DNA from: Syntrophaceae bacterium | Lineage (GTDB): Bacteria; Desulfobacterota; Syntrophia; Syntrophales; Smithellaceae | Direction: 5' to 3' | DNA: 64,000 nt | NCBI GenBank assembly: GCA_009773315.1 | Contig: WRPE01000010.1 | Coordinates: forward strand, 1 to 64,000 | Part shown: piece by piece, positions 1 through 64,000 of the stretch | How the letters are laid out: each line of letters begins with the position of its first letter | How positions within the stretch are numbered: the stretch's first letter is position 1 | The notes under the pieces: model-generated | Told to the model about the DNA's origin: nothing | The model's input: the letters and a program-made list of their open reading frames with translations, nothing else | Database searches by the model: none | Made by a program: the position numbers and the translations under genes

Positions 1-1
1 C

Positions 2-310
2 AATCAGATCTACTCCGGGATGCAAATGTGCCTGTCTAAAAAGACCTGGGACAAGCTGACGCCGGAACAGCAGAAGATCGTCATGGACGCTGCCGGCAAG
101 GCAGCCGATGAGCAGGTCAAGCTGAACCGCGAAAACGTCGCCAAGAGCTATGCGGCCATGGCTAAATCCGGTGTGCAGGTCATCGAAGCCACCCCCCAGC
201 TGGTGAGCGACCTGAAGGCGGCCTCCGTCAAAATCTGGAATGATCCCAAATGGGAAAAGGCCTACACCAAGGAAGTCATGGATCGTATTAAGAAGGAAGC
301 CGGAAAATAA
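2..310 (+). CDS. TRAP transporter solute-binding protein, DctP family (C-terminal fragment)
   Basis: The reading frame is open from the window edge to TAA at 308-310 and gives the last 102 residues of a protein. The stretch KKTWDKLTPEQQKIVMDAA followed by amphipathic helices is typical of the C-terminal lobe of DctP/TAXI periplasmic binding proteins, which capture organic acids for TRAP secondary transporters. The N-terminus with its signal peptide lies outside the window. The membrane subunits (DctQ/DctM) are not downstream, so they would have to be upstream or elsewhere. The next operon encodes a 2-hydroxyacyl-CoA dehydratase, so a role in importing a carboxylic acid substrate is possible but is only inference from adjacency. 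Confidence 0.85.
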   Translation, partial: NQIYSGMQMCLSKKTWDKLTPEQQKIVMDAAGKAADEQVKLNRENVAKSYAAMAKSGVQVIEATPQLVSDLKAASVKIWNDPKWEKAYTKEVMDRIKKEAGK

Positions 311-360
311 CCGCAGATAACAAGGAACAATTTAATGTCATTGACTTAAGCACCACAGCT

Positions 361-381
361 CCCCTCTTTTCTAAAGAGGGG
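361..381 (+). terminator. Hairpin after the TRAP gene
   Basis: A 9-bp perfect inverted repeat (361-369 with 373-381, 3-nt loop) lies 50 bp past the stop of the TRAP gene. It is followed by a G-run and only then by a short T-run (393-396), so it may be a dispersed intergenic hairpin rather than a classical intrinsic terminator. A similar CCCCTC-rich segment lies near 58110-58135. Confidence 0.35.
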
Positions 382-523
382 TTGGGGGAGATTTTACGGA
401 AGGCCATAAAAATCCCCGAACTTGAAAGATAACACATAGAGGGGTAGATGGATGTAAAACCGTTTGCCCCTCTTTCAAAGATGGACAAGGTGCTCTGGCC
501 TATTCAAGGAGTAAAAGATCATT

Positions 524-1750
524 ATGGACAAGAATATTTCTTCAAAACAGGTATTGAACGACATGATTTCCCGTCATTATAAAGAGGCGCTGGAAGCCAA
601 GAAGTCGGGCGAACTGGTGGCTTGGGCGACGTCCATTGTCCCGCAGGAGCTTTTGGAAACGATGGACATCAAGGTTGTTTATCCGGAAAACCATGCCGCG
701 GTCCTCGGAGCCAGAAAGGACGCCCCGGCATTTCTCCAGAATGCGGAAAATAACGGGTACTCAAACGATTTATGCTCCTACGCCAGAGTCAATATCGGCT
801 ATGCGAATCTGAAAGAGAGTGCAGCTGGAAATATTCCCATGCCGGATTTTATATTCTGCTGCAACAATATTTGCAACACCGTCATCAAGTGGTATGAAAA
901 CCTGGCCCGGGAGATGCGTATCCCCATGATTTTAATCGATACGCCTTTTAATCACACATTCGATGTCCCGGAGCATAGCGTCAAATATATCCGGGAACAA
1001 TTTCATCATGCCATCGGTCAGCTGGAACAGATAACCGGTAAAAAATTCGACCACGACCGCTTCCAGGAGGTCATGAACATTTCCACCCAGACGGCCCGGT
1101 GGTGGAAAAAGGCGACGGCCCTGGCGGCAGCACAACCTTCTCCTTTCAACGGATTTGATTTATTCAATTACATGGCGGTCATCGTGTGCATGAGGGGGAA
1201 ACAGGAAGGATTGGACCTCTTCAAGCTTTGGGCGGAAGAACTGCAGGGGAAAATCGACCGTGGCGAAGGACCCTGGAAAGATCAGCCGGAAAAATACCGG
1301 GTCATGTGGGACGGGATCGCCTGCTGGCCCCACCTGGCGGATACGTCAAAAATACTGAGGAAAAACGGGATCAACCTGATCACCTCAACCTACCCCGACT
1401 CCTGGACCATCGTTTATGACAGCGATGATCTGGATGCCATGGCCAGGGCCTACAGTTCCAATTATGCCAACCGGAACCTGGCGTATGGGGCGGGGAATAT
1501 TGTACAGATTGTAAAAGATTTCTCTTTAGACGGCATTATTTATCATTCCAATCGAAGCTGCAAGTTGATGGATTTCAGGCAATACGAAGTGCAGCGTCAA
1601 GTCCAGGAGCAGACCGGCGTGGCGTCCGTCATTTTTGACGGGGATCAGACCGACCCGAGGGCTTTTTCTCTGGCGCAATACGAGACGAGAATTCAGGCTC
1701 TTATGGAAATGATGGAACAAAGAAAAAACGAAAGGCCGGGTGGACAATGA
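524..1750 (+). CDS. 2-hydroxyacyl-CoA dehydratase family subunit (HgdB/FldB/BcrC-like)
   Basis: A 408-residue member of the HgdB/COG1775 family. These subunits bind [4Fe-4S] clusters and form the heterodimer that dehydrates (R)-2-hydroxyacyl-CoA through a ketyl radical; the same fold is used in ATP-dependent benzoyl-CoA reductase. Visible signatures are CSYARVNIG (Cys84), the cysteine cluster FCCNNICNT (Cys112, 113, 117), the following WYENLA..IP..LIDTPF block, Cys346, and the C-terminal D.TDPRAFS..QYETRI segment. AAGGAG at 506-511 fixes the ATG at 524. It overlaps the next subunit by 4 bp (ATGA), so the two are probably translationally coupled. The exact substrate cannot be read from the sequence. 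Confidence 0.9.
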   Translation: MDKNISSKQVLNDMISRHYKEALEAKKSGELVAWATSIVPQELLETMDIKVVYPENHAAVLGARKDAPAFLQNAENNGYSNDLCSYARVNIGYANLKESAAGNIPMPDFIFCCNNICNTVIKWYENLAREMRIPMILIDTPFNHTFDVPEHSVKYIREQFHHAIGQLEQITGKKFDHDRFQEVMNISTQTARWWKKATALAAAQPSPFNGFDLFNYMAVIVCMRGKQEGLDLFKLWAEELQGKIDRGEGPWKDQPEKYRVMWDGIACWPHLADTSKILRKNGINLITSTYPDSWTIVYDSDDLDAMARAYSSNYANRNLAYGAGNIVQIVKDFSLDGIIYHSNRSCKLMDFRQYEVQRQVQEQTGVASVIFDGDQTDPRAFSLAQYETRIQALMEMMEQRKNERPGGQ

Positions 1751-2877
1751 ATCGTATACAGGAAATCATAGCAGAGTTAGTAGAAACAGCAAACCATCCG
1801 GCAAAAGCCGTGAAAGCGTCGATGAAAGAAACCGGGAAAAAGGCCGTCGGCTGTTTTCCCTACTATACGCCTGATGAAATCATTTATGCGGCAGGCCTGC
1901 TGCCTGTCGGACTTTGGGGCGGACAGACGGACATTAAACTGGCCGACAAGTATCTGCAAAGCTTTTGTTGTTCCATCATGCGCATCAATGTCGAGCAGGG
2001 GTTGAAAGGGATGTATGACTTTTTGTCTGCCGTTATTATCCCTGCCTATTGTGATACACTGAAATGTATCTGTGATAATTGGCATGTTGCCGTTCCCCAA
2101 ACCTATTTGATTCCTATGGTGTATCCGCAACACAGGAAAATCGCCGCCGGAGTGGCCTATCTCATCGATGAATACAAAAGGGTGCAAAAAGAGCTTGAAA
2201 CCATTGCCGGTAAAAAAATAACAGAAAAGGATCTTGAGGACAGCATCGTCCTTTATGAAGACTATCGAAAAACCATGCGGCAATTTACAGCGATCGTGAG
2301 CAAATATTCCAAAACATTAAATGCGAAGACACGCCATTTAATTATCAAGGCCGCCTATTTTATGGATAAAAGGCTCTATACAATCAAAATTAAAGAACTC
2401 ATGGAAGAATTGAAGAAACTTCCCGAAGAAAAACTTGATGGCATAAAAGTGGTCGTTACGGGAATTCTTGCAGAGACGGACGCATTACTTGATGCCTTTG
2501 TCCAAAACAAAATAGTTTTTGTTGCCGACGATCTGGCTCATGAGTCAAGGCAGTTCAGAACGTCTGTCCGCAGTGAAGGAACGGCTCTCGAAAGGCTGGC
2601 CTACCGCATAGCGGATCACGACGGCTGCTCGCTCCTGTATGACGAGGAGAAGAAGCATGGGCAGCTGCTGATCGATCTCGTCCGGGAGAATCATGCCGAC
2701 GGGGTGGTGGTCTGCATGATGAAATTCTGCAATCCCGAAGAATTTGACTACCCGATCTACAAAAAGGAACTTGAAGCCGCCGGGATACCCATGCTGTATC
2801 TGGAAATTGAACAAAAAATGGATTCGGCGGAACAGATCCGAACAAGGATTCAGAGCTTTGCGGAAATGGTCAAATAG
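1747..2877 (+). CDS. 2-hydroxyacyl-CoA dehydratase family second subunit
   Basis: A 376-residue second HgdB-family subunit, starting inside the stop of the preceding gene. It has the family pattern PDEIIYAAGLLPVGLWGG near the N-terminus, a cysteine-rich middle (FCCSIMR, then YCDTLKCICDNW) and a C-terminal domain ending EQIRTRIQSF.EM. It would pair with the 408-residue subunit; only one partner normally carries the catalytic cluster. Since both belong to the same superfamily, the order and lengths fit 2-hydroxyacyl-CoA dehydratases and also class I benzoyl-CoA reductase B/C subunits. The single activator gene downstream favours a dehydratase. Confidence 0.9.
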   Translation: MNRIQEIIAELVETANHPAKAVKASMKETGKKAVGCFPYYTPDEIIYAAGLLPVGLWGGQTDIKLADKYLQSFCCSIMRINVEQGLKGMYDFLSAVIIPAYCDTLKCICDNWHVAVPQTYLIPMVYPQHRKIAAGVAYLIDEYKRVQKELETIAGKKITEKDLEDSIVLYEDYRKTMRQFTAIVSKYSKTLNAKTRHLIIKAAYFMDKRLYTIKIKELMEELKKLPEEKLDGIKVVVTGILAETDALLDAFVQNKIVFVADDLAHESRQFRTSVRSEGTALERLAYRIADHDGCSLLYDEEKKHGQLLIDLVRENHADGVVVCMMKFCNPEEFDYPIYKKELEAAGIPMLYLEIEQKMDSAEQIRTRIQSFAEMVK

Positions 2878-2918
2878 GAAGCAGTAGCAAATCTACGATC
2901 GGTCAGAAGAGGTAAAAA

Positions 2919-3698
2919 TTGTTTTTAGGCATCGATATTGGATCGTCTTCATCAAAGGCTGTCATTATAAACGCGCAACTTGAAATATTGGGCAAGGCCG
3001 TGTTTAATACGGGAGCAGGAACTCAGGGGCCTGAAAAAGCGGTTGGAGCAGCCCTTCGGGAAGCAGGAATCTCCGGAGATGAAATAAAATTTTCCGTTGT
3101 AACAGGCTATGGGAGAATGACCTACGATAAGGCCGACAAGCAGATCACGGAGATCACTTGCCATGCAAGAGGAGCCGCCCACATGATACCGTCGGCTAGA
3201 ACGGTTATTGATATTGGTGGACAGGATGCAAAAGTCATCAGATTGGACAAAGACGGCAAAGTGGAAAATTTTGTCATGAATGAGAAGTGCGCTGCAGGAA
3301 CAGGGCGGTTCCTCGAGGTTATGGCGCGGATTCTTGACTGCAGCATCGGAAATCTTTCCAGCCTCTCGGAAAATGCATCGGAAGAGATCATCATCAGCAA
3401 TACTTGCACCGTTTTTGCAGAATCGGAGGTGATCTCGCAACTTTCCTCAGGAGCCAAACGGGAAAATGTGGCCCAAGGCGCCCATAAATCCGTTGCAAAA
3501 AGGGTGGCGGGCTTGGGCAGTCGAATAGGTTTAGCGCCTGATGTTGTTATGACAGGTGGCGTTGCGTTAAATAAAGGTGTTGTTGCCGCACTCGAAAAAG
3601 AAATAGGACAAAAAATTACTGTCGTAGAAAATCCCCAAATCATCGGAGCGATAGGGGCCGCTCTTTACGCATTGGAAACGGCTTCCAAATTGTCGTGA
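2919..3698 (+). CDS. hgdC: 2-hydroxyacyl-CoA dehydratase activator (ASKHA ATPase)
   Basis: A 259-residue activase of the BadF/BadG/HgdC family. It couples ATP hydrolysis to single-electron transfer into the dehydratase. The N-terminal FLGIDIGSSSSKAVI is the phosphate-1 loop of the actin/Hsp70 fold, VIDIGGQDAKVI is the second phosphate loop, and GGVALNKG lies near the adenosine site. Cys124 (NEKCAAGTGRF) and Cys163 (NTCTVFAESE) occupy the positions of the two cysteines that hold the bridging [4Fe-4S] cluster in the HgdC homodimer. The start is a TTG at 2919 preceded by AGAGG. It follows the two dehydratase subunits with a 41-bp gap, completing a three-gene operon. Confidence 0.93.
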   Translation: MFLGIDIGSSSSKAVIINAQLEILGKAVFNTGAGTQGPEKAVGAALREAGISGDEIKFSVVTGYGRMTYDKADKQITEITCHARGAAHMIPSARTVIDIGGQDAKVIRLDKDGKVENFVMNEKCAAGTGRFLEVMARILDCSIGNLSSLSENASEEIIISNTCTVFAESEVISQLSSGAKRENVAQGAHKSVAKRVAGLGSRIGLAPDVVMTGGVALNKGVVAALEKEIGQKITVVENPQIIGAIGAALYALETASKLS

Positions 3699-3717
3699 CA
3701 TTTCTTTGAGCATAGAA

Positions 3718-3896
3718 GGACGTGCCCACGGCGAAGATCATCAAGTCCGAAGCCACCGACGGCATCATTGCCCCTAACTACATGCCCGTTTCCCTGGAAC
3801 ACAAGCAAAGTGTACGGTATCACCTTCGAGCAGGGCCGCAACAGCCTGAAGATCAACAGCAGTATGCTGGAAAAACATGGTGACCGAGAACAGTAG
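3718..3896 (+). pseudogene. Remnant of an unidentified gene with a frameshift
   Basis: Codon-like sequence continues after hgdC: one frame reads VPTAKIIKSEATDGIIAP then NYMPVSLEH, and a second frame takes over near 3807 as VYGITFEQGRNSLKI then NSSMLEKHGDREQ before TAG at 3894-3896. Neither frame has a start or ribosome site. It looks like the 3' end of a gene broken by deletion and frameshift. I do not recognise the family. Confidence 0.45.
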
Positions 3897-3920
3897 GGGC
3901 GAAATGTTTTTCGCCCCTAC
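3893..3920 (+). terminator. GC-rich hairpin
   Basis: An 11-bp perfect inverted repeat (GTAGGGGCGAA 3893-3903 with TTCGCCCCTAC 3910-3920, 6-nt loop). Hairpins of this form are commonly dispersed between genes. It may end transcription of the dehydratase operon, but no T-run follows. Confidence 0.4.
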
Positions 3921-4043
3921 GCCGTCGATTTGAAAAACGAACAAAAAAGAGGTCGGGTCTGTCTTTGATTGCTGTCAGGCAAAAGGCTGTTCATGAGTTG
4001 TTGTCGTATTGCTTAAAAAAGTGAAATAGTTTATATTGCTATC

Positions 4044-4286
4044 ATGAGTCCAACAATTTTCAGAGAAAAAGGATATCGATTCTATTTCCTTTCCAATGAA
4101 GAAAACCGAAAAGATGTGCATGTTACATGTGACAAAGGTGAAGCAAAATTTTGGTTGGAACCCATTGTATCTTTAGCTGCTTATTATGGACTTAATTCAA
4201 AAAGATTGGCCGAAGTTCAAAAAATTATTGAGGAGCACGAAAATGAAAGCGTTAAAGCGTGGCAAAAACATTTCAGTCAACGTTGA
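4044..4286 (+). CDS. DUF4160 family protein
   Basis: An 80-residue protein with the full DUF4160 pattern: TIFREKGYRFYFLSNEENRK, then HV.CDKGEAKFWLEP, then a helical end (RLAEVQKIIEEHENESVKAW). DUF4160 proteins are very often followed by DUF2442 proteins, as here, with a 44-bp overlap, and such pairs are frequent in accessory regions. Whether they form a toxin-antitoxin-like module is not settled. The biochemical role is unknown. Confidence 0.85.
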   Translation: MSPTIFREKGYRFYFLSNEENRKDVHVTCDKGEAKFWLEPIVSLAAYYGLNSKRLAEVQKIIEEHENESVKAWQKHFSQR

Positions 4287-4545
4287 AAATATTACGACTT
4301 TCGGACTATGGCTCTTTGCGAACGGGCGCGAATACTTTCTGAGTTATAAGGACTATCCTTGTTTTAAAGATCAAACGCTAAAAGCCATCCAGAATGTTGA
4401 ATTGATTCACGGCTATCATCTACACTGGCCGGATTTAGACGTCGACCTGGAAACCGACAATCTGGAAAACCCGGAGAAATACCCATTGAAATCAAAACCA
4501 ATTAAAACTGGTTCTTCACGCAATCCGGTCGGACGAGCGGCATAA
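4243..4545 (+). CDS. DUF2442 family protein
   Basis: A 100-residue protein. The ATG at 4243 is chosen over an upstream in-frame ATG at 4186 because AGGAG at 4231-4235 sits 7 nt before it and the family's conserved part begins there. The core ITTFGLWLFANGREYFLSYKDYP and the HGYHLHWPDLDVDLE motif near residue 68 are characteristic of DUF2442, where the acidic DLDVDL segment is strongly conserved. It overlaps the DUF4160 gene in another frame, implying coupled translation. Confidence 0.85.
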   Translation: MKALKRGKNISVNVENITTFGLWLFANGREYFLSYKDYPCFKDQTLKAIQNVELIHGYHLHWPDLDVDLETDNLENPEKYPLKSKPIKTGSSRNPVGRAA

Positions 4546-4680
4546 ACACGTAATTTCAGGTCGTATCTTCTGCAGGTGATTAATACTCTTCTTAATGAGC
4601 GCGTCCGTGCCGACAGAGCGGGTCCGGCGTCCCATTTTTCATTTGACGATATTTTCTCCTGTAGTTGTCTTATTACTTAA

Positions 4681-4740
4681 TCCCGCTGTTGCGGGACGAG
4701 CGTCAATCCTCCGCAGCGAGCTCGCGAGGTGGTTGATTAA
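4681..4740. repeat. Dispersed hairpin repeat, copy 1 (internally deleted)
   Basis: This 60-bp segment, ending in GCGAGGTGGTTGATTAA, matches the reverse complement of 19759-19853. The second copy carries about 45 extra bases between two GCGAGC.GCTCGC-like stems, so copy 1 appears to have lost the middle by recombination between the stems. It accounts for much of the 304-bp gap before the cyclophilin gene; the rest shows no gene. Confidence 0.6.
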
Positions 4741-4849
4741 ATTTGTCCACTCTTAACCCACTTAAGTCGTTTTTGCCGGATGGTTTTAACCTTGACATAT
4801 CAGGTGATAATCTTTAAAGCTTCAACGACATAACCCTAAGGAGACGATC

Positions 4850-5389
4850 ATGAAAAATAAATTAACAGCCGTTATTGAAACGGATAAAGGCACCATCCAC
4901 CTGAAATTATTCACCGATCAAACACCGGTAACTGTGGGTAATTTTGTCAATTTGGCCCGACGCGGATATTACAATAATCTGAAATTCCATCGTGTGATCC
5001 CCGATTTTATGATTCAGGGCGGTTGCCCCGCGGGCGACGGCCGCGGTGGACCCGGTTATAAATTTCAGGACGAATTTGTAAAGGAATTGCGCCATAGTAA
5101 GCCGGGAATTTTTTCCATGGCCAACGCCGGATCGCAAACGAATGGCAGCCAGTTTTTCATCACGCACGTACCCACGCCCTGGCTCGACGGCAAGCATACC
5201 GTGTTTGGCGAGGTGGTCAGTGACGTGGATATGGAAATTGTCAATGCCATTGCGCAGGGTGACAAAATCCACTCCATCACGATCGAAGGTGACATTTCGG
5301 ACCTGATGGAAAGCGTCAAGCCCATGGTTGATAAGTGGAATGCCGCACTGGATGCGAGTTTTCCCAAGCTGCCTAAAGTTCCGTCATAA
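4850..5389 (+). CDS. ppiB: Peptidyl-prolyl cis-trans isomerase, cyclophilin type
   Basis: A 179-residue cytoplasmic cyclophilin (no signal peptide) that catalyses proline isomerisation. Catalytic features are present: [13 protein letters not shown] (Arg48, Phe53, Gln56), the GPGYKFQDE segment, [16 protein letters not shown] and the substrate-pocket [12 protein letters not shown]. The usual bacterial domain ends near residue 145; here about 30 extra residues ([20 protein letters not shown]) follow. AAGGAG lies 8 nt before the ATG. The next gene follows after 36 bp on the same strand. Confidence 0.95.
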
Positions 5390-5425
5390 AATTTTCCAGA
5401 TCGGTTGAAGACCGGAGAAACGATC

Positions 5426-6469
5426 GTGAGAAACGTGCAAATAACTCCTGCACGGGCGGTAGAGAAAGACGGCTCGATTAACTTCGGGACTTTTCGCACG
5501 CCGTTCAGGAATGCCAATATCCTGGATGCGCCGCTGTATTCTTTCCCCGTGCCCGGTTTCTGGAAGAATTTTCGTCTGAAGGAATGGCAGCATTTTGGTA
5601 TTATTACCCCGACGCATTATTTTGGTATGGTTATCTTTGACGCCAAATTTATGGGTGCTTCCTTTTTCTACGTCTATGACCGGCTAACAAACACGCGGTT
5701 TGAACATGCACGGCAGACGATCGGGCGCTCTATAAAAGTGGCCGGGCAGATTTATGATGATGTCTGCTTCCTGGACACAAAGGGTTACCACCTGCGATTT
5801 GAAAATAAATTGGATCAGGGTTTCCACCGGATTTTAATCAATATTGATAGTGATCAAGACCGCATTGCCGTGAAAGGTGACATAATCGTTCATGAAGATT
5901 TGGGCGCAGTCGAGCCGCTGGTCCAGCTCTCACCGATAACCCGCACACGCCCATTTTATACGCACAAAGCGGCTGTTCCTGCGTCGGGCAGCATCACAGT
6001 GGGTTCGCAGGAAATTGTTCTGGAACGGAATTCAACCATTGCCCTGATCGATGAGCAAAAAACGTATTATCCTTATATCAGCTTCTGGAAATGGTCCACA
6101 GCAGCAGCTTACCGTGATGACGGAAAAATTTCAGCCTTCAATCTCTGCCAGAATATAATTGATGACGATGAAGATTTTAATGAAAACTGCTTCTGGACGG
6201 ACGGGAAAATTTATTGTCTCACGGCTGCGCGGTTTGATTTTGGCGATATCCTGAAGCCCTGGAAAATGAAAACAACAGACGGCAGTCTGGATTTGTCTTT
6301 TAGACCGTTGGGCGAGAGGGCCAATAAAATTAATATGGCCGGCATTATCCGTTCCGAATTTCATCAGCCTTTCGGCCTGTACAACGGCAGGTTTCAAGAC
6401 GACCAGGGCGTTATCCATCTCATCAAAGATTTCTTCGGTTTGGCGGAATATCATGTGAAGAGGTATTAG
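5426..6469 (+). CDS. DUF2804 family protein
   Basis: A 347-residue protein of the DUF2804 family. The family core is visible as FFYVYDRLT, SFWKWSTAAAYRDDGKISAF, NENCFWTDGKIYCL and HQPFGLYNGRF. No signal peptide or membrane segment is seen. The start is taken as GTG at 5426, with GGAG at 5414-5417; an in-frame TTG at 5405 is possible but has no ribosome site. Function is not established; lipocalin-like beta structure has been suggested for related proteins, which I cannot verify here. Confidence 0.8.
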   Translation: MRNVQITPARAVEKDGSINFGTFRTPFRNANILDAPLYSFPVPGFWKNFRLKEWQHFGIITPTHYFGMVIFDAKFMGASFFYVYDRLTNTRFEHARQTIGRSIKVAGQIYDDVCFLDTKGYHLRFENKLDQGFHRILINIDSDQDRIAVKGDIIVHEDLGAVEPLVQLSPITRTRPFYTHKAAVPASGSITVGSQEIVLERNSTIALIDEQKTYYPYISFWKWSTAAAYRDDGKISAFNLCQNIIDDDEDFNENCFWTDGKIYCLTAARFDFGDILKPWKMKTTDGSLDLSFRPLGERANKINMAGIIRSEFHQPFGLYNGRFQDDQGVIHLIKDFFGLAEYHVKRY

Positions 6470-6547
6470 GCTGTTGGTTTTTTAGGCTGAGGGGGAAGGC
6501 CAGAGAGGTACAAAACGGGGCCTGGTGAAAATGCTCCTCTTTATAAT

Positions 6548-7054
6548 TCACATCTTGCGGCTGTCGTATGCCCAGTGCAAAAGCGCCTGACGCTGTTTGC
6601 GGCGGCAATTCAGATCACCGGCGGGACAGTGTTTGCGTAGCTGGGCGATATGCCTTTGCATGGCTTTCCAGCGTTTAATTTGTCTTTCGTCGTCGGGGCA
6701 GCGTCTTCCCTGAAAATAGCGGCAGTACCATTGAAACCAGCCGCGGGGGTCTTCAGGATAAATCCATCCTTTTTGTGTCCAGTAGGAGAGGGGCTTGGAA
6801 GCGTTTACGCCGAAGCAGTTGAGTTTCGGATCATGACGTTCGGCGCATAGTTTGGCTTTGGCATACCAGGAAGGAGGAAATTCGCTTCGGCAATCGGTCA
6901 TATATTTTCCGCCGAAGACACCCATCTCCAGCATTTGTTTGGGCGTCAGTTCCGGTTGGAATTCGGGGCTGAAATCTCTACCGGCAGGCTTGGTGAGAAA
7001 ATAACGATAGCCATTTTGCATCCGGTCATTAATAATAATTTCTTTGTGCTTCAT
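6548..7054 (-). CDS. Conserved hypothetical protein, Trp/Tyr-rich
   Basis: A 168-residue protein convergent with the DUF2804 gene. It contains highly conserved-looking blocks: LTPKQMLEMGVFGGKYMTDC, FGVNASKPLSYW, GWFQWYCRYFQGRR and RRKQRQALLHWAYDSRKM. I recall this pattern from a widespread uncharacterised family of bacteria and plants, always ending in the LLHWAYDSR motif. Basic residues and several cysteines could suggest nucleic-acid or metal binding, but that is speculation. Start ATG at 7054. Confidence 0.75.
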   Translation of the reverse strand: MKHKEIIINDRMQNGYRYFLTKPAGRDFSPEFQPELTPKQMLEMGVFGGKYMTDCRSEFPPSWYAKAKLCAERHDPKLNCFGVNASKPLSYWTQKGWIYPEDPRGWFQWYCRYFQGRRCPDDERQIKRWKAMQRHIAQLRKHCPAGDLNCRRKQRQALLHWAYDSRKM

Positions 7055-7123
7055 TTTCGCCTGCGCCGAATAAGTACGTTTTGATACGCTTTAAACTGCT
7101 GTTCGAATGCGGAAAATATAATA

Positions 7124-8479
7124 CTACGAGTGGCCATCCGGACGTGCCAGATTTTCAAAGGTGGTGAACTTTTCCAGAAAGGCGAGCTTCACGGACCCAG
7201 TCGGACCATTACGTTGTTTGCCGATGATGATTTCGGCAACGCCTTTGTCAGGATTATCATCGGACTTATTGTAAACGTCGTCCCGATAGATAAATGCAAT
7301 GACGTCCGCGTCCTGCTCGATGGCGCCTGATTCGCGCAAGTCAGCCATTTGCGGGCGGCGGTTGGGGCGATCTTCCACTTTTCGGTTGAGCTGGGATAGA
7401 GCGATCACCGGCACTTTGAGTTCCTTGGCCAGCGCTTTGAGCGAACGGCTGATTTCCGATATTTCCTGCTCGCGGGAATTTGAATAACCACCGGCTCGCA
7501 TCAACTGAATGTAGTCCACGACAATCAAACCCAGGCCTTGATCGGCTTTCAAGCGGCGGGATTTGGCTTTCATCTCCAAGACGGTAATGGCGGGCGTATC
7601 GTCGATAAAAAGCGGTGCTTCGGAAAGTCTGCCTGCCGCCGTTGTCAGTTTCGGCCAGTCGGTTTCGCCTAAAAATCCTTTGCGCATTTTTTGCGAATCA
7701 ACTTTTGCTTCCGAGGCGAGCATTCTGAAAGCCAGCTGCTCCTTGGACATTTCGAGAGAGAATATGGCCACGGGTGTTTGTGTTTCCAGCGCGGCAAATT
7801 GCGCAATATTAAGTGCAAACGCGGTTTTACCCATGCTGGGGCGACCGGCGATGATGATCAGATCGGAATTTTGTAATCCGGATGTTAGATCATCGATTTT
7901 TTCAAATCCGGTGGCCACGCCGGTGATCAGTTCCTTTCGGGAGAAGAGGTCTTCGATCGCACGGAAGCTTTCTTTGACAATGTCTTTAATGGGATAAAAA
8001 GAGACCCGGACTTTATTTTCGGAAATCTCAAAAATGCTATGCTCGGCCTTATCCAGCACCTGATCAACATCAGAGCCTGTTTCATAGCAACTGTTGATAA
8101 TCTCGGTGGCTGATCCGATCAGACCGCGCAAAATAGCTTTTTCTTTGACAATTTTGGCATAATTGGCGACGTTGGCTGCCGACGGGACATTATCAACCAA
8201 TGATGCCAGATAAGCGGTGCCACCGACTGAATCCAGTATATTCCTGTCCTTAAGGGCATTGCTCAAGGTGATCAGATCAACCGGTTCGTTTTTATCGGCA
8301 AGTTGCTCGATAACGGAAAAAATTTTCCGGTGTGCTTCGTTGTAGAAATCGCCTTTGTTGATAATTTCCTGCGCAGCATTGATCGAACCGTTATCCAATA
8401 GAATACTGCCCAGAATGGATTGTTCCGCTTCGATATTCTGAGGGGGAAGTTTATATAATGCCGGATCGATATCTTTCAT
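7124..8479 (-). CDS. dnaB: Replicative DNA helicase DnaB
   Basis: A 451-residue hexameric helicase that unwinds DNA ahead of the replication fork. The N-terminal DnaB domain (PPQNIEAEQSILGSILLD, residues 12-30) is followed by the RecA-like domain with Walker A GRPSMGKTA (212-220), the IFSLEMS block, Walker B LIVVDYIQLM and the C-terminal DLRESGAIEQDAD/GKQRNGPTG signature. No intein is present. Its ATG overlaps the stop of rplI by one base (TAATG), so it is the distal gene of the rpsF-rpsR-DUF2232-rplI-dnaB operon. Confidence 0.98.
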   Translation of the reverse strand: MKDIDPALYKLPPQNIEAEQSILGSILLDNGSINAAQEIINKGDFYNEAHRKIFSVIEQLADKNEPVDLITLSNALKDRNILDSVGGTAYLASLVDNVPSAANVANYAKIVKEKAILRGLIGSATEIINSCYETGSDVDQVLDKAEHSIFEISENKVRVSFYPIKDIVKESFRAIEDLFSRKELITGVATGFEKIDDLTSGLQNSDLIIIAGRPSMGKTAFALNIAQFAALETQTPVAIFSLEMSKEQLAFRMLASEAKVDSQKMRKGFLGETDWPKLTTAAGRLSEAPLFIDDTPAITVLEMKAKSRRLKADQGLGLIVVDYIQLMRAGGYSNSREQEISEISRSLKALAKELKVPVIALSQLNRKVEDRPNRRPQMADLRESGAIEQDADVIAFIYRDDVYNKSDDNPDKGVAEIIIGKQRNGPTGSVKLAFLEKFTTFENLARPDGHS

Positions 8480-8925
8480 TATTCTTCGCCGACAACATTC
8501 AATTTAATTTCCGTATCAACACCTGTCACCAGCTTGATCTTCACTTTAAACTCACCCAGTGATTTGATCTGTTCATTATGAACGATCATTTTGCGGTCGA
8601 TGTCGAAGCCTTTTTCTTGGAGAGCGACTTCAATATCTTTGGAAGTGACCGAACCGAATATTTTGTGCTGATCGCCTACTTTGCGGGATAACGTCAGGGT
8701 AACTTGACCCAGGCGGGCCGCCAGATCTTGAGCGCCGGCTTTTTCTTTTTGTGCTTTTTGCAGAATATTCTTTTTTTCGAATTCAAAAGCTTTGATGTTT
8801 TTATCGTCTGCCTCGATGGCCAGGCCTTTCGGAATGAGCAAATTGCGGGCGTAACCGTCATTGACTTTAACCAAGTCTCCGGCCTTGCCTAAAGAAGGCA
8901 CGTTTTGTTTTAAAATAACCTTCAT
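8479..8925 (-). CDS. rplI: Ribosomal protein L9
   Basis: A 148-residue L9. The N-terminal rRNA-binding domain starts MKVILKQNVPSLGKAGDLVKVNDGYARN in two recognisable blocks, and GYARNLLIPKGLA is the family signature. A long central helix (about 45-75) joins the C-terminal domain with GSVTSKDI. It sits between the DUF2232 membrane protein gene and dnaB, a common order. Confidence 0.98.
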   Translation of the reverse strand: MKVILKQNVPSLGKAGDLVKVNDGYARNLLIPKGLAIEADDKNIKAFEFEKKNILQKAQKEKAGAQDLAARLGQVTLTLSRKVGDQHKIFGSVTSKDIEVALQEKGFDIDRKMIVHNEQIKSLGEFKVKIKLVTGVDTEIKLNVVGEE

Positions 8926-8963
8926 AGAAAACCCCCTGCTAGCATTGAATAATGTTCAGTAAA

Positions 8964-9992
8964 TTAATGAGTTGCCTGATCTTTACGGAAATGTTTGCGA
9001 AAGTCAATCCAAATGTCGAAGAATCCAACCGCGGCTATTGCTATCATAACAATTTGCTGAATCGCAATTAAAAAATAAAAAAGACAGCGGAAAAAAATTG
9101 AGATGTCTTTGCTCTGAAAAAAGAAGCTAACAATAGCAAGGCCTTGCAGGAGATAAACGAAAGACGCAACCAGGAATATGTTAATGCCCAAAAAACTGAT
9201 ATGTGTTTGCGAAAGAAAGCTCAATCCGCCGCCGGCAATAAAAATCCAGACAAGCCAATGGGGCGCACGCCATTCGGACAATGCCGAAAGGTTGGGCAGG
9301 ACAACGCCGCGTTTGTGCAGTAGTTTGCTTCCCATCAGCGCATTAATCCAGATCATGAATAATATCGATATGATGCAAATGGCAGGGGAGATTTTTATAA
9401 AAAATTGGATGACCGTTGGCTTGCTGTTTTTAATGGCGTTGATTTCTTCGGGATTTAAAGGCAACCGGCTATAGATCTGTATATTTGATTCAACGGCTTC
9501 CGTAATATGCTTTTCGAGTAACTGCCAGGGGCTCATAGAGAGCTGCATGCCGCCGTAAATAAAATAAAAAACAACTGCGCCCAGGATAACGAAAGCGGGA
9601 AGGAGTATAACGATTTCAATTGAATAATTTTTCCGGGCTGTCTGGGCCATCAAAATACCAGCCAGCCCCGTCGCCGCCAGGGCAAATACCGGCAGAACCG
9701 TATGCATGAATGATAGGAGTATCAACATGGCGCAAAGTATAATAAGAAAAGCGACCAGTACTTTCATCTGATCGATAAGAAGGCACAGGACAAATAAAGC
9801 CAGCGGCAGGGTTATGAGAAACAACAGGCCGATGAAAGGTATCAGAGAAGCTGCTAAAAATAATGCGATGATCAACAACAGCCGGAGAAACGGGCTATGA
9901 GGAGATAATAAATTCAATTTTGCCAAGAATAATAACCTGTGCTGAAACGAGGTAATGTGATTAAAAAAATTAGTAATTGCATGTGGATACAA
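8964..9992 (-). CDS. DUF2232 (YybS-like) integral membrane protein
   Basis: A 342-residue, strongly hydrophobic protein with about eight predicted transmembrane helices. Its location between rpsR and rplI is where DUF2232/YybS-type proteins are usually found, which supports the call as much as the sequence does. The start is uncertain: the longest frame begins with TTG at 9992 (leader MYPHAITNFFNH), with a GGAGGAA about 14 nt upstream. Function is unknown; ribosomal operon placement suggests co-expression with growth. Confidence 0.75.
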   Translation of the reverse strand: MYPHAITNFFNHITSFQHRLLFLAKLNLLSPHSPFLRLLLIIALFLAASLIPFIGLLFLITLPLALFVLCLLIDQMKVLVAFLIILCAMLILLSFMHTVLPVFALAATGLAGILMAQTARKNYSIEIVILLPAFVILGAVVFYFIYGGMQLSMSPWQLLEKHITEAVESNIQIYSRLPLNPEEINAIKNSKPTVIQFFIKISPAICIISILFMIWINALMGSKLLHKRGVVLPNLSALSEWRAPHWLVWIFIAGGGLSFLSQTHISFLGINIFLVASFVYLLQGLAIVSFFFQSKDISIFFRCLFYFLIAIQQIVMIAIAAVGFFDIWIDFRKHFRKDQATH

Positions 9993-10055
9993 TCAACGCC
10001 TGCCGGCTTCCTCCATTTGTCGGAATAAAACCGGCCGGCGTTTGTAAAAACTGGT

Positions 10056-10325
10056 TTACCTGCCTTCCGCGGTAACAAAAGGCATGATGGCGATGGTGCG
10101 TGCGCGTTTGATTGCGACAGTCAGTTCTCTTTGATGACCGGCGCAATTTCCCGTAATTCTTCTGGGCATAATTTTACCGCGCTCCGTGACAAAATTATTG
10201 AGAATGACCGGGTTTTTATAATCAAGTTTAATATTGGAGTCCGTGCAGAAGCGGCAGAATTTCTTTCTGTGGAAAAATTTCTTCTGGGGCGGACGTGATG
10301 GTCTTTCGCCGTTTTGTATAGCCAT
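10056..10325 (-). CDS. rpsR: Ribosomal protein S18
   Basis: An 89-residue S18, partner of S6 on the platform of the 30S subunit. It shows KKFCRFC, the [25 protein letters not shown] signature (two blocks) and [20 protein letters not shown]. The CxxC motif is kept, so it is the zinc-ribbon type. It lies 2 bp after rpsF. Confidence 0.98.
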
Positions 10326-10327
10326 GG

Positions 10328-10798
10328 TTATTCTCCTTTCGTTGTATTTTCTTCTCGTGTGATTGCTTTTATGAATGTCGGCCGGTTGGGTTTTGCCTCG
10401 CCTGCCGGCTTTTCGTCTCTATTTGCTGCCGAATGATCGGTTTCTATGCGTATCGAGGTGCGCTTCACTTCCACGACGGCAACTTCTGCGTCCATACCCT
10501 CACGGGTGACAGCGCCTTCTTTGGCTATGGTCATAAATTTTAAAACCCGGTCGTCAATCTTAAAACTTCTTTCCATTTCGGCTACGATGGAACCGTTACC
10601 GGCGTAGTCAATAAAAAAATAAAATCCGTCTTTTTGTTTGTTGATTTCGTAGGCCAGGCGCCGTTTGCCCCATTTTTCAGCTTTGGCGACGACCCCTTTA
10701 CGGTCGGTGATGATGTTGGAAGACCGATCAATAATTGCCGTGATCTCTTCTTCCGTCAAATCCGTTTTGACAATAGTGATAACTTCGTATCTTTTCAA
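10328..10798 (-). CDS. rpsF: Ribosomal protein S6
   Basis: A 156-residue S6, first gene of the operon. Residues 1-95 form the ferredoxin-like core ([38 protein letters not shown]). A polar C-terminal tail of about 55 residues follows ([15 protein letters not shown] region), longer than the usual 95-135 residue protein. Such S6 tails vary widely in length among bacteria. Confidence 0.96.
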
Positions 10799-10804
10799 AA
10801 TTTT

Positions 10805-10842
10805 CTCCTTTCGGCTCTAAAGCCCCTGAATAAGTTCAGGAG
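10805..10842 (-). promoter_or_regulatory. Candidate S6:S18-binding leader of rpsF mRNA
   Basis: On the minus strand the rpsF leader can fold with CTCC (10842-10839) pairing with the Shine-Dalgarno GGAG (10808-10805), enclosing a CCTGAA/TTCAGG hairpin and a GGCT..AGCC stem followed by CCG. Known rpsF leaders bind the S6:S18 complex through a conserved CCG beside two stems that overlap the ribosome site. The resemblance is by eye only. Confidence 0.35.
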
Positions 10843-10859
10843 CAAGGGGAGTCCATAAA

Positions 10860-11148
10860 AAATTGTGATGGTGCCTTTTATACCAGGCATGTTTGAAAAT
10901 CAAGGAATATGTTGGTCATTTTCAAATGACGAGAGGGAAGATATTCATTCTTTGAAATTATAGGGAAGAGATAGGTCAAAAGCATTAATAAAATCAATTA
11001 TTATCATTGATTATGCATTTTTATTAACCGCAAAGCAACAATAATCGTTGGGAAAGCTTGTAACACGCTCCGAAAATGTTAAAAACAAAACACATCGGGA
11101 CTCTACCATTTGCATTTGCAAGACAAGAAAGGAATCAATCTGCTCATC
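10860..11148. other. Intergenic region without a gene
   Basis: This AT-rich stretch separates the divergent rpsF operon and the aldolase remnant and should hold the rpsF operon promoter. I could not choose a convincing -35/-10 pair and saw no coding sequence. Confidence 0.5.
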
Positions 11149-11623
11149 ATGACGAAGAAATATGCCAACTATAAAAAAGATGTACTTAACGCCAGTCTGT
11201 GACTTTCCCAGCAGGGGTATTTTGGTTCACCTAAGGGGGCTACAGGTAACGTTTCGGTACAGATCGACGGTGAAGCAAGCATGGCGATTACGCCGTCGGG
11301 AGTGCGGGATCAGGATATGTCTGCTGAAGATATATGTATTGTCGGATTCGATCTTGAAGAGATCGATCTGAAAACAGGCCGGAAGCCCGGAACTGGCCCG
11401 GAACATGGAAGCGAAACTATCCAATAACGCCAGCGTCTATATTATCCAGAACCACGGCATTGTGACATTGGGCAAGACACTCGATAGGGCGATTTTCAAC
11501 GCCGAATTCTTGGAGAAAACCGCCCATATTTATTATATGGCCTTATCTTCCGGAAAGCCGGTCACTGTACTTCTCGAATCAATCGTCGAGAGGATTGAGG
11601 CGATGAGGAAATCAGAGGTTTAA
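11149..11623 (+). pseudogene. Class II aldolase/adducin family protein, degraded
   Basis: From ATG 11149 the frame reads MTKKYANYKKDVLNASL, a TGA stop at 11200-11202 (probably former TGG), then LSQQGYFGSPKGATGNVSV, ASMAITPSGVRDQDMSAEDI and IDLKTGRKP. The homology breaks near 11390, and from about 11403 a different frame supplies the C-terminal part: NASVYIIQNHGIVTLGKTLD and AEFLEKTAHIYYMAL. Together these are the two ends of a fuculose-phosphate aldolase/ribulose-phosphate epimerase-like protein. The middle with the His-X-His zinc ligands is deleted. One nonsense change, one deletion and a frameshift make it non-functional. Confidence 0.8.
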
Positions 11624-12010
11624 GGAGGCCGCAGCAGAATACACGCAAAGATTCAGGCCTGTGCTATTCAACTTTTCGCCCGCAAATCAACAGGAGCAAT
11701 CTTCTGCCAACTTCGTTGGCACCTCTGCCTGAAAAGTTGGCAGGGGTGAACATCCCAATGGAACGACAAATCGTGTAAAAGCCCTTCAAGGTTGATTCTT
11801 AGCAAACGGCATATAGATTGCGTTTACATTTATGGTTGAAAACGTCAGGATAAAATGGTGACGACATCTGGCGGCAAAATCAAAAATTTTTTTTGCCGAG
11901 GAAATATGATATGGATTTTCCATGATGACGCTTAGCGAACAAAGTATCGCCGAGCCATTTGACGGTGATGCACAAGACAAACATTACGGACTGAAAGCGG
12001 GGATAATATA
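11624..12010. other. Intergenic region without a recognisable gene
   Basis: Short frames here have no ribosome sites or family features. The imperfect dyad around 11700-11745 (TGCCAACTT and AAGTTGGCA, 9 bp each) could form a hairpin ending the aldolase remnant transcript. Confidence 0.4.
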
Positions 12011-13909
12011 ATGGATTTCCAGAGACAACATCATGGCAAAGTTTTTCTGTTGCTGCTGCTGATCATTCTTTCTTTTCTCGTGGGGTGTTCGCGGGGATCG
12101 TCCAGCCCGAGTGAAGATCCTTCCGACCTGTCCAAAATGACGGAAATTTCTTCGGATGTAATAATTATTACCGCCGCTTCGGGTGGTTTTGTGACCCACG
12201 ATGAGGCCACCATCGAATTTCCTGCTGCCGTCCTGCCTGCGGACACGTTGATCAAGGTATCGAAGGTTTACGTTTCCGAAAGCGAACAGGACGAATCGCT
12301 CATCGATCTGACCGGTGCCTATGTCATCTCAACGACTTCCTCCCCTCAAACGATTCAATTGGCCGGTTCGGCAACTCTGAAGATGAAAGTTAATCCGGCG
12401 GGGCTTGACGAAACGACCATCCGGATTGTGGTATGGGACGGCTACGAATGGAATGAAGTCCGCTGTGAATACGATAGCACTCTCAAGGTGATCTCCACCA
12501 CCACAGAGACGGTCATGCCCTATGGGACCCGCATATACCTGGCGAATCCCGAAGTCAGTTCTAACAAAGAGCGGGAAGGCGGCGAGCAGATCGTTTCGGA
12601 ATTTGTGGCCGTGAAGGTGGTTGGCGAAACCCAGGGCGGCGCTGCGGAAGAAAATGCCGTCCCCGTTAACGTTCTCCGGGCAGGCGCCGATACGGTTGCC
12701 CCCGGCAGGGCTGTCTATGTAAAGTCACCGCAGGGAAAGTTTACCGTCGACTATAAGCAGGTCAAAGACCCCGTGCAGGCCGCCGCCCTGCAAAAGAAAG
12801 CAGAGGCCGTCGCCGGATATATGGACAATGCTTACGAGCAGATCATAAAGGGAATGGGCCTCAAGGAACCCGCTTTAGGCAGCGGCTATGGCAAGAGCGG
12901 GACCTGGACCGTCTCACTCACAACCATGAGTGGCGACCACGGTTCGGTGGACATCGAAACAGGGGAAATCTGCCTGAATATCAAAGATGAAATCGGAGAC
13001 GGCCTTTCCCATACCTGCCACCACGAATTTACCCATATGATCCAGTTTAAGACACTGAAAGAGGCAAAAAATGAGGTCGACGACAGCTTAGACTGGTTCA
13101 ATGAGACGATGGCCGACGCCGTCGGATGGTATGCCCTATATGGGCGTGGAACCGTATATTGCGCAGCGGGTGAGAGCATGGGTTATTTCGATGAGCGCCT
13201 GGATGCCGACAAGAAAACCCCAAAAAGTAATAATAACCAATACGAGTACAAGCACTTTCCCTTTATTTCCTATCTCCTGGCAACATACAAAGAAGCTCCG
13301 TTCAAGAAATTTTTTGAAACCTGGTATTCATACGCCGGCAGTCAAATCAGCATGAACACCATTGATTCAGCGGCCACCCGGGAAGGCTCCCTGGGCAAGG
13401 CCATCACGGGCAGAGATGGTATCTTCTGGGATTTTTACCGGGATTATTTCATCTCCGGGACCGTCTTCAACAGGGAAAAATTCAAGAATTTACCCGACCG
13501 GGACAGCGGCAAACCTTATGACATCAAGGAAGACGAAAAAGAAAAACAGGGAGTGACGATCGTCGAGATAGGTTCCAATGTGTCCTATCAGAAGGAGTTC
13601 ACCATACAGCGTCTTGCCGGTCAGGTGTTGATCTTGAAATACAAAGGGAGTTCTCCGCTGGATATTACGGTTAAAGCCATCTCCGCACCCGGCCAGTCTG
13701 CCGGTCATATCCAACTCAATGCCTTTAAAAGGGTGGGAGGCATCCTCCAGCCCCCCGGCGACGTTGAAGAGGTAAGCGACGGCGCTACCAAGACGAAGGA
13801 GTATACAGGCGTCGGCGGCGATATTCATGATATCTATCTGCTCATGGTCAATACCTCATGGAAGGCGGATGATTATAAAGTCACCGTTGTCGTAACGGAG
13901 AAGCAGTAA
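12011..13909 (+). CDS. Putative zinc metallopeptidase lipoprotein
   Basis: A 632-residue exported lipoprotein: a basic start, a leucine-rich signal segment and lipobox LVGC (Cys about residue 26). Residues about 55-110 form a beta-rich domain with GGFVTHDEATIEFPAAVLP, resembling ZU5-like sequences. The HEFTH motif (His338, Glu339, His342) followed 22 residues later by WFNETMAD (Glu365) is the zinc and third-ligand pattern of gluzincin metallopeptidases. The last 130 residues are another beta-rich module. The next gene is an M28 peptidase lipoprotein, 27 bp downstream. The exact peptidase family is not clear to me. Confidence 0.75.
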   Translation: MDFQRQHHGKVFLLLLLIILSFLVGCSRGSSSPSEDPSDLSKMTEISSDVIIITAASGGFVTHDEATIEFPAAVLPADTLIKVSKVYVSESEQDESLIDLTGAYVISTTSSPQTIQLAGSATLKMKVNPAGLDETTIRIVVWDGYEWNEVRCEYDSTLKVISTTTETVMPYGTRIYLANPEVSSNKEREGGEQIVSEFVAVKVVGETQGGAAEENAVPVNVLRAGADTVAPGRAVYVKSPQGKFTVDYKQVKDPVQAAALQKKAEAVAGYMDNAYEQIIKGMGLKEPALGSGYGKSGTWTVSLTTMSGDHGSVDIETGEICLNIKDEIGDGLSHTCHHEFTHMIQFKTLKEAKNEVDDSLDWFNETMADAVGWYALYGRGTVYCAAGESMGYFDERLDADKKTPKSNNNQYEYKHFPFISYLLATYKEAPFKKFFETWYSYAGSQISMNTIDSAATREGSLGKAITGRDGIFWDFYRDYFISGTVFNREKFKNLPDRDSGKPYDIKEDEKEKQGVTIVEIGSNVSYQKEFTIQRLAGQVLILKYKGSSPLDITVKAISAPGQSAGHIQLNAFKRVGGILQPPGDVEEVSDGATKTKEYTGVGGDIHDIYLLMVNTSWKADDYKVTVVVTEKQ

Positions 13910-13936
13910 CGGAACTGTCAAACGGAAAGGAATGCC

Positions 13937-15466
13937 ATGAAAAGTCTCATGAAACCGAAGGTTACCATTGAACTCAGGCTCACGATACTGCTTATCGCTT
14001 TGTGTATAGCGATTATATCTTATCTGGGCTGCAGCAGTTCTTCACCTGAACCACAGGTTCTCGCCAGAGTGGAAGTCCCGGGGTATATCGAAGACCTGAA
14101 TCTGCCCGTCTATGCGGGCATTGAAGATGGAACGGAAACTTTCTACGCGCTCGTCATCGCCACGAGGACACAACTGGACAATGCCCATGTGACCTACCGC
14201 ATCATCGATAAATACACACCCGGGAAGCGCTACCTCATTGCCCTGGAGGAATACGAAGGCGCCCGCGAGGAGGCCGCCGGGTTGGTCAATGTCCTGTATG
14301 ACGACGGAGAACACATTATCGTGCGTTACACGTTTGCGGTGTCTGAACTTCTCTCCGAAATAGGGTTTGACAGCAGTTTGATGAATGACCATCCGATATG
14401 GTCCGGCAAAGCCGCGTCCGGTGCGGCGGCCAGATCAAATCTTTCCTCCGCGGTTGCTTCCTTTGAGAAGAACCTTACGGTGGAGAAGATGCTCAATGCC
14501 GTGACCCAGAATGAGATTGAGCTGTATACGGAATATCTGAGCGGCGAGAAACAGGTTACGGTGGACGGAAAACCGGTAACGCTTTCGACCCGCCACACTT
14601 ACAAGGCAGGCACGAAGGTGTTGGAGGCGACGCAACACGTGCATGACCAGATGAAAGCTATGGGCTTGACGGCTTCCTTTTCAACATGGAACTATCACTA
14701 TAAGGATGAGGATGATCCTGATTTCGTTCCCATTGCCCTCATGGGCCGCAATGTGGCAGGTGAGATCAGGGGGCAGACGAACCCGGACGAGATTGTCATC
14801 CTTATCGCGCACCTGGATTCCATTTCGGGAAAGGATGACGAAACAGCGCCGGGCGCGGACGACAATGCCAGCGGCTGCGTTGGCCTGTTGATGGCGGCCA
14901 AGATCATGAAGGATTACAAGTTCAAGCGCACCGTACGGTTTGTCTTCACCACCGGCGAGGAGCAGGACGTCATTGGCGGCAAGGCATACGCAAAAAGCGT
15001 GGATGATGCGAGGGAGAATATCGTCGCGGTGCTGAATCTCGACATGATCGGTTACAGCAAGGTACTCGACCCTCCCGTCAAGCCGATGCAACAGATAAAG
15101 ATCAGACATGCAAAGTTTAAGACGGCTTACGAGAAGGATTTACCTGTCGCCCAGACCTACATCAATGTGGTCAATACCTATGGAATGAATCAGGTCTTCG
15201 AGGTCAAGCTCACGCCTGATGGCGAGACTTGCAGCGATCATGCGCCATTTTGGGAGGTCTGCACGTCCAGAGAAGAAAACTCAGCATGTTATTCCGCCGC
15301 CTGGGCCATAGAATACGCGGAAAAGGGATTCATCAACCCCAAAATGCACACGACGAACGACCGGATCAAGCTCAATGGCAAGTACCATATGAACCTGCCT
15401 TATTATGAGGCAATCGTTAAGGCCGCGCTGGGCACAGCGGCCCACCTGGCCGAGATAGCGCCGTAA
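13937..15466 (+). CDS. M28-family metallopeptidase lipoprotein
   Basis: A 509-residue protein with a signal segment and lipobox YLGC. The catalytic domain (about 255-505) has every M28 hallmark: AHLDS (His292), GADDNASG (bridging Asp308), GEEQ (general base Glu341 and zinc ligand Glu342), LDMIGY (Asp369) and SDHAPFW (His435). M28 enzymes are usually two-zinc aminopeptidases. The N-terminal 230 residues are of unknown fold. AAAGGA precedes the ATG. Together with the upstream gene it may form an envelope-attached peptide-degrading pair. Confidence 0.9.
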   Translation: MKSLMKPKVTIELRLTILLIALCIAIISYLGCSSSSPEPQVLARVEVPGYIEDLNLPVYAGIEDGTETFYALVIATRTQLDNAHVTYRIIDKYTPGKRYLIALEEYEGAREEAAGLVNVLYDDGEHIIVRYTFAVSELLSEIGFDSSLMNDHPIWSGKAASGAAARSNLSSAVASFEKNLTVEKMLNAVTQNEIELYTEYLSGEKQVTVDGKPVTLSTRHTYKAGTKVLEATQHVHDQMKAMGLTASFSTWNYHYKDEDDPDFVPIALMGRNVAGEIRGQTNPDEIVILIAHLDSISGKDDETAPGADDNASGCVGLLMAAKIMKDYKFKRTVRFVFTTGEEQDVIGGKAYAKSVDDARENIVAVLNLDMIGYSKVLDPPVKPMQQIKIRHAKFKTAYEKDLPVAQTYINVVNTYGMNQVFEVKLTPDGETCSDHAPFWEVCTSREENSACYSAAWAIEYAEKGFINPKMHTTNDRIKLNGKYHMNLPYYEAIVKAALGTAAHLAEIAP

Positions 15467-15511
15467 AACGGATAAGTATTATAGACGATTGATACGGACC
15501 GGGGGAATCAG

Positions 15512-15533
15512 TGCCTCGTGATGAATCGAGGCA
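15512..15533. terminator. Hairpin between convergent genes
   Basis: TGCCTCG (15512-15518) and CGAGGCA (15527-15533) form a 7-bp stem with an 8-nt loop between the convergent peptidase and dehydrogenase genes. T-runs are weak on both strands. Confidence 0.4.
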
Positions 15534-15536
15534 TGA

Positions 15537-16550
15537 TTATTCATTCGGTTTGATAATGACTTTGATCGATTCGCGGCCTTGGGACACCAGACGAAAACCT
15601 TTAACAATATCGGTTAAGGCAAACCGATGCGTGATCAGATCATCCACGACGATTTCGTCCGATTCGATCAGTCTCATTGCTTCGTTAATATCGGGAGGCC
15701 CGCAATAATAAGAAGTGATAATGGTAATTTCCTTCATCCAGAAATCATTAATAGGAACGACAACCTTCTTGTCCGGTCCGGGAACGGCAAACAGGACAAT
15801 CACACCACCCTTATCCACACATCTCCATGCCTGCTCTACTGCTGAATCGGCGGAGGCGCATAAAAATACGATGTCAGCCTTTTTACCATTTTCCACAATC
15901 AACCGCTCTGAAAAATTATCTGCCGCGTTGATGATGATATCGGCCCCCATATGTGCGGCAAATTCCAGTTTTACATGGTTAATGTCGGCGGCTATTACTC
16001 TACATCCTGTTGCCCTGGCCAGCTTCACATGAAGCAGTCCGGCCATCCCGCACCCAATAACCATCACAGACTGACCCTTCTTTACGCAGGCCAGCCTCTG
16101 CGCCCGAACGACGCAGGCCAGAGGTTCAATGAATGTGCTTTGATCATAGGTAATATTTTCAGGCAGTAGATATGTTCCGCGCTCTACAATTATTTCCGGA
16201 ACCAGGATGTATTCGGCAAAACCGCCGGGAAGGCGTTCTTTAATTTCCGTGCATTGGGGGTAGTGACTGTTTTTGCAATAAAAACATTTCATGCAGGGCA
16301 CTTTTGGGGCGATAAATACCCGGTCGCTCAATTTATATTTATTGACGGAATCACCGAGGGCGACAACCTGTGCGCCTATTTCATGACCCTGGACCAGCGG
16401 CGCTCTCGGGAGCCGGTACCATTCGACGATATCACTGCCGCAGATGCCGCAGGACATAACCTTGACCAGCATCTCTTGGGGGCTGGGTACCGGAGTCGGC
16501 ACTTCTTCAATCCGGATATCTTTGTTATTATACCAGTAGGCAACTTTCAT
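15537..16550 (-). CDS. Zinc-dependent medium-chain alcohol/polyol dehydrogenase
   Basis: A 337-residue MDR-family dehydrogenase. Catalytic zinc ligands are in GICGSD (Cys37), GHEIG (His56, Glu57) and FIEPLA (Glu142). A structural zinc site is formed by Cys86, 89, 92 and 100 ([15 protein letters not shown]). The Rossmann motif is [10 protein letters not shown]. The closest general type is sorbitol/threonine dehydrogenase. Its ATG overlaps the end of the lsrF-like gene by 4 bp, so the substrate is probably a hydroxy-ketone or polyol linked to that enzyme's reaction. Confidence 0.9.
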
Positions 16551-17425
16551 TTATTCTTCAAGATGTTATAAAGATCAAAAGCCGCAGCCGGAGTCTCGTT
16601 GTCATGGACGACGGCCCGCACCGCCTGAATCATGGCAATCGGCGCTTCGGACTGAAAAATATTACGTCCCATGTCCACACCGGCGGCGCCCTTCTGAACG
16701 GCATTATAGGCCATGGTCAGGGCGTCAAGTTCCGATATTTTCTTGCCGCCGGCCATCACAATCGGCACAGGGCAGGATGCCGTGACGGTCTCAAAACCTT
16801 CGTCTATATAGTAAGTTTTGATATAGTGAGCGCCAAGCTCAGCGCATATCCTGCAAGCCAGCCGGAAATATTTTGCGTCCCGGGCCATATCCTTGCCTAC
16901 CGCTGTCACCGCAAGGGTGGGAATGCCGTAACGATTGCCGATGTCAACCATCCTGGTCATGTTGATGATTGACTGCCTTTCATATTCGCCGCCGATAAAG
17001 ACCTGAACAGCCATGGCACAGACATTTAAACGGATAGATTCTTCGATATCAACAGCAATATCTTCATTGGACAACTCTTTGAGAATGCTGGCGCCCCCGG
17101 AAACCCGAAGCACCATGGATTGAGACGTGGAGGGTGGTACAACACTGCGGAGAATTCCCCTGGTCAGCATAAGCGTATCCGCGTAAGGTACAAGAGGAAG
17201 AATGTTGATATCGACTCGTTCCAGACCGGTCGTAGGTCCCTGGAAATAACCGTGATCGATGGCCAGCATAACCGTTCGACCGGAGACGGGATTAAATATC
17301 CGCGCCAGTCTGTTTTTCATTCCCCAATCCAGAGAATTTGAACCTTTGAGAAAAAAACCTTGTGTCTGCTGAGGCATATCGCAATGAAACACCTTTGCTT
17401 CCTTGATTCCATCCGCATCCGGCAT
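16547..17425 (-). CDS. lsrF: LsrF-like class I aldolase/thiolase
   Basis: A 292-residue TIM-barrel enzyme of the DhnA/LsrF group. The sequence tracks enterobacterial LsrF from end to end: [39 protein letters not shown]-like [21 protein letters not shown] and [14 protein letters not shown]. LsrF transfers the acetyl group of 3-hydroxy-5-phosphonooxypentane-2,4-dione to CoA in AI-2 breakdown; Lys203 in GAHYIKTYY aligns with its Schiff-base lysine. No lsr transporter, kinase LsrK, LsrG or regulator LsrR is nearby. The overlapping dehydrogenase suggests a different sugar-phosphate or ketone pathway. Confidence 0.85.
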
Positions 17426-17856
17426 CTTTTGTGTTCTCCTTTCCCATCTTGAAGTTTCTTAAGGAAGTATGTTTTTTGTTCTCTCCATTATTTTTCTGTG
17501 GGGGGCGTTGATTTTATTCCTGATTCGTCTTTATAGTTTGATTTTGCGTATACCCATAAATATCAAACCTTGCTCTTTTTTATCTTCCGCCTTGGACTTT
17601 TTTGTTCTTAAAAAACGATGTCGTTGTATATTGTGAAAAGTATCAAATGTCAAATGGTCTCTATGCGCGGATAACGACCTGTACTCAATGATTGACTGAT
17701 TTTAGGAACTATGCGACATTACAATCTATAATGGTTGAAACCAAGCAAGCATATCTGGTATGTGCATGCGATCCATAAAATCAAGATGAGGAACTTTTGG
17801 CCCGTGAACGTGAGCGTCGCAGGACAACTGACGCGTGAGGCAGGGAGGAGCAGACG
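17426..17856. other. Divergent intergenic region
   Basis: A 431-bp gap between the divergent lsrF-like gene and the PAS/HD-GYP gene that must contain both promoters. A TATAAT at about 17730 is the best -10 candidate for the rightward gene, but its -35 is poor. No gene or strong repeat was seen. Confidence 0.4.
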
Positions 17857-19758
17857 ATGGCAGCACACATTACGGTAAAACAACCGGCGGCAACTAAACC
17901 TCTGGGTGAAGAAATGGAATTCTTCAGGCAGTACAATGAAGTGCTGTTTAATAAACTTGAAAAGAAAATGTTGGATCTGGAGGCGGACAATCAGAAGTTG
18001 CGGATATTGGATGAAGAGTTGCGGGCGAGCGAATTCCGCATTAAGTCTATTAGCAATAACCTTCCTGACGGAATGATTTATCAGGTCATTGTTAAGGCCG
18101 ATGGCACAAGAAGATTCACTTATGTTAGCGATTCAGTAAAACAATTGCACGGTGTATCACCTGAAGAAGCCATGGCTGACGCTACTCGAATATACGGCAG
18201 AGTCCATGAAGACGATGTTGCCTTATTCAAGAAAGCTGAAAATGAAGCATTAAAAGCATTATCAACTTTCAAGATGGAAATACGGATGAATGACCCCTCA
18301 GGAGGGATAAGGTGGTCTTCCCTGTCAGCAACACCCATATTAATGGAAGATGGTTCCACATGCTGGGATGGGATTGAGCTTATCATCACCGAACACAAGC
18401 GAGCCGAGGAGGCCCTGCGTGAGAGCGAGGAAAAATACCGCACAATCATTGAGCAAATGGTAGACGGCTATTTTGAGGTTGACCTTGTCGGTAATTACAC
18501 CTTCGTTAATGATGCGGAGAGCAATATTATCGGATATTCCAGAGATGAATGCATCGGAATGAATAACCGGCAGTATCAAGATGAAAAAAACGCTCAAAAA
18601 ACAAATCAAGTGTTCAAAAGGATCTATAAAACTGGTGAACCCATCAAGTCATTAGAGGCTGAAGTTATCAGAAAGAACGGGACAAAAGGTTTTAACGAAG
18701 TTTCGGCATCTCTTATCAAAGATGCCAAAGGCAAGCCGATCGGATTTCGGGGGTTTACCCGGGATGTTACGGGGCGTAAACGGGCGGAGGAACAGCTTCG
18801 ACAGGCTGAAAAAAACTACCGGACCGTTTTTGAGAATGCTCAGGAGGGAATTTACCGGGCAACGCCTGAAGGGAGATTCATCATGGCCAATCAGGCCATG
18901 GCACGAATACTGGGATACGATTCCCCAGAGGAACTGATGGAAGGCATTACCGATATCGCCCATCAAATCTATGTCCATCCCGAAGAACGCAGAAACGCCA
19001 TAAAGTTGATAGAACGGCAGGGCTACGCAAAAAACGATGAACTGCAATGGTACAGGAAGGATGGAAGCAAGATATGGGTATGTCGGACCATGCAGGTGGT
19101 TCTTGATGAGAACGGGCAACCCCTATATGCTGATGGGATTGTTGAAGACATCACGGACCGAAAAGAGAGTGTTGATCGCCTGAGAAAGGCCCTTGGAGGA
19201 ACTGTTCGGGCCATCGCCTCGTTGGTTGAAACGAGAGACCCCTATACAGCGGGCCATCAAAACCGTGTGGCCGATCTTGCTCGTACCATCGCCAGAGAGA
19301 TGGGACTCTCCGGTGAGCGGATAGAAGGTCTCCGTATGGCTGGCATTATCCATGACATTGGAAAAGTCTCCGTTCCTTCTGAGATCCTCAGCACACCAAA
19401 GCGATTGACAGACCTGGAGTTCAGCCTGATTAAAACTCATGCTCAATCCGGATATGATATTCTGAAGGATATTGAATTTCCCTGGCCTGTTGCGCGGATG
19501 GTCCTTGAGCATCATGAACGGATGAACGGGTCCGGGTATCCCAATGGTTTGACCGGAGACAACATTCTCGTGGAGTCCCGGATTCTGTCGGTAGCCGATG
19601 TGGTGGAAGCCATGGCGACACACCGTCCATATCGGTCTTCTTTGGGGCTTGATGCAGCTTTGGAAGAGATTACCAGGAACAAGGGTCTTCTCTATGATAC
19701 GGATGCAGTGGATGCCTGTCTGCGCATTTTCAAAGAGAAGGGTTATAAAATCATTTAG
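17857..19758 (+). CDS. Triple-PAS HD-GYP protein (putative c-di-GMP phosphodiesterase)
   Basis: A 633-residue signalling protein. A short coiled-coil start (25-60) leads to three PAS/PAC units (about 62-185, 195-310, 320-435), each ending in a DIT-type segment (IELIITEHKRAEEAL, FTRDVTGRKRAEEQL, IVEDITDRKES). The C-terminal HD-GYP domain has HD (His499-Asp500), HDIGKVSVP, HHERMNGSGYP (552-562) and LSVADVVEAM; the Asn in place of the usual Asp in HHExxDG is a known variant. No membrane segment or receiver domain is present, so it probably senses a cytoplasmic cue such as redox or a ligand. GGAGG precedes the ATG. Confidence 0.92.
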   Translation: MAAHITVKQPAATKPLGEEMEFFRQYNEVLFNKLEKKMLDLEADNQKLRILDEELRASEFRIKSISNNLPDGMIYQVIVKADGTRRFTYVSDSVKQLHGVSPEEAMADATRIYGRVHEDDVALFKKAENEALKALSTFKMEIRMNDPSGGIRWSSLSATPILMEDGSTCWDGIELIITEHKRAEEALRESEEKYRTIIEQMVDGYFEVDLVGNYTFVNDAESNIIGYSRDECIGMNNRQYQDEKNAQKTNQVFKRIYKTGEPIKSLEAEVIRKNGTKGFNEVSASLIKDAKGKPIGFRGFTRDVTGRKRAEEQLRQAEKNYRTVFENAQEGIYRATPEGRFIMANQAMARILGYDSPEELMEGITDIAHQIYVHPEERRNAIKLIERQGYAKNDELQWYRKDGSKIWVCRTMQVVLDENGQPLYADGIVEDITDRKESVDRLRKALGGTVRAIASLVETRDPYTAGHQNRVADLARTIAREMGLSGERIEGLRMAGIIHDIGKVSVPSEILSTPKRLTDLEFSLIKTHAQSGYDILKDIEFPWPVARMVLEHHERMNGSGYPNGLTGDNILVESRILSVADVVEAMATHRPYRSSLGLDAALEEITRNKGLLYDTDAVDACLRIFKEKGYKII

Positions 19759-19853
19759 TTAATCAACCACCTCGCGAGCTCGCTGTCGAGGTATGAAATG
19801 AACGTTATCATATCGCGAGCAAGCTCGCGGAGAATTGACGCTTGTCCCGCGCT
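19759..19853. repeat. Dispersed hairpin repeat, copy 2
   Basis: This copy, inverted relative to 4681-4740, begins TTAATCAACCACCTCGC and ends GCGTCAATTCT in reverse complement. It contains two stem-loops: one around GCGAGCTCGC (19772-19783) and GCGAGCAAGCTCGC (19815-19828). It starts right after the stop of the HD-GYP gene and could act as a transcription or mRNA 3'-end structure. Confidence 0.6.
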
Positions 19854-19898
19854 ATTTTTTACTGACCGGAATAAAATCAGTTGCAGGAGGGGAAAGAC

Positions 19899-20315
19899 AT
19901 GAAACTATCGCGGCAGGAACTTATTAAAGTACTGCAGGGTTGGAACCAGGCATGGGAGAACCATGACCTGGAGGGGGTCATCGCCCTTTTCGACGACGAC
20001 ATTTTATTCGAGAACTGGACAGGAGCCAAGGTCAAGGGGAAGGAAGCCCTTCGTAAGGCCTGGGTGCCATGGTTTGCCAACCACAGTGGTTTTCGCTTTA
20101 TCGGAGAGGATACGTTCATTGATGAGGAGGACCAGAAGATCCTATATCGCTGGATCTTTGAGAGCCCGTCTTTTGAAAAGGGGTTTGAGGGGAAACCGGA
20201 ACGGCGGCGTGGTGTGGATCTGCTCCATTTTAAAGATGGGCGAATTTTTGAGAAGCTGACTTATTCCAAGACGACTATTGAAATTGACGGGAAAAGGATG
20301 GCTTTTCACCTTTGA
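19899..20315 (+). CDS. SnoaL-like/NTF2-fold protein
   Basis: A 138-residue protein with the NTF2-like pattern: WNQAWENHDLEGVIALFDDD, then F.NWTGAKVKGKEALRKAW, and a C-terminal strand run GVDLLHFKDGRI. Such cone-shaped folds serve as small ligand-binding proteins or isomerase-like enzymes; no activity can be assigned. AGGAGG at 19885-19890 fixes the ATG at 19899. It is 38 bp upstream of the molybdopterin enzyme and could share its transcript. Confidence 0.8.
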   Translation: MKLSRQELIKVLQGWNQAWENHDLEGVIALFDDDILFENWTGAKVKGKEALRKAWVPWFANHSGFRFIGEDTFIDEEDQKILYRWIFESPSFEKGFEGKPERRRGVDLLHFKDGRIFEKLTYSKTTIEIDGKRMAFHL

Positions 20316-20353
20316 CAGACTGAACTTCCCTATGTTTATCGCAACATAGTACA

Positions 20354-22528
20354 ATGCCTTATCAAAAGGGGATGGAATCCATGACGACCGAAGTGGAAGC
20401 GAATCGGGGCGATCGAATTGTGACAAGTACCTGCGCCGGCGACTGCGGTGGACGTTGTCCGCTCAAGGTGTATGTACAGGACGGGAAGGTCATGAAGATT
20501 ACAACTGACGACCGGTTCGGTCCGGATCTTCAGGCTTGCGCCCGCGGCCTGATCCAGCGGGATGTCCTCTATGCGCCTGACCGGATCACCGTGCCTTTGA
20601 AGCGGACTGGTCCCCGGGGGAGCGGAAAATTTACGCCGATCAGTTGGGATGAGGCACTGGATACCGTTTCCGAGGCGCTCAAGGAAGCCAAAGAAAAAGA
20701 TGGGCCGCAATCCATTTTCCTCATGGACTACTCCGGTTCGGTAAGCCTGCTGCATGGGACGCAAAAAGCAAGCCGTCGCTTCTTTTCCTTTTTCGGCGGG
20801 TGTACCTCCTGGCGCGGCAATTCGTCCATGGAAGGGGCAGTGTTTTCTTCCAAGGCGACCTTCGGCACAATCTTCACGGGCAACTCGCGCGACAATTTTC
20901 TTTCTTCCCAACTCATCATTCTCTGGGGCTGGAATCCTCTCGATAGCCGCTTCGGTCCGGAGACGGCCGGATACCTGCTGAAGGCGAAGGAGAGAGGCGC
21001 GAAGATTATCTCCGTCGATCCCCGATCAAGCAACTCGGCCGAAAAGCTGGCCGACCAGTGGATCGCCATTAAACCGGGCACGGATGCGGCGCTGATGATT
21101 GCCATGGCTTATGTGTTGATCGCGGAAGATCTGTACGATCGAACATTTATCGAAACGTACACGTCCGGATTTGAGCAATTCAAAGAATATGTGACGGGAG
21201 CGGCGGACAGCATACCCAAGACGCCTGCCTGGGCCGAGGAGATCACGGGCGTGCCCCGGGAATCGATCGAAAGACTCGCCCGTGATTACGCCACGTGCAA
21301 ACCAGCGGCCCTTTGTGCCGGGTGGGCTCCGGGGCGATCCGCATTCGGCGAGCAATACCACCGTGCGGCTGCGACGCTCGCGGCGATGACTGGAAATATC
21401 GGCATCCAGGGCGGCCATGTGTCGGGTGGGACCGACGTCAAAATGGAGGGCTTTCTTTGGGGCTCGCTCGACGTTCCGGGGGGCAAAAACCCCGCCGTGC
21501 ACATCACGGATATCTATAATCTCCTTTTGAAAGGGAAAGCGGGCGGGTATCCGAGTGACATCCGGGTTCTCTACATAGTCGGCTCCAACGTGCTCAACCA
21601 GTTTTTGAATTTAAACAAAGGGATCAAGGCAATGCAAGCTCCGGCGTTTACCGTTATCCATGAACTGTTCATGACTCCCACCGCCCGCTATGCCGATATG
21701 GTGCTGCCAGTGGCGCACTTCATGGAAAGGGAAGACATCGGCCAGCCTTTTGTCGGGGGAACGTATGACATTGTCATGGAGAAGGCGGTGGATGCGTTAG
21801 GCGAAGCCAGAACCGATCTGGCCATCTTCACGGAGCTCGCTGCCCGCCTGGGCCTGGCAGGTTTCAACGACAAGACGGACGAGGGATGGCTTAAGGAGTT
21901 TGTGTCCCAAACGCCTGGGTTGCCTCCCTATGACGTCCTCAGAGACATTAAGTTTCATCGCGTCAACCCCGCCAGGCCTCTGGTGGCTTTTCGCAAGCAG
22001 ATTAAAGATCCCGGGAATAACCCCTTTCCGACGCCGTCCGGGAAGATCGAAATTTTCAGCCAGAAGATTGCCGCGATGAAAAATCCGCTGATTCCGCCGA
22101 TTCCGCAATTCATCGACGCCTGGGATGGACCGCGTGATCCGCTTGCCCGGAAATATCCGCTGCAGCTTGTCAGTCCGCATTCGAAGTTCCGGGTGAATTC
22201 CACGCTTGACAATATCCCGCGTCTTAAAAAAATTGCCGACGATGCAGTATGGCTCAGTCCTCAGGATGCGGAAGTGCGGGGAATCAGAAACGGCGACAAA
22301 GTCAGGATCTATAATGATCGGGGGCAGTTGGTGGTAACCGCAAAAGTCACTGCGCGTATCATGCGGGGTGTGACCAGCCTCGATGCCGGAGCCTGGTATA
22401 AACCTGATGAGACGGGAGTCGATCACGGCGGCTGTGTCAACGTTCTTACCCGGGACGAAAAGACACCGGCCGGCGCCTTCCCGAGTAATACCTGCCTCGT
22501 GCAGATTGAAAAATACGACGGCGCTTGA
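20354..22528 (+). CDS. Molybdopterin-dependent oxidoreductase, DMSO reductase family
   Basis: A 724-residue catalytic subunit. The N-terminal [4Fe-4S] motif is Cys27, Cys31, Cys35 and Cys62 ([11 protein letters not shown] and CARG), the spacing of DmsA-type enzymes. Downstream come molybdopterin-binding blocks such as [35 protein letters not shown] and the C-terminal dinucleotide-binding domain ([26 protein letters not shown]). There is no twin-arginine signal, so it should be cytoplasmic. No electron-transfer or membrane subunit is adjacent. ATG codons at 20372 and 20381 are alternative starts; the last has GGGG nearby. Substrate unknown. Confidence 0.9.
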
Positions 22529-22551
22529 CAATTCTTGGAGACTTCCAGTTC

Positions 22552-22760
22552 AAAGTGCACCACTTTTAGCTAAAGAAAAGATCTCTTATGAAGTCGAATA
22601 TCGTGCTGTATGGTCCGACAAGAGTGTCCATTACATTATTGGTCGAGGCATGTTGGTTCGCGATAAAGCTGGTCGAGCAGCAAAGATCAATGGTGTTATC
22701 TGGGATATTACCAATCAACCGGATTCTGATAAATCTTATAGCACGTCTTTGGACGAATAA
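22552..22760 (+). pseudogene. PAS-domain gene remnant
   Basis: One frame encodes the end of a PAS/PAC domain: ISYEVEYRAVWSDKSVHYII, GRGMLVRDKAGRAAKINGVI and WDIT, then runs into the direct repeat and stops at 22760. There is no start codon or upstream part. It seems to be the leftover of a sensor gene at the edge of the integrated element. Confidence 0.6.
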
Positions 22761-22845
22761 CAAGAAAAAACCCGCTGTATATGCGGGTTTTGTGGACTTC
22801 TTAGGATGTTGTTGGATGATGACTTGGCGATGAGAGACTCGAACT
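22721..22845. repeat. Left attachment-site direct repeat (distal)
   Basis: The first 70 bp are identical to 32561-32630; the rest differs at a few positions and lacks 4 bp (TGGG) present at 32668-32671. Its right part, CGATGAGAGACTCGAACT, equals the 3' end of the tRNA-Arg gene. It includes a copy of the tRNA terminator (22765-22790). Confidence 0.85.
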
Positions 22846-23266
22846 ACACACATAAGATATTGTTATTATTACAAAAAATTATAGTGCGATTTCTCACGTA
22901 CCCCCAAATATGCCCCCAAACTTTCAAAACATTGGTCTTTTTTCGGCATACATATAATCTTTCGGACGAATGCCGTCAATAAAAAAGGCGGATGTTCCCG
23001 CACCCGCCCTAAAGGCGCTATTGATCTGAAGTTGTTCAATCCCCCAGCCCCCCTTAATAGAACCGGCACGGCAAAAAAATTGCCTGTTTTTGAATGAATA
23101 TGATCATCCACCTAAATAAAGCGCGGGTCCTTCCCGGCGATCCGGGCGATACGGGTAATTCAAGCCCCCTACTTCGTGCGCGCAAAAATCTAATTTGAGA
23201 TAAGACAATAAGACAATGTACTTTTTCACCATTATGTTCATCATTTTGAGAATATAAAAAAACGCT
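22846..23266. other. Left-end non-coding part of the element
   Basis: No convincing gene is present. Two spaced CCCCCAAA repeats (22901-22908, 22913-22920 region) next to a GTACCCC lie about 55 bp inside the left repeat and could be integrase arm sites. The remainder shows terminator hairpins for the leftward genes. Confidence 0.4.
22981..23008 (-). terminator. Intrinsic terminator of the leftward element operon
   Basis: On the minus strand a GGCGG/CCGCC stem (23008-23004 with 22991-22987) is followed by six Ts. A weaker ACGCT/AGCGT hairpin with a T-run (23262-23274) overlaps the stop codon of the last gene. Confidence 0.5.
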
Positions 23267-23893
23267 TTAAGCGTCTGTCCCGCTCGCCTGTGGGGTGTCT
23301 GCCTCAATAATGACTTCATATTCTTTGTTGCTTGCATATTGGTTGAGGAATGTATCAAGGTCGATACTCATCATGTTGATTAATTCGCCTGTTTTTTTAT
23401 AGTTGCCGTCAGTGGAAGCAATCCAGATTGCTGAATTCGATGTAATCCAATGCTTCAATCCAGCAATCAGGATACCGGCGCGCATGGCTAGCTCTATTTC
23501 CATCTTATCTTTGGGCACGTGGAAGCCCCGATCTTTTTCATAGTTGAATTTATCACGTTCGTTTTTTAATCGTAGGTTTTTCAGTTCCTCTTCTAATTTT
23601 TGCCGCTGAAGATTGTCCGATGTTTCCTGAAGGCGTTTCCCAGTGGCGGCCAGCTTCAAAAAGGTGCGGGCATAACGATCAACCGCCTTTTGCTTATATG
23701 CCCCGCTTGTTTCTGGAAGCAATTTTCCTTCTTTGCCGTGCCGGTATAAACTTGGCCGTGTAATGCGCCATCTCTGGGTTTCAAGATACCTCAAAACATC
23801 GGCCAGATTATCAAAATTCAGTTCCCCGCCCACTTGATTGTTTTCAGCCTGCAGCGGTTTTTCTGTTGTGATCTGATCTTCGTTTTTATTCAT
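23267..23893 (-). CDS. Nu1/TerS-like small terminase candidate
   Basis: A 208-residue protein. The ATG at 23893 is preferred over upstream ATGs because AAGGGG lies 6-7 nt before it; it overlaps the previous stop by 8 bp. Residues 29-82 are a winged-helix unit (LRYLETQRWRITRPSLYRHG, then GKLL and DRYARTFLKL). A coiled coil follows (90-120, KLEEELKNLRLKNERDKF), then DRGFHVPKDKMEIELAMRAG. The wHTH plus coiled coil plus G-x-x-VP-x-(D/E) arrangement is that of phage Nu1/TerS DNA-packaging proteins. It is the last gene of the element operon, the usual place for terS in PICI satellites. The family call is by pattern only. Confidence 0.55.
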   Translation of the reverse strand: MNKNEDQITTEKPLQAENNQVGGELNFDNLADVLRYLETQRWRITRPSLYRHGKEGKLLPETSGAYKQKAVDRYARTFLKLAATGKRLQETSDNLQRQKLEEELKNLRLKNERDKFNYEKDRGFHVPKDKMEIELAMRAGILIAGLKHWITSNSAIWIASTDGNYKKTGELINMMSIDLDTFLNQYASNKEYEVIIEADTPQASGTDA

Positions 23894-24527
23894 TGGTTGC
23901 CCCTTGCTCTTGTGCATATTGAAGCTTGAAATATTTTCGGCTTTCATCGGCCAAGAATGTTTTGAGTTCTTCGGCCTTGGATGTGTCGCCGGAAAGGAAA
24001 GTAATTATTCCCGCCGCCCTGTCGCGGAGAAACTTTTCAATAGCAGTCTGGAAAAGACGTGCCATATCATCAGAAGATGAATTAATGACATCAAGGCATT
24101 TCAGATATTTTCGGGCATACTTTTCAATGGCGATAATATCAAAGCGGTCTGCAAAGTTTCGTTTTATTTTCCGTTCTTTAATATGACGGTATAGCGTAAT
24201 CCGTGGAGCAAGCCAGCCCCTTGAGGCCAGATAAAGGCCCACACCTTTAATGTCTGCAAAGCTGTTTTCTGTATCAATCAAACCCGCTTCATGATCATTG
24301 GTTTCCGCCTTTTTATTATTTGTGGGCAAATTCAGTCGTTTCAAATTTCTTTTTGCATAAAGGTCAACCGCGTGGACCTCAAAAACGCCTTCTTTGTTGT
24401 GCCGCAACCTACCTTCTTTGATGTGCCGATATATCGAAGTTGACGAAACCCGCCAGCCTTGAAATGTTAGATGTGTAATAACGCCCTTTGCATCCATAAT
24501 GATTGCCCGCGTCTTTTCCTCATTCAT
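23886..24527 (-). CDS. Tandem winged-helix DNA-binding protein
   Basis: A 213-residue protein with two copies of the same domain found in the neighbouring 208-residue protein: residues 15-65 (FQGWRVSSTSIYRHIKEGRL and AVDLYAKRNLKRL) and 95-145 (SRGWLAPRITLYRHIKERKI and AIEKYARKYLKCL). The rest (150-213) is helical and polar with no known motif. The repeated LYRH-KE-(K/R)-(I/L) core resembles Nu1/MerR-type recognition helices. It may be a regulator or a second packaging-site binder. GGAG lies 10 nt before the ATG. Confidence 0.6.
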   Translation of the reverse strand: MNEEKTRAIIMDAKGVITHLTFQGWRVSSTSIYRHIKEGRLRHNKEGVFEVHAVDLYAKRNLKRLNLPTNNKKAETNDHEAGLIDTENSFADIKGVGLYLASRGWLAPRITLYRHIKERKIKRNFADRFDIIAIEKYARKYLKCLDVINSSSDDMARLFQTAIEKFLRDRAAGIITFLSGDTSKAEELKTFLADESRKYFKLQYAQEQGATNE

Positions 24528-24557
24528 TTTGTGTTATCTCCATAATTCTTTATTTGG

Positions 24558-25574
24558 TTATTCCGATAGTCCCGCTTCGATCCATGCCCGGATATTCAAA
24601 CCGCGTTGCCAGGCGTCCGATGGGTCTTTCCCGATGGGCACCGGCCAGCGGATGAGCTTTTGGCCGTATGTTTCCGGCCAGAATTTCCAGGCGTAACGAG
24701 CGCCCGCTTCGTCATAGTCCAGCCCGTTTAAAATCTTTTCTGATTTCAATAAGAGTTCATGCGCCGAAATATCCGGTTTCATGCCCGCTGCTCCCATCGC
24801 CATAGCGCTGGTTAAATCCCCTGCTTCTTGCCAGCAAAGGAAGGCGTCAAGTTCGCTTTCCACGATGACAAAAACATTTTTTTCAGATTCTAGAATCAGC
24901 GGCGCAAGGTTTGAACCTGCAATAATCACATAGCGCGGGCCTTCGCCGGGATCGTGCCGTCTAATCCGCAAGCGCGCCGGGCCTTCATGATCTTGTTGGG
25001 GGATAACCAGCCCCGCCGGAATCCACAAGAGCTTCGGTTTTCCGTCGCTTCTGATTTCCTGGGGAAGCCCCCAGCCCCGCCGGTCCCGGTAAAGCTCTGT
25101 CGGATTGAACCCGATCCCAGCCCGGCGGATCGTTTCTTCCGTCAAACCTTTACTTAAAAGAACATCCAGCGCCGCCTGGCCGCCGGGTGTCCAAAGGTTT
25201 GATTGTGAGGCCTTCAGGATCGTTTCGGCTTTTTGCATCCATAGCGCCGGCGGCGCGTCATATTTCTTTGGTCTGAAGCCCGGATTTTCCGATATCGGCC
25301 TTGACCGTTTCCGTCTGTATCCGGCTTTTGAAATGCCCAGCGCCCGGCAAGCGTCGGCAAAAGAAATTCCCCGTGTGTCCCTCATGTATTGGATTGCATC
25401 GCCGGTTTTTTCGCAGCCCCGGCACCAATACCGCCCGCCTTTGTCTTCCGGCCAGATAAGAAACCGATCATTCCCGCCGCAAAACGGACACGGCCCGGCA
25501 TATTCTCCGCCATGTGTGGCGGCAACTCTTTTAAAGGTGAATCCGTCCCCGGTGATCAATTCCAGGACATTCAT
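24558..25574 (-). CDS. CHC2 zinc-finger/TOPRIM primase
   Basis: A 338-residue DnaG-type primase of mobile elements. The zinc ribbon uses Cys29, 32, 51 and 54 (CPFCGG and CRGCEKTGDAIQYM). A Toprim_N-like region (LLSKGLTEETIRRAGIGFNP) precedes the TOPRIM core VIVESELDAFLC, GLDYDEAGARYAW and KDPSDAW, which supplies the acidic metal-binding residues. The start is the ATG at 25574, which overlaps the stop of the upstream 116-residue gene by 4 bp (ATGA). With the DUF927 ATPase across the origin-like region it would form the element's replication initiation set. Confidence 0.85.
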   Translation of the reverse strand: MNVLELITGDGFTFKRVAATHGGEYAGPCPFCGGNDRFLIWPEDKGGRYWCRGCEKTGDAIQYMRDTRGISFADACRALGISKAGYRRKRSRPISENPGFRPKKYDAPPALWMQKAETILKASQSNLWTPGGQAALDVLLSKGLTEETIRRAGIGFNPTELYRDRRGWGLPQEIRSDGKPKLLWIPAGLVIPQQDHEGPARLRIRRHDPGEGPRYVIIAGSNLAPLILESEKNVFVIVESELDAFLCWQEAGDLTSAMAMGAAGMKPDISAHELLLKSEKILNGLDYDEAGARYAWKFWPETYGQKLIRWPVPIGKDPSDAWQRGLNIRAWIEAGLSE

Positions 25575-25921
25575 TTTTTTAATCCCTCGAACAGTGACGC
25601 CATGACCGGTGGCACCGGTGCTTTCCTGGCCGCTGCGCTCCAGTGTGTGCAAGCGACCCGCAGCGCCTCAAAATCCCGCCCGCCGTCTAATATTGCTTTG
25701 TATGTCCGGTTGACCGTTATTTCCGCCGCCTGGGTTTCCTGGGTGAAGTGGAAAACCCCACCCTTGATGATCTCATCACGGGCACCAAAAAGAATCTCAT
25801 CCGCTTCTTTTTCGCCCGGAAGGTAATCTTTAGGCGCCGCGCCGACCGGTTCAAGTTGCACTTCGCTTTCTGTTCCGCTTTGAGCGGGTTTGATGTCATC
25901 GATCCAAGTTTTAAGGGCCAT
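25571..25921 (-). CDS. Small hypothetical protein of the element
   Basis: A 116-residue acidic-to-neutral protein; I do not recognise it. The middle (EADEILFGARDEIIKGGVFH, then AEITVNRTYKAIL) looks helical. It is translationally coupled to the primase (ATGA overlap) and lies directly left of the repeat-rich origin candidate, so a replication accessory role is plausible. AAGG lies 9 nt before the ATG. Confidence 0.6.
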   Translation of the reverse strand: MALKTWIDDIKPAQSGTESEVQLEPVGAAPKDYLPGEKEADEILFGARDEIIKGGVFHFTQETQAAEITVNRTYKAILDGGRDFEALRVACTHWSAAARKAPVPPVMASLFEGLKK

Positions 25922-26243
25922 TGATCACAACCTTTTTGTTTCCCCTACTGCACAATGAAAAAACCTACAGGGGGGGTATGTTTCAAAATGGGGTTACTGG
26001 GTTACTATTGATTTAATTATTTAATAATGTTCATAAAACACAGTAACCGCTTTTAATTTTCGTGGTTCTGTTATGGGGTACCGTAATGATTAACGATTAT
26101 CCAAAAGTAACCTAGTAACCTTTAGAGTAACCACAAAAAGTATTATGGGGTTACTGTGTTTGAATAATAATATTAATATCTTGTTTAAATAGTACCCTAC
26201 AGAACCCCTTTTAAAAGGGACCCCCCCTTTTATATATTTTTCA
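25922..26243. other. Putative replication origin with iteron-like repeats
   Basis: A 322-bp AT-rich non-coding region between the DUF927 ATPase and primase operon genes. It holds seven exact copies of GGTTACT or its complement: 25992-25998, 26000-26006, 26042-26048 (c), 26106-26112 (c), 26114-26120 (c), 26126-26132 (c), 26149-26155. The inner pair at 26036-26048 and 26149-26161 forms a 13-bp inverted repeat (AAACACAGTAACC / GGTTACTGTGTTT). Iterated sites plus AT-rich DNA next to a replication ATPase and primase is the layout of satellite and plasmid origins. Confidence 0.6.
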
Positions 26244-28172
26244 TTAAATATCTTTGTTTGTTTCTTCCTCTTCTGTGTCTGACAGTTTAAGTACGCCGCA
26301 TTGACGAAGAACATCAGCGTCAATGACCTTCAGGACATGCTTTTTGATATTATTGATTGAAGCCTTGATCCCTGTTTTTCCGTCATTCTTGGTCTGAATG
26401 ATTTTCCTGTTCTTCAGCATTGACCAAAAGGTGTCTTTTGAAAAAGGGAAATGAATGTCTGAATCACGACAATATTTTCTTACGGCCCTGTCAATCACTT
26501 CAGGCATTAAAAGCATATATGCGTTTTCGGGATTATCATTGTTATACCAGCCGATAAGTTCACCCGTGCCAATCGTTGAAAGTTCTCTGTGTGGGTGCCG
26601 ATCTAAACGGGCCTGACCTAATGTAATGAGTGTCGATAGAATATTAAAGAACAAAGCCACCGGATCATCGGCGCTGATTCGTTGTTGCTGCCTTGCTGCA
26701 AGCTTTCGGAATATTTCCCAACCTTCGGAAACGAGCGCCGCGCCGGCGTCATTTGACAGCACGCCTTTTTCATTAAAAAAAGATGTTGCCGTTTCCAGGG
26801 CGAAACCCATGAATGCCGCTTGCTCTGGTAATTTCTTATGAAATCCTTCAGTGGCCGCGCGTTCACGGAGTTCACGGAAACGCGCCGGAAAGGTTTCTCT
26901 GATTTCTGCCATGTTGTCACGTATCCAGGCAATATAAGAAGACATGGCGTAAGGTAAGGAAGCAGCGTCTTTCTGGATTGCTGTCAACTTGTTCCGATCA
27001 ATCGCGCCTTCGGTCACTTCGATAATACAGACGCGGGCCAGTGTGCTTTCAAGTGTTGGCTGTTCTTCAGCGGTCATGACCATCATGCCGCGCGGCTCAT
27101 ACCGCCCTTTTTCTGTTAAATCGCTATTTAACCGGCCCCGTGCCGTGCGGTTTGAATAGGCTCGGATCATCGCTTGTGCTATAGCTTCTTTGCTTTCGCT
27201 AGCCTTCCGGTTTGAACTGGGGTGATAGTCGTCCAAAACCTGAAGACTGTCCTTTAGTTTGAAGCCCCTAACCTCCAACATTCCTTTTGTATCCTCAAAA
27301 TTAGATAATCCATCAACCCCGGTGAAATTACCATAATGGGCAATGGCCAGAATCGCTATCGTTGTTTTGAATGTGCCGGATTGCCCGAATATGTATTGAC
27401 TGAAGTTAGGCATTGGATTTAAAATCGTAGTGAGCGGCGCAAGAAATACCATGCACCAAAGGGGCATTGTCACGGCTCGGTTTCCGATGTCTAAAAAACT
27501 TAAAGATGTCTGAAGTCCTTTTTTTTCGTTGTCCCGAAAAAGATTCGCGCTTTCTGTTTGAGTAAGGGGGAAAGGGGGGAGAGTATAGCGCTCAAGCTCT
27601 TTTGTTAATCTGACCGATACGTTTTCGGCGCAACCGATAGCGCCGCCTGCGTGAAGGTAACACCATTGACCATTGATTAAACGCCAGCCTAAATGACCAT
27701 AATGTGTTGAAACCGGCGCGTCCGGTGAAGCCTTTTGTACAGCATGGCGTATGAAGTCACGAATAGTTTGACCTGGCTCAAGGCAACAACGTGAACCCCA
27801 CTTTGAAACCCACGTTAAGCCCTGAAATTTATCCGCCGGTATTTCGATTTTTTGCAGGGGAATTTTGTCGAAAAGTTTTCCTTCAATCGTGAAAAGGTGC
27901 TGGCTGTCCTGGCCGTCATCAATGATGTTTTCTTCAGTGATTCGGGCGCTGAAATTGCACAAGGGTACGGTAACTTCACCGCCTTCTTTTGTGTATTTCG
28001 TCCGGCAAAGATAGCCGCCTTTAATGAAATAGGGTGATTTATCTTTGCCGTCATCCTGTTTGTTCTTTTCCTGCCCGGAGTATTCCTGCTTTTCCTTATC
28101 GGCGCGGGCTTTGACTTGGGCTTTGATATCATCGGGTTTAGAGAGTTTGTCTTTGTGTTTTTCGGTTTTCAT
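26244..28172 (-). CDS. DUF927-family replication ATPase/helicase
   Basis: A 642-residue protein. The N-terminal 45 residues are lysine/glutamate-rich and disordered. The DUF927 core (about 100-450) has GLTWVSKWGSRCCLEPGQTI, HYGHLGWR, Walker A FGQSGTFKTT (262-271) and Walker B SLQVLDDYH (309-317). DUF927 proteins are typical of P4-like and PICI-like elements, where they occupy the place of the replicative helicase. It sits upstream of the iteron-like region. The C-terminal 150 residues contain IGWYNNDNPENAYMLLMPEV and a possible winged helix. No strong ribosome site precedes the ATG. Confidence 0.8.
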   Translation of the reverse strand: MKTEKHKDKLSKPDDIKAQVKARADKEKQEYSGQEKNKQDDGKDKSPYFIKGGYLCRTKYTKEGGEVTVPLCNFSARITEENIIDDGQDSQHLFTIEGKLFDKIPLQKIEIPADKFQGLTWVSKWGSRCCLEPGQTIRDFIRHAVQKASPDAPVSTHYGHLGWRLINGQWCYLHAGGAIGCAENVSVRLTKELERYTLPPFPLTQTESANLFRDNEKKGLQTSLSFLDIGNRAVTMPLWCMVFLAPLTTILNPMPNFSQYIFGQSGTFKTTIAILAIAHYGNFTGVDGLSNFEDTKGMLEVRGFKLKDSLQVLDDYHPSSNRKASESKEAIAQAMIRAYSNRTARGRLNSDLTEKGRYEPRGMMVMTAEEQPTLESTLARVCIIEVTEGAIDRNKLTAIQKDAASLPYAMSSYIAWIRDNMAEIRETFPARFRELRERAATEGFHKKLPEQAAFMGFALETATSFFNEKGVLSNDAGAALVSEGWEIFRKLAARQQQRISADDPVALFFNILSTLITLGQARLDRHPHRELSTIGTGELIGWYNNDNPENAYMLLMPEVIDRAVRKYCRDSDIHFPFSKDTFWSMLKNRKIIQTKNDGKTGIKASINNIKKHVLKVIDADVLRQCGVLKLSDTEEEETNKDI

Positions 28173-28392
28173 TTTCAGCAGTTCCGAGCGCGACGAATAA
28201 TTTGCAAAATTAAAATTCAGATAAAAAATGTAATGGTCTATTTAATGTCAAGGTCATCGCCCGTTCCAAAAATCTTTTCATCTATATTTCAATAAAGGCT
28301 CGCGCCGGTGCGGGCGTGCTGGCCGGCGCAAGCCAAGCCGTCAGGGAAGAAAGTGAGACCTGACGGGTGATCGCGGATCAACGCTTCGTGGA
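28173..28392. other. Non-coding spacer in the element
   Basis: A GC-rich patch with imperfect dyads (CGCGCCGGTGCGGGCGTGCT region and GTCAGG..CCTGAC, 28338-28363) follows the 203-residue gene. It could form a terminator or a structured leader of the DUF927 gene. Confidence 0.35.
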
Positions 28393-29004
28393 CTAAACCA
28401 GGCCGCGAAGAACAAAAGGTATGGAAAGATCGATCGGTGCATTTTTAAAACTAAAACAGATAGGATCACGTGATAAAGCCGCAGTGCGATAGTAGATTCC
28501 GATCCCCTCAAGCATCGCGTCATTGAACTGTGTTTCAAAATCTTTAACCAGCATTTTGACCTGATCAAAAAGCGCGTCAATTTCTTGCTGCCGCTTCGAA
28601 TGGTGTGAAATAACGATTGCACCAATAATTCCGCTGAGAAAGGCACCTTTTTTGCGCATCTCTTCTTTCGCCTTTGGCAAGAAGTGATTTTCAATACTTT
28701 TTATAATTTCTTCGTTCTCAAGGATTTCTTCTTGAATTTTACGGTGTGCTTTGATCCTTTCAGCAACTCCCTCCACACACATGACCTCTTGTGCAGGAAG
28801 TTCCAAGCTCTCCCGTAATAGGTGGTTTTTATTTGTATAGTCACGAATTTTCTTTTGAAAATCCGCATCATTATAAAGTGATGCTATATATTCCTGAATT
28901 GCTGATGCATGCTCTTCCTTGAGTTGTTTCACAAGCGCATCCTTGATTGAATTTGTACCAATTTCCTCTTGTGCCGTTTTACTTTCTTCGTTTTTGTCTT
29001 TCAT
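28393..29004 (-). CDS. Hypothetical helical protein of the element
   Basis: A 203-residue protein, not recognised. The sequence is largely charged helix (IKDALVKQLKEEHASAIQEY, then IQEEILENEEIIKSIENHFL) with a hydrophobic GAFLSGIIGAIVIS segment near 122-135 that might insert in a membrane. AAGGAG with 7-nt spacing selects the ATG at 29004 rather than the one at 29010. It lies between alpA and the DUF927 gene. Confidence 0.6.
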   Translation of the reverse strand: MKDKNEESKTAQEEIGTNSIKDALVKQLKEEHASAIQEYIASLYNDADFQKKIRDYTNKNHLLRESLELPAQEVMCVEGVAERIKAHRKIQEEILENEEIIKSIENHFLPKAKEEMRKKGAFLSGIIGAIVISHHSKRQQEIDALFDQVKMLVKDFETQFNDAMLEGIGIYYRTAALSRDPICFSFKNAPIDLSIPFVLRGLV

Positions 29005-29022
29005 GATCATTCTCCTTTTCTT

Positions 29023-29217
29023 TTATTTTTTTTTACCTTTACTAAGGTCATCCGCTAATTTCAATATATCCGACCGTTTCCAGGCCGTCGTTCGTGGTCC
29101 TAGTTTTACCGATGCCGGGTATTCTAATTTTTTCACGCCCGCCCACCACTTACTTTTAGAGACGGGGATAATTTCCAAAACCTGCGGCAACCTCAAAAAC
29201 CCTATTTGATTATCCAT
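29023..29217 (-). CDS. alpA: AlpA-family excisionase/transcriptional regulator
   Basis: A 64-residue protein of the AlpA/MerR-like winged-helix class: GFLRLPQVLEIIPVSKSKWW, then GVKKLEYPASVKLGPRTTAW and KRSDI. AlpA proteins activate integrase or island genes in P4-like elements and often serve as excisionases. GGAGG lies just upstream of the ATG. Two hairpins occupy the 109-bp gap before it. Confidence 0.88.
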   Translation of the reverse strand: MDNQIGFLRLPQVLEIIPVSKSKWWAGVKKLEYPASVKLGPRTTAWKRSDILKLADDLSKGKKK

Positions 29218-29249
29218 AGAACCTCCGAAAACATTAATTACACACTAAA

Positions 29250-29335
29250 GAGCCGTAATCTCCATCACTGGATGATTACGGCTCAAGCTAGACCAATATA
29301 GACATTACGTAAACCCGAGTAAGTACTTACTCGGG
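29250..29335. promoter_or_regulatory. Two inverted repeats upstream of alpA
   Basis: GAGCCGTAATC (29250-29260) pairs with GATTACGGCTC (29274-29284). A second, gap-free 22-bp palindrome (29314-29335, half CCCGAGTAAGT) spans the stop codon of the 355-residue gene and has T-runs on its plus-strand side. They may be a terminator plus an operator controlling alpA. Confidence 0.5.
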
Positions 29336-30394
29336 AATTTTTATTTTCTTTGCTTCCGTGAGATTTGCCAGGAATTGTTTTTCTGTATTAGTTTTCGTGG
29401 TGTTATGTTTTTTTGTTGATAAGGTGCGCTGAATAAACTTTTCTAAATCTAGATCATAATAGACTTTGTAATTCTTGCCTTCATAGCTGATATCCATTGC
29501 TTTATCTTCGCCAGTGTGATTTTTTTCAAAATACTTGACTATCTTCCTGCCGCCGGTGCTTTTTATTTGCTTTATCGCTTTTGCCTGCGCCACACGGAAT
29601 CCAGCTGTCTTTTCATGTTTACCTCCTGAACTTTTTTCTTGCTTCGATTTCGCTACCTCGTTGGTTAGCTGATCTTTCTCCTCAGCCCATTCAAAATATT
29701 CCGATGCTTTTAAAAGATTTTCGGCTTTATCAATAAAAGGCGATAAACCATTTATGTCCTCTTGTGTCCACTTATTATGAAAAATCAAAGATGTGAGAAC
29801 AAGCCAAGCTTCTAAAATTGCATAGAGCGCGAACAAGTGATGGCGTTTGAGTTCAAAAGGATATGAGGTAATTTCCTCTGCATAGATTAATAAAGATTCC
29901 AAGCCCCCTGGCGCCTTAAGAACATCGACATTTTCAAGTAAATTACTGGCTAATGTATTATAAGGGGTGTTTCGAATTGGCCCGTGCTTAAGATCATGTA
30001 TGCTTGATCTGAAAAGATTATAGTATGTATCAGCAATATGATGATTTGCTGTTTTTAATGCCAGATAATCAAGATTCTGAAATAATATTCTTACCGCCTT
30101 ACATGCCTCGCCATAATCGTGATAAATAAATAATAGTTCTTTTACATCAGGCAAACGGGCATACTGAACCTGGTAATTATCAAACGCACCAAGACGCCAA
30201 CGTGCGGCAAGTATAATATTTATGCAGTTGCGCGCTGTTGATTCGGCCAGATCGTTATTATTAAGATGCGTTTCTTCGATTTCCGGCAAATCCCCAAATA
30301 GTGGACACCAATCAAGCGGATGCTCGTAAACTTTATCATAATCAGTTTTTTCGTGACGGAGTTTTAACCTTGCGGGTATTTTGCTTTTATCCAT
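29327..30394 (-). CDS. Hypothetical protein of the element
   Basis: A 355-residue AT-rich gene, not recognised. The ATG at 30394 has AGAGGA 7 nt upstream; a longer frame from 30436 lacks one. Predicted mostly helical: NCINIILAARWRLGAFDNYQ, a HHLFALYAILEAWLVLTSLI hydrophobic helix (about 200-220), then a charged linker with KSKQEKSSGGKHEK and a basic C-terminus rich in lysine. Position between RadC and AlpA suggests an accessory (cargo) gene. Confidence 0.6.
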   Translation of the reverse strand: MDKSKIPARLKLRHEKTDYDKVYEHPLDWCPLFGDLPEIEETHLNNNDLAESTARNCINIILAARWRLGAFDNYQVQYARLPDVKELLFIYHDYGEACKAVRILFQNLDYLALKTANHHIADTYYNLFRSSIHDLKHGPIRNTPYNTLASNLLENVDVLKAPGGLESLLIYAEEITSYPFELKRHHLFALYAILEAWLVLTSLIFHNKWTQEDINGLSPFIDKAENLLKASEYFEWAEEKDQLTNEVAKSKQEKSSGGKHEKTAGFRVAQAKAIKQIKSTGGRKIVKYFEKNHTGEDKAMDISYEGKNYKVYYDLDLEKFIQRTLSTKKHNTTKTNTEKQFLANLTEAKKIKIPE

Positions 30395-30513
30395 TTGCCT
30401 ATCCTCTCGCGGCGTCCCTTGATTAAACCGGGGCAACGGGAAGGGATTCTCCCGCTTTCGGCTGGCCGGCCTAGCCCCGTATCTTCAATTACTCAACCTA
30501 TGATAAGCTGAAA

Positions 30514-31230
30514 TCATATCAGTTCATCATCTTCAAGTGATTTATACCGGTCGCCAGCAATCAATATATGATCGTGTACTTTGACGCCCATTAGTGAGGC
30601 CGCAAACTTAACTTCACTGGTGAATCGCTTGTCTTCTGGTGAAAATACTAACTGACCGCTTGGGTGATTGTGTGTTAGGATAATAGCCGTTGAGGCTGAC
30701 AAAATACTATCTTTTATTATTTCTCTTATGTAGCAATTTACTTTATTGATTGTTCCTGGAAAGACTTGCAGACAATTTAAAATATTTGCGTTATTTAGGT
30801 GTAAGATTATTAATTGTTCCACATCCCTGTCATGGAGAGTTCGGGCGAAGGCAAACACTGTACCAGGGGAATCAAATTTTTCTCGCCTATACGGGAAAGT
30901 TGGCTCTTCGACAAGACGAACATCTAAGCGAACCGCACTTTTAACGTCTGGAGTATCGATAGGCGTTTTAAATATTTTCCGTTTTGCTTTATACGTGACA
31001 GGCTTTCGACTGTTTAGGCTTCTGTTTTGTGGTTGCGCGATCATAGGTGTTCCCACGTCTGAATATTTATCATCCAGCGGAAATAATATTTTCTCAATGC
31101 TGTCAAGATTATTTGACACATTTCTGTTATTTAACAGAAGCTTATTGTGTTTTTCTTTCATCTCATCCAGCTCGGCCAACATTCCATCTAATTTCATTAT
31201 GATTGATTGCCGCTCGATTTCCGTTATCAT
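30514..31230 (-). CDS. RadC-like JAB-domain protein with N-terminal coiled coil
   Basis: A 238-residue protein. Residues 1-50 form a probable coiled coil (LDGMLAELDEMKEKHNKLLL). The C-terminal 125 residues are a RadC/JAB domain with the metal-site motif THNHPSG (His187, His189) and SPEDKRFT (Asp200). RadC-like proteins recur beside integrases on genomic islands; their activity is unclear. It lacks the helix-hairpin-helix region of chromosomal RadC. The gene is 22 bp downstream of the integrase. Confidence 0.85.
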   Translation of the reverse strand: MITEIERQSIIMKLDGMLAELDEMKEKHNKLLLNNRNVSNNLDSIEKILFPLDDKYSDVGTPMIAQPQNRSLNSRKPVTYKAKRKIFKTPIDTPDVKSAVRLDVRLVEEPTFPYRREKFDSPGTVFAFARTLHDRDVEQLIILHLNNANILNCLQVFPGTINKVNCYIREIIKDSILSASTAIILTHNHPSGQLVFSPEDKRFTSEVKFAASLMGVKVHDHILIAGDRYKSLEDDELI

Positions 31231-31252
31231 TTTACTTTGCCCCCCTTATTTT

Positions 31253-32482
31253 TCAGCCATTTATCTTTTTGAACGGTATCACTTTTGCCCCGGCCTTCAA
31301 TCCCGCCAGATAGTCCGCCCATGTTTGCATCATGCGCCGCCGTTCGTTTAGGTGCTGTGTCCGATTGTAAGCGCGTCCCAGTGGATCTCTGACAGCATGG
31401 GCAAGCTGATGTTCAATAAGATCGGGCCGGACTTGCAGCACTTCGTCAAGTATTGTTCGCGCCATTGCCCGGAAACCATGCCCGGACATTTCAGTTTTTT
31501 CAAAACCCATGTTCCGCAATGCCGCTAGAATTGCATTGTCGCTCATTGGACGTGCGGAAGTTCGCCCAGGGAATACATACCGGCCTTTACCTGTTAGTTT
31601 TTTAAGTTCCGTTAATATTTCGATTGCCTGTTTTGATAGTGGTACAAGGTGCGGTACTTTCATTTTCATTTTTTCAGCCGGAATATTCCATTCAGCTTTT
31701 TCAAAATCTATTTCTGACCATTCAGCGTGTCGGAGTTCGCCCGGACGAACGAAGGTGAGGGGGGCAAACTTCAAAGCGGATTGAACAACAAAGCTGCCCC
31801 GATAGCTGTCTATCGCTCTGAGTAGTTCACCGGCTTTAACCGGATCGGTAATAGCAGCCCTGTTAATGGTTTTCACCGGCGTCAATGCCCCGCGTAAATC
31901 GGCTGAAGGATCACGGTCAGCACGTCCTGATGCAACTGCATAGCGGAATATTTGACCGCTTATGCCTCTAATAATATGCGCCGTGTGCATTATCCCTCTT
32001 GATTCTAATCGGCGTAATACGCCCAGCAGTTCAGGAGCTTTGATCTCCGCGATTGGCCTTTTTCCAAGATGAGGGAACACGTCACGTTCTAATCTGCTTA
32101 AGACTCTTTCGTAATGGCTTTTTTTCCAGGTGGTCATAAATTTATTATGCCATTCTCTGGCTATTACCTCGAAGGTTTCAGTTTCTTGAATATTGGCTTG
32201 CTTCTGAGCCTTTCGCACCGCGCCGGGGTCAATACCATTGGCAAGTAACTTCCGGGCATCCTCGCGCCGTTTTCGAGCGTCCAGAAGACTTATTTCCGGG
32301 TATGACCCCAAAGCAAGTTTCTTTTCCTGTTTGTCGAAGCGGTATTTAAAACGCCATAGCTTTCCGCCGGTAGATGTAACCAGAAGATATAAGCCCCCAC
32401 CATCAAATAATGAAACTGGTTTGCCTTGTGGTTTGGCTTTTAGAACTTTTATGTCTGTCAGTGGAATGATTCGTTTCGGCAT
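31253..32482 (-). CDS. int: P4-type tyrosine recombinase (integrase)
   Basis: A 409-residue site-specific recombinase. An N-terminal DUF4102 arm-binding domain (LYLLVTSTGGKLWRFKYRFD, LGSYPEISL) is followed by a SAM-like core-binding domain (105-195). The catalytic domain has Arg246 (FVRPGELRHAEW), the HGFR box (His335, Arg338), His362 and nucleophile Tyr372 (RAYNR). Such enzymes insert islands at tRNA 3' ends. The start has GGGAGG 7 nt upstream. Three GGGTACC sites lie just before it. Confidence 0.96.
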   Translation of the reverse strand: MPKRIIPLTDIKVLKAKPQGKPVSLFDGGGLYLLVTSTGGKLWRFKYRFDKQEKKLALGSYPEISLLDARKRREDARKLLANGIDPGAVRKAQKQANIQETETFEVIAREWHNKFMTTWKKSHYERVLSRLERDVFPHLGKRPIAEIKAPELLGVLRRLESRGIMHTAHIIRGISGQIFRYAVASGRADRDPSADLRGALTPVKTINRAAITDPVKAGELLRAIDSYRGSFVVQSALKFAPLTFVRPGELRHAEWSEIDFEKAEWNIPAEKMKMKVPHLVPLSKQAIEILTELKKLTGKGRYVFPGRTSARPMSDNAILAALRNMGFEKTEMSGHGFRAMARTILDEVLQVRPDLIEHQLAHAVRDPLGRAYNRTQHLNERRRMMQTWADYLAGLKAGAKVIPFKKING

Positions 32483-32502
32483 TGTGAGGCCTCCCTTATT
32501 TT

Positions 32503-32550
32503 GGGTACCCGCGAAACTCTATGGGTACCTTTGTTGTAAAATTGGGTACC
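32503..32550. promoter_or_regulatory. Three phased GGGTACC sites upstream of int
   Basis: GGGTACC occurs at 32503-32509, 32523-32529 and 32544-32550, spaced 20 and 21 bp, i.e. about two helical turns, between the int start and the right repeat. This phasing fits cooperative binding by integrase arms or the AlpA regulator. Confidence 0.55.
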
Positions 32551-32560
32551 TAAAACAACT

Positions 32561-32689
32561 GGATTCTGATAAATCTTATAGCACGTCTTTGGACGAATAA
32601 CAAGAAAAAACCCGCTGTATATGCGGGTTTCGTGGACTTCTTTGGATGTTGTCGGATTATGACTTGGTGGGCGATGAGAGACTCGAACT
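32561..32689. repeat. Right attachment-site direct repeat (tRNA-proximal)
   Basis: The counterpart of 22721-22845, overlapping the 3' 25 bases of the tRNA-Arg gene (32665-32689) and its downstream terminator. Left and right copies are offset by exactly 9,840 bp at their starts. Confidence 0.85.
32605..32630 (-). terminator. Terminator of tRNA-Arg
   Basis: On the minus strand AACCCGC/GCGGGTT with a 7-nt loop is followed by a T-run. An identical copy occurs in the left repeat at 22765-22790. Confidence 0.75.
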
Positions 32690-32741
32690 CTCGGCCTATG
32701 GCTTCGGAGGCCAGCGCTCTATCCATCTGAGCTAATCGCCC
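32665..32741 (-). tRNA. tRNA-Arg (anticodon CCG)
   Basis: A 77-nt cloverleaf including encoded CCA. Acceptor GGGCGAT pairs with ATCGCCC, D stem GCTC/GAGC, T arm GAGAG-TTCGAGT-CTCTC. The anticodon loop CTCCGAA (anticodon at 32705-32707) reads CGG codons. The outermost anticodon-stem pair (27-43) is a C-T mismatch; the other four pairs hold. It is the integration site of the adjacent element. Confidence 0.93.
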
Positions 32742-32818
32742 ACGCCCGGTGCTTCTACTATATCCCGTCATAATCTTCAATGAATAAAATTATTACGGTG
32801 TGAATTATAAACGCCCTG

Positions 32819-34372
32819 TTAATTTTCAGGCGAGTGACCGCCTTGTTTTTTTGAGGTATGATCTTTACCCAGATAGAAATTGATCCAGGATGACGTTTGA
32901 TAAAGATCCCAGTTGCAGGGTGGAACAATGTCTTTGGACAGGCGCACTTCCTCTGCGTATTTTTTCAATCGGGCATAGGCCCGGACATAAATGCATTGTC
33001 TCTTTCCGGGATGAACCTCGCACCACCCCTGGAAGCTCCCGCCGCAAGCGCCGTTGCGCTGGGTTTTCGGGCATTGCGACATCGGGCAGATGTAGGCGAC
33101 ATCGATGAGGGCGCAGTCTCCGCAGTCCTTACAGTCAAAGAGTACGACTTTGGTTAAGTGTTCCAGTTTGTGAAAGAAGGCCTCCATTTTTGATCCCGCC
33201 ACTTTGACGATCAGTCCTTTCATGACACCGTATAGATTTTTCCCCGGCTCATACAGAAGCTGATGAGAGAGCCGCGAAAATCGATAGGAACATTCGACTT
33301 TAGCATCAAGTGGCCGGGATTGTCGGTCTGTTAGCGTCTCACGGTTGAGGTTTGTAGCCGGATCGTGCTCAAAGTAATAATAGCCGCCGGGAACAGGGTA
33401 GTCGAAGTAACGGATCAAATCGGTCCACTGGGAGGTAAGTTCCTCACCCTGACGGATAATCTCTTCCACCTGTTCATATTTGATATTGTGCCCGCCGATA
33501 TGAACCCCGCTGAACCCCATCCCTTTCATGACCGCATACATCCGGGCGGCGCGCAAGGTTCTGGCTCGCTCCCCCTTGTCCGGATCATTTCGCTCCCGGT
33601 CAATATCCGCAAGGAGTTTATCCGTGACAACGGACCCCGGCAGGTCGTTACGGTTCATCATTTTGGCCGCGCCGAAAGGCAGGATATAAATATTGCCTAC
33701 CAGGGGAATGTTAAAATTGTTTTGTTTCATGAAGAGAAGCACTTCGTGAAATTTTCGGGCATCGTAACCCAGCTGTGTGACAATGAATTGCGCGCCGGCC
33801 TCGATCTTTTTTTTCAGTTTGTAATACTGGACCATCTGTTCCGCTTCAGTCGCCTTGAAGGGAGAAACGACAGCTCCCGGGAAAAAGTCGCTGGGTTGGT
33901 GTTGCACGTTGCCTTTGATTCCCGGATATGTAAGGCCCCGGTTCATGTCCGCAATCATTTGCAGGGTATGGATCGGATCCAGGTCAAAAACCGGCGCAGG
34001 CCTTCCCCGAAAACCGGATACGGGGTAATCGCCGCTCATCACCAGAAGGTTTCTGAGCCCAGCCCGATCCAAGGCGTAGAGCTGGCTTTCGATAGCGTTG
34101 CGGTTCTTATCTTTGCAGGTCAGATGAACAAGGGGTTCGATGCCCAGCTTCATGATTTCACCGCCCATGGAATCAGCGGACATGGCCGGGGTTCCGCCCG
34201 GATTGTCCGTCAGGGTCAGGGCATGGATATTTCCCCCCGAAGCGGCCTGCCCGGCCAGAGCCATGGCCTTATCCTGGGTCGCTTCTTTCGCGCCCCTTCC
34301 CGGCACCAGTTCCCAGGTGACCGGGAATATATTGGGATTCAATAAAGCCTCTTTAAAACGATTTTCCTGCAT
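32819..34372 (-). CDS. metF: Methylenetetrahydrofolate reductase fused to MetV-like Fe-S domain
   Basis: A 517-residue protein. Residues 1-300 are a MetF-type TIM barrel that interconverts 5,10-methylene- and 5-methyl-tetrahydrofolate (WELVPGRG, TLTDNPGG, LLVMSGDYP, GAQFIVTQLGYDARKF). The C-terminal 190 residues are an MTHFR_C/MetV-type domain rich in cysteine (CKDCGDCALIDVAYICPMSQ, then CPKTQRNGACGG and GWCEVHPGKRQC), able to hold Fe-S clusters. In acetogens MetF and MetV are separate subunits that use ferredoxin-linked electrons; here they are fused. AGGAGG lies 8 nt before the ATG at 34372. A longer in-frame start at 34411 is less likely. Confidence 0.9.
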   Translation of the reverse strand: MQENRFKEALLNPNIFPVTWELVPGRGAKEATQDKAMALAGQAASGGNIHALTLTDNPGGTPAMSADSMGGEIMKLGIEPLVHLTCKDKNRNAIESQLYALDRAGLRNLLVMSGDYPVSGFRGRPAPVFDLDPIHTLQMIADMNRGLTYPGIKGNVQHQPSDFFPGAVVSPFKATEAEQMVQYYKLKKKIEAGAQFIVTQLGYDARKFHEVLLFMKQNNFNIPLVGNIYILPFGAAKMMNRNDLPGSVVTDKLLADIDRERNDPDKGERARTLRAARMYAVMKGMGFSGVHIGGHNIKYEQVEEIIRQGEELTSQWTDLIRYFDYPVPGGYYYFEHDPATNLNRETLTDRQSRPLDAKVECSYRFSRLSHQLLYEPGKNLYGVMKGLIVKVAGSKMEAFFHKLEHLTKVVLFDCKDCGDCALIDVAYICPMSQCPKTQRNGACGGSFQGWCEVHPGKRQCIYVRAYARLKKYAEEVRLSKDIVPPCNWDLYQTSSWINFYLGKDHTSKKQGGHSPEN

Positions 34373-34452
34373 AGATATGTCCTCCTGAGAGCCGTGCGCC
34401 AAAATTCGCATTTACGAAAGGCATTGTCAACCGTTTTTCCAAGGAGGTTAAT

Positions 34453-34500
34453 AGCCTTCAGCCTTCGGTCTTCGCTCTTCGGTCTTCGGTCTTCAGCCTC
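34453..34500. repeat. Short tandem CTTCGGT-type repeat
   Basis: Variants of CTTCGGT and CTTCAGC repeat about six times with a 7-bp step between the divergent metF and amidase genes. It is a simple repeat, not a CRISPR; spacers are absent. Confidence 0.6.
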
Positions 34501-34526
34501 ATCACAATCCTTTCCTTGCAGTTGCT

Positions 34527-36104
34527 GTGGAAATTTGTTACTTTTATGCCATGCATTCTGGAAAGCAAAAGCTAACACAGAAAATATTATATTATCTGGC
34601 AATTCTTGTTATGGCTTGCTGGTCTTCTCAAGGATTCGCCGCGACCGAAATATCCAATATCCGGTATTGGAGCGCACCCGATCACACGCGTGTTGTGTTT
34701 GATCTCAGCACTGAACCGGACTACCGGTTTAATATCAGGGGGAAGCTTATCACTCTGGAATTTTCCGATTCATCTCTTCATCCATCGTTGCCTGTTGAAA
34801 AGATGATCGGCAAACACGGCATCAGCAAAATCATTTTCACAACCGCGGACGACAATAAATGTAAAATTGAAATTATGCTCGATCAACCTTTAAAAGCAGA
34901 AGTTTTCAAGTTAAAAAAATTCATGGATAAGCCTGACCGCGTCGTTGTGGATATTATTGTAGCACAGGCCGTAAAAAAAGAAGCCGCCAAGGAACGGACG
35001 CCGCCGCCCGTAAAAAAAAGAGTGATTGTGATTGATCCCGGCCATGGCGGAGAAGATCCCGGCGCCGTGGGTAAAAACGGAACGTATGAGAAGCATGTCG
35101 TACTGGCCATCAGCCGTGAAATAAAAAAAGCGATTGATAAAATGCCCGGATATCGTGCGATATTAACCCGCGACGGAGATTATTATGTATCTTTCAGCAA
35201 GCGCCTAAACGTGGCCAGGCAGGCTAGCGCGAGCCTTTTCATCAGCGTTCATGCCGACGCGGCGAGAAACCGCCAGGCCAGATGCAGTTCCGTGTATTGT
35301 CTCTCCACGGGCGCCGCAAGTAATGAGGCTGCAAAATTGTTGGCGAACAACGAAAACCTGTCCGATATCATCGGTGGTGTCCCTTATGGCGAAGGCAATA
35401 ACCAATCCGATGAAATCATCCTGAATATGTTTCAAACCAACACTATCAATCTGTCTAAAACATTTGCCGCCGGTTTGCTTGATGAGATTGGTCGGGTGCA
35501 CTGTCTGAAGTATCCTAATTTTCATGAGGCGCCCTTTCGTGTGTTGAAATTGCTGGATACCCCTGCCGTGCTACTGGAAACGGCATTTATCTCCCATCCG
35601 CAGGAAGAGCTCATGTTGAAAACAGGCAAATTCAGGAAAACGATCGCTTCAGCGGTTGCATCATCCGTCGCCAATTACTTTTCCGGATCATCTTCCGCTG
35701 CGTCAGCCTCTGACACAAGCAAAAAGGAAGACAACGACGTCCCCACGTTAAAAAAGGCCGTGGACGCCACTCGTCCGATGGAAACGATAACGTATCGCGT
35801 TCGACGCGGTGATAATCTGAATGCGATAGCCAGACAACATGAAACGACTCTTGCCTTGCTTTTAAAACTGAATCAACTGAAAATCAACGATCCTCTCTAT
35901 ATCGGCCGGAAAATTCTTGTTCCGGTTGCCAAACGTGAGACCGCCGCCGGAAGACTTCTGGGAGAATACACGGTTCAAAAAGGCGATACGCTGTTTTCTC
36001 TAGCCAAAAGCAGTGCCGTCACCGTCGATGAATTGCGTCGCCTCAACAACATGACGGATTCCGATGTTTTATTTTCAGGACAGAAAATTAAATTGCCCCA
36101 ATAA
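34527..36104 (+). CDS. N-acetylmuramoyl-L-alanine amidase with AMIN and two LysM domains
   Basis: A 525-residue periplasmic hydrolase that cleaves the peptide stem from peptidoglycan. A signal peptide (ILYYLAILVMACWSSQGFAA) leads to an AMIN domain (about 40-130) for septal targeting. Amidase_3 (167-388) shows VIDPGHGGEDPG, EKHVV, ISVHADA and LLETAFISH, the zinc and catalytic residues. Two LysM modules (about 420-465 and 478-522; YRVRRGDNLNAIA, YTVQKGDTLFSLA) bind glycan. The start may be the ATG at 34551, closer to the signal peptide. The domain order is AmiC-like with the addition of LysM repeats. Confidence 0.95.
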   Translation: MEICYFYAMHSGKQKLTQKILYYLAILVMACWSSQGFAATEISNIRYWSAPDHTRVVFDLSTEPDYRFNIRGKLITLEFSDSSLHPSLPVEKMIGKHGISKIIFTTADDNKCKIEIMLDQPLKAEVFKLKKFMDKPDRVVVDIIVAQAVKKEAAKERTPPPVKKRVIVIDPGHGGEDPGAVGKNGTYEKHVVLAISREIKKAIDKMPGYRAILTRDGDYYVSFSKRLNVARQASASLFISVHADAARNRQARCSSVYCLSTGAASNEAAKLLANNENLSDIIGGVPYGEGNNQSDEIILNMFQTNTINLSKTFAAGLLDEIGRVHCLKYPNFHEAPFRVLKLLDTPAVLLETAFISHPQEELMLKTGKFRKTIASAVASSVANYFSGSSSAASASDTSKKEDNDVPTLKKAVDATRPMETITYRVRRGDNLNAIARQHETTLALLLKLNQLKINDPLYIGRKILVPVAKRETAAGRLLGEYTVQKGDTLFSLAKSSAVTVDELRRLNNMTDSDVLFSGQKIKLPQ

Positions 36105-36254
36105 CCAGGATGGCAGGCGCGCCCGGCCATAAACGGTTTATATATTTATCGTGAGAAAGTTTTGCGGATATTTATGACTGTTGCAACTAAACTGCAATTT
36201 TGGTACACAGGCATACCATACGACGTTGCAAAGTCAACCAGGAGAGAATGAGCC

Positions 36255-37229
36255 ATGATGGCGTTCACAAAAAAATGTTTTCTTGTTCTGATTATCGGAC
36301 TTTCATTGATTCTAGCCTGCAAGCAGACGGAGGAGCCTGTCGGGAAAGATACCCGTCTGAAAGTCATGGCCACGATTTTCCCTCTGTACGACTTTGCCCG
36401 TCACGTCGGCGGAGATAAAGTCACCGTTACCATGTTGCTGCCGCCTGCGACGGACGCTCATCACTTCGAATTGAAGCCCAATGATATTGTCCGGGTCAGC
36501 AAAACGGATATTTTCCTTTTCACCAGTTTTGAAATGGAACAGTGGGCCTACAAAATTATTAATGCCGCCGCTGAAAAAACAAATATGCTGGCGGTCGAAG
36601 CCGGACAAGGCGCTTCCTTACTGCCTTTGTCGGCGTTACATCAGCATGATGCGGAGGATCAACCTGCCCGACAAGAAAATGACATGGAACACGCGGCCAA
36701 ATTTGATCCGCATACCTGGCTGGACTTCGCGAACGCGCAGAAAATGATCGATAACATCACGACAGCCTTCATCAACAAAGATCCGAAAAACAGTGAGACC
36801 TATAAAAAAAACGCACAGTCCTATAAGCTCAAACTGCTGGAACTGGATCAAAAATACCGTGATCAATTACAGAACTGTAAAACAAGAACCATCCTGCACG
36901 CCGGCCACTGGGCTTTTGCTTATCTGGCTTACAGATACAATTTAAAATATGTGGCAGCCTACAACATGTCGGCGGAAGCAGAACCGTCGCCGCAACAGAT
37001 ATTGATGTTGATTGAACAAGTTAAAGAACAAAAACTGCAATATATTTATTACGAAGATCTGGTGGCGCCAAGACTGGCCCAGACCATTGCCGGAGAATCA
37101 GGCGCGGGTCTGCTCAAGCTTAATAATGGACACGACATCAGTAAAAAGGATATCCAAAGCGGCGAATCATTCATTTCTCTGATGGAAAGAAATCTGGCAA
37201 ATCTTAAAAAAGGATTGCAATGCCCATAA
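36255..37229 (+). CDS. znuA: Zinc/manganese ABC transporter substrate-binding lipoprotein
   Basis: A 324-residue cluster A-I (TroA-like) metal-binding protein with lipobox ILAC. Metal-ligand segments are visible: DAHHFELKP, FDPHTWLD and HAGHWAF. The loop before the second ligand carries only a short histidine-containing stretch (HQHDAEDQ), less His-rich than enterobacterial ZnuA, so zinc versus manganese cannot be decided. It overlaps the ATPase gene by 10 bp. AGGAGAG precedes the ATG. Confidence 0.9.
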   Translation: MMAFTKKCFLVLIIGLSLILACKQTEEPVGKDTRLKVMATIFPLYDFARHVGGDKVTVTMLLPPATDAHHFELKPNDIVRVSKTDIFLFTSFEMEQWAYKIINAAAEKTNMLAVEAGQGASLLPLSALHQHDAEDQPARQENDMEHAAKFDPHTWLDFANAQKMIDNITTAFINKDPKNSETYKKNAQSYKLKLLELDQKYRDQLQNCKTRTILHAGHWAFAYLAYRYNLKYVAAYNMSAEAEPSPQQILMLIEQVKEQKLQYIYYEDLVAPRLAQTIAGESGAGLLKLNNGHDISKKDIQSGESFISLMERNLANLKKGLQCP

Positions 37230-37972
37230 TTCGTGTAGATGATTTAACATTCCGGTACAACGGCCTGGATGTGATCAGCAACATCACCTTTGCCTTAGAA
37301 AAGGGGATATATCTGGGCATCGTGGGTCCCAACGGTTCGGGCAAAAGCACCCTGATTAAAAATATTCTGGGTATTTTACGACCGGAGCAGGGAAGGGTGG
37401 AGCTATTCGGTGAGTCCATAAGTCATTTCCGCCAGTGGGAAAAGATCGGCTATCTGCCGCAGCGGCTCAGTGCTTTGAATGCTCATTTTCCCGGCACGGT
37501 TGCAGAAATTATTCAAATGGGTTTGCCGAAAAAAGATCCGGTAACGCTGAGGCGCACGCTGGAGATGATGGCGATCGGTCATCTGGCCTCACGTCTGATC
37601 GGCGAGTTATCTTACGGCGAACAGCAGCGGGCCATGCTGGCGCGGGCGCTGATCAGACGTCCGGATTTGCTTATCTTTGATGAACCGACCACCGCGCTGG
37701 ATCCCGAAACCAGGGAAATTTTCTATTCCCTTACCCGGGAGATGAGCCGGACGGACGGAACAACCGTTATTCTTGTAACCCATGACATCGGAGTCATCGG
37801 TCAATACGCGCAAAACCTTCTTTATCTGGACAAGAAAGTCATCTTTTCGGGAACATTCAAGGACTTTTGCACGTCTCCGGCCATGACCGGATTCTTCGGT
37901 CCGATCAGCCAGCACCTTATCTGTCATCAACACGACCAAAGCAGAGGAGCAACGGCTGATGGATTTATTTGA
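37220..37972 (+). CDS. znuC: Zinc/manganese ABC transporter ATPase
   Basis: A 250-residue ABC ATPase powering metal import. Walker A GPNGSGKST, Q-loop YLPQRLS, signature LSYGEQQRA, Walker B LLIFDEPTTALD and H-loop VTHDIGVIG are all present. It starts within znuA and overlaps znuB by 14 bp, indicating a tightly coupled operon. Confidence 0.95.
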   Translation: MPIIRVDDLTFRYNGLDVISNITFALEKGIYLGIVGPNGSGKSTLIKNILGILRPEQGRVELFGESISHFRQWEKIGYLPQRLSALNAHFPGTVAEIIQMGLPKKDPVTLRRTLEMMAIGHLASRLIGELSYGEQQRAMLARALIRRPDLLIFDEPTTALDPETREIFYSLTREMSRTDGTTVILVTHDIGVIGQYAQNLLYLDKKVIFSGTFKDFCTSPAMTGFFGPISQHLICHQHDQSRGATADGFI

Positions 37973-38786
37973 CATCTTCCATTACGGATTTGTTCAACGG
38001 GCAATGATCGCTGGTGTTCTGATTGCCGCCGTTTCAGCGCTTTTGGGTCTGTTTCTTGTTCTGCGGCGTTTCTCTTTGATTGGCGACGGCCTGGCCCATA
38101 CCACGTTCGGCAGCGTTGCGGTTGTCCTCTTAATCGGCATCAGTCCCCTTTATGTAACCCTGGCGGCGCTGCCCCTGGTGATGGTTTCCTCTCTGGCCAT
38201 TTACAAATTAACCTCATCGCGGAAGATAAACGCGGATGCAGCCATTGGCATTGTTTCTTCGCTGGGGATTGCGGCAGGTATTATTCTGGCCAGCCTGTCC
38301 GGAGGATTCAACGTCGATTTATTCAGCTATCTTTTTGGAAACATCCTAACCGTCAATAACACCGAACTGCTCCTTTCTTTTATTGTTTTTATAATTGTCG
38401 TGGCCGTGGTCATTTATTTCTATGACGATCTGTTTGCGGTGACCTTTGATCAGGAACTGGCTCAAAGTATGGGCATCAAAACCGGACGGGTCAATGTCAT
38501 TCTCTTCCTACTGACATCCGTTGCTGCTGTGCTGGCCATGAAAGTTGCCGGCATCATGCTGGTTTCAGCGCTGCTGATTCTGCCCGCGCTCACCGCCCTG
38601 CAGCTTTCCGTCAGCTTCCGGACCACGATGATCGCCGCCGTCGGTTTCGCCGTCGGGGCAGTTCTTTGCGGAATCGTGTTTGCTTTTTTATTGAATTTAC
38701 CGGCAGGCGCCATGATCGTCATGTTTAATATCTGCTTTCTTTTTCTTGTTTTCGCGGCCAAGAAACTTTCTCACCTGCGGAGGTGA
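37959..38786 (+). CDS. znuB: Zinc/manganese ABC transporter permease
   Basis: A 275-residue permease of the ABC-3 family with about eight membrane helices. Family blocks include GLFLVLRRFSLIGDGLAHTT near the N-terminus, YDDLFAVTFDQELAQSMGIK (residues ~149-168) and VGIMLVSALLILPALTA-like sequence. It completes znuACB. Confidence 0.95.
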   Translation: MDLFDIFHYGFVQRAMIAGVLIAAVSALLGLFLVLRRFSLIGDGLAHTTFGSVAVVLLIGISPLYVTLAALPLVMVSSLAIYKLTSSRKINADAAIGIVSSLGIAAGIILASLSGGFNVDLFSYLFGNILTVNNTELLLSFIVFIIVVAVVIYFYDDLFAVTFDQELAQSMGIKTGRVNVILFLLTSVAAVLAMKVAGIMLVSALLILPALTALQLSVSFRTTMIAAVGFAVGAVLCGIVFAFLLNLPAGAMIVMFNICFLFLVFAAKKLSHLRR

Positions 38787-38789
38787 AGT

Positions 38790-39758
38790 ATGATGTCGAT
38801 GATCAAAATTTTTGCAACATTTTCCAATCTGCTCTTTGTTGCCGCAATATTTTTGGGTCTTTATTGGCCGCAGGCCGCGCAAGCCTCTTCTGTTCTGATT
38901 CTGCCGGCATTGATGATTACGCTCACCGTGACCTTGCTTCGTTTTCCCAGTGGTTTTCTCAATGAGCCCAGAAGGCTCCTTTCCGGGGCGCTTTGGGGCA
39001 ACCTGATGAACTACCTGGTTTTGGGAAACCTGATTATCCTGGGGAGCATTTTTTTAATCCGTGATGAGAAATACTGGATCGGCCTGGTCCTGATCGCCGC
39101 CGTTCCTCCCGCGGTAGCCATCCTGCCCCTGAGTGAAAGACTGCGCGGGGATAAGATGTTGACACTGGCCGGTTTTGCCGGAACTTATCTAGGCGCTCTC
39201 ATCCTGACGCCCCTGATCGGGGTAGCATTTCTCAAGTTTTTTCCCATCCATTACGACAAACTCATGATTCTGGCCGTCACCTTGATTGTGCTGCCGCTTG
39301 TTCTGTCCCGTATTGCCGTTGATCGAAAGTGGGATACCTGGATTGAACGCCATGAGGGAAACATTTCGGCAGGATGTTTTTTTGTTATTTTTTATGCTCT
39401 GGCGGCCAATAACGCGCATCTGATCAGGCAGTGGTCTTTAGAAATCATCTTAATTTCCGTCCTTGCTTTGGCCACCGTCTTTTTGATCACTCTCGCTTTG
39501 ATGCTCATCGGCCGGTTTTATAAAGTGTCCCATTCAACCATTTCAACGCTTCTGCTTTTAGGCACCATGAAAAATTACGGCCTGGCCGGGGGGATTGCTC
39601 TGTATATTTTTAATAATGAAGCTGCTGTGCCCGCTTTAATCTTTTCTATTTTCATGTTTCTCAACGCCATTTGGCTGAAATTCAGAGCGCGAAATCATGC
39701 CCCATCTCCAGCATCAGAGCAGACACCTCCAACTGACACACCTCCAACTTACATTTGA
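38790..39758 (+). CDS. SBF/BASS-type membrane transporter
   Basis: A 322-residue protein with about nine hydrophobic helices. LLLGTMKNYGLAGGIALYIF near the C-terminus and the two-fold helical layout resemble the bile-acid:sodium symporter (SBF) family, which moves organic anions or inorganic ions with sodium. It begins 3 bp after znuB with GGAGG upstream, so it is probably co-transcribed with the metal transporter. The C-terminal 25 residues are Pro/Thr-rich. Substrate unknown. Confidence 0.7.
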   Translation: MMSMIKIFATFSNLLFVAAIFLGLYWPQAAQASSVLILPALMITLTVTLLRFPSGFLNEPRRLLSGALWGNLMNYLVLGNLIILGSIFLIRDEKYWIGLVLIAAVPPAVAILPLSERLRGDKMLTLAGFAGTYLGALILTPLIGVAFLKFFPIHYDKLMILAVTLIVLPLVLSRIAVDRKWDTWIERHEGNISAGCFFVIFYALAANNAHLIRQWSLEIILISVLALATVFLITLALMLIGRFYKVSHSTISTLLLLGTMKNYGLAGGIALYIFNNEAAVPALIFSIFMFLNAIWLKFRARNHAPSPASEQTPPTDTPPTYI

Positions 39759-39817
39759 CAAAATAAATAGGCTGCCTATACTAACCTCTAATAACATCGG
39801 AAAGGAGAAAAAACAGT

Positions 39818-40411
39818 ATGGCGATAAATTTACCGGAACTGTCTTACGCGAAAGACGCTCTTGACCCATATATCAGCGAGAATACCTTGGAATTTCATTA
39901 TGGCAAACATCACAAAACGTATGTGGATAACCTAAACAAATTGATTGCCGGAACTGATCTGGAGGGCAAGGCACTTGAGGAAATCATTAAGAATGCCGCA
40001 AAAGATCCGGCTAAAGCAGGTATTTTCAACAATGCCGCCCAGGTCTGGAATCATTCTTTTTACTGGAAATGCCTGAAGCCGAAAGGAGGCGGTGCGCCTA
40101 CGGGAGCCGTCGCTGCAAAAATTAATGCCGCCTTCGGCAGTTACGACAAATTTATCGAAGAGCTTAAAAATGCCGGCGCTACTCAGTTTGGTAGCGGTTG
40201 GGCGTGGCTGGTTTTAGACGGCAATGATTTAAGAATTACCAAAACGCCGAATGCCGACACCCCACTGGCTCACGGACAGAAGGCGCTACTGACCATCGAT
40301 GTCTGGGAGCATGCTTATTATCTTGATTATCAAAATCGAAGGCCGGATTATCTCACGGCGGTCATCCAGAATCTGATTAATTGGGATTTTGTGAATGCCA
40401 ATTTAGGTTGA
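39818..40411 (+). CDS. sodB: Iron superoxide dismutase
   Basis: A 197-residue Fe/Mn-family dismutase that disproportionates superoxide. Metal ligands are His27, His79 (NHSFYW), Asp161 and His165 (DVWEHAYYLDY). Ala and Gln patterns (AAQVWNHSFYW, GATQFGSGWAW with Gln at about 123 from the second-sphere loop) favour the iron type. No signal peptide. A strong ribosome site GGAAAGGAG precedes it. Confidence 0.93.
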   Translation: MAINLPELSYAKDALDPYISENTLEFHYGKHHKTYVDNLNKLIAGTDLEGKALEEIIKNAAKDPAKAGIFNNAAQVWNHSFYWKCLKPKGGGAPTGAVAAKINAAFGSYDKFIEELKNAGATQFGSGWAWLVLDGNDLRITKTPNADTPLAHGQKALLTIDVWEHAYYLDYQNRRPDYLTAVIQNLINWDFVNANLG

Positions 40412-40475
40412 TGGACGGCGTTCGCTTTGCGGATTTGATCCATACGGCCACCAGGTTTGGCCATGTGCAAATCAC

Positions 40476-40520
40476 TATATAAAGAAGGGGGCTTGGATGC
40501 CAAGCCCCCTTCTTTATATA
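40476..40520. terminator. Bidirectional terminator, perfect 21-bp stem
   Basis: 40476-40496 is the exact reverse complement of 40500-40520, with a 3-nt loop. The AT-rich outer part gives T-runs on both strands, so it can end both sodB (plus) and the convergent IHF/HU gene (minus). Confidence 0.85.
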
Positions 40521-40539
40521 ACAAACACTTGCAGGATTA

Positions 40540-40821
40540 CTATTTATTCTTATCTACTCGATCTTTGAGCTCTTTGCCTACTTTAAAAAAGGGCAGTTTT
40601 TTGGGTTCAACTTTTATTTTTGTACCCGTTTTAGGATTTCTTCCCGTGTAGGAACCATATTCTTTAACGACAAAGCTGCCGAATCCCCGAATTTCGATGC
40701 GGCCGCCGTTTTTTAACTCATCGGTAAAACCTTTAAAAACAAGGTTAACAACATCAATTGCTTTTTTTTCCGTTAAATTCAGCTTCTTGCTCAAAGCTTC
40801 AATAAGACCGGATTTGTTCAT
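40540..40821 (-). CDS. ihfB: IHF/HU-family DNA-binding protein
   Basis: A 93-residue nucleoid protein. KNGGRIEIRGFGSFVV and YTGRNPKTGTKI give the DNA-bending arm of the family; the RIEIRGFGSF form is the usual one for IHF beta rather than HU. The partner alpha subunit is not in the window. It is convergent with sodB. Confidence 0.85.
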   Translation of the reverse strand: MNKSGLIEALSKKLNLTEKKAIDVVNLVFKGFTDELKNGGRIEIRGFGSFVVKEYGSYTGRNPKTGTKIKVEPKKLPFFKVGKELKDRVDKNK

Positions 40822-40874
40822 ACACCCTCCTTAAGGCTATTTACAGATAGAATTGCCTGGTATTATGATGCTGG

Positions 40875-41660
40875 TCATCTCGTACGTGGGCGACTATTAT
40901 TTATTTTTAATCGATTGTCAAGAATATTTTTACCTTTTTTGCTCTGTGATTCATCGAGTAACTGACGAATTTCCTGGCCGGTCAGAGAGCGCCACTCGCC
41001 TTCTCTTAAGCCTTTCAAAGTAATGTTGCCGATGGATTCGCGCACCAGTCGGGTCACCGGATGGCCAGCCGTTTCAAAACCTCTGCGAATAACCCTGTTT
41101 TTGCCCTCGCGCAATGTAAGACTGAGCCAACAGCTTTTATCATTGATCTTTTCAATTTTCAGATTCTCAGGTTTGAATACGCCATCCGGCAACGAAACGC
41201 CCTTGGTGATTTGTTTAAATTCCTCAGAGCTTAAACGTCCCGAAATCTTTGCCCGGTAGGTCTTGGGCATCTGAAAACGCGGATGCTGCATTTTTTGCGC
41301 AAAGTCCCCGTCATTGGTCAGAAGCAATAGCCCCGCCGAATCATAATCGAGCCTGCCTATAGGGTAGACCCTTTCCGGAACATCCCGGACCAGATCAACA
41401 ACAGTCGGCCTGTTCTGCGGATCGGACATCGCAGTGATATATTCCGCTGGTTTGTGTAACGCAATGTAATAGTTAGTTTTTTCAACGGAAATGGTGTTGC
41501 CGTCAATCCGGATCACATCTTTTTGTGGATCGGCTTTGACGCCCATTTCTCTCACAACCTCGCCGTTAACGCTAACCCGTCCTGCCGTAATCAGCTTTTC
41601 GGCATGACGGCGCGAATCGATGCCGGCGGCGGAGATAATTTTCTGTAAACGTTCTTTCAT
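40875..41660 (-). CDS. rluB: 23S rRNA pseudouridine synthase RluB
   Basis: A 261-residue RsuA/RluB-family enzyme that converts a 23S rRNA uridine to pseudouridine. An S4 RNA-binding domain (1-60; GIDSRRHAEKLI) precedes the catalytic domain with YPIGRLDYDSAGLLLLTNDG (catalytic Asp105) and RVIRRGFETAGHPVTRLVR. A short basic tail follows residue 240. Its ATG overlaps the scpB stop by 4 bp, a frequent scpA-scpB-rluB arrangement. Confidence 0.93.
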   Translation of the reverse strand: MKERLQKIISAAGIDSRRHAEKLITAGRVSVNGEVVREMGVKADPQKDVIRIDGNTISVEKTNYYIALHKPAEYITAMSDPQNRPTVVDLVRDVPERVYPIGRLDYDSAGLLLLTNDGDFAQKMQHPRFQMPKTYRAKISGRLSSEEFKQITKGVSLPDGVFKPENLKIEKINDKSCWLSLTLREGKNRVIRRGFETAGHPVTRLVRESIGNITLKGLREGEWRSLTGQEIRQLLDESQSKKGKNILDNRLKINNSRPRTR

Positions 41661-42370
41661 GAAGTGGTTTTATCCTCAATCATTTCAGGCTCAAAGGGCT
41701 CCTGATTGCTTTGTTCCTTTGTTTCGGCTGTTCTCTGGGGTGCTTGTGGTTCTCCGGGCCGAACTTCATCCAAGATGAAGGATTCCTTGTCCGGTGCTTC
41801 CTGCAGGATATCATCGAAATCAATGGCCTCCTGCTCATAGACCTCCTGCTGCTCGGTCAGTTCCTTCATCTCTCTGATCGTCGGCAGGTCCGCCAGTTCT
41901 TTGAGGTTGAAGACTTCCAGGAATTTTTTGGTCGTGCCGTAAATAATAGGTTTGCCCGGCACATCCTTACGTCCTACGATCCGGATCAGTTTCTTTTCCA
42001 GAAGGCCCTTAAGCGGCGCGCTGACATCGACGCCGCGAATACTTTCAATTTCCATTTTTACAATCGGCTGCCGGTAAGCCACAATGGCCAGTGTTTCCAG
42101 CGCCGCCGGAGACAATGACGCAGGCTTCGTGCCTTTGAGTTTCTTGACCCAGGCGGAATGCTCCAGTCTTGTGCGAAACTGAAAACCACCCGCAACCTCC
42201 TGCACGCATATCCCGCTTTGGCGTTCTTCATATCCAGTGATCAGCTTCTCTAAAGCTTCCTTGATTTCCGTTTTATCCACGCCGGTAAGCACGCTACAGA
42301 TTTTCTCCAGCGTGAGCGGCGATTCCGACGCCAGAATTAAAGCTTCAATAACAGCTGAAATATTTTCCAT
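41657..42370 (-). CDS. scpB: Segregation and condensation protein B
   Basis: A 237-residue kleisin-associated protein of the Smc-ScpAB complex, which compacts and separates chromosomes. Two winged-helix domains are recognisable (ALILASESPLTLEKICSVL; LAIVAYRQPIVKMEIESIRG, then IYGTTKKFLEVFNLKEL). The acidic C-terminal tail (from about 185) is unusually long. It starts immediately after scpA. Confidence 0.95.
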   Translation of the reverse strand: MENISAVIEALILASESPLTLEKICSVLTGVDKTEIKEALEKLITGYEERQSGICVQEVAGGFQFRTRLEHSAWVKKLKGTKPASLSPAALETLAIVAYRQPIVKMEIESIRGVDVSAPLKGLLEKKLIRIVGRKDVPGKPIIYGTTKKFLEVFNLKELADLPTIREMKELTEQQEVYEQEAIDFDDILQEAPDKESFILDEVRPGEPQAPQRTAETKEQSNQEPFEPEMIEDKTTS

Positions 42371-43117
42371 TTAAGACTCCACAGCCGGGAATATTCGAAT
42401 GACGCCAAACGTTGCCGTCTGATAAGCTTTAATCATTCTGAGCTTAATAAGCTCCAGCAAGGCTAAAAATGTATAAACGACTCGGCGACGATCTTTTCTT
42501 TCTCCCAGCAATTCTTCAAAGGTGAGATTTTTTTCGCGCGTCAGGCGCTCCATGACATCGTTGATAATATCCGTCAGCGACAATTTTTCCAGATCAATCT
42601 CCAGCAGCTCTTTTTTATCCAGTCGCGAAACGAGGTGATGAAAGGCTTCAATCAGTTCAAAAATACTCACTTCCAGCAGATCATCTTCATCCGCATTTGT
42701 TTTTTTTATGTCTTCAGGCAAGGCTGCGGACCGTTTAAATACATCCCGTTCCAAAAGCGGTCTTTGCGTCAGTTCTGCGGCTGCGTCCTTGAAAGTCTGA
42801 TATTCCAGAAGCTGGCGGACCAGCTCGGCGCGCGGATCGTCTTCCAGATCTTCTGCGGACGGCTCTTCCGGCACAGGCAGAAGCAAGCGGGACTTGATAT
42901 GAATCAGGGTGGACGCCATGACCAGATATTCGCCCGCCAGATCCAGATTCAGCGATTTAATAATATTCAGATATTCAAGATACTGCTGGGTGATCAGAGC
43001 GACGGGAATATTATAAATATCGATTTCATTTTTTTTGATCAGATATAACAGAAGGTCCAGCGGACCTTCGAAGATATCCAGCTTGATCGCATAATCTGTC
43101 GTCTGTTCTTCGTTCAT
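42371..43117 (-). CDS. scpA: Segregation and condensation protein A
   Basis: A 248-residue kleisin: KLDIFEGPLDLLLYLIKKNE and IDIYNIPVALITQQYLEYL at the N-terminus bind Smc, and the C-terminal winged helix has FLALLELIKLRMIKAYQ. It is directly followed by scpB and preceded by trpS with an 8-bp gap. Confidence 0.95.
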   Translation of the reverse strand: MNEEQTTDYAIKLDIFEGPLDLLLYLIKKNEIDIYNIPVALITQQYLEYLNIIKSLNLDLAGEYLVMASTLIHIKSRLLLPVPEEPSAEDLEDDPRAELVRQLLEYQTFKDAAAELTQRPLLERDVFKRSAALPEDIKKTNADEDDLLEVSIFELIEAFHHLVSRLDKKELLEIDLEKLSLTDIINDVMERLTREKNLTFEELLGERKDRRRVVYTFLALLELIKLRMIKAYQTATFGVIRIFPAVES

Positions 43118-43125
43118 AGAAGTCT

Positions 43126-44115
43126 TTAAATTTTAACGGCCTCGCGAACCTCTTCCATGGTCTCGCGAGCGATTTTAGTCGCTCGGATGTTGCCGTCCGT
43201 TATCATATCCTGAATTTCCTGCAGATGGCTCAGATAATAATCCATGCGTTCGTGGACAGGCGCCAGTGCCTCTTCAATGCGCGCCGCCAGCATTTTTTTG
43301 CAATCGATGCAACCGATACCGGCAACGCGGCAGGCCTTGTTGATTTCGGCCACGGTTTCCCGAGGTGTGTATAATCCATGAAAAGTGAAGACATTGCATA
43401 TGTCGGGATTCCCCGGATCTTTTTTTCTCATCCGCTGCGGATCGGTAAACATGGAAGCGACCTTCTGATGAAGTTCCTTGCCCCGGTCGGTCAGATAAAT
43501 CGAATTATCGTAGGACTTGCTCATTTTTCGGCCGTCAATGCCCAGCAGTTTGGGCACTCGGGTTAAAAGCGGTTCCGGCACGGGGAACACCTCTTTATAA
43601 AGAAAATTGAAACGGCGGGCGATCTCGCGGGTCAGTTCAACATGCGGCAACTGGTCCACGCCGACCGGCACGCCATACGCCTTGTACATGATAATATCGG
43701 CCGCCTGCAAGACGGGATAGCCCAGGAAACCGAACGTGGATAAGTCTTTCGAAGTCAGTTCCGCCTGCATTTCTTTATAGGTCGGATTGCGTTGCAGCCA
43801 GGCCAGTGGTGTAATCATGGAAAGCAGCAAAAATAATTCGGCGTGTTCTTTGACTGCCGATTGAACAAACAGCGTGCTTCTGACCGGATCGAGACCGGCG
43901 GCCAGCCAGTCGATCAACATACTCACACCATTGTCTTTGATGCATTCCGTCGAACTGTATTCACTGGTGATCGCGTGCCAGTCGGCCACGAAGTAAAAAC
44001 AGTCGTAGTTGCCGCTTTCCTGCAGTTCGACCCAGTTTCCTAAAGCGCCATGTAAATTTCCAAGATGCAGACGGCCTGTCGGTCTCATCCCGCTGAGAAT
44101 TCTTTTTTGTGCCAA
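43126..44115 (-). CDS. trpS: Tryptophanyl-tRNA synthetase
   Basis: A 329-residue class Ic synthetase. RILSGMRPTGRLHLGN is the N-terminal HIGH-type motif, VPVGVDQLPHVELTREIARR the middle signature and KMSKSYDN the ATP loop. The start is TTG at 44115, which has AAGGAG 8 nt upstream; a longer frame from 44169 lies outside the family's usual N-terminus. The CNVFTFH and GCIDCKK segments contain cysteines as in other bacterial enzymes. Confidence 0.95.
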   Translation of the reverse strand: MAQKRILSGMRPTGRLHLGNLHGALGNWVELQESGNYDCFYFVADWHAITSEYSSTECIKDNGVSMLIDWLAAGLDPVRSTLFVQSAVKEHAELFLLLSMITPLAWLQRNPTYKEMQAELTSKDLSTFGFLGYPVLQAADIIMYKAYGVPVGVDQLPHVELTREIARRFNFLYKEVFPVPEPLLTRVPKLLGIDGRKMSKSYDNSIYLTDRGKELHQKVASMFTDPQRMRKKDPGNPDICNVFTFHGLYTPRETVAEINKACRVAGIGCIDCKKMLAARIEEALAPVHERMDYYLSHLQEIQDMITDGNIRATKIARETMEEVREAVKI

Positions 44116-44215
44116 ATCAAAAGCTCCTTGCCGTTGATGAATAAATGCACCAAGGCCTCCGATTGTCAAATAAATAATGCGGAGGCCTTGGTTTCAATAA
44201 AAGCTTAAAAAAACG

Positions 44216-44488
44216 CTATTTCACTTTGTCGGCCAGAGTCTTGCCGGCCTTGAATTTCACGACTTTTTTGGCGGGAATCTTAATCGCCTTACCGGTCTGA
44301 GGATTCCGGCCCTCTCTTGCTTTTCTTTTGACGACGGAGAACGTGCCAAATCCAACCAATCCAAGCCTCCCTGACTTTTTAAGTTCTTTGGTCACTGCCG
44401 CGACATACGCATCCAGTGCATCTGCTGCTGCTGCTTTGGTGATACCCGCCTCGTCTGCCATAACCCCGATCAATTCTGCTTTTGTCAT
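44216..44488 (-). CDS. hupB: HU-family DNA-binding protein
   Basis: A 90-residue nucleoid protein with GFGTFSVVKRKAREGRNPQT as the arm signature. The ATG at 44488 is preceded by AAGGAGGGTG; an in-frame upstream ATG at 44506 is less likely. It differs from the IHF/HU-type gene at 40540, so the organism has at least two paralogues. Confidence 0.93.
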   Translation of the reverse strand: MTKAELIGVMADEAGITKAAAADALDAYVAAVTKELKKSGRLGLVGFGTFSVVKRKAREGRNPQTGKAIKIPAKKVVKFKAGKTLADKVK

Positions 44489-44956
44489 ACGCCACCCTCC
44501 TTTCATGAAATGAAACGTTTAATTTTATAATTCGCCGCTTCGTGCGACCCCCGTTTTGTTCTCCAGTTCAGAACTTCGAACTTGATCATCCTGACAACCA
44601 TGATAGAATAGACTTTCAGAACCTGTGCCCGATACACCGCAACAATTTGTTCGACCCTGCTTGTTTCCTCGTCTGACGACGTGTCCGATGCTTAAAACTG
44701 GCGCTACGACTAACATGAAAAAAATGAACAATCAAGAAAAAAGTAACGGCACATCATCTTTTCCGGCGCAGGTTTACCGGCTGAAACAATATCTTTTTTC
44801 CCGGGCAACACAGAGCCCGGGAAAAATTTCAGAACAGGCGCTAAATCCAGACCGTCCTCTTTGACAAGCGTTACGCCATGTGCTAGTAGTCCGCACACAA
44901 TCAGGAGCGGACCGGAACCTGATCGAACTAACTGAAAGAAAAGGCACGGATATTTT
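44489..44956. other. Divergent intergenic region with a 12-bp stem hairpin
   Basis: The gap between hupB and the prenyltransferase contains a perfect inverted repeat (TTTTTCCCGGGC 44795-44806, GCCCGGGAAAAA 44815-44826, 8-nt loop), perhaps an attenuator or terminator. Short frames here lack coding support. Confidence 0.45.
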
Positions 44957-45877
44957 ATGAAAAACAGTATGAAAAAGACGCTGCAAGGCTGGATCATTCT
45001 CTCTCGTCCGCCGTTTCACATCGTGGGCCTCCTGCCCTTCCTTCTGGGCACTTTTCTGGCCTATCGCCTGACAGGCATTTTTAATCTGGAAGTGTTTATT
45101 CTGGGCGTTGCCGGTGTTATGCTGATCATGCTCTCGACGCATCATGCCGGCGAATATTTTGATCAAAAGGAAGATGCCATCGCCAACCGCCTGCATAAAA
45201 ATCAGTTTGCCGGCGGCACCCGTGTGATTATCGAAGGTAAAATACCCCCCCGTGTTGCCCGTTGGACGAGCGTTATTGCCTTTCTTATTGCTTTCGTGAT
45301 CGGCATCGTTCTTCAGTTTGTCTATTTGACAGGTCCCTATACGCTCATGCTGGGCTGCCTGGGGGCGTTGCCCGGATTTTTCTACTCCACGGAACCCATC
45401 CGGCTGGTTAAACGGGGCGTGGGCGAAATATTTATCGGTTTTTGCTATGGCTGGCTGCCCGTGGCTTCGTCTTATTACATTCAAACCGCCACCATCGCGC
45501 CCATCATACACTGGCTGTGGCTGCCAATCGGCTTCTCCATTTTTAACGTTATCCTCTTGAATGAATTTCCCGATTATGAAGCGGATATGGCGGCAGGGAA
45601 AAAGAACCTGCTCTACCGGATCGGCAAACAAAAAGGTAAAGTGGTTTATATCATTTTTAATCTGCTCACCTGTCTGACCATGCTGGCGTCACCGGGATTC
45701 GGGGTTCCTTGGAGAATCATTTATTTTTATCTGCCGTTTGCGGCCATCGCGTTGTTTATCGTTTATCAGATGTTAACAAACCGCAACGAAGACGCCAAAC
45801 GGCTGGAAATCTTGTGCGGCCTGAATATTGTCGTGAATGTCGGAACGTCGTTGGCTTTTATGCTGGCTTTTATTTGA
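44957..45877 (+). CDS. UbiA-family prenyltransferase (MenA-like)
   Basis: A 306-residue membrane enzyme with about eight helices that attaches a polyprenyl chain to an aromatic acceptor. The two Asp-rich active-site regions are EYFDQKEDAIAN and NEFPDYEADMAAGKKNL; the second closely follows the MenA pattern. The first lacks the usual leading Asn (HHAGEYFD). ATG at 44957 or 44969. The next gene, a radical SAM enzyme, starts 7 bp after it, so both may make the same lipid quinone or cofactor. Confidence 0.85.
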   Translation: MKNSMKKTLQGWIILSRPPFHIVGLLPFLLGTFLAYRLTGIFNLEVFILGVAGVMLIMLSTHHAGEYFDQKEDAIANRLHKNQFAGGTRVIIEGKIPPRVARWTSVIAFLIAFVIGIVLQFVYLTGPYTLMLGCLGALPGFFYSTEPIRLVKRGVGEIFIGFCYGWLPVASSYYIQTATIAPIIHWLWLPIGFSIFNVILLNEFPDYEADMAAGKKNLLYRIGKQKGKVVYIIFNLLTCLTMLASPGFGVPWRIIYFYLPFAAIALFIVYQMLTNRNEDAKRLEILCGLNIVVNVGTSLAFMLAFI

Positions 45878-45884
45878 GAACCCG

Positions 45885-47114
45885 ATGAAACACAAAAAAG
45901 TAAAAGTATTTTATAATCCCCCCTCTCTTTTACTGAAGCAGTTGGGAAGCACGCTGTTGATGGGGTATCTGAACCGCTGGCGGAATTTTCCGGGATGGCT
46001 CGTCCAGCATGGCTTTCAATCCATGCCTGTGGCCAACGGCGCCTGGGGCATGGGCTGCATCGGTTATCCGGGGCATCCGGTCTGGGAAGTCACCGGCGCC
46101 TGCAACCTGCGCTGCATCCATTGCCATGCCACAAGCGGCAAAGCGGCGGCTGACGAACTGACTACCGATGAAGGCAAAAAACTGATTGATCAGCTGGCCT
46201 CGGAGAGCGAATTCCGTACACTGATCTATACCGGCGGCGAGCCGTTGGTGCGGCCGGATATTTTTGAGTTGCTCAGGCACTCGCAAAAAGCGGGACTCGC
46301 CAACATCATCGCCACCAACGGAACGTTAATTGACGAAGAAATGGCTTTCAAACTGAAAGACCACGGCGTGGTCTGCAACGCCATCAGTTTTGACGCGGCT
46401 AACCCGGCCATTCACGATATGGTCAGAAACAAGCCCGGCTCTTTTGATCTGGCCTTGCGGGCCGTCGAAGCAACTAAAAAAGCAGGTATTTTGCTGCAAA
46501 TCAACACAACGGCGATGGAATACAACATGCAGCATTTACCGGAACTGATTGATTTTGCGGATCAAAGCGGGGCAGGCATCATGCTGATGTATCAATTGGT
46601 CGCGGTAGGGCGGGGCGAAAAAATTGAAAAGGCCACACTGAAGAAAAGCGCCAACAAGTACTTGAGCGAACTGATTGCTGAAAAGCAGAAAATCGCCAAA
46701 ACGATCATCGAGCCGGTGGCCGGGCCCCAGTACTGGCCTTATCTGCTCGAAAAAGGCGGGATTCGCGGCGGCTTGCCGCTTAAACTCGCCGGACAGGTCT
46801 TCCACGGTTGCGCAGCAGGACGTGGATTTGTTTACGTCAAGGCCAACGGTGACGTCTGGCCCTGTCCCTTTGTCGAAGTCAGCGGTGGCAATATCCGGGA
46901 AAGAAGTTTTCATAACATTTATTCCGAATCCACCTTATTTAAGGATCTGCGCCGGCGTGAAGAAAAGCTCAAGGGCCTGTGCGGCGATTGTCAATACAAA
47001 ACCGTCTGCGGCGGCTGCCGGGGCCGCGCCCATGCCTACAGCGGCGACTACCTGGCCGAAGACCCCCGTTGTTTCATCCGGGAAAAAGAAAAAACAGATA
47101 AGCTTCACCCATAA
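45885..47114 (+). CDS. Radical SAM/SPASM enzyme (AhbD/NirJ-like)
   Basis: A 409-residue enzyme. The radical SAM cluster motif is GACNLRCIHCHA (Cys73, 77, 80), followed by YTGGEPLVRPDIFELL. A SPASM region with auxiliary cluster cysteines lies at the C-terminus (FHGCAAGRGFVYVKANGDVW, then CPF, LCGDCQYKTVCGGCRGRAHA). This layout fits heme-pathway enzymes AhbC/AhbD and NirJ, and also peptide-modifying enzymes such as PqqE. No precursor peptide was seen nearby. The ATG at 45885 follows the upstream stop, ignoring a longer frame that overlaps it. Confidence 0.8.
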   Translation: MKHKKVKVFYNPPSLLLKQLGSTLLMGYLNRWRNFPGWLVQHGFQSMPVANGAWGMGCIGYPGHPVWEVTGACNLRCIHCHATSGKAAADELTTDEGKKLIDQLASESEFRTLIYTGGEPLVRPDIFELLRHSQKAGLANIIATNGTLIDEEMAFKLKDHGVVCNAISFDAANPAIHDMVRNKPGSFDLALRAVEATKKAGILLQINTTAMEYNMQHLPELIDFADQSGAGIMLMYQLVAVGRGEKIEKATLKKSANKYLSELIAEKQKIAKTIIEPVAGPQYWPYLLEKGGIRGGLPLKLAGQVFHGCAAGRGFVYVKANGDVWPCPFVEVSGGNIRERSFHNIYSESTLFKDLRRREEKLKGLCGDCQYKTVCGGCRGRAHAYSGDYLAEDPRCFIREKEKTDKLHP

Positions 47115-47188
47115 GCTTCTTCTTGACCGCACAAAATCTTTATTCGGTCATATTCATAAACACTTTAACTACTTACAATAATTAAAAA

Positions 47189-47238
47189 CACAATATTGTG
47201 GAAAACTTATTGACATGGATTAATCTCTATTGTAATTA
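47189..47238 (+). promoter_or_regulatory. Candidate promoter with CACAATATTGTG operator
   Basis: TTGACA at 47210-47215 and a weak -10 (TAATTA, 47233-47238) are 17 bp apart, upstream of the lipoprotein gene. A perfect 12-bp palindrome CACAATATTGTG (47189-47200) lies just before the -35 and could bind a regulator. Confidence 0.45.
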
Positions 47239-47257
47239 TTTTATCAAGGAGTGTTTC

Positions 47258-47788
47258 ATGCAAAAGAAAATAACCATCAAAATAGGATTAGGTCTCCTGA
47301 TTCTAACAACGTTTTTGGTTTCTGGTTGTGGTTCAACCGTGACAGTGCCCGTTGTGGAAGGAAAGCCTACAGTGATAAAAAATGAAGAGTCGTCCTCCCC
47401 CCCGTCCGCGGGAGGGGTTGGCGTTTCGATGCGTGTCTTGTGGACGGTTTCCGGGTATAAAATGGGGAATAACCCTCTCTGGAGTGAAAAAGATGCGCGT
47501 GACATGCTTTTCAAACCGCTCGATATAACCGCTACAGCCATAATCTTTGACGGCAAAACCTGCCGGGATGTCACTTTTCAAAAAGAGACGCTCAACACAA
47601 AAGATTACCTGGCTTCCGCCTTTCACACCACACCGCAAATCCTTGGAATTACAGAAGAGGTGGTAGAAGTAGTCAAAACAAATTGTAACCTGCCGGGGTT
47701 TGACCAGTATCTGCGCCTGAAAGACAGGAGGCTTGTTATTTATCTCAACGGGGTTTTCTTTTACTTTGAACCAAATGTAAATTACTGA
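47258..47788 (+). CDS. Small hypothetical lipoprotein
   Basis: A 176-residue exported protein with signal segment and lipobox LVSGC. It is followed by a Ser/Pro-rich linker (EESSSPPSAGG). No family recognised. The ATG at 47258 has AAGGAG 7 nt upstream; an in-frame codon at 47198 lies inside the promoter. The cysteines in GKTCRDVT and KTNCNLPG may form a disulfide outside the cytoplasm. Confidence 0.75.
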   Translation: MQKKITIKIGLGLLILTTFLVSGCGSTVTVPVVEGKPTVIKNEESSSPPSAGGVGVSMRVLWTVSGYKMGNNPLWSEKDARDMLFKPLDITATAIIFDGKTCRDVTFQKETLNTKDYLASAFHTTPQILGITEEVVEVVKTNCNLPGFDQYLRLKDRRLVIYLNGVFFYFEPNVNY

Positions 47789-47878
47789 TTCCACGAACAT
47801 TGTTTAGGAATGTAGACGATTCAACAAATATACAAATGGCAATAATGCTAAATGATTGACCAGGAGGAGGGAAATGAA

Positions 47879-49879
47879 ATGATTAAAAAATTATTCAGAC
47901 TTTTTTGCGCAATGTTAATGGTTAGTTTGCTGGTTAGCACTTATGTTTTGGCGGCATCGGCATCTGACTATTCAGGCCCGAAGCCATTGACGCCGCAGCT
48001 TTCCAGCGACGGCAATACTTTGTATAACGGTATTCCAGCAGTCGTTTATGTCGTAGATCCCAATCCCCCTCCAAATCAGGTGAACATCCCGCCGCCAGTT
48101 AAGCTCAGCACAGTGCCAGAAAAAGCAACTTCAACATTTACCATCACCTATATCGCTAACGGCGGCGTAGATGCCTGGGGTGAAACCTGTTACACATTTC
48201 CTAACGAAGCCAAAGCCGCCTTTAATGCCGCTGCAGCCATTTGGGGCGACCTGCTCCGATCTAACGTGCCGATAACCATTAATGCCTGTTGGGCCAGTTT
48301 AGCATCAGCAAGCACTTTGGGATATTCCGGTGGAGGGACCCTTTATAGAAATTTTGCAGGTGCTCCGCGTGCGAACACCTTTTACGGGTCATCGCTGGCC
48401 AATGCTTTGTATGGTTCTGATCTGGATGCAACTAAGTTTGACATGCACATTACCTATAACAGAAACTTTACATGGTATTACGGGACGGATGGTCTAACGC
48501 CGGCAGGCCAGTACGACTTAATGTCGGTTGTTTTGCACGAAATTGCGCACGGTCTCAATTTTAGCGGTTCCATGGCATACTCGGGAGGAACAGGCAGTTG
48601 GGGGTATGGTACCGGCTTTCCTAATATTTACGATACTTTTATCAGAGACGGTTTGGCTAATCCGGGTAATCTGCTGACCAATACGGGCGTCTATGGGAAT
48701 CCCTCCACGGCATTGGGCAGCGCCTTAACGTCAACAAGCCTCTGGTTTCATGGCACGAATGCAATGGCGGCCAATAGCGGCGCCAGAGTGAAAATGTATG
48801 CTCCTGCCACCTGGTCATCCGGATCCAGCTACTCGCATTTAGACTATGCAACCTTCTCGGGCGGCGCAAACCGGCTGATGGTGTATGCCATTGCATCGGG
48901 TGTCTCCACTCACGCTCCCGGTCCTGTTACCATGGGTCTTTTCCAAGACTTGGGTTGGACAGTGGGAAATAATCCGGTACCGACCATCAGCAGTTTAAGC
49001 CAAACTTCTATAACAGCGGGTGCCACAGGCGGGACTTTGACCGTCACCGGTACCAATTTTGTCGGTGGTTCTGTAGTGCGATGGAACGGTTCCGCTCGAA
49101 CAACAACATTTGTCTCTACCACAAGCCTGGATGTGTCTATTCCGACTTCCGATTTAGCAACTGCCGGCATTTTTCCGGTGACCGTCTTCAATCCGACGCC
49201 CGGCGGTGGAACATCAGGTACCGTAAACTTTACCGTTAATAATCCAGTGCCGGCAATTACCAGCTTAAGCCCGTCTACCGCATATACAGGCGGCGCAGCC
49301 TTTACTTTAACCGTCACCGGCAGTAATTTCGTCAACGGCTCCGTGATACAATTGAATGGTTCCAACCGGACAACCGCATTTGTTTCCGCCACGCAGTTGC
49401 AGGCGACCATTCCGGCTTCCGATATAACAAATGTTACAACCTATAGTGTCAGGGTCTTCAATGCAACACCCGGTGGCGGAACATCAAACGCCTCGACGCT
49501 TACCGTAATAGTGTATGTTCCTGGTAGTGGCGGCGGTGGTGGCGGATGTTTTATTGCCACGGCTGCTTTCGGTACCCCTCTGGAAAAACATGTTCAAATT
49601 TTACGGGACTTCCGCGATCGCTTTCTTTTAACATCGTCCGCGGGGCAGGCTTTCGTGAAATTCTATTATGAAGTCAGTCCGCCGATCGCAGGCCAGATCG
49701 CCCAAAGTGAAGGTTTGCGCTCCATCACCCGCGGCAGTTTGATGCCGTTTGTAGGGATGGCGTACTTGATGGTTACCTACGGCGTCACGACGACATTGCT
49801 TTTAGCGTTGTCCTTGATGCTGATGCTGGGTGCGGTGGTCTGGATCATCCGCAGAAAAATGATGATGGTCAACCCATAG
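47879..49879 (+). CDS. Secreted metalloprotease with TIG repeats and CFI-box C-terminal anchor
   Basis: A 666-residue exported protein. After the signal peptide ([20 protein letters not shown]) comes a metallopeptidase domain with HEIAHGLNF (His220, Glu221, His224). Two IPT/TIG repeats follow (about 365-455 and 460-550; [22 protein letters not shown]). A glycine run leads to [20 protein letters not shown] (CFI-box CTERM type), a hydrophobic helix (about 630-655) and RRK at the end. This tail is that of proteins processed and held at the cell surface. AGGAGGAGGGAA precedes the ATG at 47879. Confidence 0.85.
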
Positions 49880-49910
49880 AATGTTTATTTTAAAATGATC
49901 AAAAAAGGGG

Positions 49911-49932
49911 CTTCGATATGAAGCCCCTTTTT
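49911..49932. terminator. Bidirectional terminator
   Basis: GGGGCTTC and GAAGCCCC with a 5-nt loop, flanked by A- and T-runs, separate the convergent protease gene and glpC. Confidence 0.85.
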
Positions 49933-51115
49933 ATTTCTTGTCCTTGATGCCCAGCGATTCGCAGAGGATCTCTACCGGATCAAAGGCGTCCATTCCGGAA
50001 AGGCCGGCGAGCTGCATGCGGCAGGAACCGCAATCCGCCACAATCGCCTCCGCGCCTGTTTTCTTAATTAACGAAACGACGCGACCGCCCAGTTGTAACG
50101 CTGTGACCTCATTGATTTTTTTAAATCCGTAACTGCCGTTAAGTCCGCAACAGTTGTCATCCAGAATCCGGCAGGTAAGCCCCGGAATCAACTGCATCAG
50201 ATTGGCGGCCGGATAACCGATTTCCAGCGCCCGCAGGTGGCAGGGGATGTGGTAGGCCAGTGTGCGGTTGACTTCCTTGAATGGGGGTTTGATCTCCGTC
50301 TCCGCGATCAGTTTGAGGACATATTCGTGCAGGTCGTAGCTGTTTTCCGCAATCTTTTTTGCCCCGGGTATTTCCATGATGCCCTGATAATCGTGCAACA
50401 GGCATAAGCCGCAGGAGGTGCATGTATAGACGATGTCGTATCCCGCATCAACATAATTGGACAGAGAGGCAACATTCTTTCCGGCGAAAGAACGCGCCAG
50501 CGCCAGGTTGCCGTTGCCCAGAGCGGGCAGCCCGCAGCACCACTGGGGTGGCAGGACAACATCAATCTTAAACGATTGCAGCATCCGGATGATTTTTCTG
50601 CCGATATCGGGGCGGTAAAAGTTGATGAAACAACCGTAAAAAAAGGCGACTTTCCGGGTCTCGCGGCTGCGGCTTTTCATGGTGCCCCGCAGCGTTTTGA
50701 AGCTGAATTTGGGGAAGGGGATGTAGGTCGCGATGCCCATGCGCTGAAAGATTTTTTTACCGATTTTCGTTGCCGCAAATCTATTGGCTAAAGGCGCGGT
50801 CAGTGACCCCAACGTGGAGAGGTAGTAGTTGTTGGCGAAAAGCAGATGCGCTGCCGTATGGGGATGCTCCAAACCGTATTTCTGCTGCGCCCGGAGAATG
50901 ATTTGCGCCGGTTCCACGCCGCAGGGACAGGCCATTTCACAGCGTTTGCACTGGCTGCAAAGCAACACCCATTCATCGGCTGATTTTTCCCGGTCGCTCC
51001 GGAAACGCTGGGCGTCGGGCCCCGCCTGTTTGGGGCCGGGAAAGGCCGGGTTGACCCGGAACACGGGGCAATTCTCCACGCAAATGGTGCAGCGTATGCA
51101 GTGTTCGTAACTCAT
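49931..51115 (-). CDS. glpC: Anaerobic glycerol-3-phosphate dehydrogenase subunit C
   Basis: A 394-residue Fe-S subunit that passes electrons from GlpAB to membrane quinone. Two [4Fe-4S] motifs, CIRCTICVENCPV and CSQCKRCEMACPCG, precede two CCG domains (CCGLPALGNG, CTSCGLC; CCGLNGSYGFKK, DCGSCRMQL) typical of heterodisulfide-reductase-like subunits. The ATG at 51115 overlaps the glpB stop by 4 bp; an in-frame start at 51133 is less likely. Confidence 0.93.
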   Translation of the reverse strand: MSYEHCIRCTICVENCPVFRVNPAFPGPKQAGPDAQRFRSDREKSADEWVLLCSQCKRCEMACPCGVEPAQIILRAQQKYGLEHPHTAAHLLFANNYYLSTLGSLTAPLANRFAATKIGKKIFQRMGIATYIPFPKFSFKTLRGTMKSRSRETRKVAFFYGCFINFYRPDIGRKIIRMLQSFKIDVVLPPQWCCGLPALGNGNLALARSFAGKNVASLSNYVDAGYDIVYTCTSCGLCLLHDYQGIMEIPGAKKIAENSYDLHEYVLKLIAETEIKPPFKEVNRTLAYHIPCHLRALEIGYPAANLMQLIPGLTCRILDDNCCGLNGSYGFKKINEVTALQLGGRVVSLIKKTGAEAIVADCGSCRMQLAGLSGMDAFDPVEILCESLGIKDKK

Positions 51116-52308
51116 TGAATGTGTTCCAGACACGACTTAGCCGCCGCCTGTCCTGTGGCTATCGCGAAACCGTGGCCACAGCCGTTTTTCAATGCCTCCG
51201 TGTGGGCGAGGATGGCGCCGCAGACAAAAATGTTATCCCAGAGGCAATCCGTGGGCCGGAATGATGAATCGACGGCAATGCCCGCCCGACCGATGCCGTG
51301 GTTCATGGAAAAATAATCCTGATCAAACCAGGCCTCCCGCTCGCCCGGGACAAATACCGGCAGATGAAACACCTTTTCCACAATCGTATCGCGCTTCGCC
51401 TCCAGACCTCCGCCGACAAACGATCCGGTGGCCAGAATGAACGCTCTGGCGTTAAGGCTGTTGGGTCTGCCTTGTGATTGGGCCATGACCGCTTCAATCT
51501 GCCTTCCGGTTTTTTCCACGCCGACCACCGGCCAGCCCCAGTAAATCATGCCCCCCTTGCGGCGAAAATGATCTTTCAGCCCGTTAAACAGCCTTCGGCC
51601 GGGCATGGAAGGCGGAATTGTGGGAATTTCAAAGACGGGACGCTCCAGGCGATATTCGATTTGTTTGATGATGGCCGCCGCCGACTCCAAACCCAAAACA
51701 GCGGGAACGGCAATTTTGTCCTCGCGGTTATGCTGTTTTTCCAGCCACAGGATGAACGCTTCCAGAAAAGCGTCATCTTCAAAATTGGCCGCGATGCCCA
51801 TGGTCGTAGAAACGCCGGCGTCGTAGGTTGAGAACGACGCGTTTTTGAACCGCGAAATAATGTATCCGGGATAAAAATCCTTCAGACCGGCAAAGGTGAT
51901 GATATGAATCCTTTCATTTCCGTTTTGCGGGGAGGCCTGCATGGTCACGGGCGTCAGGCAGGTGGTTTTGAATGTGCCGATGGCGGAAAGAACCCGGCGG
52001 TTATTTTCCAGCCCTCCCGTGTAAGGCATGTCCATGGCTGCCATGATTTGTTGAAAATCATCGAGCGCCTGACGAATCGTCCCGGAAGAAACCAGATGAA
52101 AGGGATGGTCATTGGGGAGATGGGCAATCCCCTGCAAGGGATCATCGCTTTTGGCGCAAACATCAATACAACCCGTGGACAGACAGGCGGTCGGCTCGCC
52201 GGCGGTGACCAGCGCCACTTTTAAGCCCTGCCCGGAAAGCCAGGCGCCCGCGGTCAGACCCGCCACGCCTGCGCCGATGATGATGACATCGTATTCAATG
52301 ACGCTCAC
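51112..52308 (-). CDS. glpB: Anaerobic glycerol-3-phosphate dehydrogenase subunit B
   Basis: A 398-residue flavoprotein with the FAD motif DVIIIGAGVAGLTAG and the GlpB segments ACLSTGCIDVCAK and GFAIATGQAAAKSCLEHIQ. The same transcript carries glpA upstream (4-bp overlap) and glpC downstream. Confidence 0.93.
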   Translation of the reverse strand: MSVIEYDVIIIGAGVAGLTAGAWLSGQGLKVALVTAGEPTACLSTGCIDVCAKSDDPLQGIAHLPNDHPFHLVSSGTIRQALDDFQQIMAAMDMPYTGGLENNRRVLSAIGTFKTTCLTPVTMQASPQNGNERIHIITFAGLKDFYPGYIISRFKNASFSTYDAGVSTTMGIAANFEDDAFLEAFILWLEKQHNREDKIAVPAVLGLESAAAIIKQIEYRLERPVFEIPTIPPSMPGRRLFNGLKDHFRRKGGMIYWGWPVVGVEKTGRQIEAVMAQSQGRPNSLNARAFILATGSFVGGGLEAKRDTIVEKVFHLPVFVPGEREAWFDQDYFSMNHGIGRAGIAVDSSFRPTDCLWDNIFVCGAILAHTEALKNGCGHGFAIATGQAAAKSCLEHIQ

Positions 52309-53807
52309 TTGTTTTTCTCCATGGCCAGAATGCCCAGGTAGATATATTCAACAAGCTGTTCCTCCCGCAGCTGATCTCCCCACAGGGCGCAGCGGATGCC
52401 GCGAAACCGCCTCTGGAGAAATTCCCGCAGGGACTGCACGGATTGCTCCGCCGTTAAAATATTCATGTCATGCATAATGCCGAGCGCGCGAAACGTGCAA
52501 AACCCGCCCTGACAGGGCCCCATGCCCAGGCGTGTTCGATGCTGAATATCACCGACATGACGGGTGCCTGTCTGTTCGATTGTTCGTTCCACGTCTTTCC
52601 GGGTTACCAGTTCGCATTCGCAGATAATGTTTTTCATGTCCGCCAGGCGTTTAGACAGGGGATAGCCGCTGAGTTCTTCCTGTCCGTCCAGCGGTCTTTC
52701 CGCGGTTTCACAGGCCCTTTTCAGATTAAAGGCATTCATGATGGTATCGACCATTTTCTCCGCCATGAGCCGGAAGGTTGTGAGCTTTCCACCGACGATG
52801 CTGTACATGCCGTTTTGATGGTCGATAATCTGAAAGCCGCGTGAAATCTCACGGCTATCGAGTTTTTGCGATTTAAGCAGGGGACGGACGCCGGAAAATG
52901 CCCGAATAATGCGCGTCTGGTTAAAATGCGGGATCATTCGGCCCGCCTCTCCGATAATCGTGTCCACCTCAGCGGGTTGAATCGTGATTTTATCAGGGTC
53001 TTGCACCGTCAGCGACGTGGTGCCGGCCAGACAGACCGCTTCGTTCGGAACGATAATATCGCCGTCTGAAGAAGGCCGCAGGCGGTTGATGACCATATCA
53101 GTCAGGCGGTGGTTGGTGATCACCAGGCTGCCTTTTGATAAGGTAATGGGCACGTCGCAGCCGGCCAACCGGGCTATGAGATTGGTCCAGGCGCCCGAGG
53201 CATTGACAATGATATTGCCATGAATTTCTTTCACGTCGCCGGTGGCTGCGTCGGTGGCTTTAACGCCGATGCAGCGGCCGCGGGACTGTACAATTTCCGT
53301 GACCCGGTGGCGTGTAAAACTGAAGCCGCCTTTGATTTCAGAAGTTTTGATGTTGAGCATGCATAAGCGGAAAGGATCAATCGAGCAATCGGGAACCTTA
53401 ATGGCTTCTTCGATGTCCGGATTAAGATTGGGCACCAGTTCGAGCGCTTTGGTGGAAGACATGATTTCCGTCGGAATGCCGATGTCGTCACAGCTTCTTA
53501 AAAACCGTTCTCGATACATTTTGGAATCACCCGGCAGTCGCACAAACAATCCACCGGTCGGTTCCACACATTTTTCGCCGATGCGGCGGAGAATCATGTT
53601 CTCATCGTAACATTCTTTGGCCGCAATCGGATCGGACACTGCGTATCGGCCGCCGCTGTGTAAAAGGCCGTGACATGCGCCGGTAGCGCCCGCTGCATAA
53701 TCACCCTTTTCGATCAGGCAATGGGGAATGCCGCGCAGCGCCAGATCTCGCGCGATCCCGCACCCCGTAGCCCCCCCGCCGATAATGATGACATCCGTTT
53801 TAATCAT
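52305..53807 (-). CDS. glpA: Anaerobic glycerol-3-phosphate dehydrogenase subunit A
   Basis: A 500-residue FAD-dependent catalytic subunit oxidising glycerol-3-phosphate to dihydroxyacetone phosphate. DVIIIGGGATGCGIARDLAL is the FAD motif, and GLLHSGGRYAVSDPIAAKEC follows. A C-terminal Fer2_BFD-type domain has CECELVTRKDVERTIEQTG, then GMGPCQGGFC. No membrane helices, as expected for the GlpA type. It lies 36 bp downstream of glpK. Confidence 0.94.
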   Translation of the reverse strand: MIKTDVIIIGGGATGCGIARDLALRGIPHCLIEKGDYAAGATGACHGLLHSGGRYAVSDPIAAKECYDENMILRRIGEKCVEPTGGLFVRLPGDSKMYRERFLRSCDDIGIPTEIMSSTKALELVPNLNPDIEEAIKVPDCSIDPFRLCMLNIKTSEIKGGFSFTRHRVTEIVQSRGRCIGVKATDAATGDVKEIHGNIIVNASGAWTNLIARLAGCDVPITLSKGSLVITNHRLTDMVINRLRPSSDGDIIVPNEAVCLAGTTSLTVQDPDKITIQPAEVDTIIGEAGRMIPHFNQTRIIRAFSGVRPLLKSQKLDSREISRGFQIIDHQNGMYSIVGGKLTTFRLMAEKMVDTIMNAFNLKRACETAERPLDGQEELSGYPLSKRLADMKNIICECELVTRKDVERTIEQTGTRHVGDIQHRTRLGMGPCQGGFCTFRALGIMHDMNILTAEQSVQSLREFLQRRFRGIRCALWGDQLREEQLVEYIYLGILAMEKNK

Positions 53808-53843
53808 CTAATAAAAATTCTTCCTCTTAACCTTCAGCCTTTT

Positions 53844-55415
<1,572 letters not shown>

Positions 55416-55519
55416 TTACAATCTGCATCCGTTTATTTATTACGGGTCCCGTGAAACCTGGCAGGAGTTTGATCTTAAAATGCCGGAGACGCGCCTGCAG
55501 AGGTAAGCGGAACCCAGGA

Positions 55520-56167
55520 TTATTTTATCTTGCCGATATCTTTTTCCTTGCCGATGACAACCAGCACCTCCCCGTCTTTAACAACAAAACCGGCGTGCGG
55601 CACCATATGGACTTGATCGGCTATAACGTCGCGAATGGCAATGACTTCGATGTTGAATCTGTTGCGCAATTGCAGTTGGGCCAGTGTTTTCCCCAGAAAG
55701 CTGTTGGGCGGCGCTAATTCAAAAATCATGTAATCGTCCGACAGGGGAATATAATCCATAACGTTGGGCGAAATCAGGCTTTTGGCCAGCTTTTTGGCCA
55801 CGTCCATCTCGGGGATAATGACATCCGTCGCGCCCACTTTTTCCAGAATCAGTTTGTGATCTTCGTTGGGTGCTTTGACGATAATGTTTTTTACTTTCAT
55901 TTGTTTCAGATGCAGTGTGATTAAAGTTGCTGCGGCCAGATCTTCACCGAAGGAAATGATGGCGATATCATCTTCTCCAATACCTATTTCATCCATGATT
56001 TCCTGATCCGTTCCGTCCGCCAGCACCGCCTTGGTGGAATAATCACGGATCTTCTGAATGACATCTTTATTTTTATCGATCGCCACGACTTCAAAACCGT
56101 TTTCAAATAACGTGCGCGCGATATGGTAACCGAAGATGCCCAGCCCGATGACAACAGCTCTTTTCAT
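55520..56167 (-). CDS. trkA: Trk/Ktr potassium uptake regulatory subunit (RCK)
   Basis: A 215-residue cytoplasmic gating subunit. RCK_N has GLGIFGYHIARTL (NAD(H)/ATP-binding) and VVAIDKNKDVIQKIRD; a C-terminal TrkA_C domain (about 140-215) follows. It is immediately downstream of the channel gene, so this is a KtrAB-like system with one RCK domain pair. Confidence 0.93.
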   Translation of the reverse strand: MKRAVVIGLGIFGYHIARTLFENGFEVVAIDKNKDVIQKIRDYSTKAVLADGTDQEIMDEIGIGEDDIAIISFGEDLAAATLITLHLKQMKVKNIIVKAPNEDHKLILEKVGATDVIIPEMDVAKKLAKSLISPNVMDYIPLSDDYMIFELAPPNSFLGKTLAQLQLRNRFNIEVIAIRDVIADQVHMVPHAGFVVKDGEVLVVIGKEKDIGKIK

Positions 56168-56183
56168 TTATTTCCTCCTTTCA

Positions 56184-57554
56184 TTAACCGACCATCACGG
56201 ATTCTTCCGCATATGTAATACCCCTTTTCCTCGCCGAATACCAGGCAAAGGCCAGCGTTAAAGGTCCGACACGGCCGATAAACATCATCGCAATGATGGC
56301 ATATTTCTGGATGTCGTTGAGCTTTGGTGTTGCACCCATCGACAAGCCTACGGTGCCGAAAGCGGAAAACGTTTCAAAGACATATTCAATAAACTGATAA
56401 CGGCTGGCCAGCGGCGCCCCGCTGGTGCCGCTGAAAAACAATAGAACGGCGGTAATCACACCAATAATGATAGCTGATGCAAAGATAATGGAAAGGGTTC
56501 GATCCACAAGTTCCGGCGGAATCGTGCGGTTGGCAATATTAACATTTTCATTGCCTTTCATGCGGTTGACAATCAGGAGCAGCAGAATAGCAAAACTGGT
56601 GGTTTTGACGCCGCCGCCTGTGGAGCCGGGCGAAGCGCCGATAAACATCAGGATGATGATAACCAGAATTGTCGAGTTGGTCAAAGCTCCAATATCCACA
56701 GTATTGAAGCCGGCAGTACGCGCGACAACGGACTGGAAAAATGAGGATAAAAGCGCCGTCTTGGTTGTTGCTCCCCTTAATGTATTGTTCATCTCCATAA
56801 AGTAAAAACAGGTCGCGCCCACAAGAATCAGTGCGGCTGTTGTTATCAAAACAATCTTGGTATGGAGCGACAGCTTCTTTTCCGCGCCACGAAACTTGGC
56901 GACAACTTCTTGCTGTACGATAAAACCAATGCCGCCCAGAATAATCAAAAGCATGATCGTTACATTAATGAGGATATCACTCTGATAACGCATCATACTG
57001 TCGGGGAAAAGTGAATAGCCGCAATTATTAAAAGCGGACACGGCATTATAAAGGGCATGATAAAAGGCTTGTCCTGCCGGGAATTCCTGAACAAATCTCA
57101 AAAATAAAAGGAGCGTGCCGATACCTTCGATGATCAAAGTATAGCGCAGAACTTTTTTAACAATAGTATAAAAATCTTTTCTTGGTGTGTGCAGGAAAGC
57201 AGACTGCGTAATTTCGCGGCCTTTAAAAGAAATACCTCGTCCCATCAAAGTAAATAGTACGATCGAGAAGGTGATGATGCCCAGACCGCCCACCTGGAAA
57301 AGAACAAGGGTAATCAGCTGACCGATGACAGACAGGTCTTTGCCGATGTCCACGGAGGCAAGACCTGTAACACATACGGCGGAAGCTGATGTAAAAAGCG
57401 CATCAACAAAACGCAGGCTGCCCTGGCTGGAAGAAAAAGGAAGCCACAACGCCAGCGTGCCCAGTAGAATAAATGCTGCAAAAGTGAACACAAAGATTCG
57501 AGTCGGTGTGAGATGGCGGGAAAAAAATGTCTTAAGCATAAAATAGAGCTTCAT
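56184..57554 (-). CDS. ktrB: Trk/Ktr potassium transporter membrane subunit
   Basis: A 456-residue K+ translocating subunit with repeated membrane-pore-membrane units. Selectivity-filter-like segments include FTSASAVCVTGLASVDIG, ALYNAVSAFNNCGYSLF, IGASPGSTGGGVKTTS and ETFSAFGTVGLSMG. The first ATG (57554) and the one at 57539 are both possible starts. It lies upstream of trkA. Confidence 0.93.
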   Translation of the reverse strand: MKLYFMLKTFFSRHLTPTRIFVFTFAAFILLGTLALWLPFSSSQGSLRFVDALFTSASAVCVTGLASVDIGKDLSVIGQLITLVLFQVGGLGIITFSIVLFTLMGRGISFKGREITQSAFLHTPRKDFYTIVKKVLRYTLIIEGIGTLLLFLRFVQEFPAGQAFYHALYNAVSAFNNCGYSLFPDSMMRYQSDILINVTIMLLIILGGIGFIVQQEVVAKFRGAEKKLSLHTKIVLITTAALILVGATCFYFMEMNNTLRGATTKTALLSSFFQSVVARTAGFNTVDIGALTNSTILVIIILMFIGASPGSTGGGVKTTSFAILLLLIVNRMKGNENVNIANRTIPPELVDRTLSIIFASAIIIGVITAVLLFFSGTSGAPLASRYQFIEYVFETFSAFGTVGLSMGATPKLNDIQKYAIIAMMFIGRVGPLTLAFAWYSARKRGITYAEESVMVG

Positions 57555-57598
57555 ATATGCCCGTTATGAAGAAGGGTTAAAACTCACGATGATGCAGA

Positions 57599-58081
57599 TT
57601 ATTTATTTTTACGGTTCAAAATCATTTCCCAGATCATCAATATCGCGCCGACAGTGATTGCGGAATCCGCGACATTGAAGGCCGGCCAATGTGCTGTTCC
57701 GATATAAACATCCAGAAAATCTACTACCGCACCGAACCTCAGGCGGTCGATCAAGTTGCCGACCGCGCCACCGAAAATCAGCGTTAGAGAGCTAACCAGC
57801 ATCAGATTGCGGGGATTGCTTTTAAACAAATAATAGATGATCAAGCCTGTGGCCAGAACCGTGATGCCGGTGAAGAAAATATAACGGAATGTTTCGGAAG
57901 CATTGGCGAGAAATCCGAATGCTGCGCCGGGGTTCATCACATAGACCAGATTAAAGAATCCGTTGATCACCGGATAGGATTCATGCAGGGTAAGTCGCGA
58001 CGTAATGGCTGATTTGGTGATTTGATCCAGTGTGATAATTACCGCCGCGCCGATGAGAAATATCAGTAAATTTTTTTTCAA
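57599..58081 (-). CDS. lspA: Lipoprotein signal peptidase
   Basis: A 160-residue membrane aspartyl protease that removes prolipoprotein signal peptides. GGAVGNLIDRLRFGAVVDFL and FNVADSAITVG carry the catalytic aspartates; four hydrophobic helices are seen. Located after ileS as in many bacteria. The window encodes several lipoproteins (lipoboxes at 12011, 13937, 36255, 47258) that would need it. Confidence 0.96.
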   Translation of the reverse strand: MKKNLLIFLIGAAVIITLDQITKSAITSRLTLHESYPVINGFFNLVYVMNPGAAFGFLANASETFRYIFFTGITVLATGLIIYYLFKSNPRNLMLVSSLTLIFGGAVGNLIDRLRFGAVVDFLDVYIGTAHWPAFNVADSAITVGAILMIWEMILNRKNK

Positions 58082-58164
58082 ACAAAACTCCTTCCTTCTT
58101 TTCCTCTCCCCTCGTTGGAGGGGATGAAGGGGAGGGGGTAACCTTGTGGGTTATCCACTCAAAA

Positions 58165-60954
58165 TTATAAATTCGGCAAACAGCGGCAGCACACCGTCGG
58201 ATGGTTTGCGTCTGCACCGACCGACTCTTCGTAAATCCAGCAGCGTTCACATTTTGCGCCGCGCGCTTTTTCCACGCCAATCGTCAGGCCCTTGATTTCC
58301 TCACTCATATAGGGCTTGTTTATATCTTTCTCATTGATGAGCTGCAACTGCGAGACGATCAAAAGCGCGCGCAGTTCTTCCAGATGCGTTTCCAGCAGGG
58401 CGCGCATTTTCTCCGGCGCGGCAATACTGATGCGGGCATCAAGCGAATGGCCGATGACTTTTTCCTTGCGCGCCTGTTCGACGGCTTTGGCGATTTCGCT
58501 CTTCGCGTCAATCATGGCTTTCCAGCGCTCGCCCAGATCGGCGTTGAAATATTTTTCGTCGACCTGCGGGAATTGCGCCAGATGGATGCTTTCTGCTTTG
58601 CCGGGCCAGGCAGGCAGAGCCGCCCATACTTCTTCAGCCGTAAAGGTGAGTATCGGGGTCAGCAATCTGGTCATCGCATTCAAAATCGTAAACATGGCAG
58701 TCTGGCCGGAGCGGCGCGCCACGGAGGCGGCCTTGTTGGTGTAAAGCCGGTCTTTTAGAACATCCAGATATAGAGCGCTCAAATCCACCGAGCAATAGTT
58801 ATACAGCGTGTAGAAAACCACATGGAACTGATGGCGCTCGTAAGCTTCCATAACGCGCTTGATCACTTCCTGCAGGCGATGCAGCGCCCACTGATCCATT
58901 TCCAGCATCCGCTCATAGGCGATGCTGTCCGTGTCCGGTTTAAAATCATACATATTTCCCAGGATAAAACGACTGGTGTTGCGAATCCGGCGGTAGGCTT
59001 CCATCAGGCGTTTAAGAATTTCCTCGGAAATGCGGATGTCGTCGGTATAGTCTTCCGCCGCTACCCACAGCCTGAGAATTTCCGCGCCGTATTTGGCGAT
59101 CGCTTCTTCCGCGCCGATGACGTTGCCGACGGACTTGGACATTTTCTTGCCTTCGCCGTCCACGACAAAGCCATGTGTCAGCACGCTTTTGTAGGGAGCG
59201 CGTCCACGGGTCCCCACGGATTCCAGAAGGGAGGAATGAAACCAGCCGCGATGCTGATCCGAGCCTTCCAGATACATGTCGCACGGCGAACTCAAATCCG
59301 CTCTTTTTTCCAGAACCGCTGCATGGCTCACGCCGGAGTCAAACCACACATCCAGAATATTTATTTCTTTGGTAAACTCCGTATTATTGCAGTGTGGACA
59401 GACTGTTTGCTCAGGCATCAGATCTTTCGGTTCTTTTTCAAACCAGACATCTGCGCCGCTTTTTTCCACCAGTTTCACCAGATGATCCAGAATTTCCTGG
59501 GTCAGCACTTCATTTTTGCAGGTCGCGCAATAGAAAACGGTAATGGGCACGCCCCACAACCGCTGACGGGAAATACACCAGTCGGGACGGTTTTCCACCA
59601 TGCCGTAGATGCGGTCACGTCCCCAGGAGGGAATCCACTGCACTTCATTGATGGCGGCCAGCGCTTTTTTGCGCAGATCGTTTTTCTCCATCGAGATGAA
59701 CCACTGCTCGGTGGAACGGAAAATGATGGGTTTCTTGCAGCGCCAGCAGTGCGGATAGGAGTGCTGCAGGGGCACATGGCCCATCAGCGCGCCGACTTCG
59801 TCGAGTTTTTTAATGACGTTGTCGTTGGCATCAAACACAAACTGACCGGCAAAATGTTCGACGTCTTCGGTGAATTTCCCCGCGTCGTCCACCGGCGCAT
59901 AATTATCCAGCCCGTATTTGAGGCCGATTTCATAGTCTTCCTGACCATGACCGGGCGCGATATGCACGGTGCCGGTTCCGGCTTCCAGGGTGACGAAAGG
60001 CGCCAGAATCAGGACACTATTTCTCTTCATCAGCGGATGAATGCACTTTTGGCCTTCGAGAACTTCGCCCTTGAATTCATCAAGAATTTCATATTTTTTA
60101 TCGCGATAGCCGAAGGCATCCAGACAATAATCGAGCATGTCCTTGGCGACAATCAGCACGTCGTTATCAATCTTTACTGCGGCGTAGATAAAATCATCCT
60201 TGACGGCAATAGCCAGATTGGCAGGAATCGTCCAGGGGGTGGTCGTCCAGATCACCATATGCACTTTCTGACCGGTCAGTTTCGGCAGAGCCTGGCTGAT
60301 ATCGGAATCCAAAACGAACTTTACATAAATAGAGGGTGTGGAATGATCCGCGTATTCAACTTCGGCTTCGGCGAGTGCCGTCTTGCAGGAAGCGCACCAG
60401 TAAACAGGCTTCTTTCCTTTGTAAATACTGCCGTTGAGATAGAGTTTGCCAAACTCATTAACCGTTGAGGCTTCATAAGGATAGGCCATCGTCAGATAGG
60501 GATTCTCCCATTCACCGAAAACGCCCAGTCGTTTGAATTGTTCACGCTGGATGCTTACAAATTTTTCGGCATACACGCGGCAGGCGCGGCGCTTTTCCAC
60601 CTGCGACATTCCTGATTTCTTGCCGCCCAGTTCTTTATCGACCTGGTGTTCGATGGGCAGGCCGTGGCAATCCCAGCCCGGTACATACACGCCGTCAAAC
60701 CCGGTCATGTTTTTAGTTTTGATGACGAGATCTTTAATGATTTTATTGAGCGCCGTTCCCAGATGAATATGGCCGTTGGCGTAGGGAGGGCCGTCGTGAA
60801 GGATATAAGGCTTCTTGCCTTTGGCCGTTTCCCGGATTTTCCTGTAAATGTTCATCTCTTCCCATTTTTTAAGCATTTCCGGCTCACGTTGCGCCAGATT
60901 GGCTTTCATTGGAAAATCCGTTTGGGGAAGATTTAATGTCTGCTTGTAATCCAT
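58165..60954 (-). CDS. ileS: Isoleucyl-tRNA synthetase
   Basis: A 929-residue class Ia synthetase. [15 protein letters not shown] is the HIGH box, [10 protein letters not shown] the KMSKS loop, with [16 protein letters not shown] marking the editing domain. The C-terminal zinc motif CERCWIYEE and CCRC is complete, so it is the eubacterial zinc type. ATG at 60954. Confidence 0.97.
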
Positions 60955-61013
60955 TTCCTGTTACTCCTGTTTTCTTAAAAAATAGCGGTTAAACCGTAAT
61001 ATATGATCCCGTG

Positions 61014-61039
61014 TAGGGAATGGTCGCGACCGTTCCCTA
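61014..61039. repeat. 26-bp near-perfect palindrome
   Basis: A loop-free palindrome with one G-T position, half site TAGGGAATGGTCG, between divergent ileS and the LPP20-like gene. Confidence 0.55.
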
Positions 61040-61234
61040 GTAATTTGTATTGATATTTCAGATCAGACGCAGTCAACTATCACATAAACCTATGCCTTTC
61101 AAGCATAACTCTTGGTGGGTAAAATGAATAGATTCTCACTGAATTTTTATTGCAACATGGAGAATATTTTGCTACTTTGGCCACGTATTTAGAGATTTGA
61201 TTGTTATTTGGACGATAACCAAAAGGAGGATAAT

Positions 61235-62131
61235 ATGAAGTTAAGATTCTTTTCCATGGTGGTTCTGACGGGAATAGTTTTTTTATGGGCATCGGCAGGG
61301 TTTTGTCAGAATGCGGTCAGTATGTCCGAATGGGTAGAAAAAGTAGGGCAGGGTTCGGTGAATTGGTCGGCAGGCTATATTGAAGCCGTCGGTATCGGCG
61401 CCCCGCCGGATAGAAGCGTCGGTAAAATAAACGCTCGACCCATGGCTTTGCGCGCGGCGAAGGTAGATGCCTATCGCAATTTGTTGGAAATAACCAAAGG
61501 CGTTCAGGTTGACGCCAGAACCACCGTCAAAGACTTTACGGTGGAGAGCGATGTCGTCAACACACAGGTTGAAGGTCTGATTAAAGGCGCACAAGTCGTT
61601 GATCAGCAATACATGTCCGACGGCACCGTTGAAGTCAGGCTGAGAATGCCGCTTTATGGGAATTTGTCGCAAATCATGGTTCCGCTGGCTATTGAAAAAC
61701 GGAAATCAGTTCCACAACCCGCACCGGCAGCGCCGGCTCCTCCTGCGCCTGCTCCTGCTGCTCCTGCTGTGACAGCTCCTCCTGCTCCGGTGACCTATAC
61801 CGGATTAGTGGTTGACGCCCGCGGCATTGGAGCGCGTCCGGCCATGTCACCGCGCATCTATGATGAGGACGGCAAGGAAGTTTATGGCTCGGCCAACGTG
61901 GATCGTGAATACGCCATCCAGCAGGGCATGAGCGGATACGCACGCGACCTCACGGCAGCTCAGAGTAATCAGCGCGTGACGGCTAACCCCGTAACAGTGA
62001 AAGCGCTGAAAACCGGCGGCCCCGGTAAATCCGACGTGATTATCAGCAATGCCGACGCGGGGCAAATACGCGCTTCCGCGGAGAATGCGTCTTTTATGAA
62101 AAAATGCCGGGTCATGATCGTTTTGGATTAA
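61235..62131 (+). CDS. LPP20-like exported protein
   Basis: A 298-residue protein. A signal peptide (SMVVLTGIVFLWASAGFCQN) is followed by a domain about 55-150 with ARPMALRAAKVDAYRNLLE and GLIKGAQVVDQQYMSDGTVEV, matching the LPP20/FlgT-N pattern. A Pro/Ala linker (about 160-187) leads to a second domain (VVDARGIGARPAMSPRIYDE). AAGGAGG fixes the ATG at 61235. It is transcribed away from ileS and ends in its own terminator before mutL. Confidence 0.75.
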   Translation: MKLRFFSMVVLTGIVFLWASAGFCQNAVSMSEWVEKVGQGSVNWSAGYIEAVGIGAPPDRSVGKINARPMALRAAKVDAYRNLLEITKGVQVDARTTVKDFTVESDVVNTQVEGLIKGAQVVDQQYMSDGTVEVRLRMPLYGNLSQIMVPLAIEKRKSVPQPAPAAPAPPAPAPAAPAVTAPPAPVTYTGLVVDARGIGARPAMSPRIYDEDGKEVYGSANVDREYAIQQGMSGYARDLTAAQSNQRVTANPVTVKALKTGGPGKSDVIISNADAGQIRASAENASFMKKCRVMIVLD

Positions 62132-62158
62132 ACCGGAAGTGCCACATGACATAAACGA

Positions 62159-62196
62159 GGCCGCAGTCACGAACGCTTTGGTGGCTGCGGCTTTTT
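62159..62196 (+). terminator. Terminator of the LPP20-like gene
   Basis: A GCCGCAG...CTGCGGC stem with a short inner stem is followed by five Ts, shortly after the stop at 62131. Confidence 0.75.
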
Positions 62197-62218
62197 CTAT
62201 ATTAAAAAGGAATAGAGT

Positions 62219-64000
62219 TTGTCTAAACGTATTGTCGTTCTGTCCGAAGAGGTAGCCAACCAGATTGCCGCCGGGGAGGTGGTGGAAAGACCGGCGTCGA
62301 TTATCAAGGAGCTGATCGAAAATTCCATCGACGCGGGAGCCTGCGATATCCGTGTCGAACTTACCAAAGGCGGTTGTCAGTCCGTCAGAATCGTGGATAA
62401 CGGATCAGGCATTGAACGCGAAGATGTGGCCCTGGTTTTTGAGCGGCATGCCACCAGTAAAATCTCGAAACTGGAGGATATCTATTATGTCGGTTCCTTC
62501 GGTTTCCGTGGCGAGGCGATGGCCAGCATCGCGTCCGTAGCTAGGGTGGAAATGCTGACCCGCCGCCCCGACGATCCGGAGGGAACAAAAGCGGTGGCCG
62601 AGGCAGGCTGTATTTCTGAAATATCTCCGGCGGGCACGCCTGCCGGAACGCAAATCACTGTGACGGAACTATTTGCCAATGTGCCGGCGCGCCGGAAATT
62701 TCTCAAGACCGAAGCCACCGAGCAAAGCGCTTGCCTCGACGCGATCACCCGTTTGGCGTTGGCGCATCCGGAAGTCCGCTTTGTTGTGACGACCAATGGA
62801 AGGGACGTGTTTGCGGCACCTGCCGCCAGAGATATTTCTGAACGTGTCGCCATGGTCATGGGGAATGATTTTACCGGCCATTGCCTCGCGATAAGTGGGC
62901 AAAAGGAAAATGTCCGGATCAAAGGTTTTATTTCAACGCCGGAATTTACGAAGTCCAACTCTAAAAGCATTTTTCTGTTTGTCAATTCACGCTTTATCCG
63001 AGACAACAGCATGACGCACGCGGCGCTTGCGGCCTATCGGCAGGTGATCGAACCGCGCCGCTATCCCGCGGCTGTTTTGTTTCTCGATCTGCCGGGCGAA
63101 GAGGTCGATATTAATGTTCATCCGGCCAAACTGGAAGTGCGCTTCCGGAATTCCCGCGAGATTTACGATCTGGTTTTCAAAACGGTGGCACATCGCTTGG
63201 CCTCCGCGCAGACGTCAAAACATGCTTTTGCTTATCGTTTAACGCCGCGCGAAACAACATCCTCTTCCTCCGGATTCTGGAGGCCTCAATCGTCCTATGT
63301 CTCTTCGGAACGGCCGCGTGAAATATTTTCGCGGCAGAATCTACGGCAGGCAATTGACGATGACTTGTTTGCGCGCGCGGGATGTCCTTCCGATGTTCCC
63401 GTGAGAGTTGAGGAAGTTTCCTGCGGGGGAAAAATCACCTTTGCGAATCGAAAATATCTGGGCCAGTTCGCCGATACGTATCTGGTATTTGGCGGTCCCA
63501 ATGGTGTGATGCTGGTGGATCAGCATGCGGCGCATGAAAGGATTATCCTCGAGCGTTTAAAAGCGGCCGCAGGCGGAAAAGTAATCAGCCAGCCCTTACT
63601 GATGCCGGAGGTCGTCAGCCTCACGCCCGCGCAGATTAGTCTTTTTGAAGGCGCGATGCCCCTGCTTTCCGACATCGGGCTGGACTTGGAAATATTTGGC
63701 CGCGACGCCATTGTGGTGAAAGCCCTACCCGCGAGTCTGCCTCATGTTCCGCCCGGCGATGTTATCTCCGATCTGGCCGATCAGCTGGGCGACGGACAGG
63801 CATGCCCATCGCTTGCGGAACGCAAAGAAAAGATACTGGCGTCCCTGGCCTGCCGCGCCGCGATCAAGGCCAATGCGGTTCTTTCCACAGAGGAAGTCAC
63901 CGCTTTGTGTCGTGATCTGGAGAAAACACCTTTTAACGCCACTTGTCCGCACGGACGCCCGATCAGCGTGCAATTTTCCCTCTATGAAATTGAAAGAATG
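62219..64000 (+). CDS. mutL: DNA mismatch repair protein MutL (partial, runs off the end)
   Basis: 594 codons of a mismatch-repair ATPase, beginning at TTG 62219 with AAGG upstream; the 3' end is outside the window. The GHKL N-terminus is complete: IVVLSEEVANQIAAGEVVER, ELIENSIDAGA, DNGSGIE, GFRGEAMASI. The C-terminal region has the endonuclease motif DQHAAHERIILE (matching DQHA-x2-E-x4-E) near residue 435 and CPHGRP near 580, both hallmarks of the nicking type of MutL found in organisms lacking MutH. Confidence 0.95.
   Translation, partial: MSKRIVVLSEEVANQIAAGEVVERPASIIKELIENSIDAGACDIRVELTKGGCQSVRIVDNGSGIEREDVALVFERHATSKISKLEDIYYVGSFGFRGEAMASIASVARVEMLTRRPDDPEGTKAVAEAGCISEISPAGTPAGTQITVTELFANVPARRKFLKTEATEQSACLDAITRLALAHPEVRFVVTTNGRDVFAAPAARDISERVAMVMGNDFTGHCLAISGQKENVRIKGFISTPEFTKSNSKSIFLFVNSRFIRDNSMTHAALAAYRQVIEPRRYPAAVLFLDLPGEEVDINVHPAKLEVRFRNSREIYDLVFKTVAHRLASAQTSKHAFAYRLTPRETTSSSSGFWRPQSSYVSSERPREIFSRQNLRQAIDDDLFARAGCPSDVPVRVEEVSCGGKITFANRKYLGQFADTYLVFGGPNGVMLVDQHAAHERIILERLKAAAGGKVISQPLLMPEVVSLTPAQISLFEGAMPLLSDIGLDLEIFGRDAIVVKALPASLPHVPPGDVISDLADQLGDGQACPSLAERKEKILASLACRAAIKANAVLSTEEVTALCRDLEKTPFNATCPHGRPISVQFSLYEIERM

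Follow-up and report, generated by a model that had tools for sequence, protein, structure and literature searches.

A PICI-like element with its own terS and a candidate cos site at tRNA-Arg in a Syntrophaceae bacterium: a probable phage satellite

Phage-inducible chromosomal islands (PICIs), which have been described from Firmicutes and Gammaproteobacteria, are elements of about 10-15 kb composed of an integrase, a regulator, a replication module, an origin and optionally terS, free of phage structural or lytic genes, in which the origin lies immediately 3' of rep and consists of iteron sets flanking AT-rich DNA (PMC6092414). PICIs that have no terS and use a helper-type cos are also known (PMC6092414), and Gram-negative PICIs often possess capsid genes, which are dispensable for their transfer (PMC10111431). 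Further criteria are an attachment site that prophages never use, genes exclusive to PICIs, and helper-dependent induction, packaging into particles and interference (PMC6092414). As judged from its sequence, the element analyzed herein, which lies within a 64-kb stretch of Syntrophaceae contig WRPE01000010.1 (hereafter the window), exhibits most of the features by which PICIs are recognized. It is 9,844 bp long, shows the PICI organization with terS as the last gene, as the first-pass annotation had proposed, carries an iteron-flanked AT-rich origin 3' of rep, has all of its ten genes on the minus strand in keeping with the unidirectional transcription of the Gram-negative PICI lineage, contains no phage structural or lytic genes, and would owe its packaging specificity to terS together with a lambda-type cos core. 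Neither prophage genes (TerL, portal, capsid, tail, lysis) nor the relaxase of an integrative mobilizable element nor the capsid gene set that a cf-PICI possesses was detected by Pfam and PHROGs, and instead of the fis target and DUF3987/DUF5906 primase of PICMIs, the element employs a tRNA-Arg target and a CHC2/toprim primase. We thus consider it highly probable that the element is a functional-looking, cos-type, PICI-like satellite moved by phage packaging.

With the Gram-negative PICIs, including EcCICFT073 (PMC6092414; PMC10111431), the element shares the order of integrase, AlpA and replication zone, the unidirectional genes, the iteron origin 3' of the replication gene, the putative cos-type core with divergent cosB, the tRNA target with a damaged displaced fragment and, among its relatives, the occasional capture of capsid genes. 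It differs from them, however, in its host lineage, in the DUF927/SaPIBov1-kind Rep adjacent to a CHC2/toprim primase, in the double winged-helix gene preceding terS and, as compared with the terS-less EcCICFT073, in possessing its own terS in addition to a cos-like site. Like SaPIs such as SaPIBov1, it has the Rep fold, the origin directly 3' of rep, the iterons flanking AT-rich DNA and a late terS, whereas the presence of AlpA, the lambda-type cos core in place of pac and the DnaG-type rather than AEP primase set it apart, and no Stl-type divergent repressor pair was seen. The predicted cosQ-cosN core and its spacing were in good agreement with those of lambda, N15 and phi80, and related phages encode the same TerS/GpA terminase families; unlike these phages, the element lacks TerL and virion genes, and its site is oriented differently from that of lambda relative to terS. 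PICMI, cf-PICI and P4-like satellites (PMC10803314) are likewise small integrative elements with an integrase, AlpA-like regulators and a primase, and some relatives of the window element possess a capsid gene as cf-PICIs do; no capsid gene and no P4 alpha-type primase-helicase was detected in the window element itself. The features of the element are summarized in Table 1.

Table 1. Features of the element and its attachment site in window coordinates.
Feature	Position	Strand	Remarks
Distal attachment repeat	22713..22845	.	Displaced tRNA-Arg 3' fragment (22826-22845), its acceptor end short of 4 nt, and host-like downstream DNA
Candidate cos site	23116..23218	+	cosQ-like core 23124-23134; cosN-like ACGGG region about 23150-23166; AT-rich spacer
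terS, terminase small subunit, Nu1-type	23267..23947	-	MerR-like winged helix and helices; homologues beside TerL
Double winged-helix protein	23886..24527	-	Related to the TerS DNA-binding domain; precedes terS
CHC2/toprim primase	24558..25652	-	Pfam; likely start about 25574
Small conserved protein between origin and primase	25571..25921	-	Kept in most relatives
Predicted replication origin, AT-rich, directly 3' of rep	25985..26230	.	Seven AGTAACC iterons in both orientations, about 25992-26155
rep, replication initiator helicase, SaPIBov1 Rep/SCCmec Cch (DUF927) kind	26244..28172	-	Predicted fold
Coiled-coil-like protein	28393..29010	-	Variable slot between alpA and rep
alpA, regulator/excisionase	29023..29217	-	PF05930, 2.6e-7
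Protein between alpA and radC	29327..30436	-	No family assigned
int-alpA RNA (RF02996)	30416..30481	-	37.1 bits, gathering 35.8
RadC-like JAB domain protein	30514..31230	-	Pfam
Tyrosine integrase	31253..32482	-	Pfam PF13356/PF22022/PF00589
Proximal attachment repeat, element-borne	32553..32689	.	Includes the replaced tRNA 3' end
Intact tRNA-Arg(CCG), integration target	32665..32741	-	

The presence of a 9.8-kb element at tRNA-Arg, as first proposed, was borne out by direct repeats spaced 9,840-9,844 bp apart and by an empty site in the same genus. A 115-bp direct repeat (22713-22827 and 32553-32667, 95% identity) is continued by the 20-bp tRNA 3' end in two identical copies, the second at 32670-32689. 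In the same-genus genome G070 (locus L129), the element is absent and the flanks are cleanly joined without any insert, the order being the left-hand gene (96.6% identical), the left flank (94%), a single copy of the repeat corresponding to the distal one (91%), the tRNA (97%) and the right-hand gene. The four acceptor-end bases missing from the displaced tRNA fragment of the window are present in this empty site; in the study set of PMC10111431, such damage was found in PICIs only and not in prophages. A search for the same cassette at this tRNA, which had been suggested at the outset, was fruitful, since a related integrase lies directly beside the same tRNA-Arg in the same-genus genome G066 (L130) and the metagenomic relative L027 shares both the tRNA-Arg target and the neighbouring gene. 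The relatives L023 and L063 adjoin tRNA-Ala. No prophage was seen at the attachment site in 20 same-genus genomes, whose contigs often end there. A short open frame with a PAS-like tail (22383-22760), located just outside the distal repeat, predates the insertion, because the same DNA occurs at 94% identity in the empty-site genome.

The integrase, AlpA and primase assignments of the first-pass annotation were corroborated by Pfam matches. Its statement that capsid, tail and transfer genes are lacking also held, as neither Pfam nor PHROGs detected any capsid, tail, lysis or relaxase family in the element or a coupling protein within the window, and PADLOC found no defence genes. The int-alpA RNA, which had not been recognized in that annotation, occurs in L023 as well. 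The coiled-coil-like protein and the protein between alpA and radC gave no significant match to PDB sequences, and a DNA search returned no close phage or plasmid record. In the proposed mechanism, Int would integrate the element into the 3' end of tRNA-Arg, and Int together with AlpA would excise it.

The rep product (642 aa) had been called a DUF927 ATPase, a label that failed by HMM (11.2 bits, E 0.295, not significant, with no significant Pfam match) and was upheld in kind by the predicted fold. A structure search of the PDB with the Rep model, which is of moderate confidence (pLDDT 61), gave the SaPIBov1 replication initiator 8tch as the top match (E 8.4e-6), and upon realignment the model matched SCCmec Cch (Z 10.1 over 353 residues), SaPIBov1 Rep (Z 8.7 over 290) and, through its C-terminal part, the TcpK winged helix (Z 8.6), with every other row at Z <=4.9. 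The model thus supports a Rep fold of the SaPIBov1/SCCmec kind, and it is this fold that the element has in common with SCCmec, whose replication module encodes the DUF927 protein Cch. SCC elements, which employ Ccr serine recombinases, are not known to carry TerS. As DUF927 is part of Cch, itself a relative of SaPIBovI Rep (PMC7581432), the fold match indicates that the DUF927 label was right in kind. The Rep family was found mainly in satellite-like loci, apart from one occurrence beside TerL in L091, and phage or plasmid records gave just two distant Rep matches, in faecal virus contigs.

The iteron-like origin noticed earlier withstood statistical testing: AGTAACC occurs seven times in 382 bp, a number reached in none of 1000 dinucleotide shuffles, and has no further copy in the 64-kb window. 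An iteron origin was found directly 3' of rep in 11 elements (that of the window and ten relatives), each with its own iteron word, among them CAGTAAC (x11), CTGTTAC (x10), GTGGAAC (x12) and CCGTGAC (x9); the shuffle test gave 0/1000 in 8 of these 11, the excess being weaker in L029, L022 and L016. Rep would bind its own iterons and, with the primase, replicate the circular form. Both rep and the primase gene were revealed to be under purifying selection, the Rep comparison leaving out L029, whose Rep stands at 69% in a separate alignment. Apart from the iterons, most relatives also keep a C-run block (CATACCCCCCCTGTAGGTTTTTT-like, 26190-26225), located where the origin ends on the side of the primase.

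The terS-like last gene proved to be a genuine TerS gene as judged by homology. By itself it matched PHROG_57 (terminase small subunit) only weakly (E 0.0057), whereas homologues in the same position gave 2e-13, 1e-13, 9e-9 and 9e-6. The call is firm because homologues precede GpA-type TerL in relatives: in prophages of the same order (L059, L060, L063 and L187; phmmer 1e-50, 6e-56, 2e-61 and 1e-47, respectively), the terS homologue is located directly upstream of a GpA-type TerL gene, and portal and capsid genes follow where the contig continues. The TerS of L063 is 47% identical to that of the window, and comparison with L020 indicated purifying selection (dN 0.18, dS 1.33). The structure prediction that had been proposed as a check was in part affirmative. 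In the TerS model, which was predicted with moderate confidence (pLDDT 71), long helices come after a winged helix resembling that of MerR (Z 7.3, rmsd 1.6 over 54 residues); a match of the whole fold to a solved TerS was not obtained, Foldseek alone giving nothing significant, and tblastn of TerS against the phage collection gave no match. The preceding gene, here assigned to a second, double winged-helix protein, accompanies the TerS type of the window in satellites, was not seen in the prophages examined, and may have a role together with TerS.

A block of approximately 100 nt beyond terS is kept in all six complete relatives as judged by DNA comparison. On the plus strand of the window, CGGGTCCTTCC is separated by about 16 bases from ACGGG, after which come AT-rich spacer DNA and two tandem copies of an 8-bp repeat, ATAAGACA x2 at 23200-23215, in the position where the R-sites of cosB would be expected. 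When the entire host genome was searched with a sequence-only model of this site, the copy of the window was the single significant match, and outside its training set the model matched phages, prophages and elements (L177, L178, L179, L180, L181, L182, L183, L091, L059, L063, L064, L022 and L097). In lambda, N15 and phi80, the genome-wide best match of a 14-column core matrix coincided with cos, that of phi80 lying within the annotated cosQ, and the distance from the core to the cosN ACGGG was almost unchanged; in HK97, a control whose TerL belongs to another family, the best match was not at cos. A 33-nt word of the window had its best ungapped match to lambda at cos (23/33 bases, one above the next match). 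In phages, the repeat side of the site faces the helicase-primase-terS-terL genes, and L183 has the order cos-terS-terL as in lambda. The repeat is TGTCTTAT-like in elements with the TerS type of the window and TTCCAG-like in those with the other type (L018, L027), a pairing broken by L024, whose site copy lies elsewhere in the element. Because the core and its spacing match and the repeats vary by element, we infer that the site most likely represents a cosQ-cosN core with an element-specific cosB. This cos-like site beside terS is new here. An RNA structure at the site was rejected (consensus energy -0.27, no Rfam family at that place), and a primase-recognition site was weakened as a candidate since the site occurs in phages with TerS/TerL and another primase.

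Relatives with the same rep-origin-primase core were collected from IMG/VR (L017/L028, L018, L019/L027, L020 and L029/L089) and from genomes of the order (L021-L024); some of them are metagenome contigs that are short or may be chimeric, most notably L027. The sequences indicate that parts are exchanged among them, the core genes being common and the integrase, the TerS type and the captured late genes differing. Thus, L018 is 71%, 82% and 26% identical to the window in Rep, primase and TerS, respectively, and L020 is 61%, 66% and 73% identical, while the integrases of L022 and L029 differ from that of the window. The first-pass annotation had stated that the satellite idea would fail if the last gene was unrelated to TerS in fold and related elements always carried capsid or relaxase genes. 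Both checks favoured the satellite idea: the last gene is a TerS gene by the homology described above, and neither a relaxase nor a full structural gene set was found in the related elements, although some have taken up individual late genes. Between integrase and rep, L029 (3351-4520) and L024 (1-303) each have an isolated major capsid gene of the HK97 type (PF05065 in L029), without portal or TerL, which possibly serves capsid interference or size control. In L027 (17.5 kb), the stretch between alpA and rep (6620-13693) encodes a head protease of the S49 family, a tail protein resembling lambda J and a tape-measure protein, reflecting either real late-gene capture or a chimeric contig. S49 also accompanies TerL in L063, where an element of about 12 kb (6543-18406) comprises integrase, AlpA, S49 protease, SF3 helicase, primase, TerS and TerL, and no portal or capsid was seen. 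Two compact IMG/VR elements of about 8 kb (L092, L093) resemble a further group of satellites: both have a helicase-like gene, a primase gene, what may be a short terS and a capsid gene akin to the one in L029, and L092 has an integrase as well. A MAG labelled Lentisphaeria, another phylum, contains pieces of the satellite family to which the window element belongs (L015, L016), probably through mis-binning because the contigs are short.

The empty site, the modelled Rep fold with its origin, the cosQ-cosN match by terS and the damaged tRNA fragment all speak for the satellite idea of the first-pass annotation. The setting for satellite packaging would be an active temperate helper with a lambda-type (GpA) terminase, which would presumably induce the element; the satellite TerS would recognize the tandem repeats beside its own cos site and recruit the helper TerL, which would cut the conserved cosQ-cosN core and bring satellite DNA into helper particles. 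As no GpA-type TerL was found in the host genome, that genome holds no recognizable helper prophage. The same locus could alternatively be the left part, from int to terS, of a decaying prophage that has lost TerL and the late genes and become immobile, and prophages with the order primase-TerS-TerL-portal-capsid do exist in the same bacterial order, L091 even combining the same Rep, primase and TerS with a following TerL. Such decay appears very unlikely, however, considering that all frames are open, that exact attachment repeats and an empty site are present, that several relatives with different integrases and target tRNAs end alike after terS and the conserved site, that purifying selection acts on rep, primase and terS, and that the prophages found have an SF3 helicase in place of the window-type Rep.

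The site beyond terS might instead serve regulation or replication in all of these elements, such as by binding the primase or a repressor, and the satellite might be packaged otherwise. Many prophages of the group have the site just upstream of the helicase gene, kilobases away from terS, and L021 and L022 have it although no terS was detected in them. We nevertheless regard this as unlikely, since the site occurs in TerS/TerL phages without the window-type primase (L177, L180, L183), has no RNA structure and agrees with the cos of lambda, N15 and phi80 in core and ACGGG spacing; moreover, terS-less PICIs using helper-type cos are known, as noted above (PMC6092414). As for an integrative mobilizable element moved by conjugation, the Cch-like Rep, RadC and the TcpK-like C-terminal winged helix do occur in conjugation-related or cassette elements as well; that reading is nonetheless extremely improbable, because Pfam and PHROGs revealed no relaxase or coupling protein in the window or among the scanned proteins of a relative, and it leaves terS and the cos-like site unexplained.

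A satellite moved by phage packaging would extend PICI-like elements with readable parts to a bacterial order for which a search of the open-access literature brought up no satellite and no paper treating phage satellites together with Deltaproteobacteria or Desulfobacterota. The chances appear evenly balanced that the elements constitute a distinct cos-type satellite lineage in this order, bridging Gram-positive and Gram-negative PICIs by combining a SaPI-type Rep and origin with AlpA/int-alpA control, and carrying a swappable packaging cassette composed of TerS, its double winged-helix partner and cosB-like repeats matched to them, which adjoins a cosQ-cosN core that does not vary. If this is true, exchange of the cassette would allow an element to switch helper while remaining readable by any GpA-type TerL. 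The parts appear separable, in that the origin iterons have diverged in each element, and in that TerS and the repeats next to the constant cos core change in concert; this separation of core and cassette would provide a testable model of how satellites change helpers. Since terS alone is too divergent to be found easily, the cos signature may serve as a handle with which satellites and their helper phages can be sought in metagenomes.
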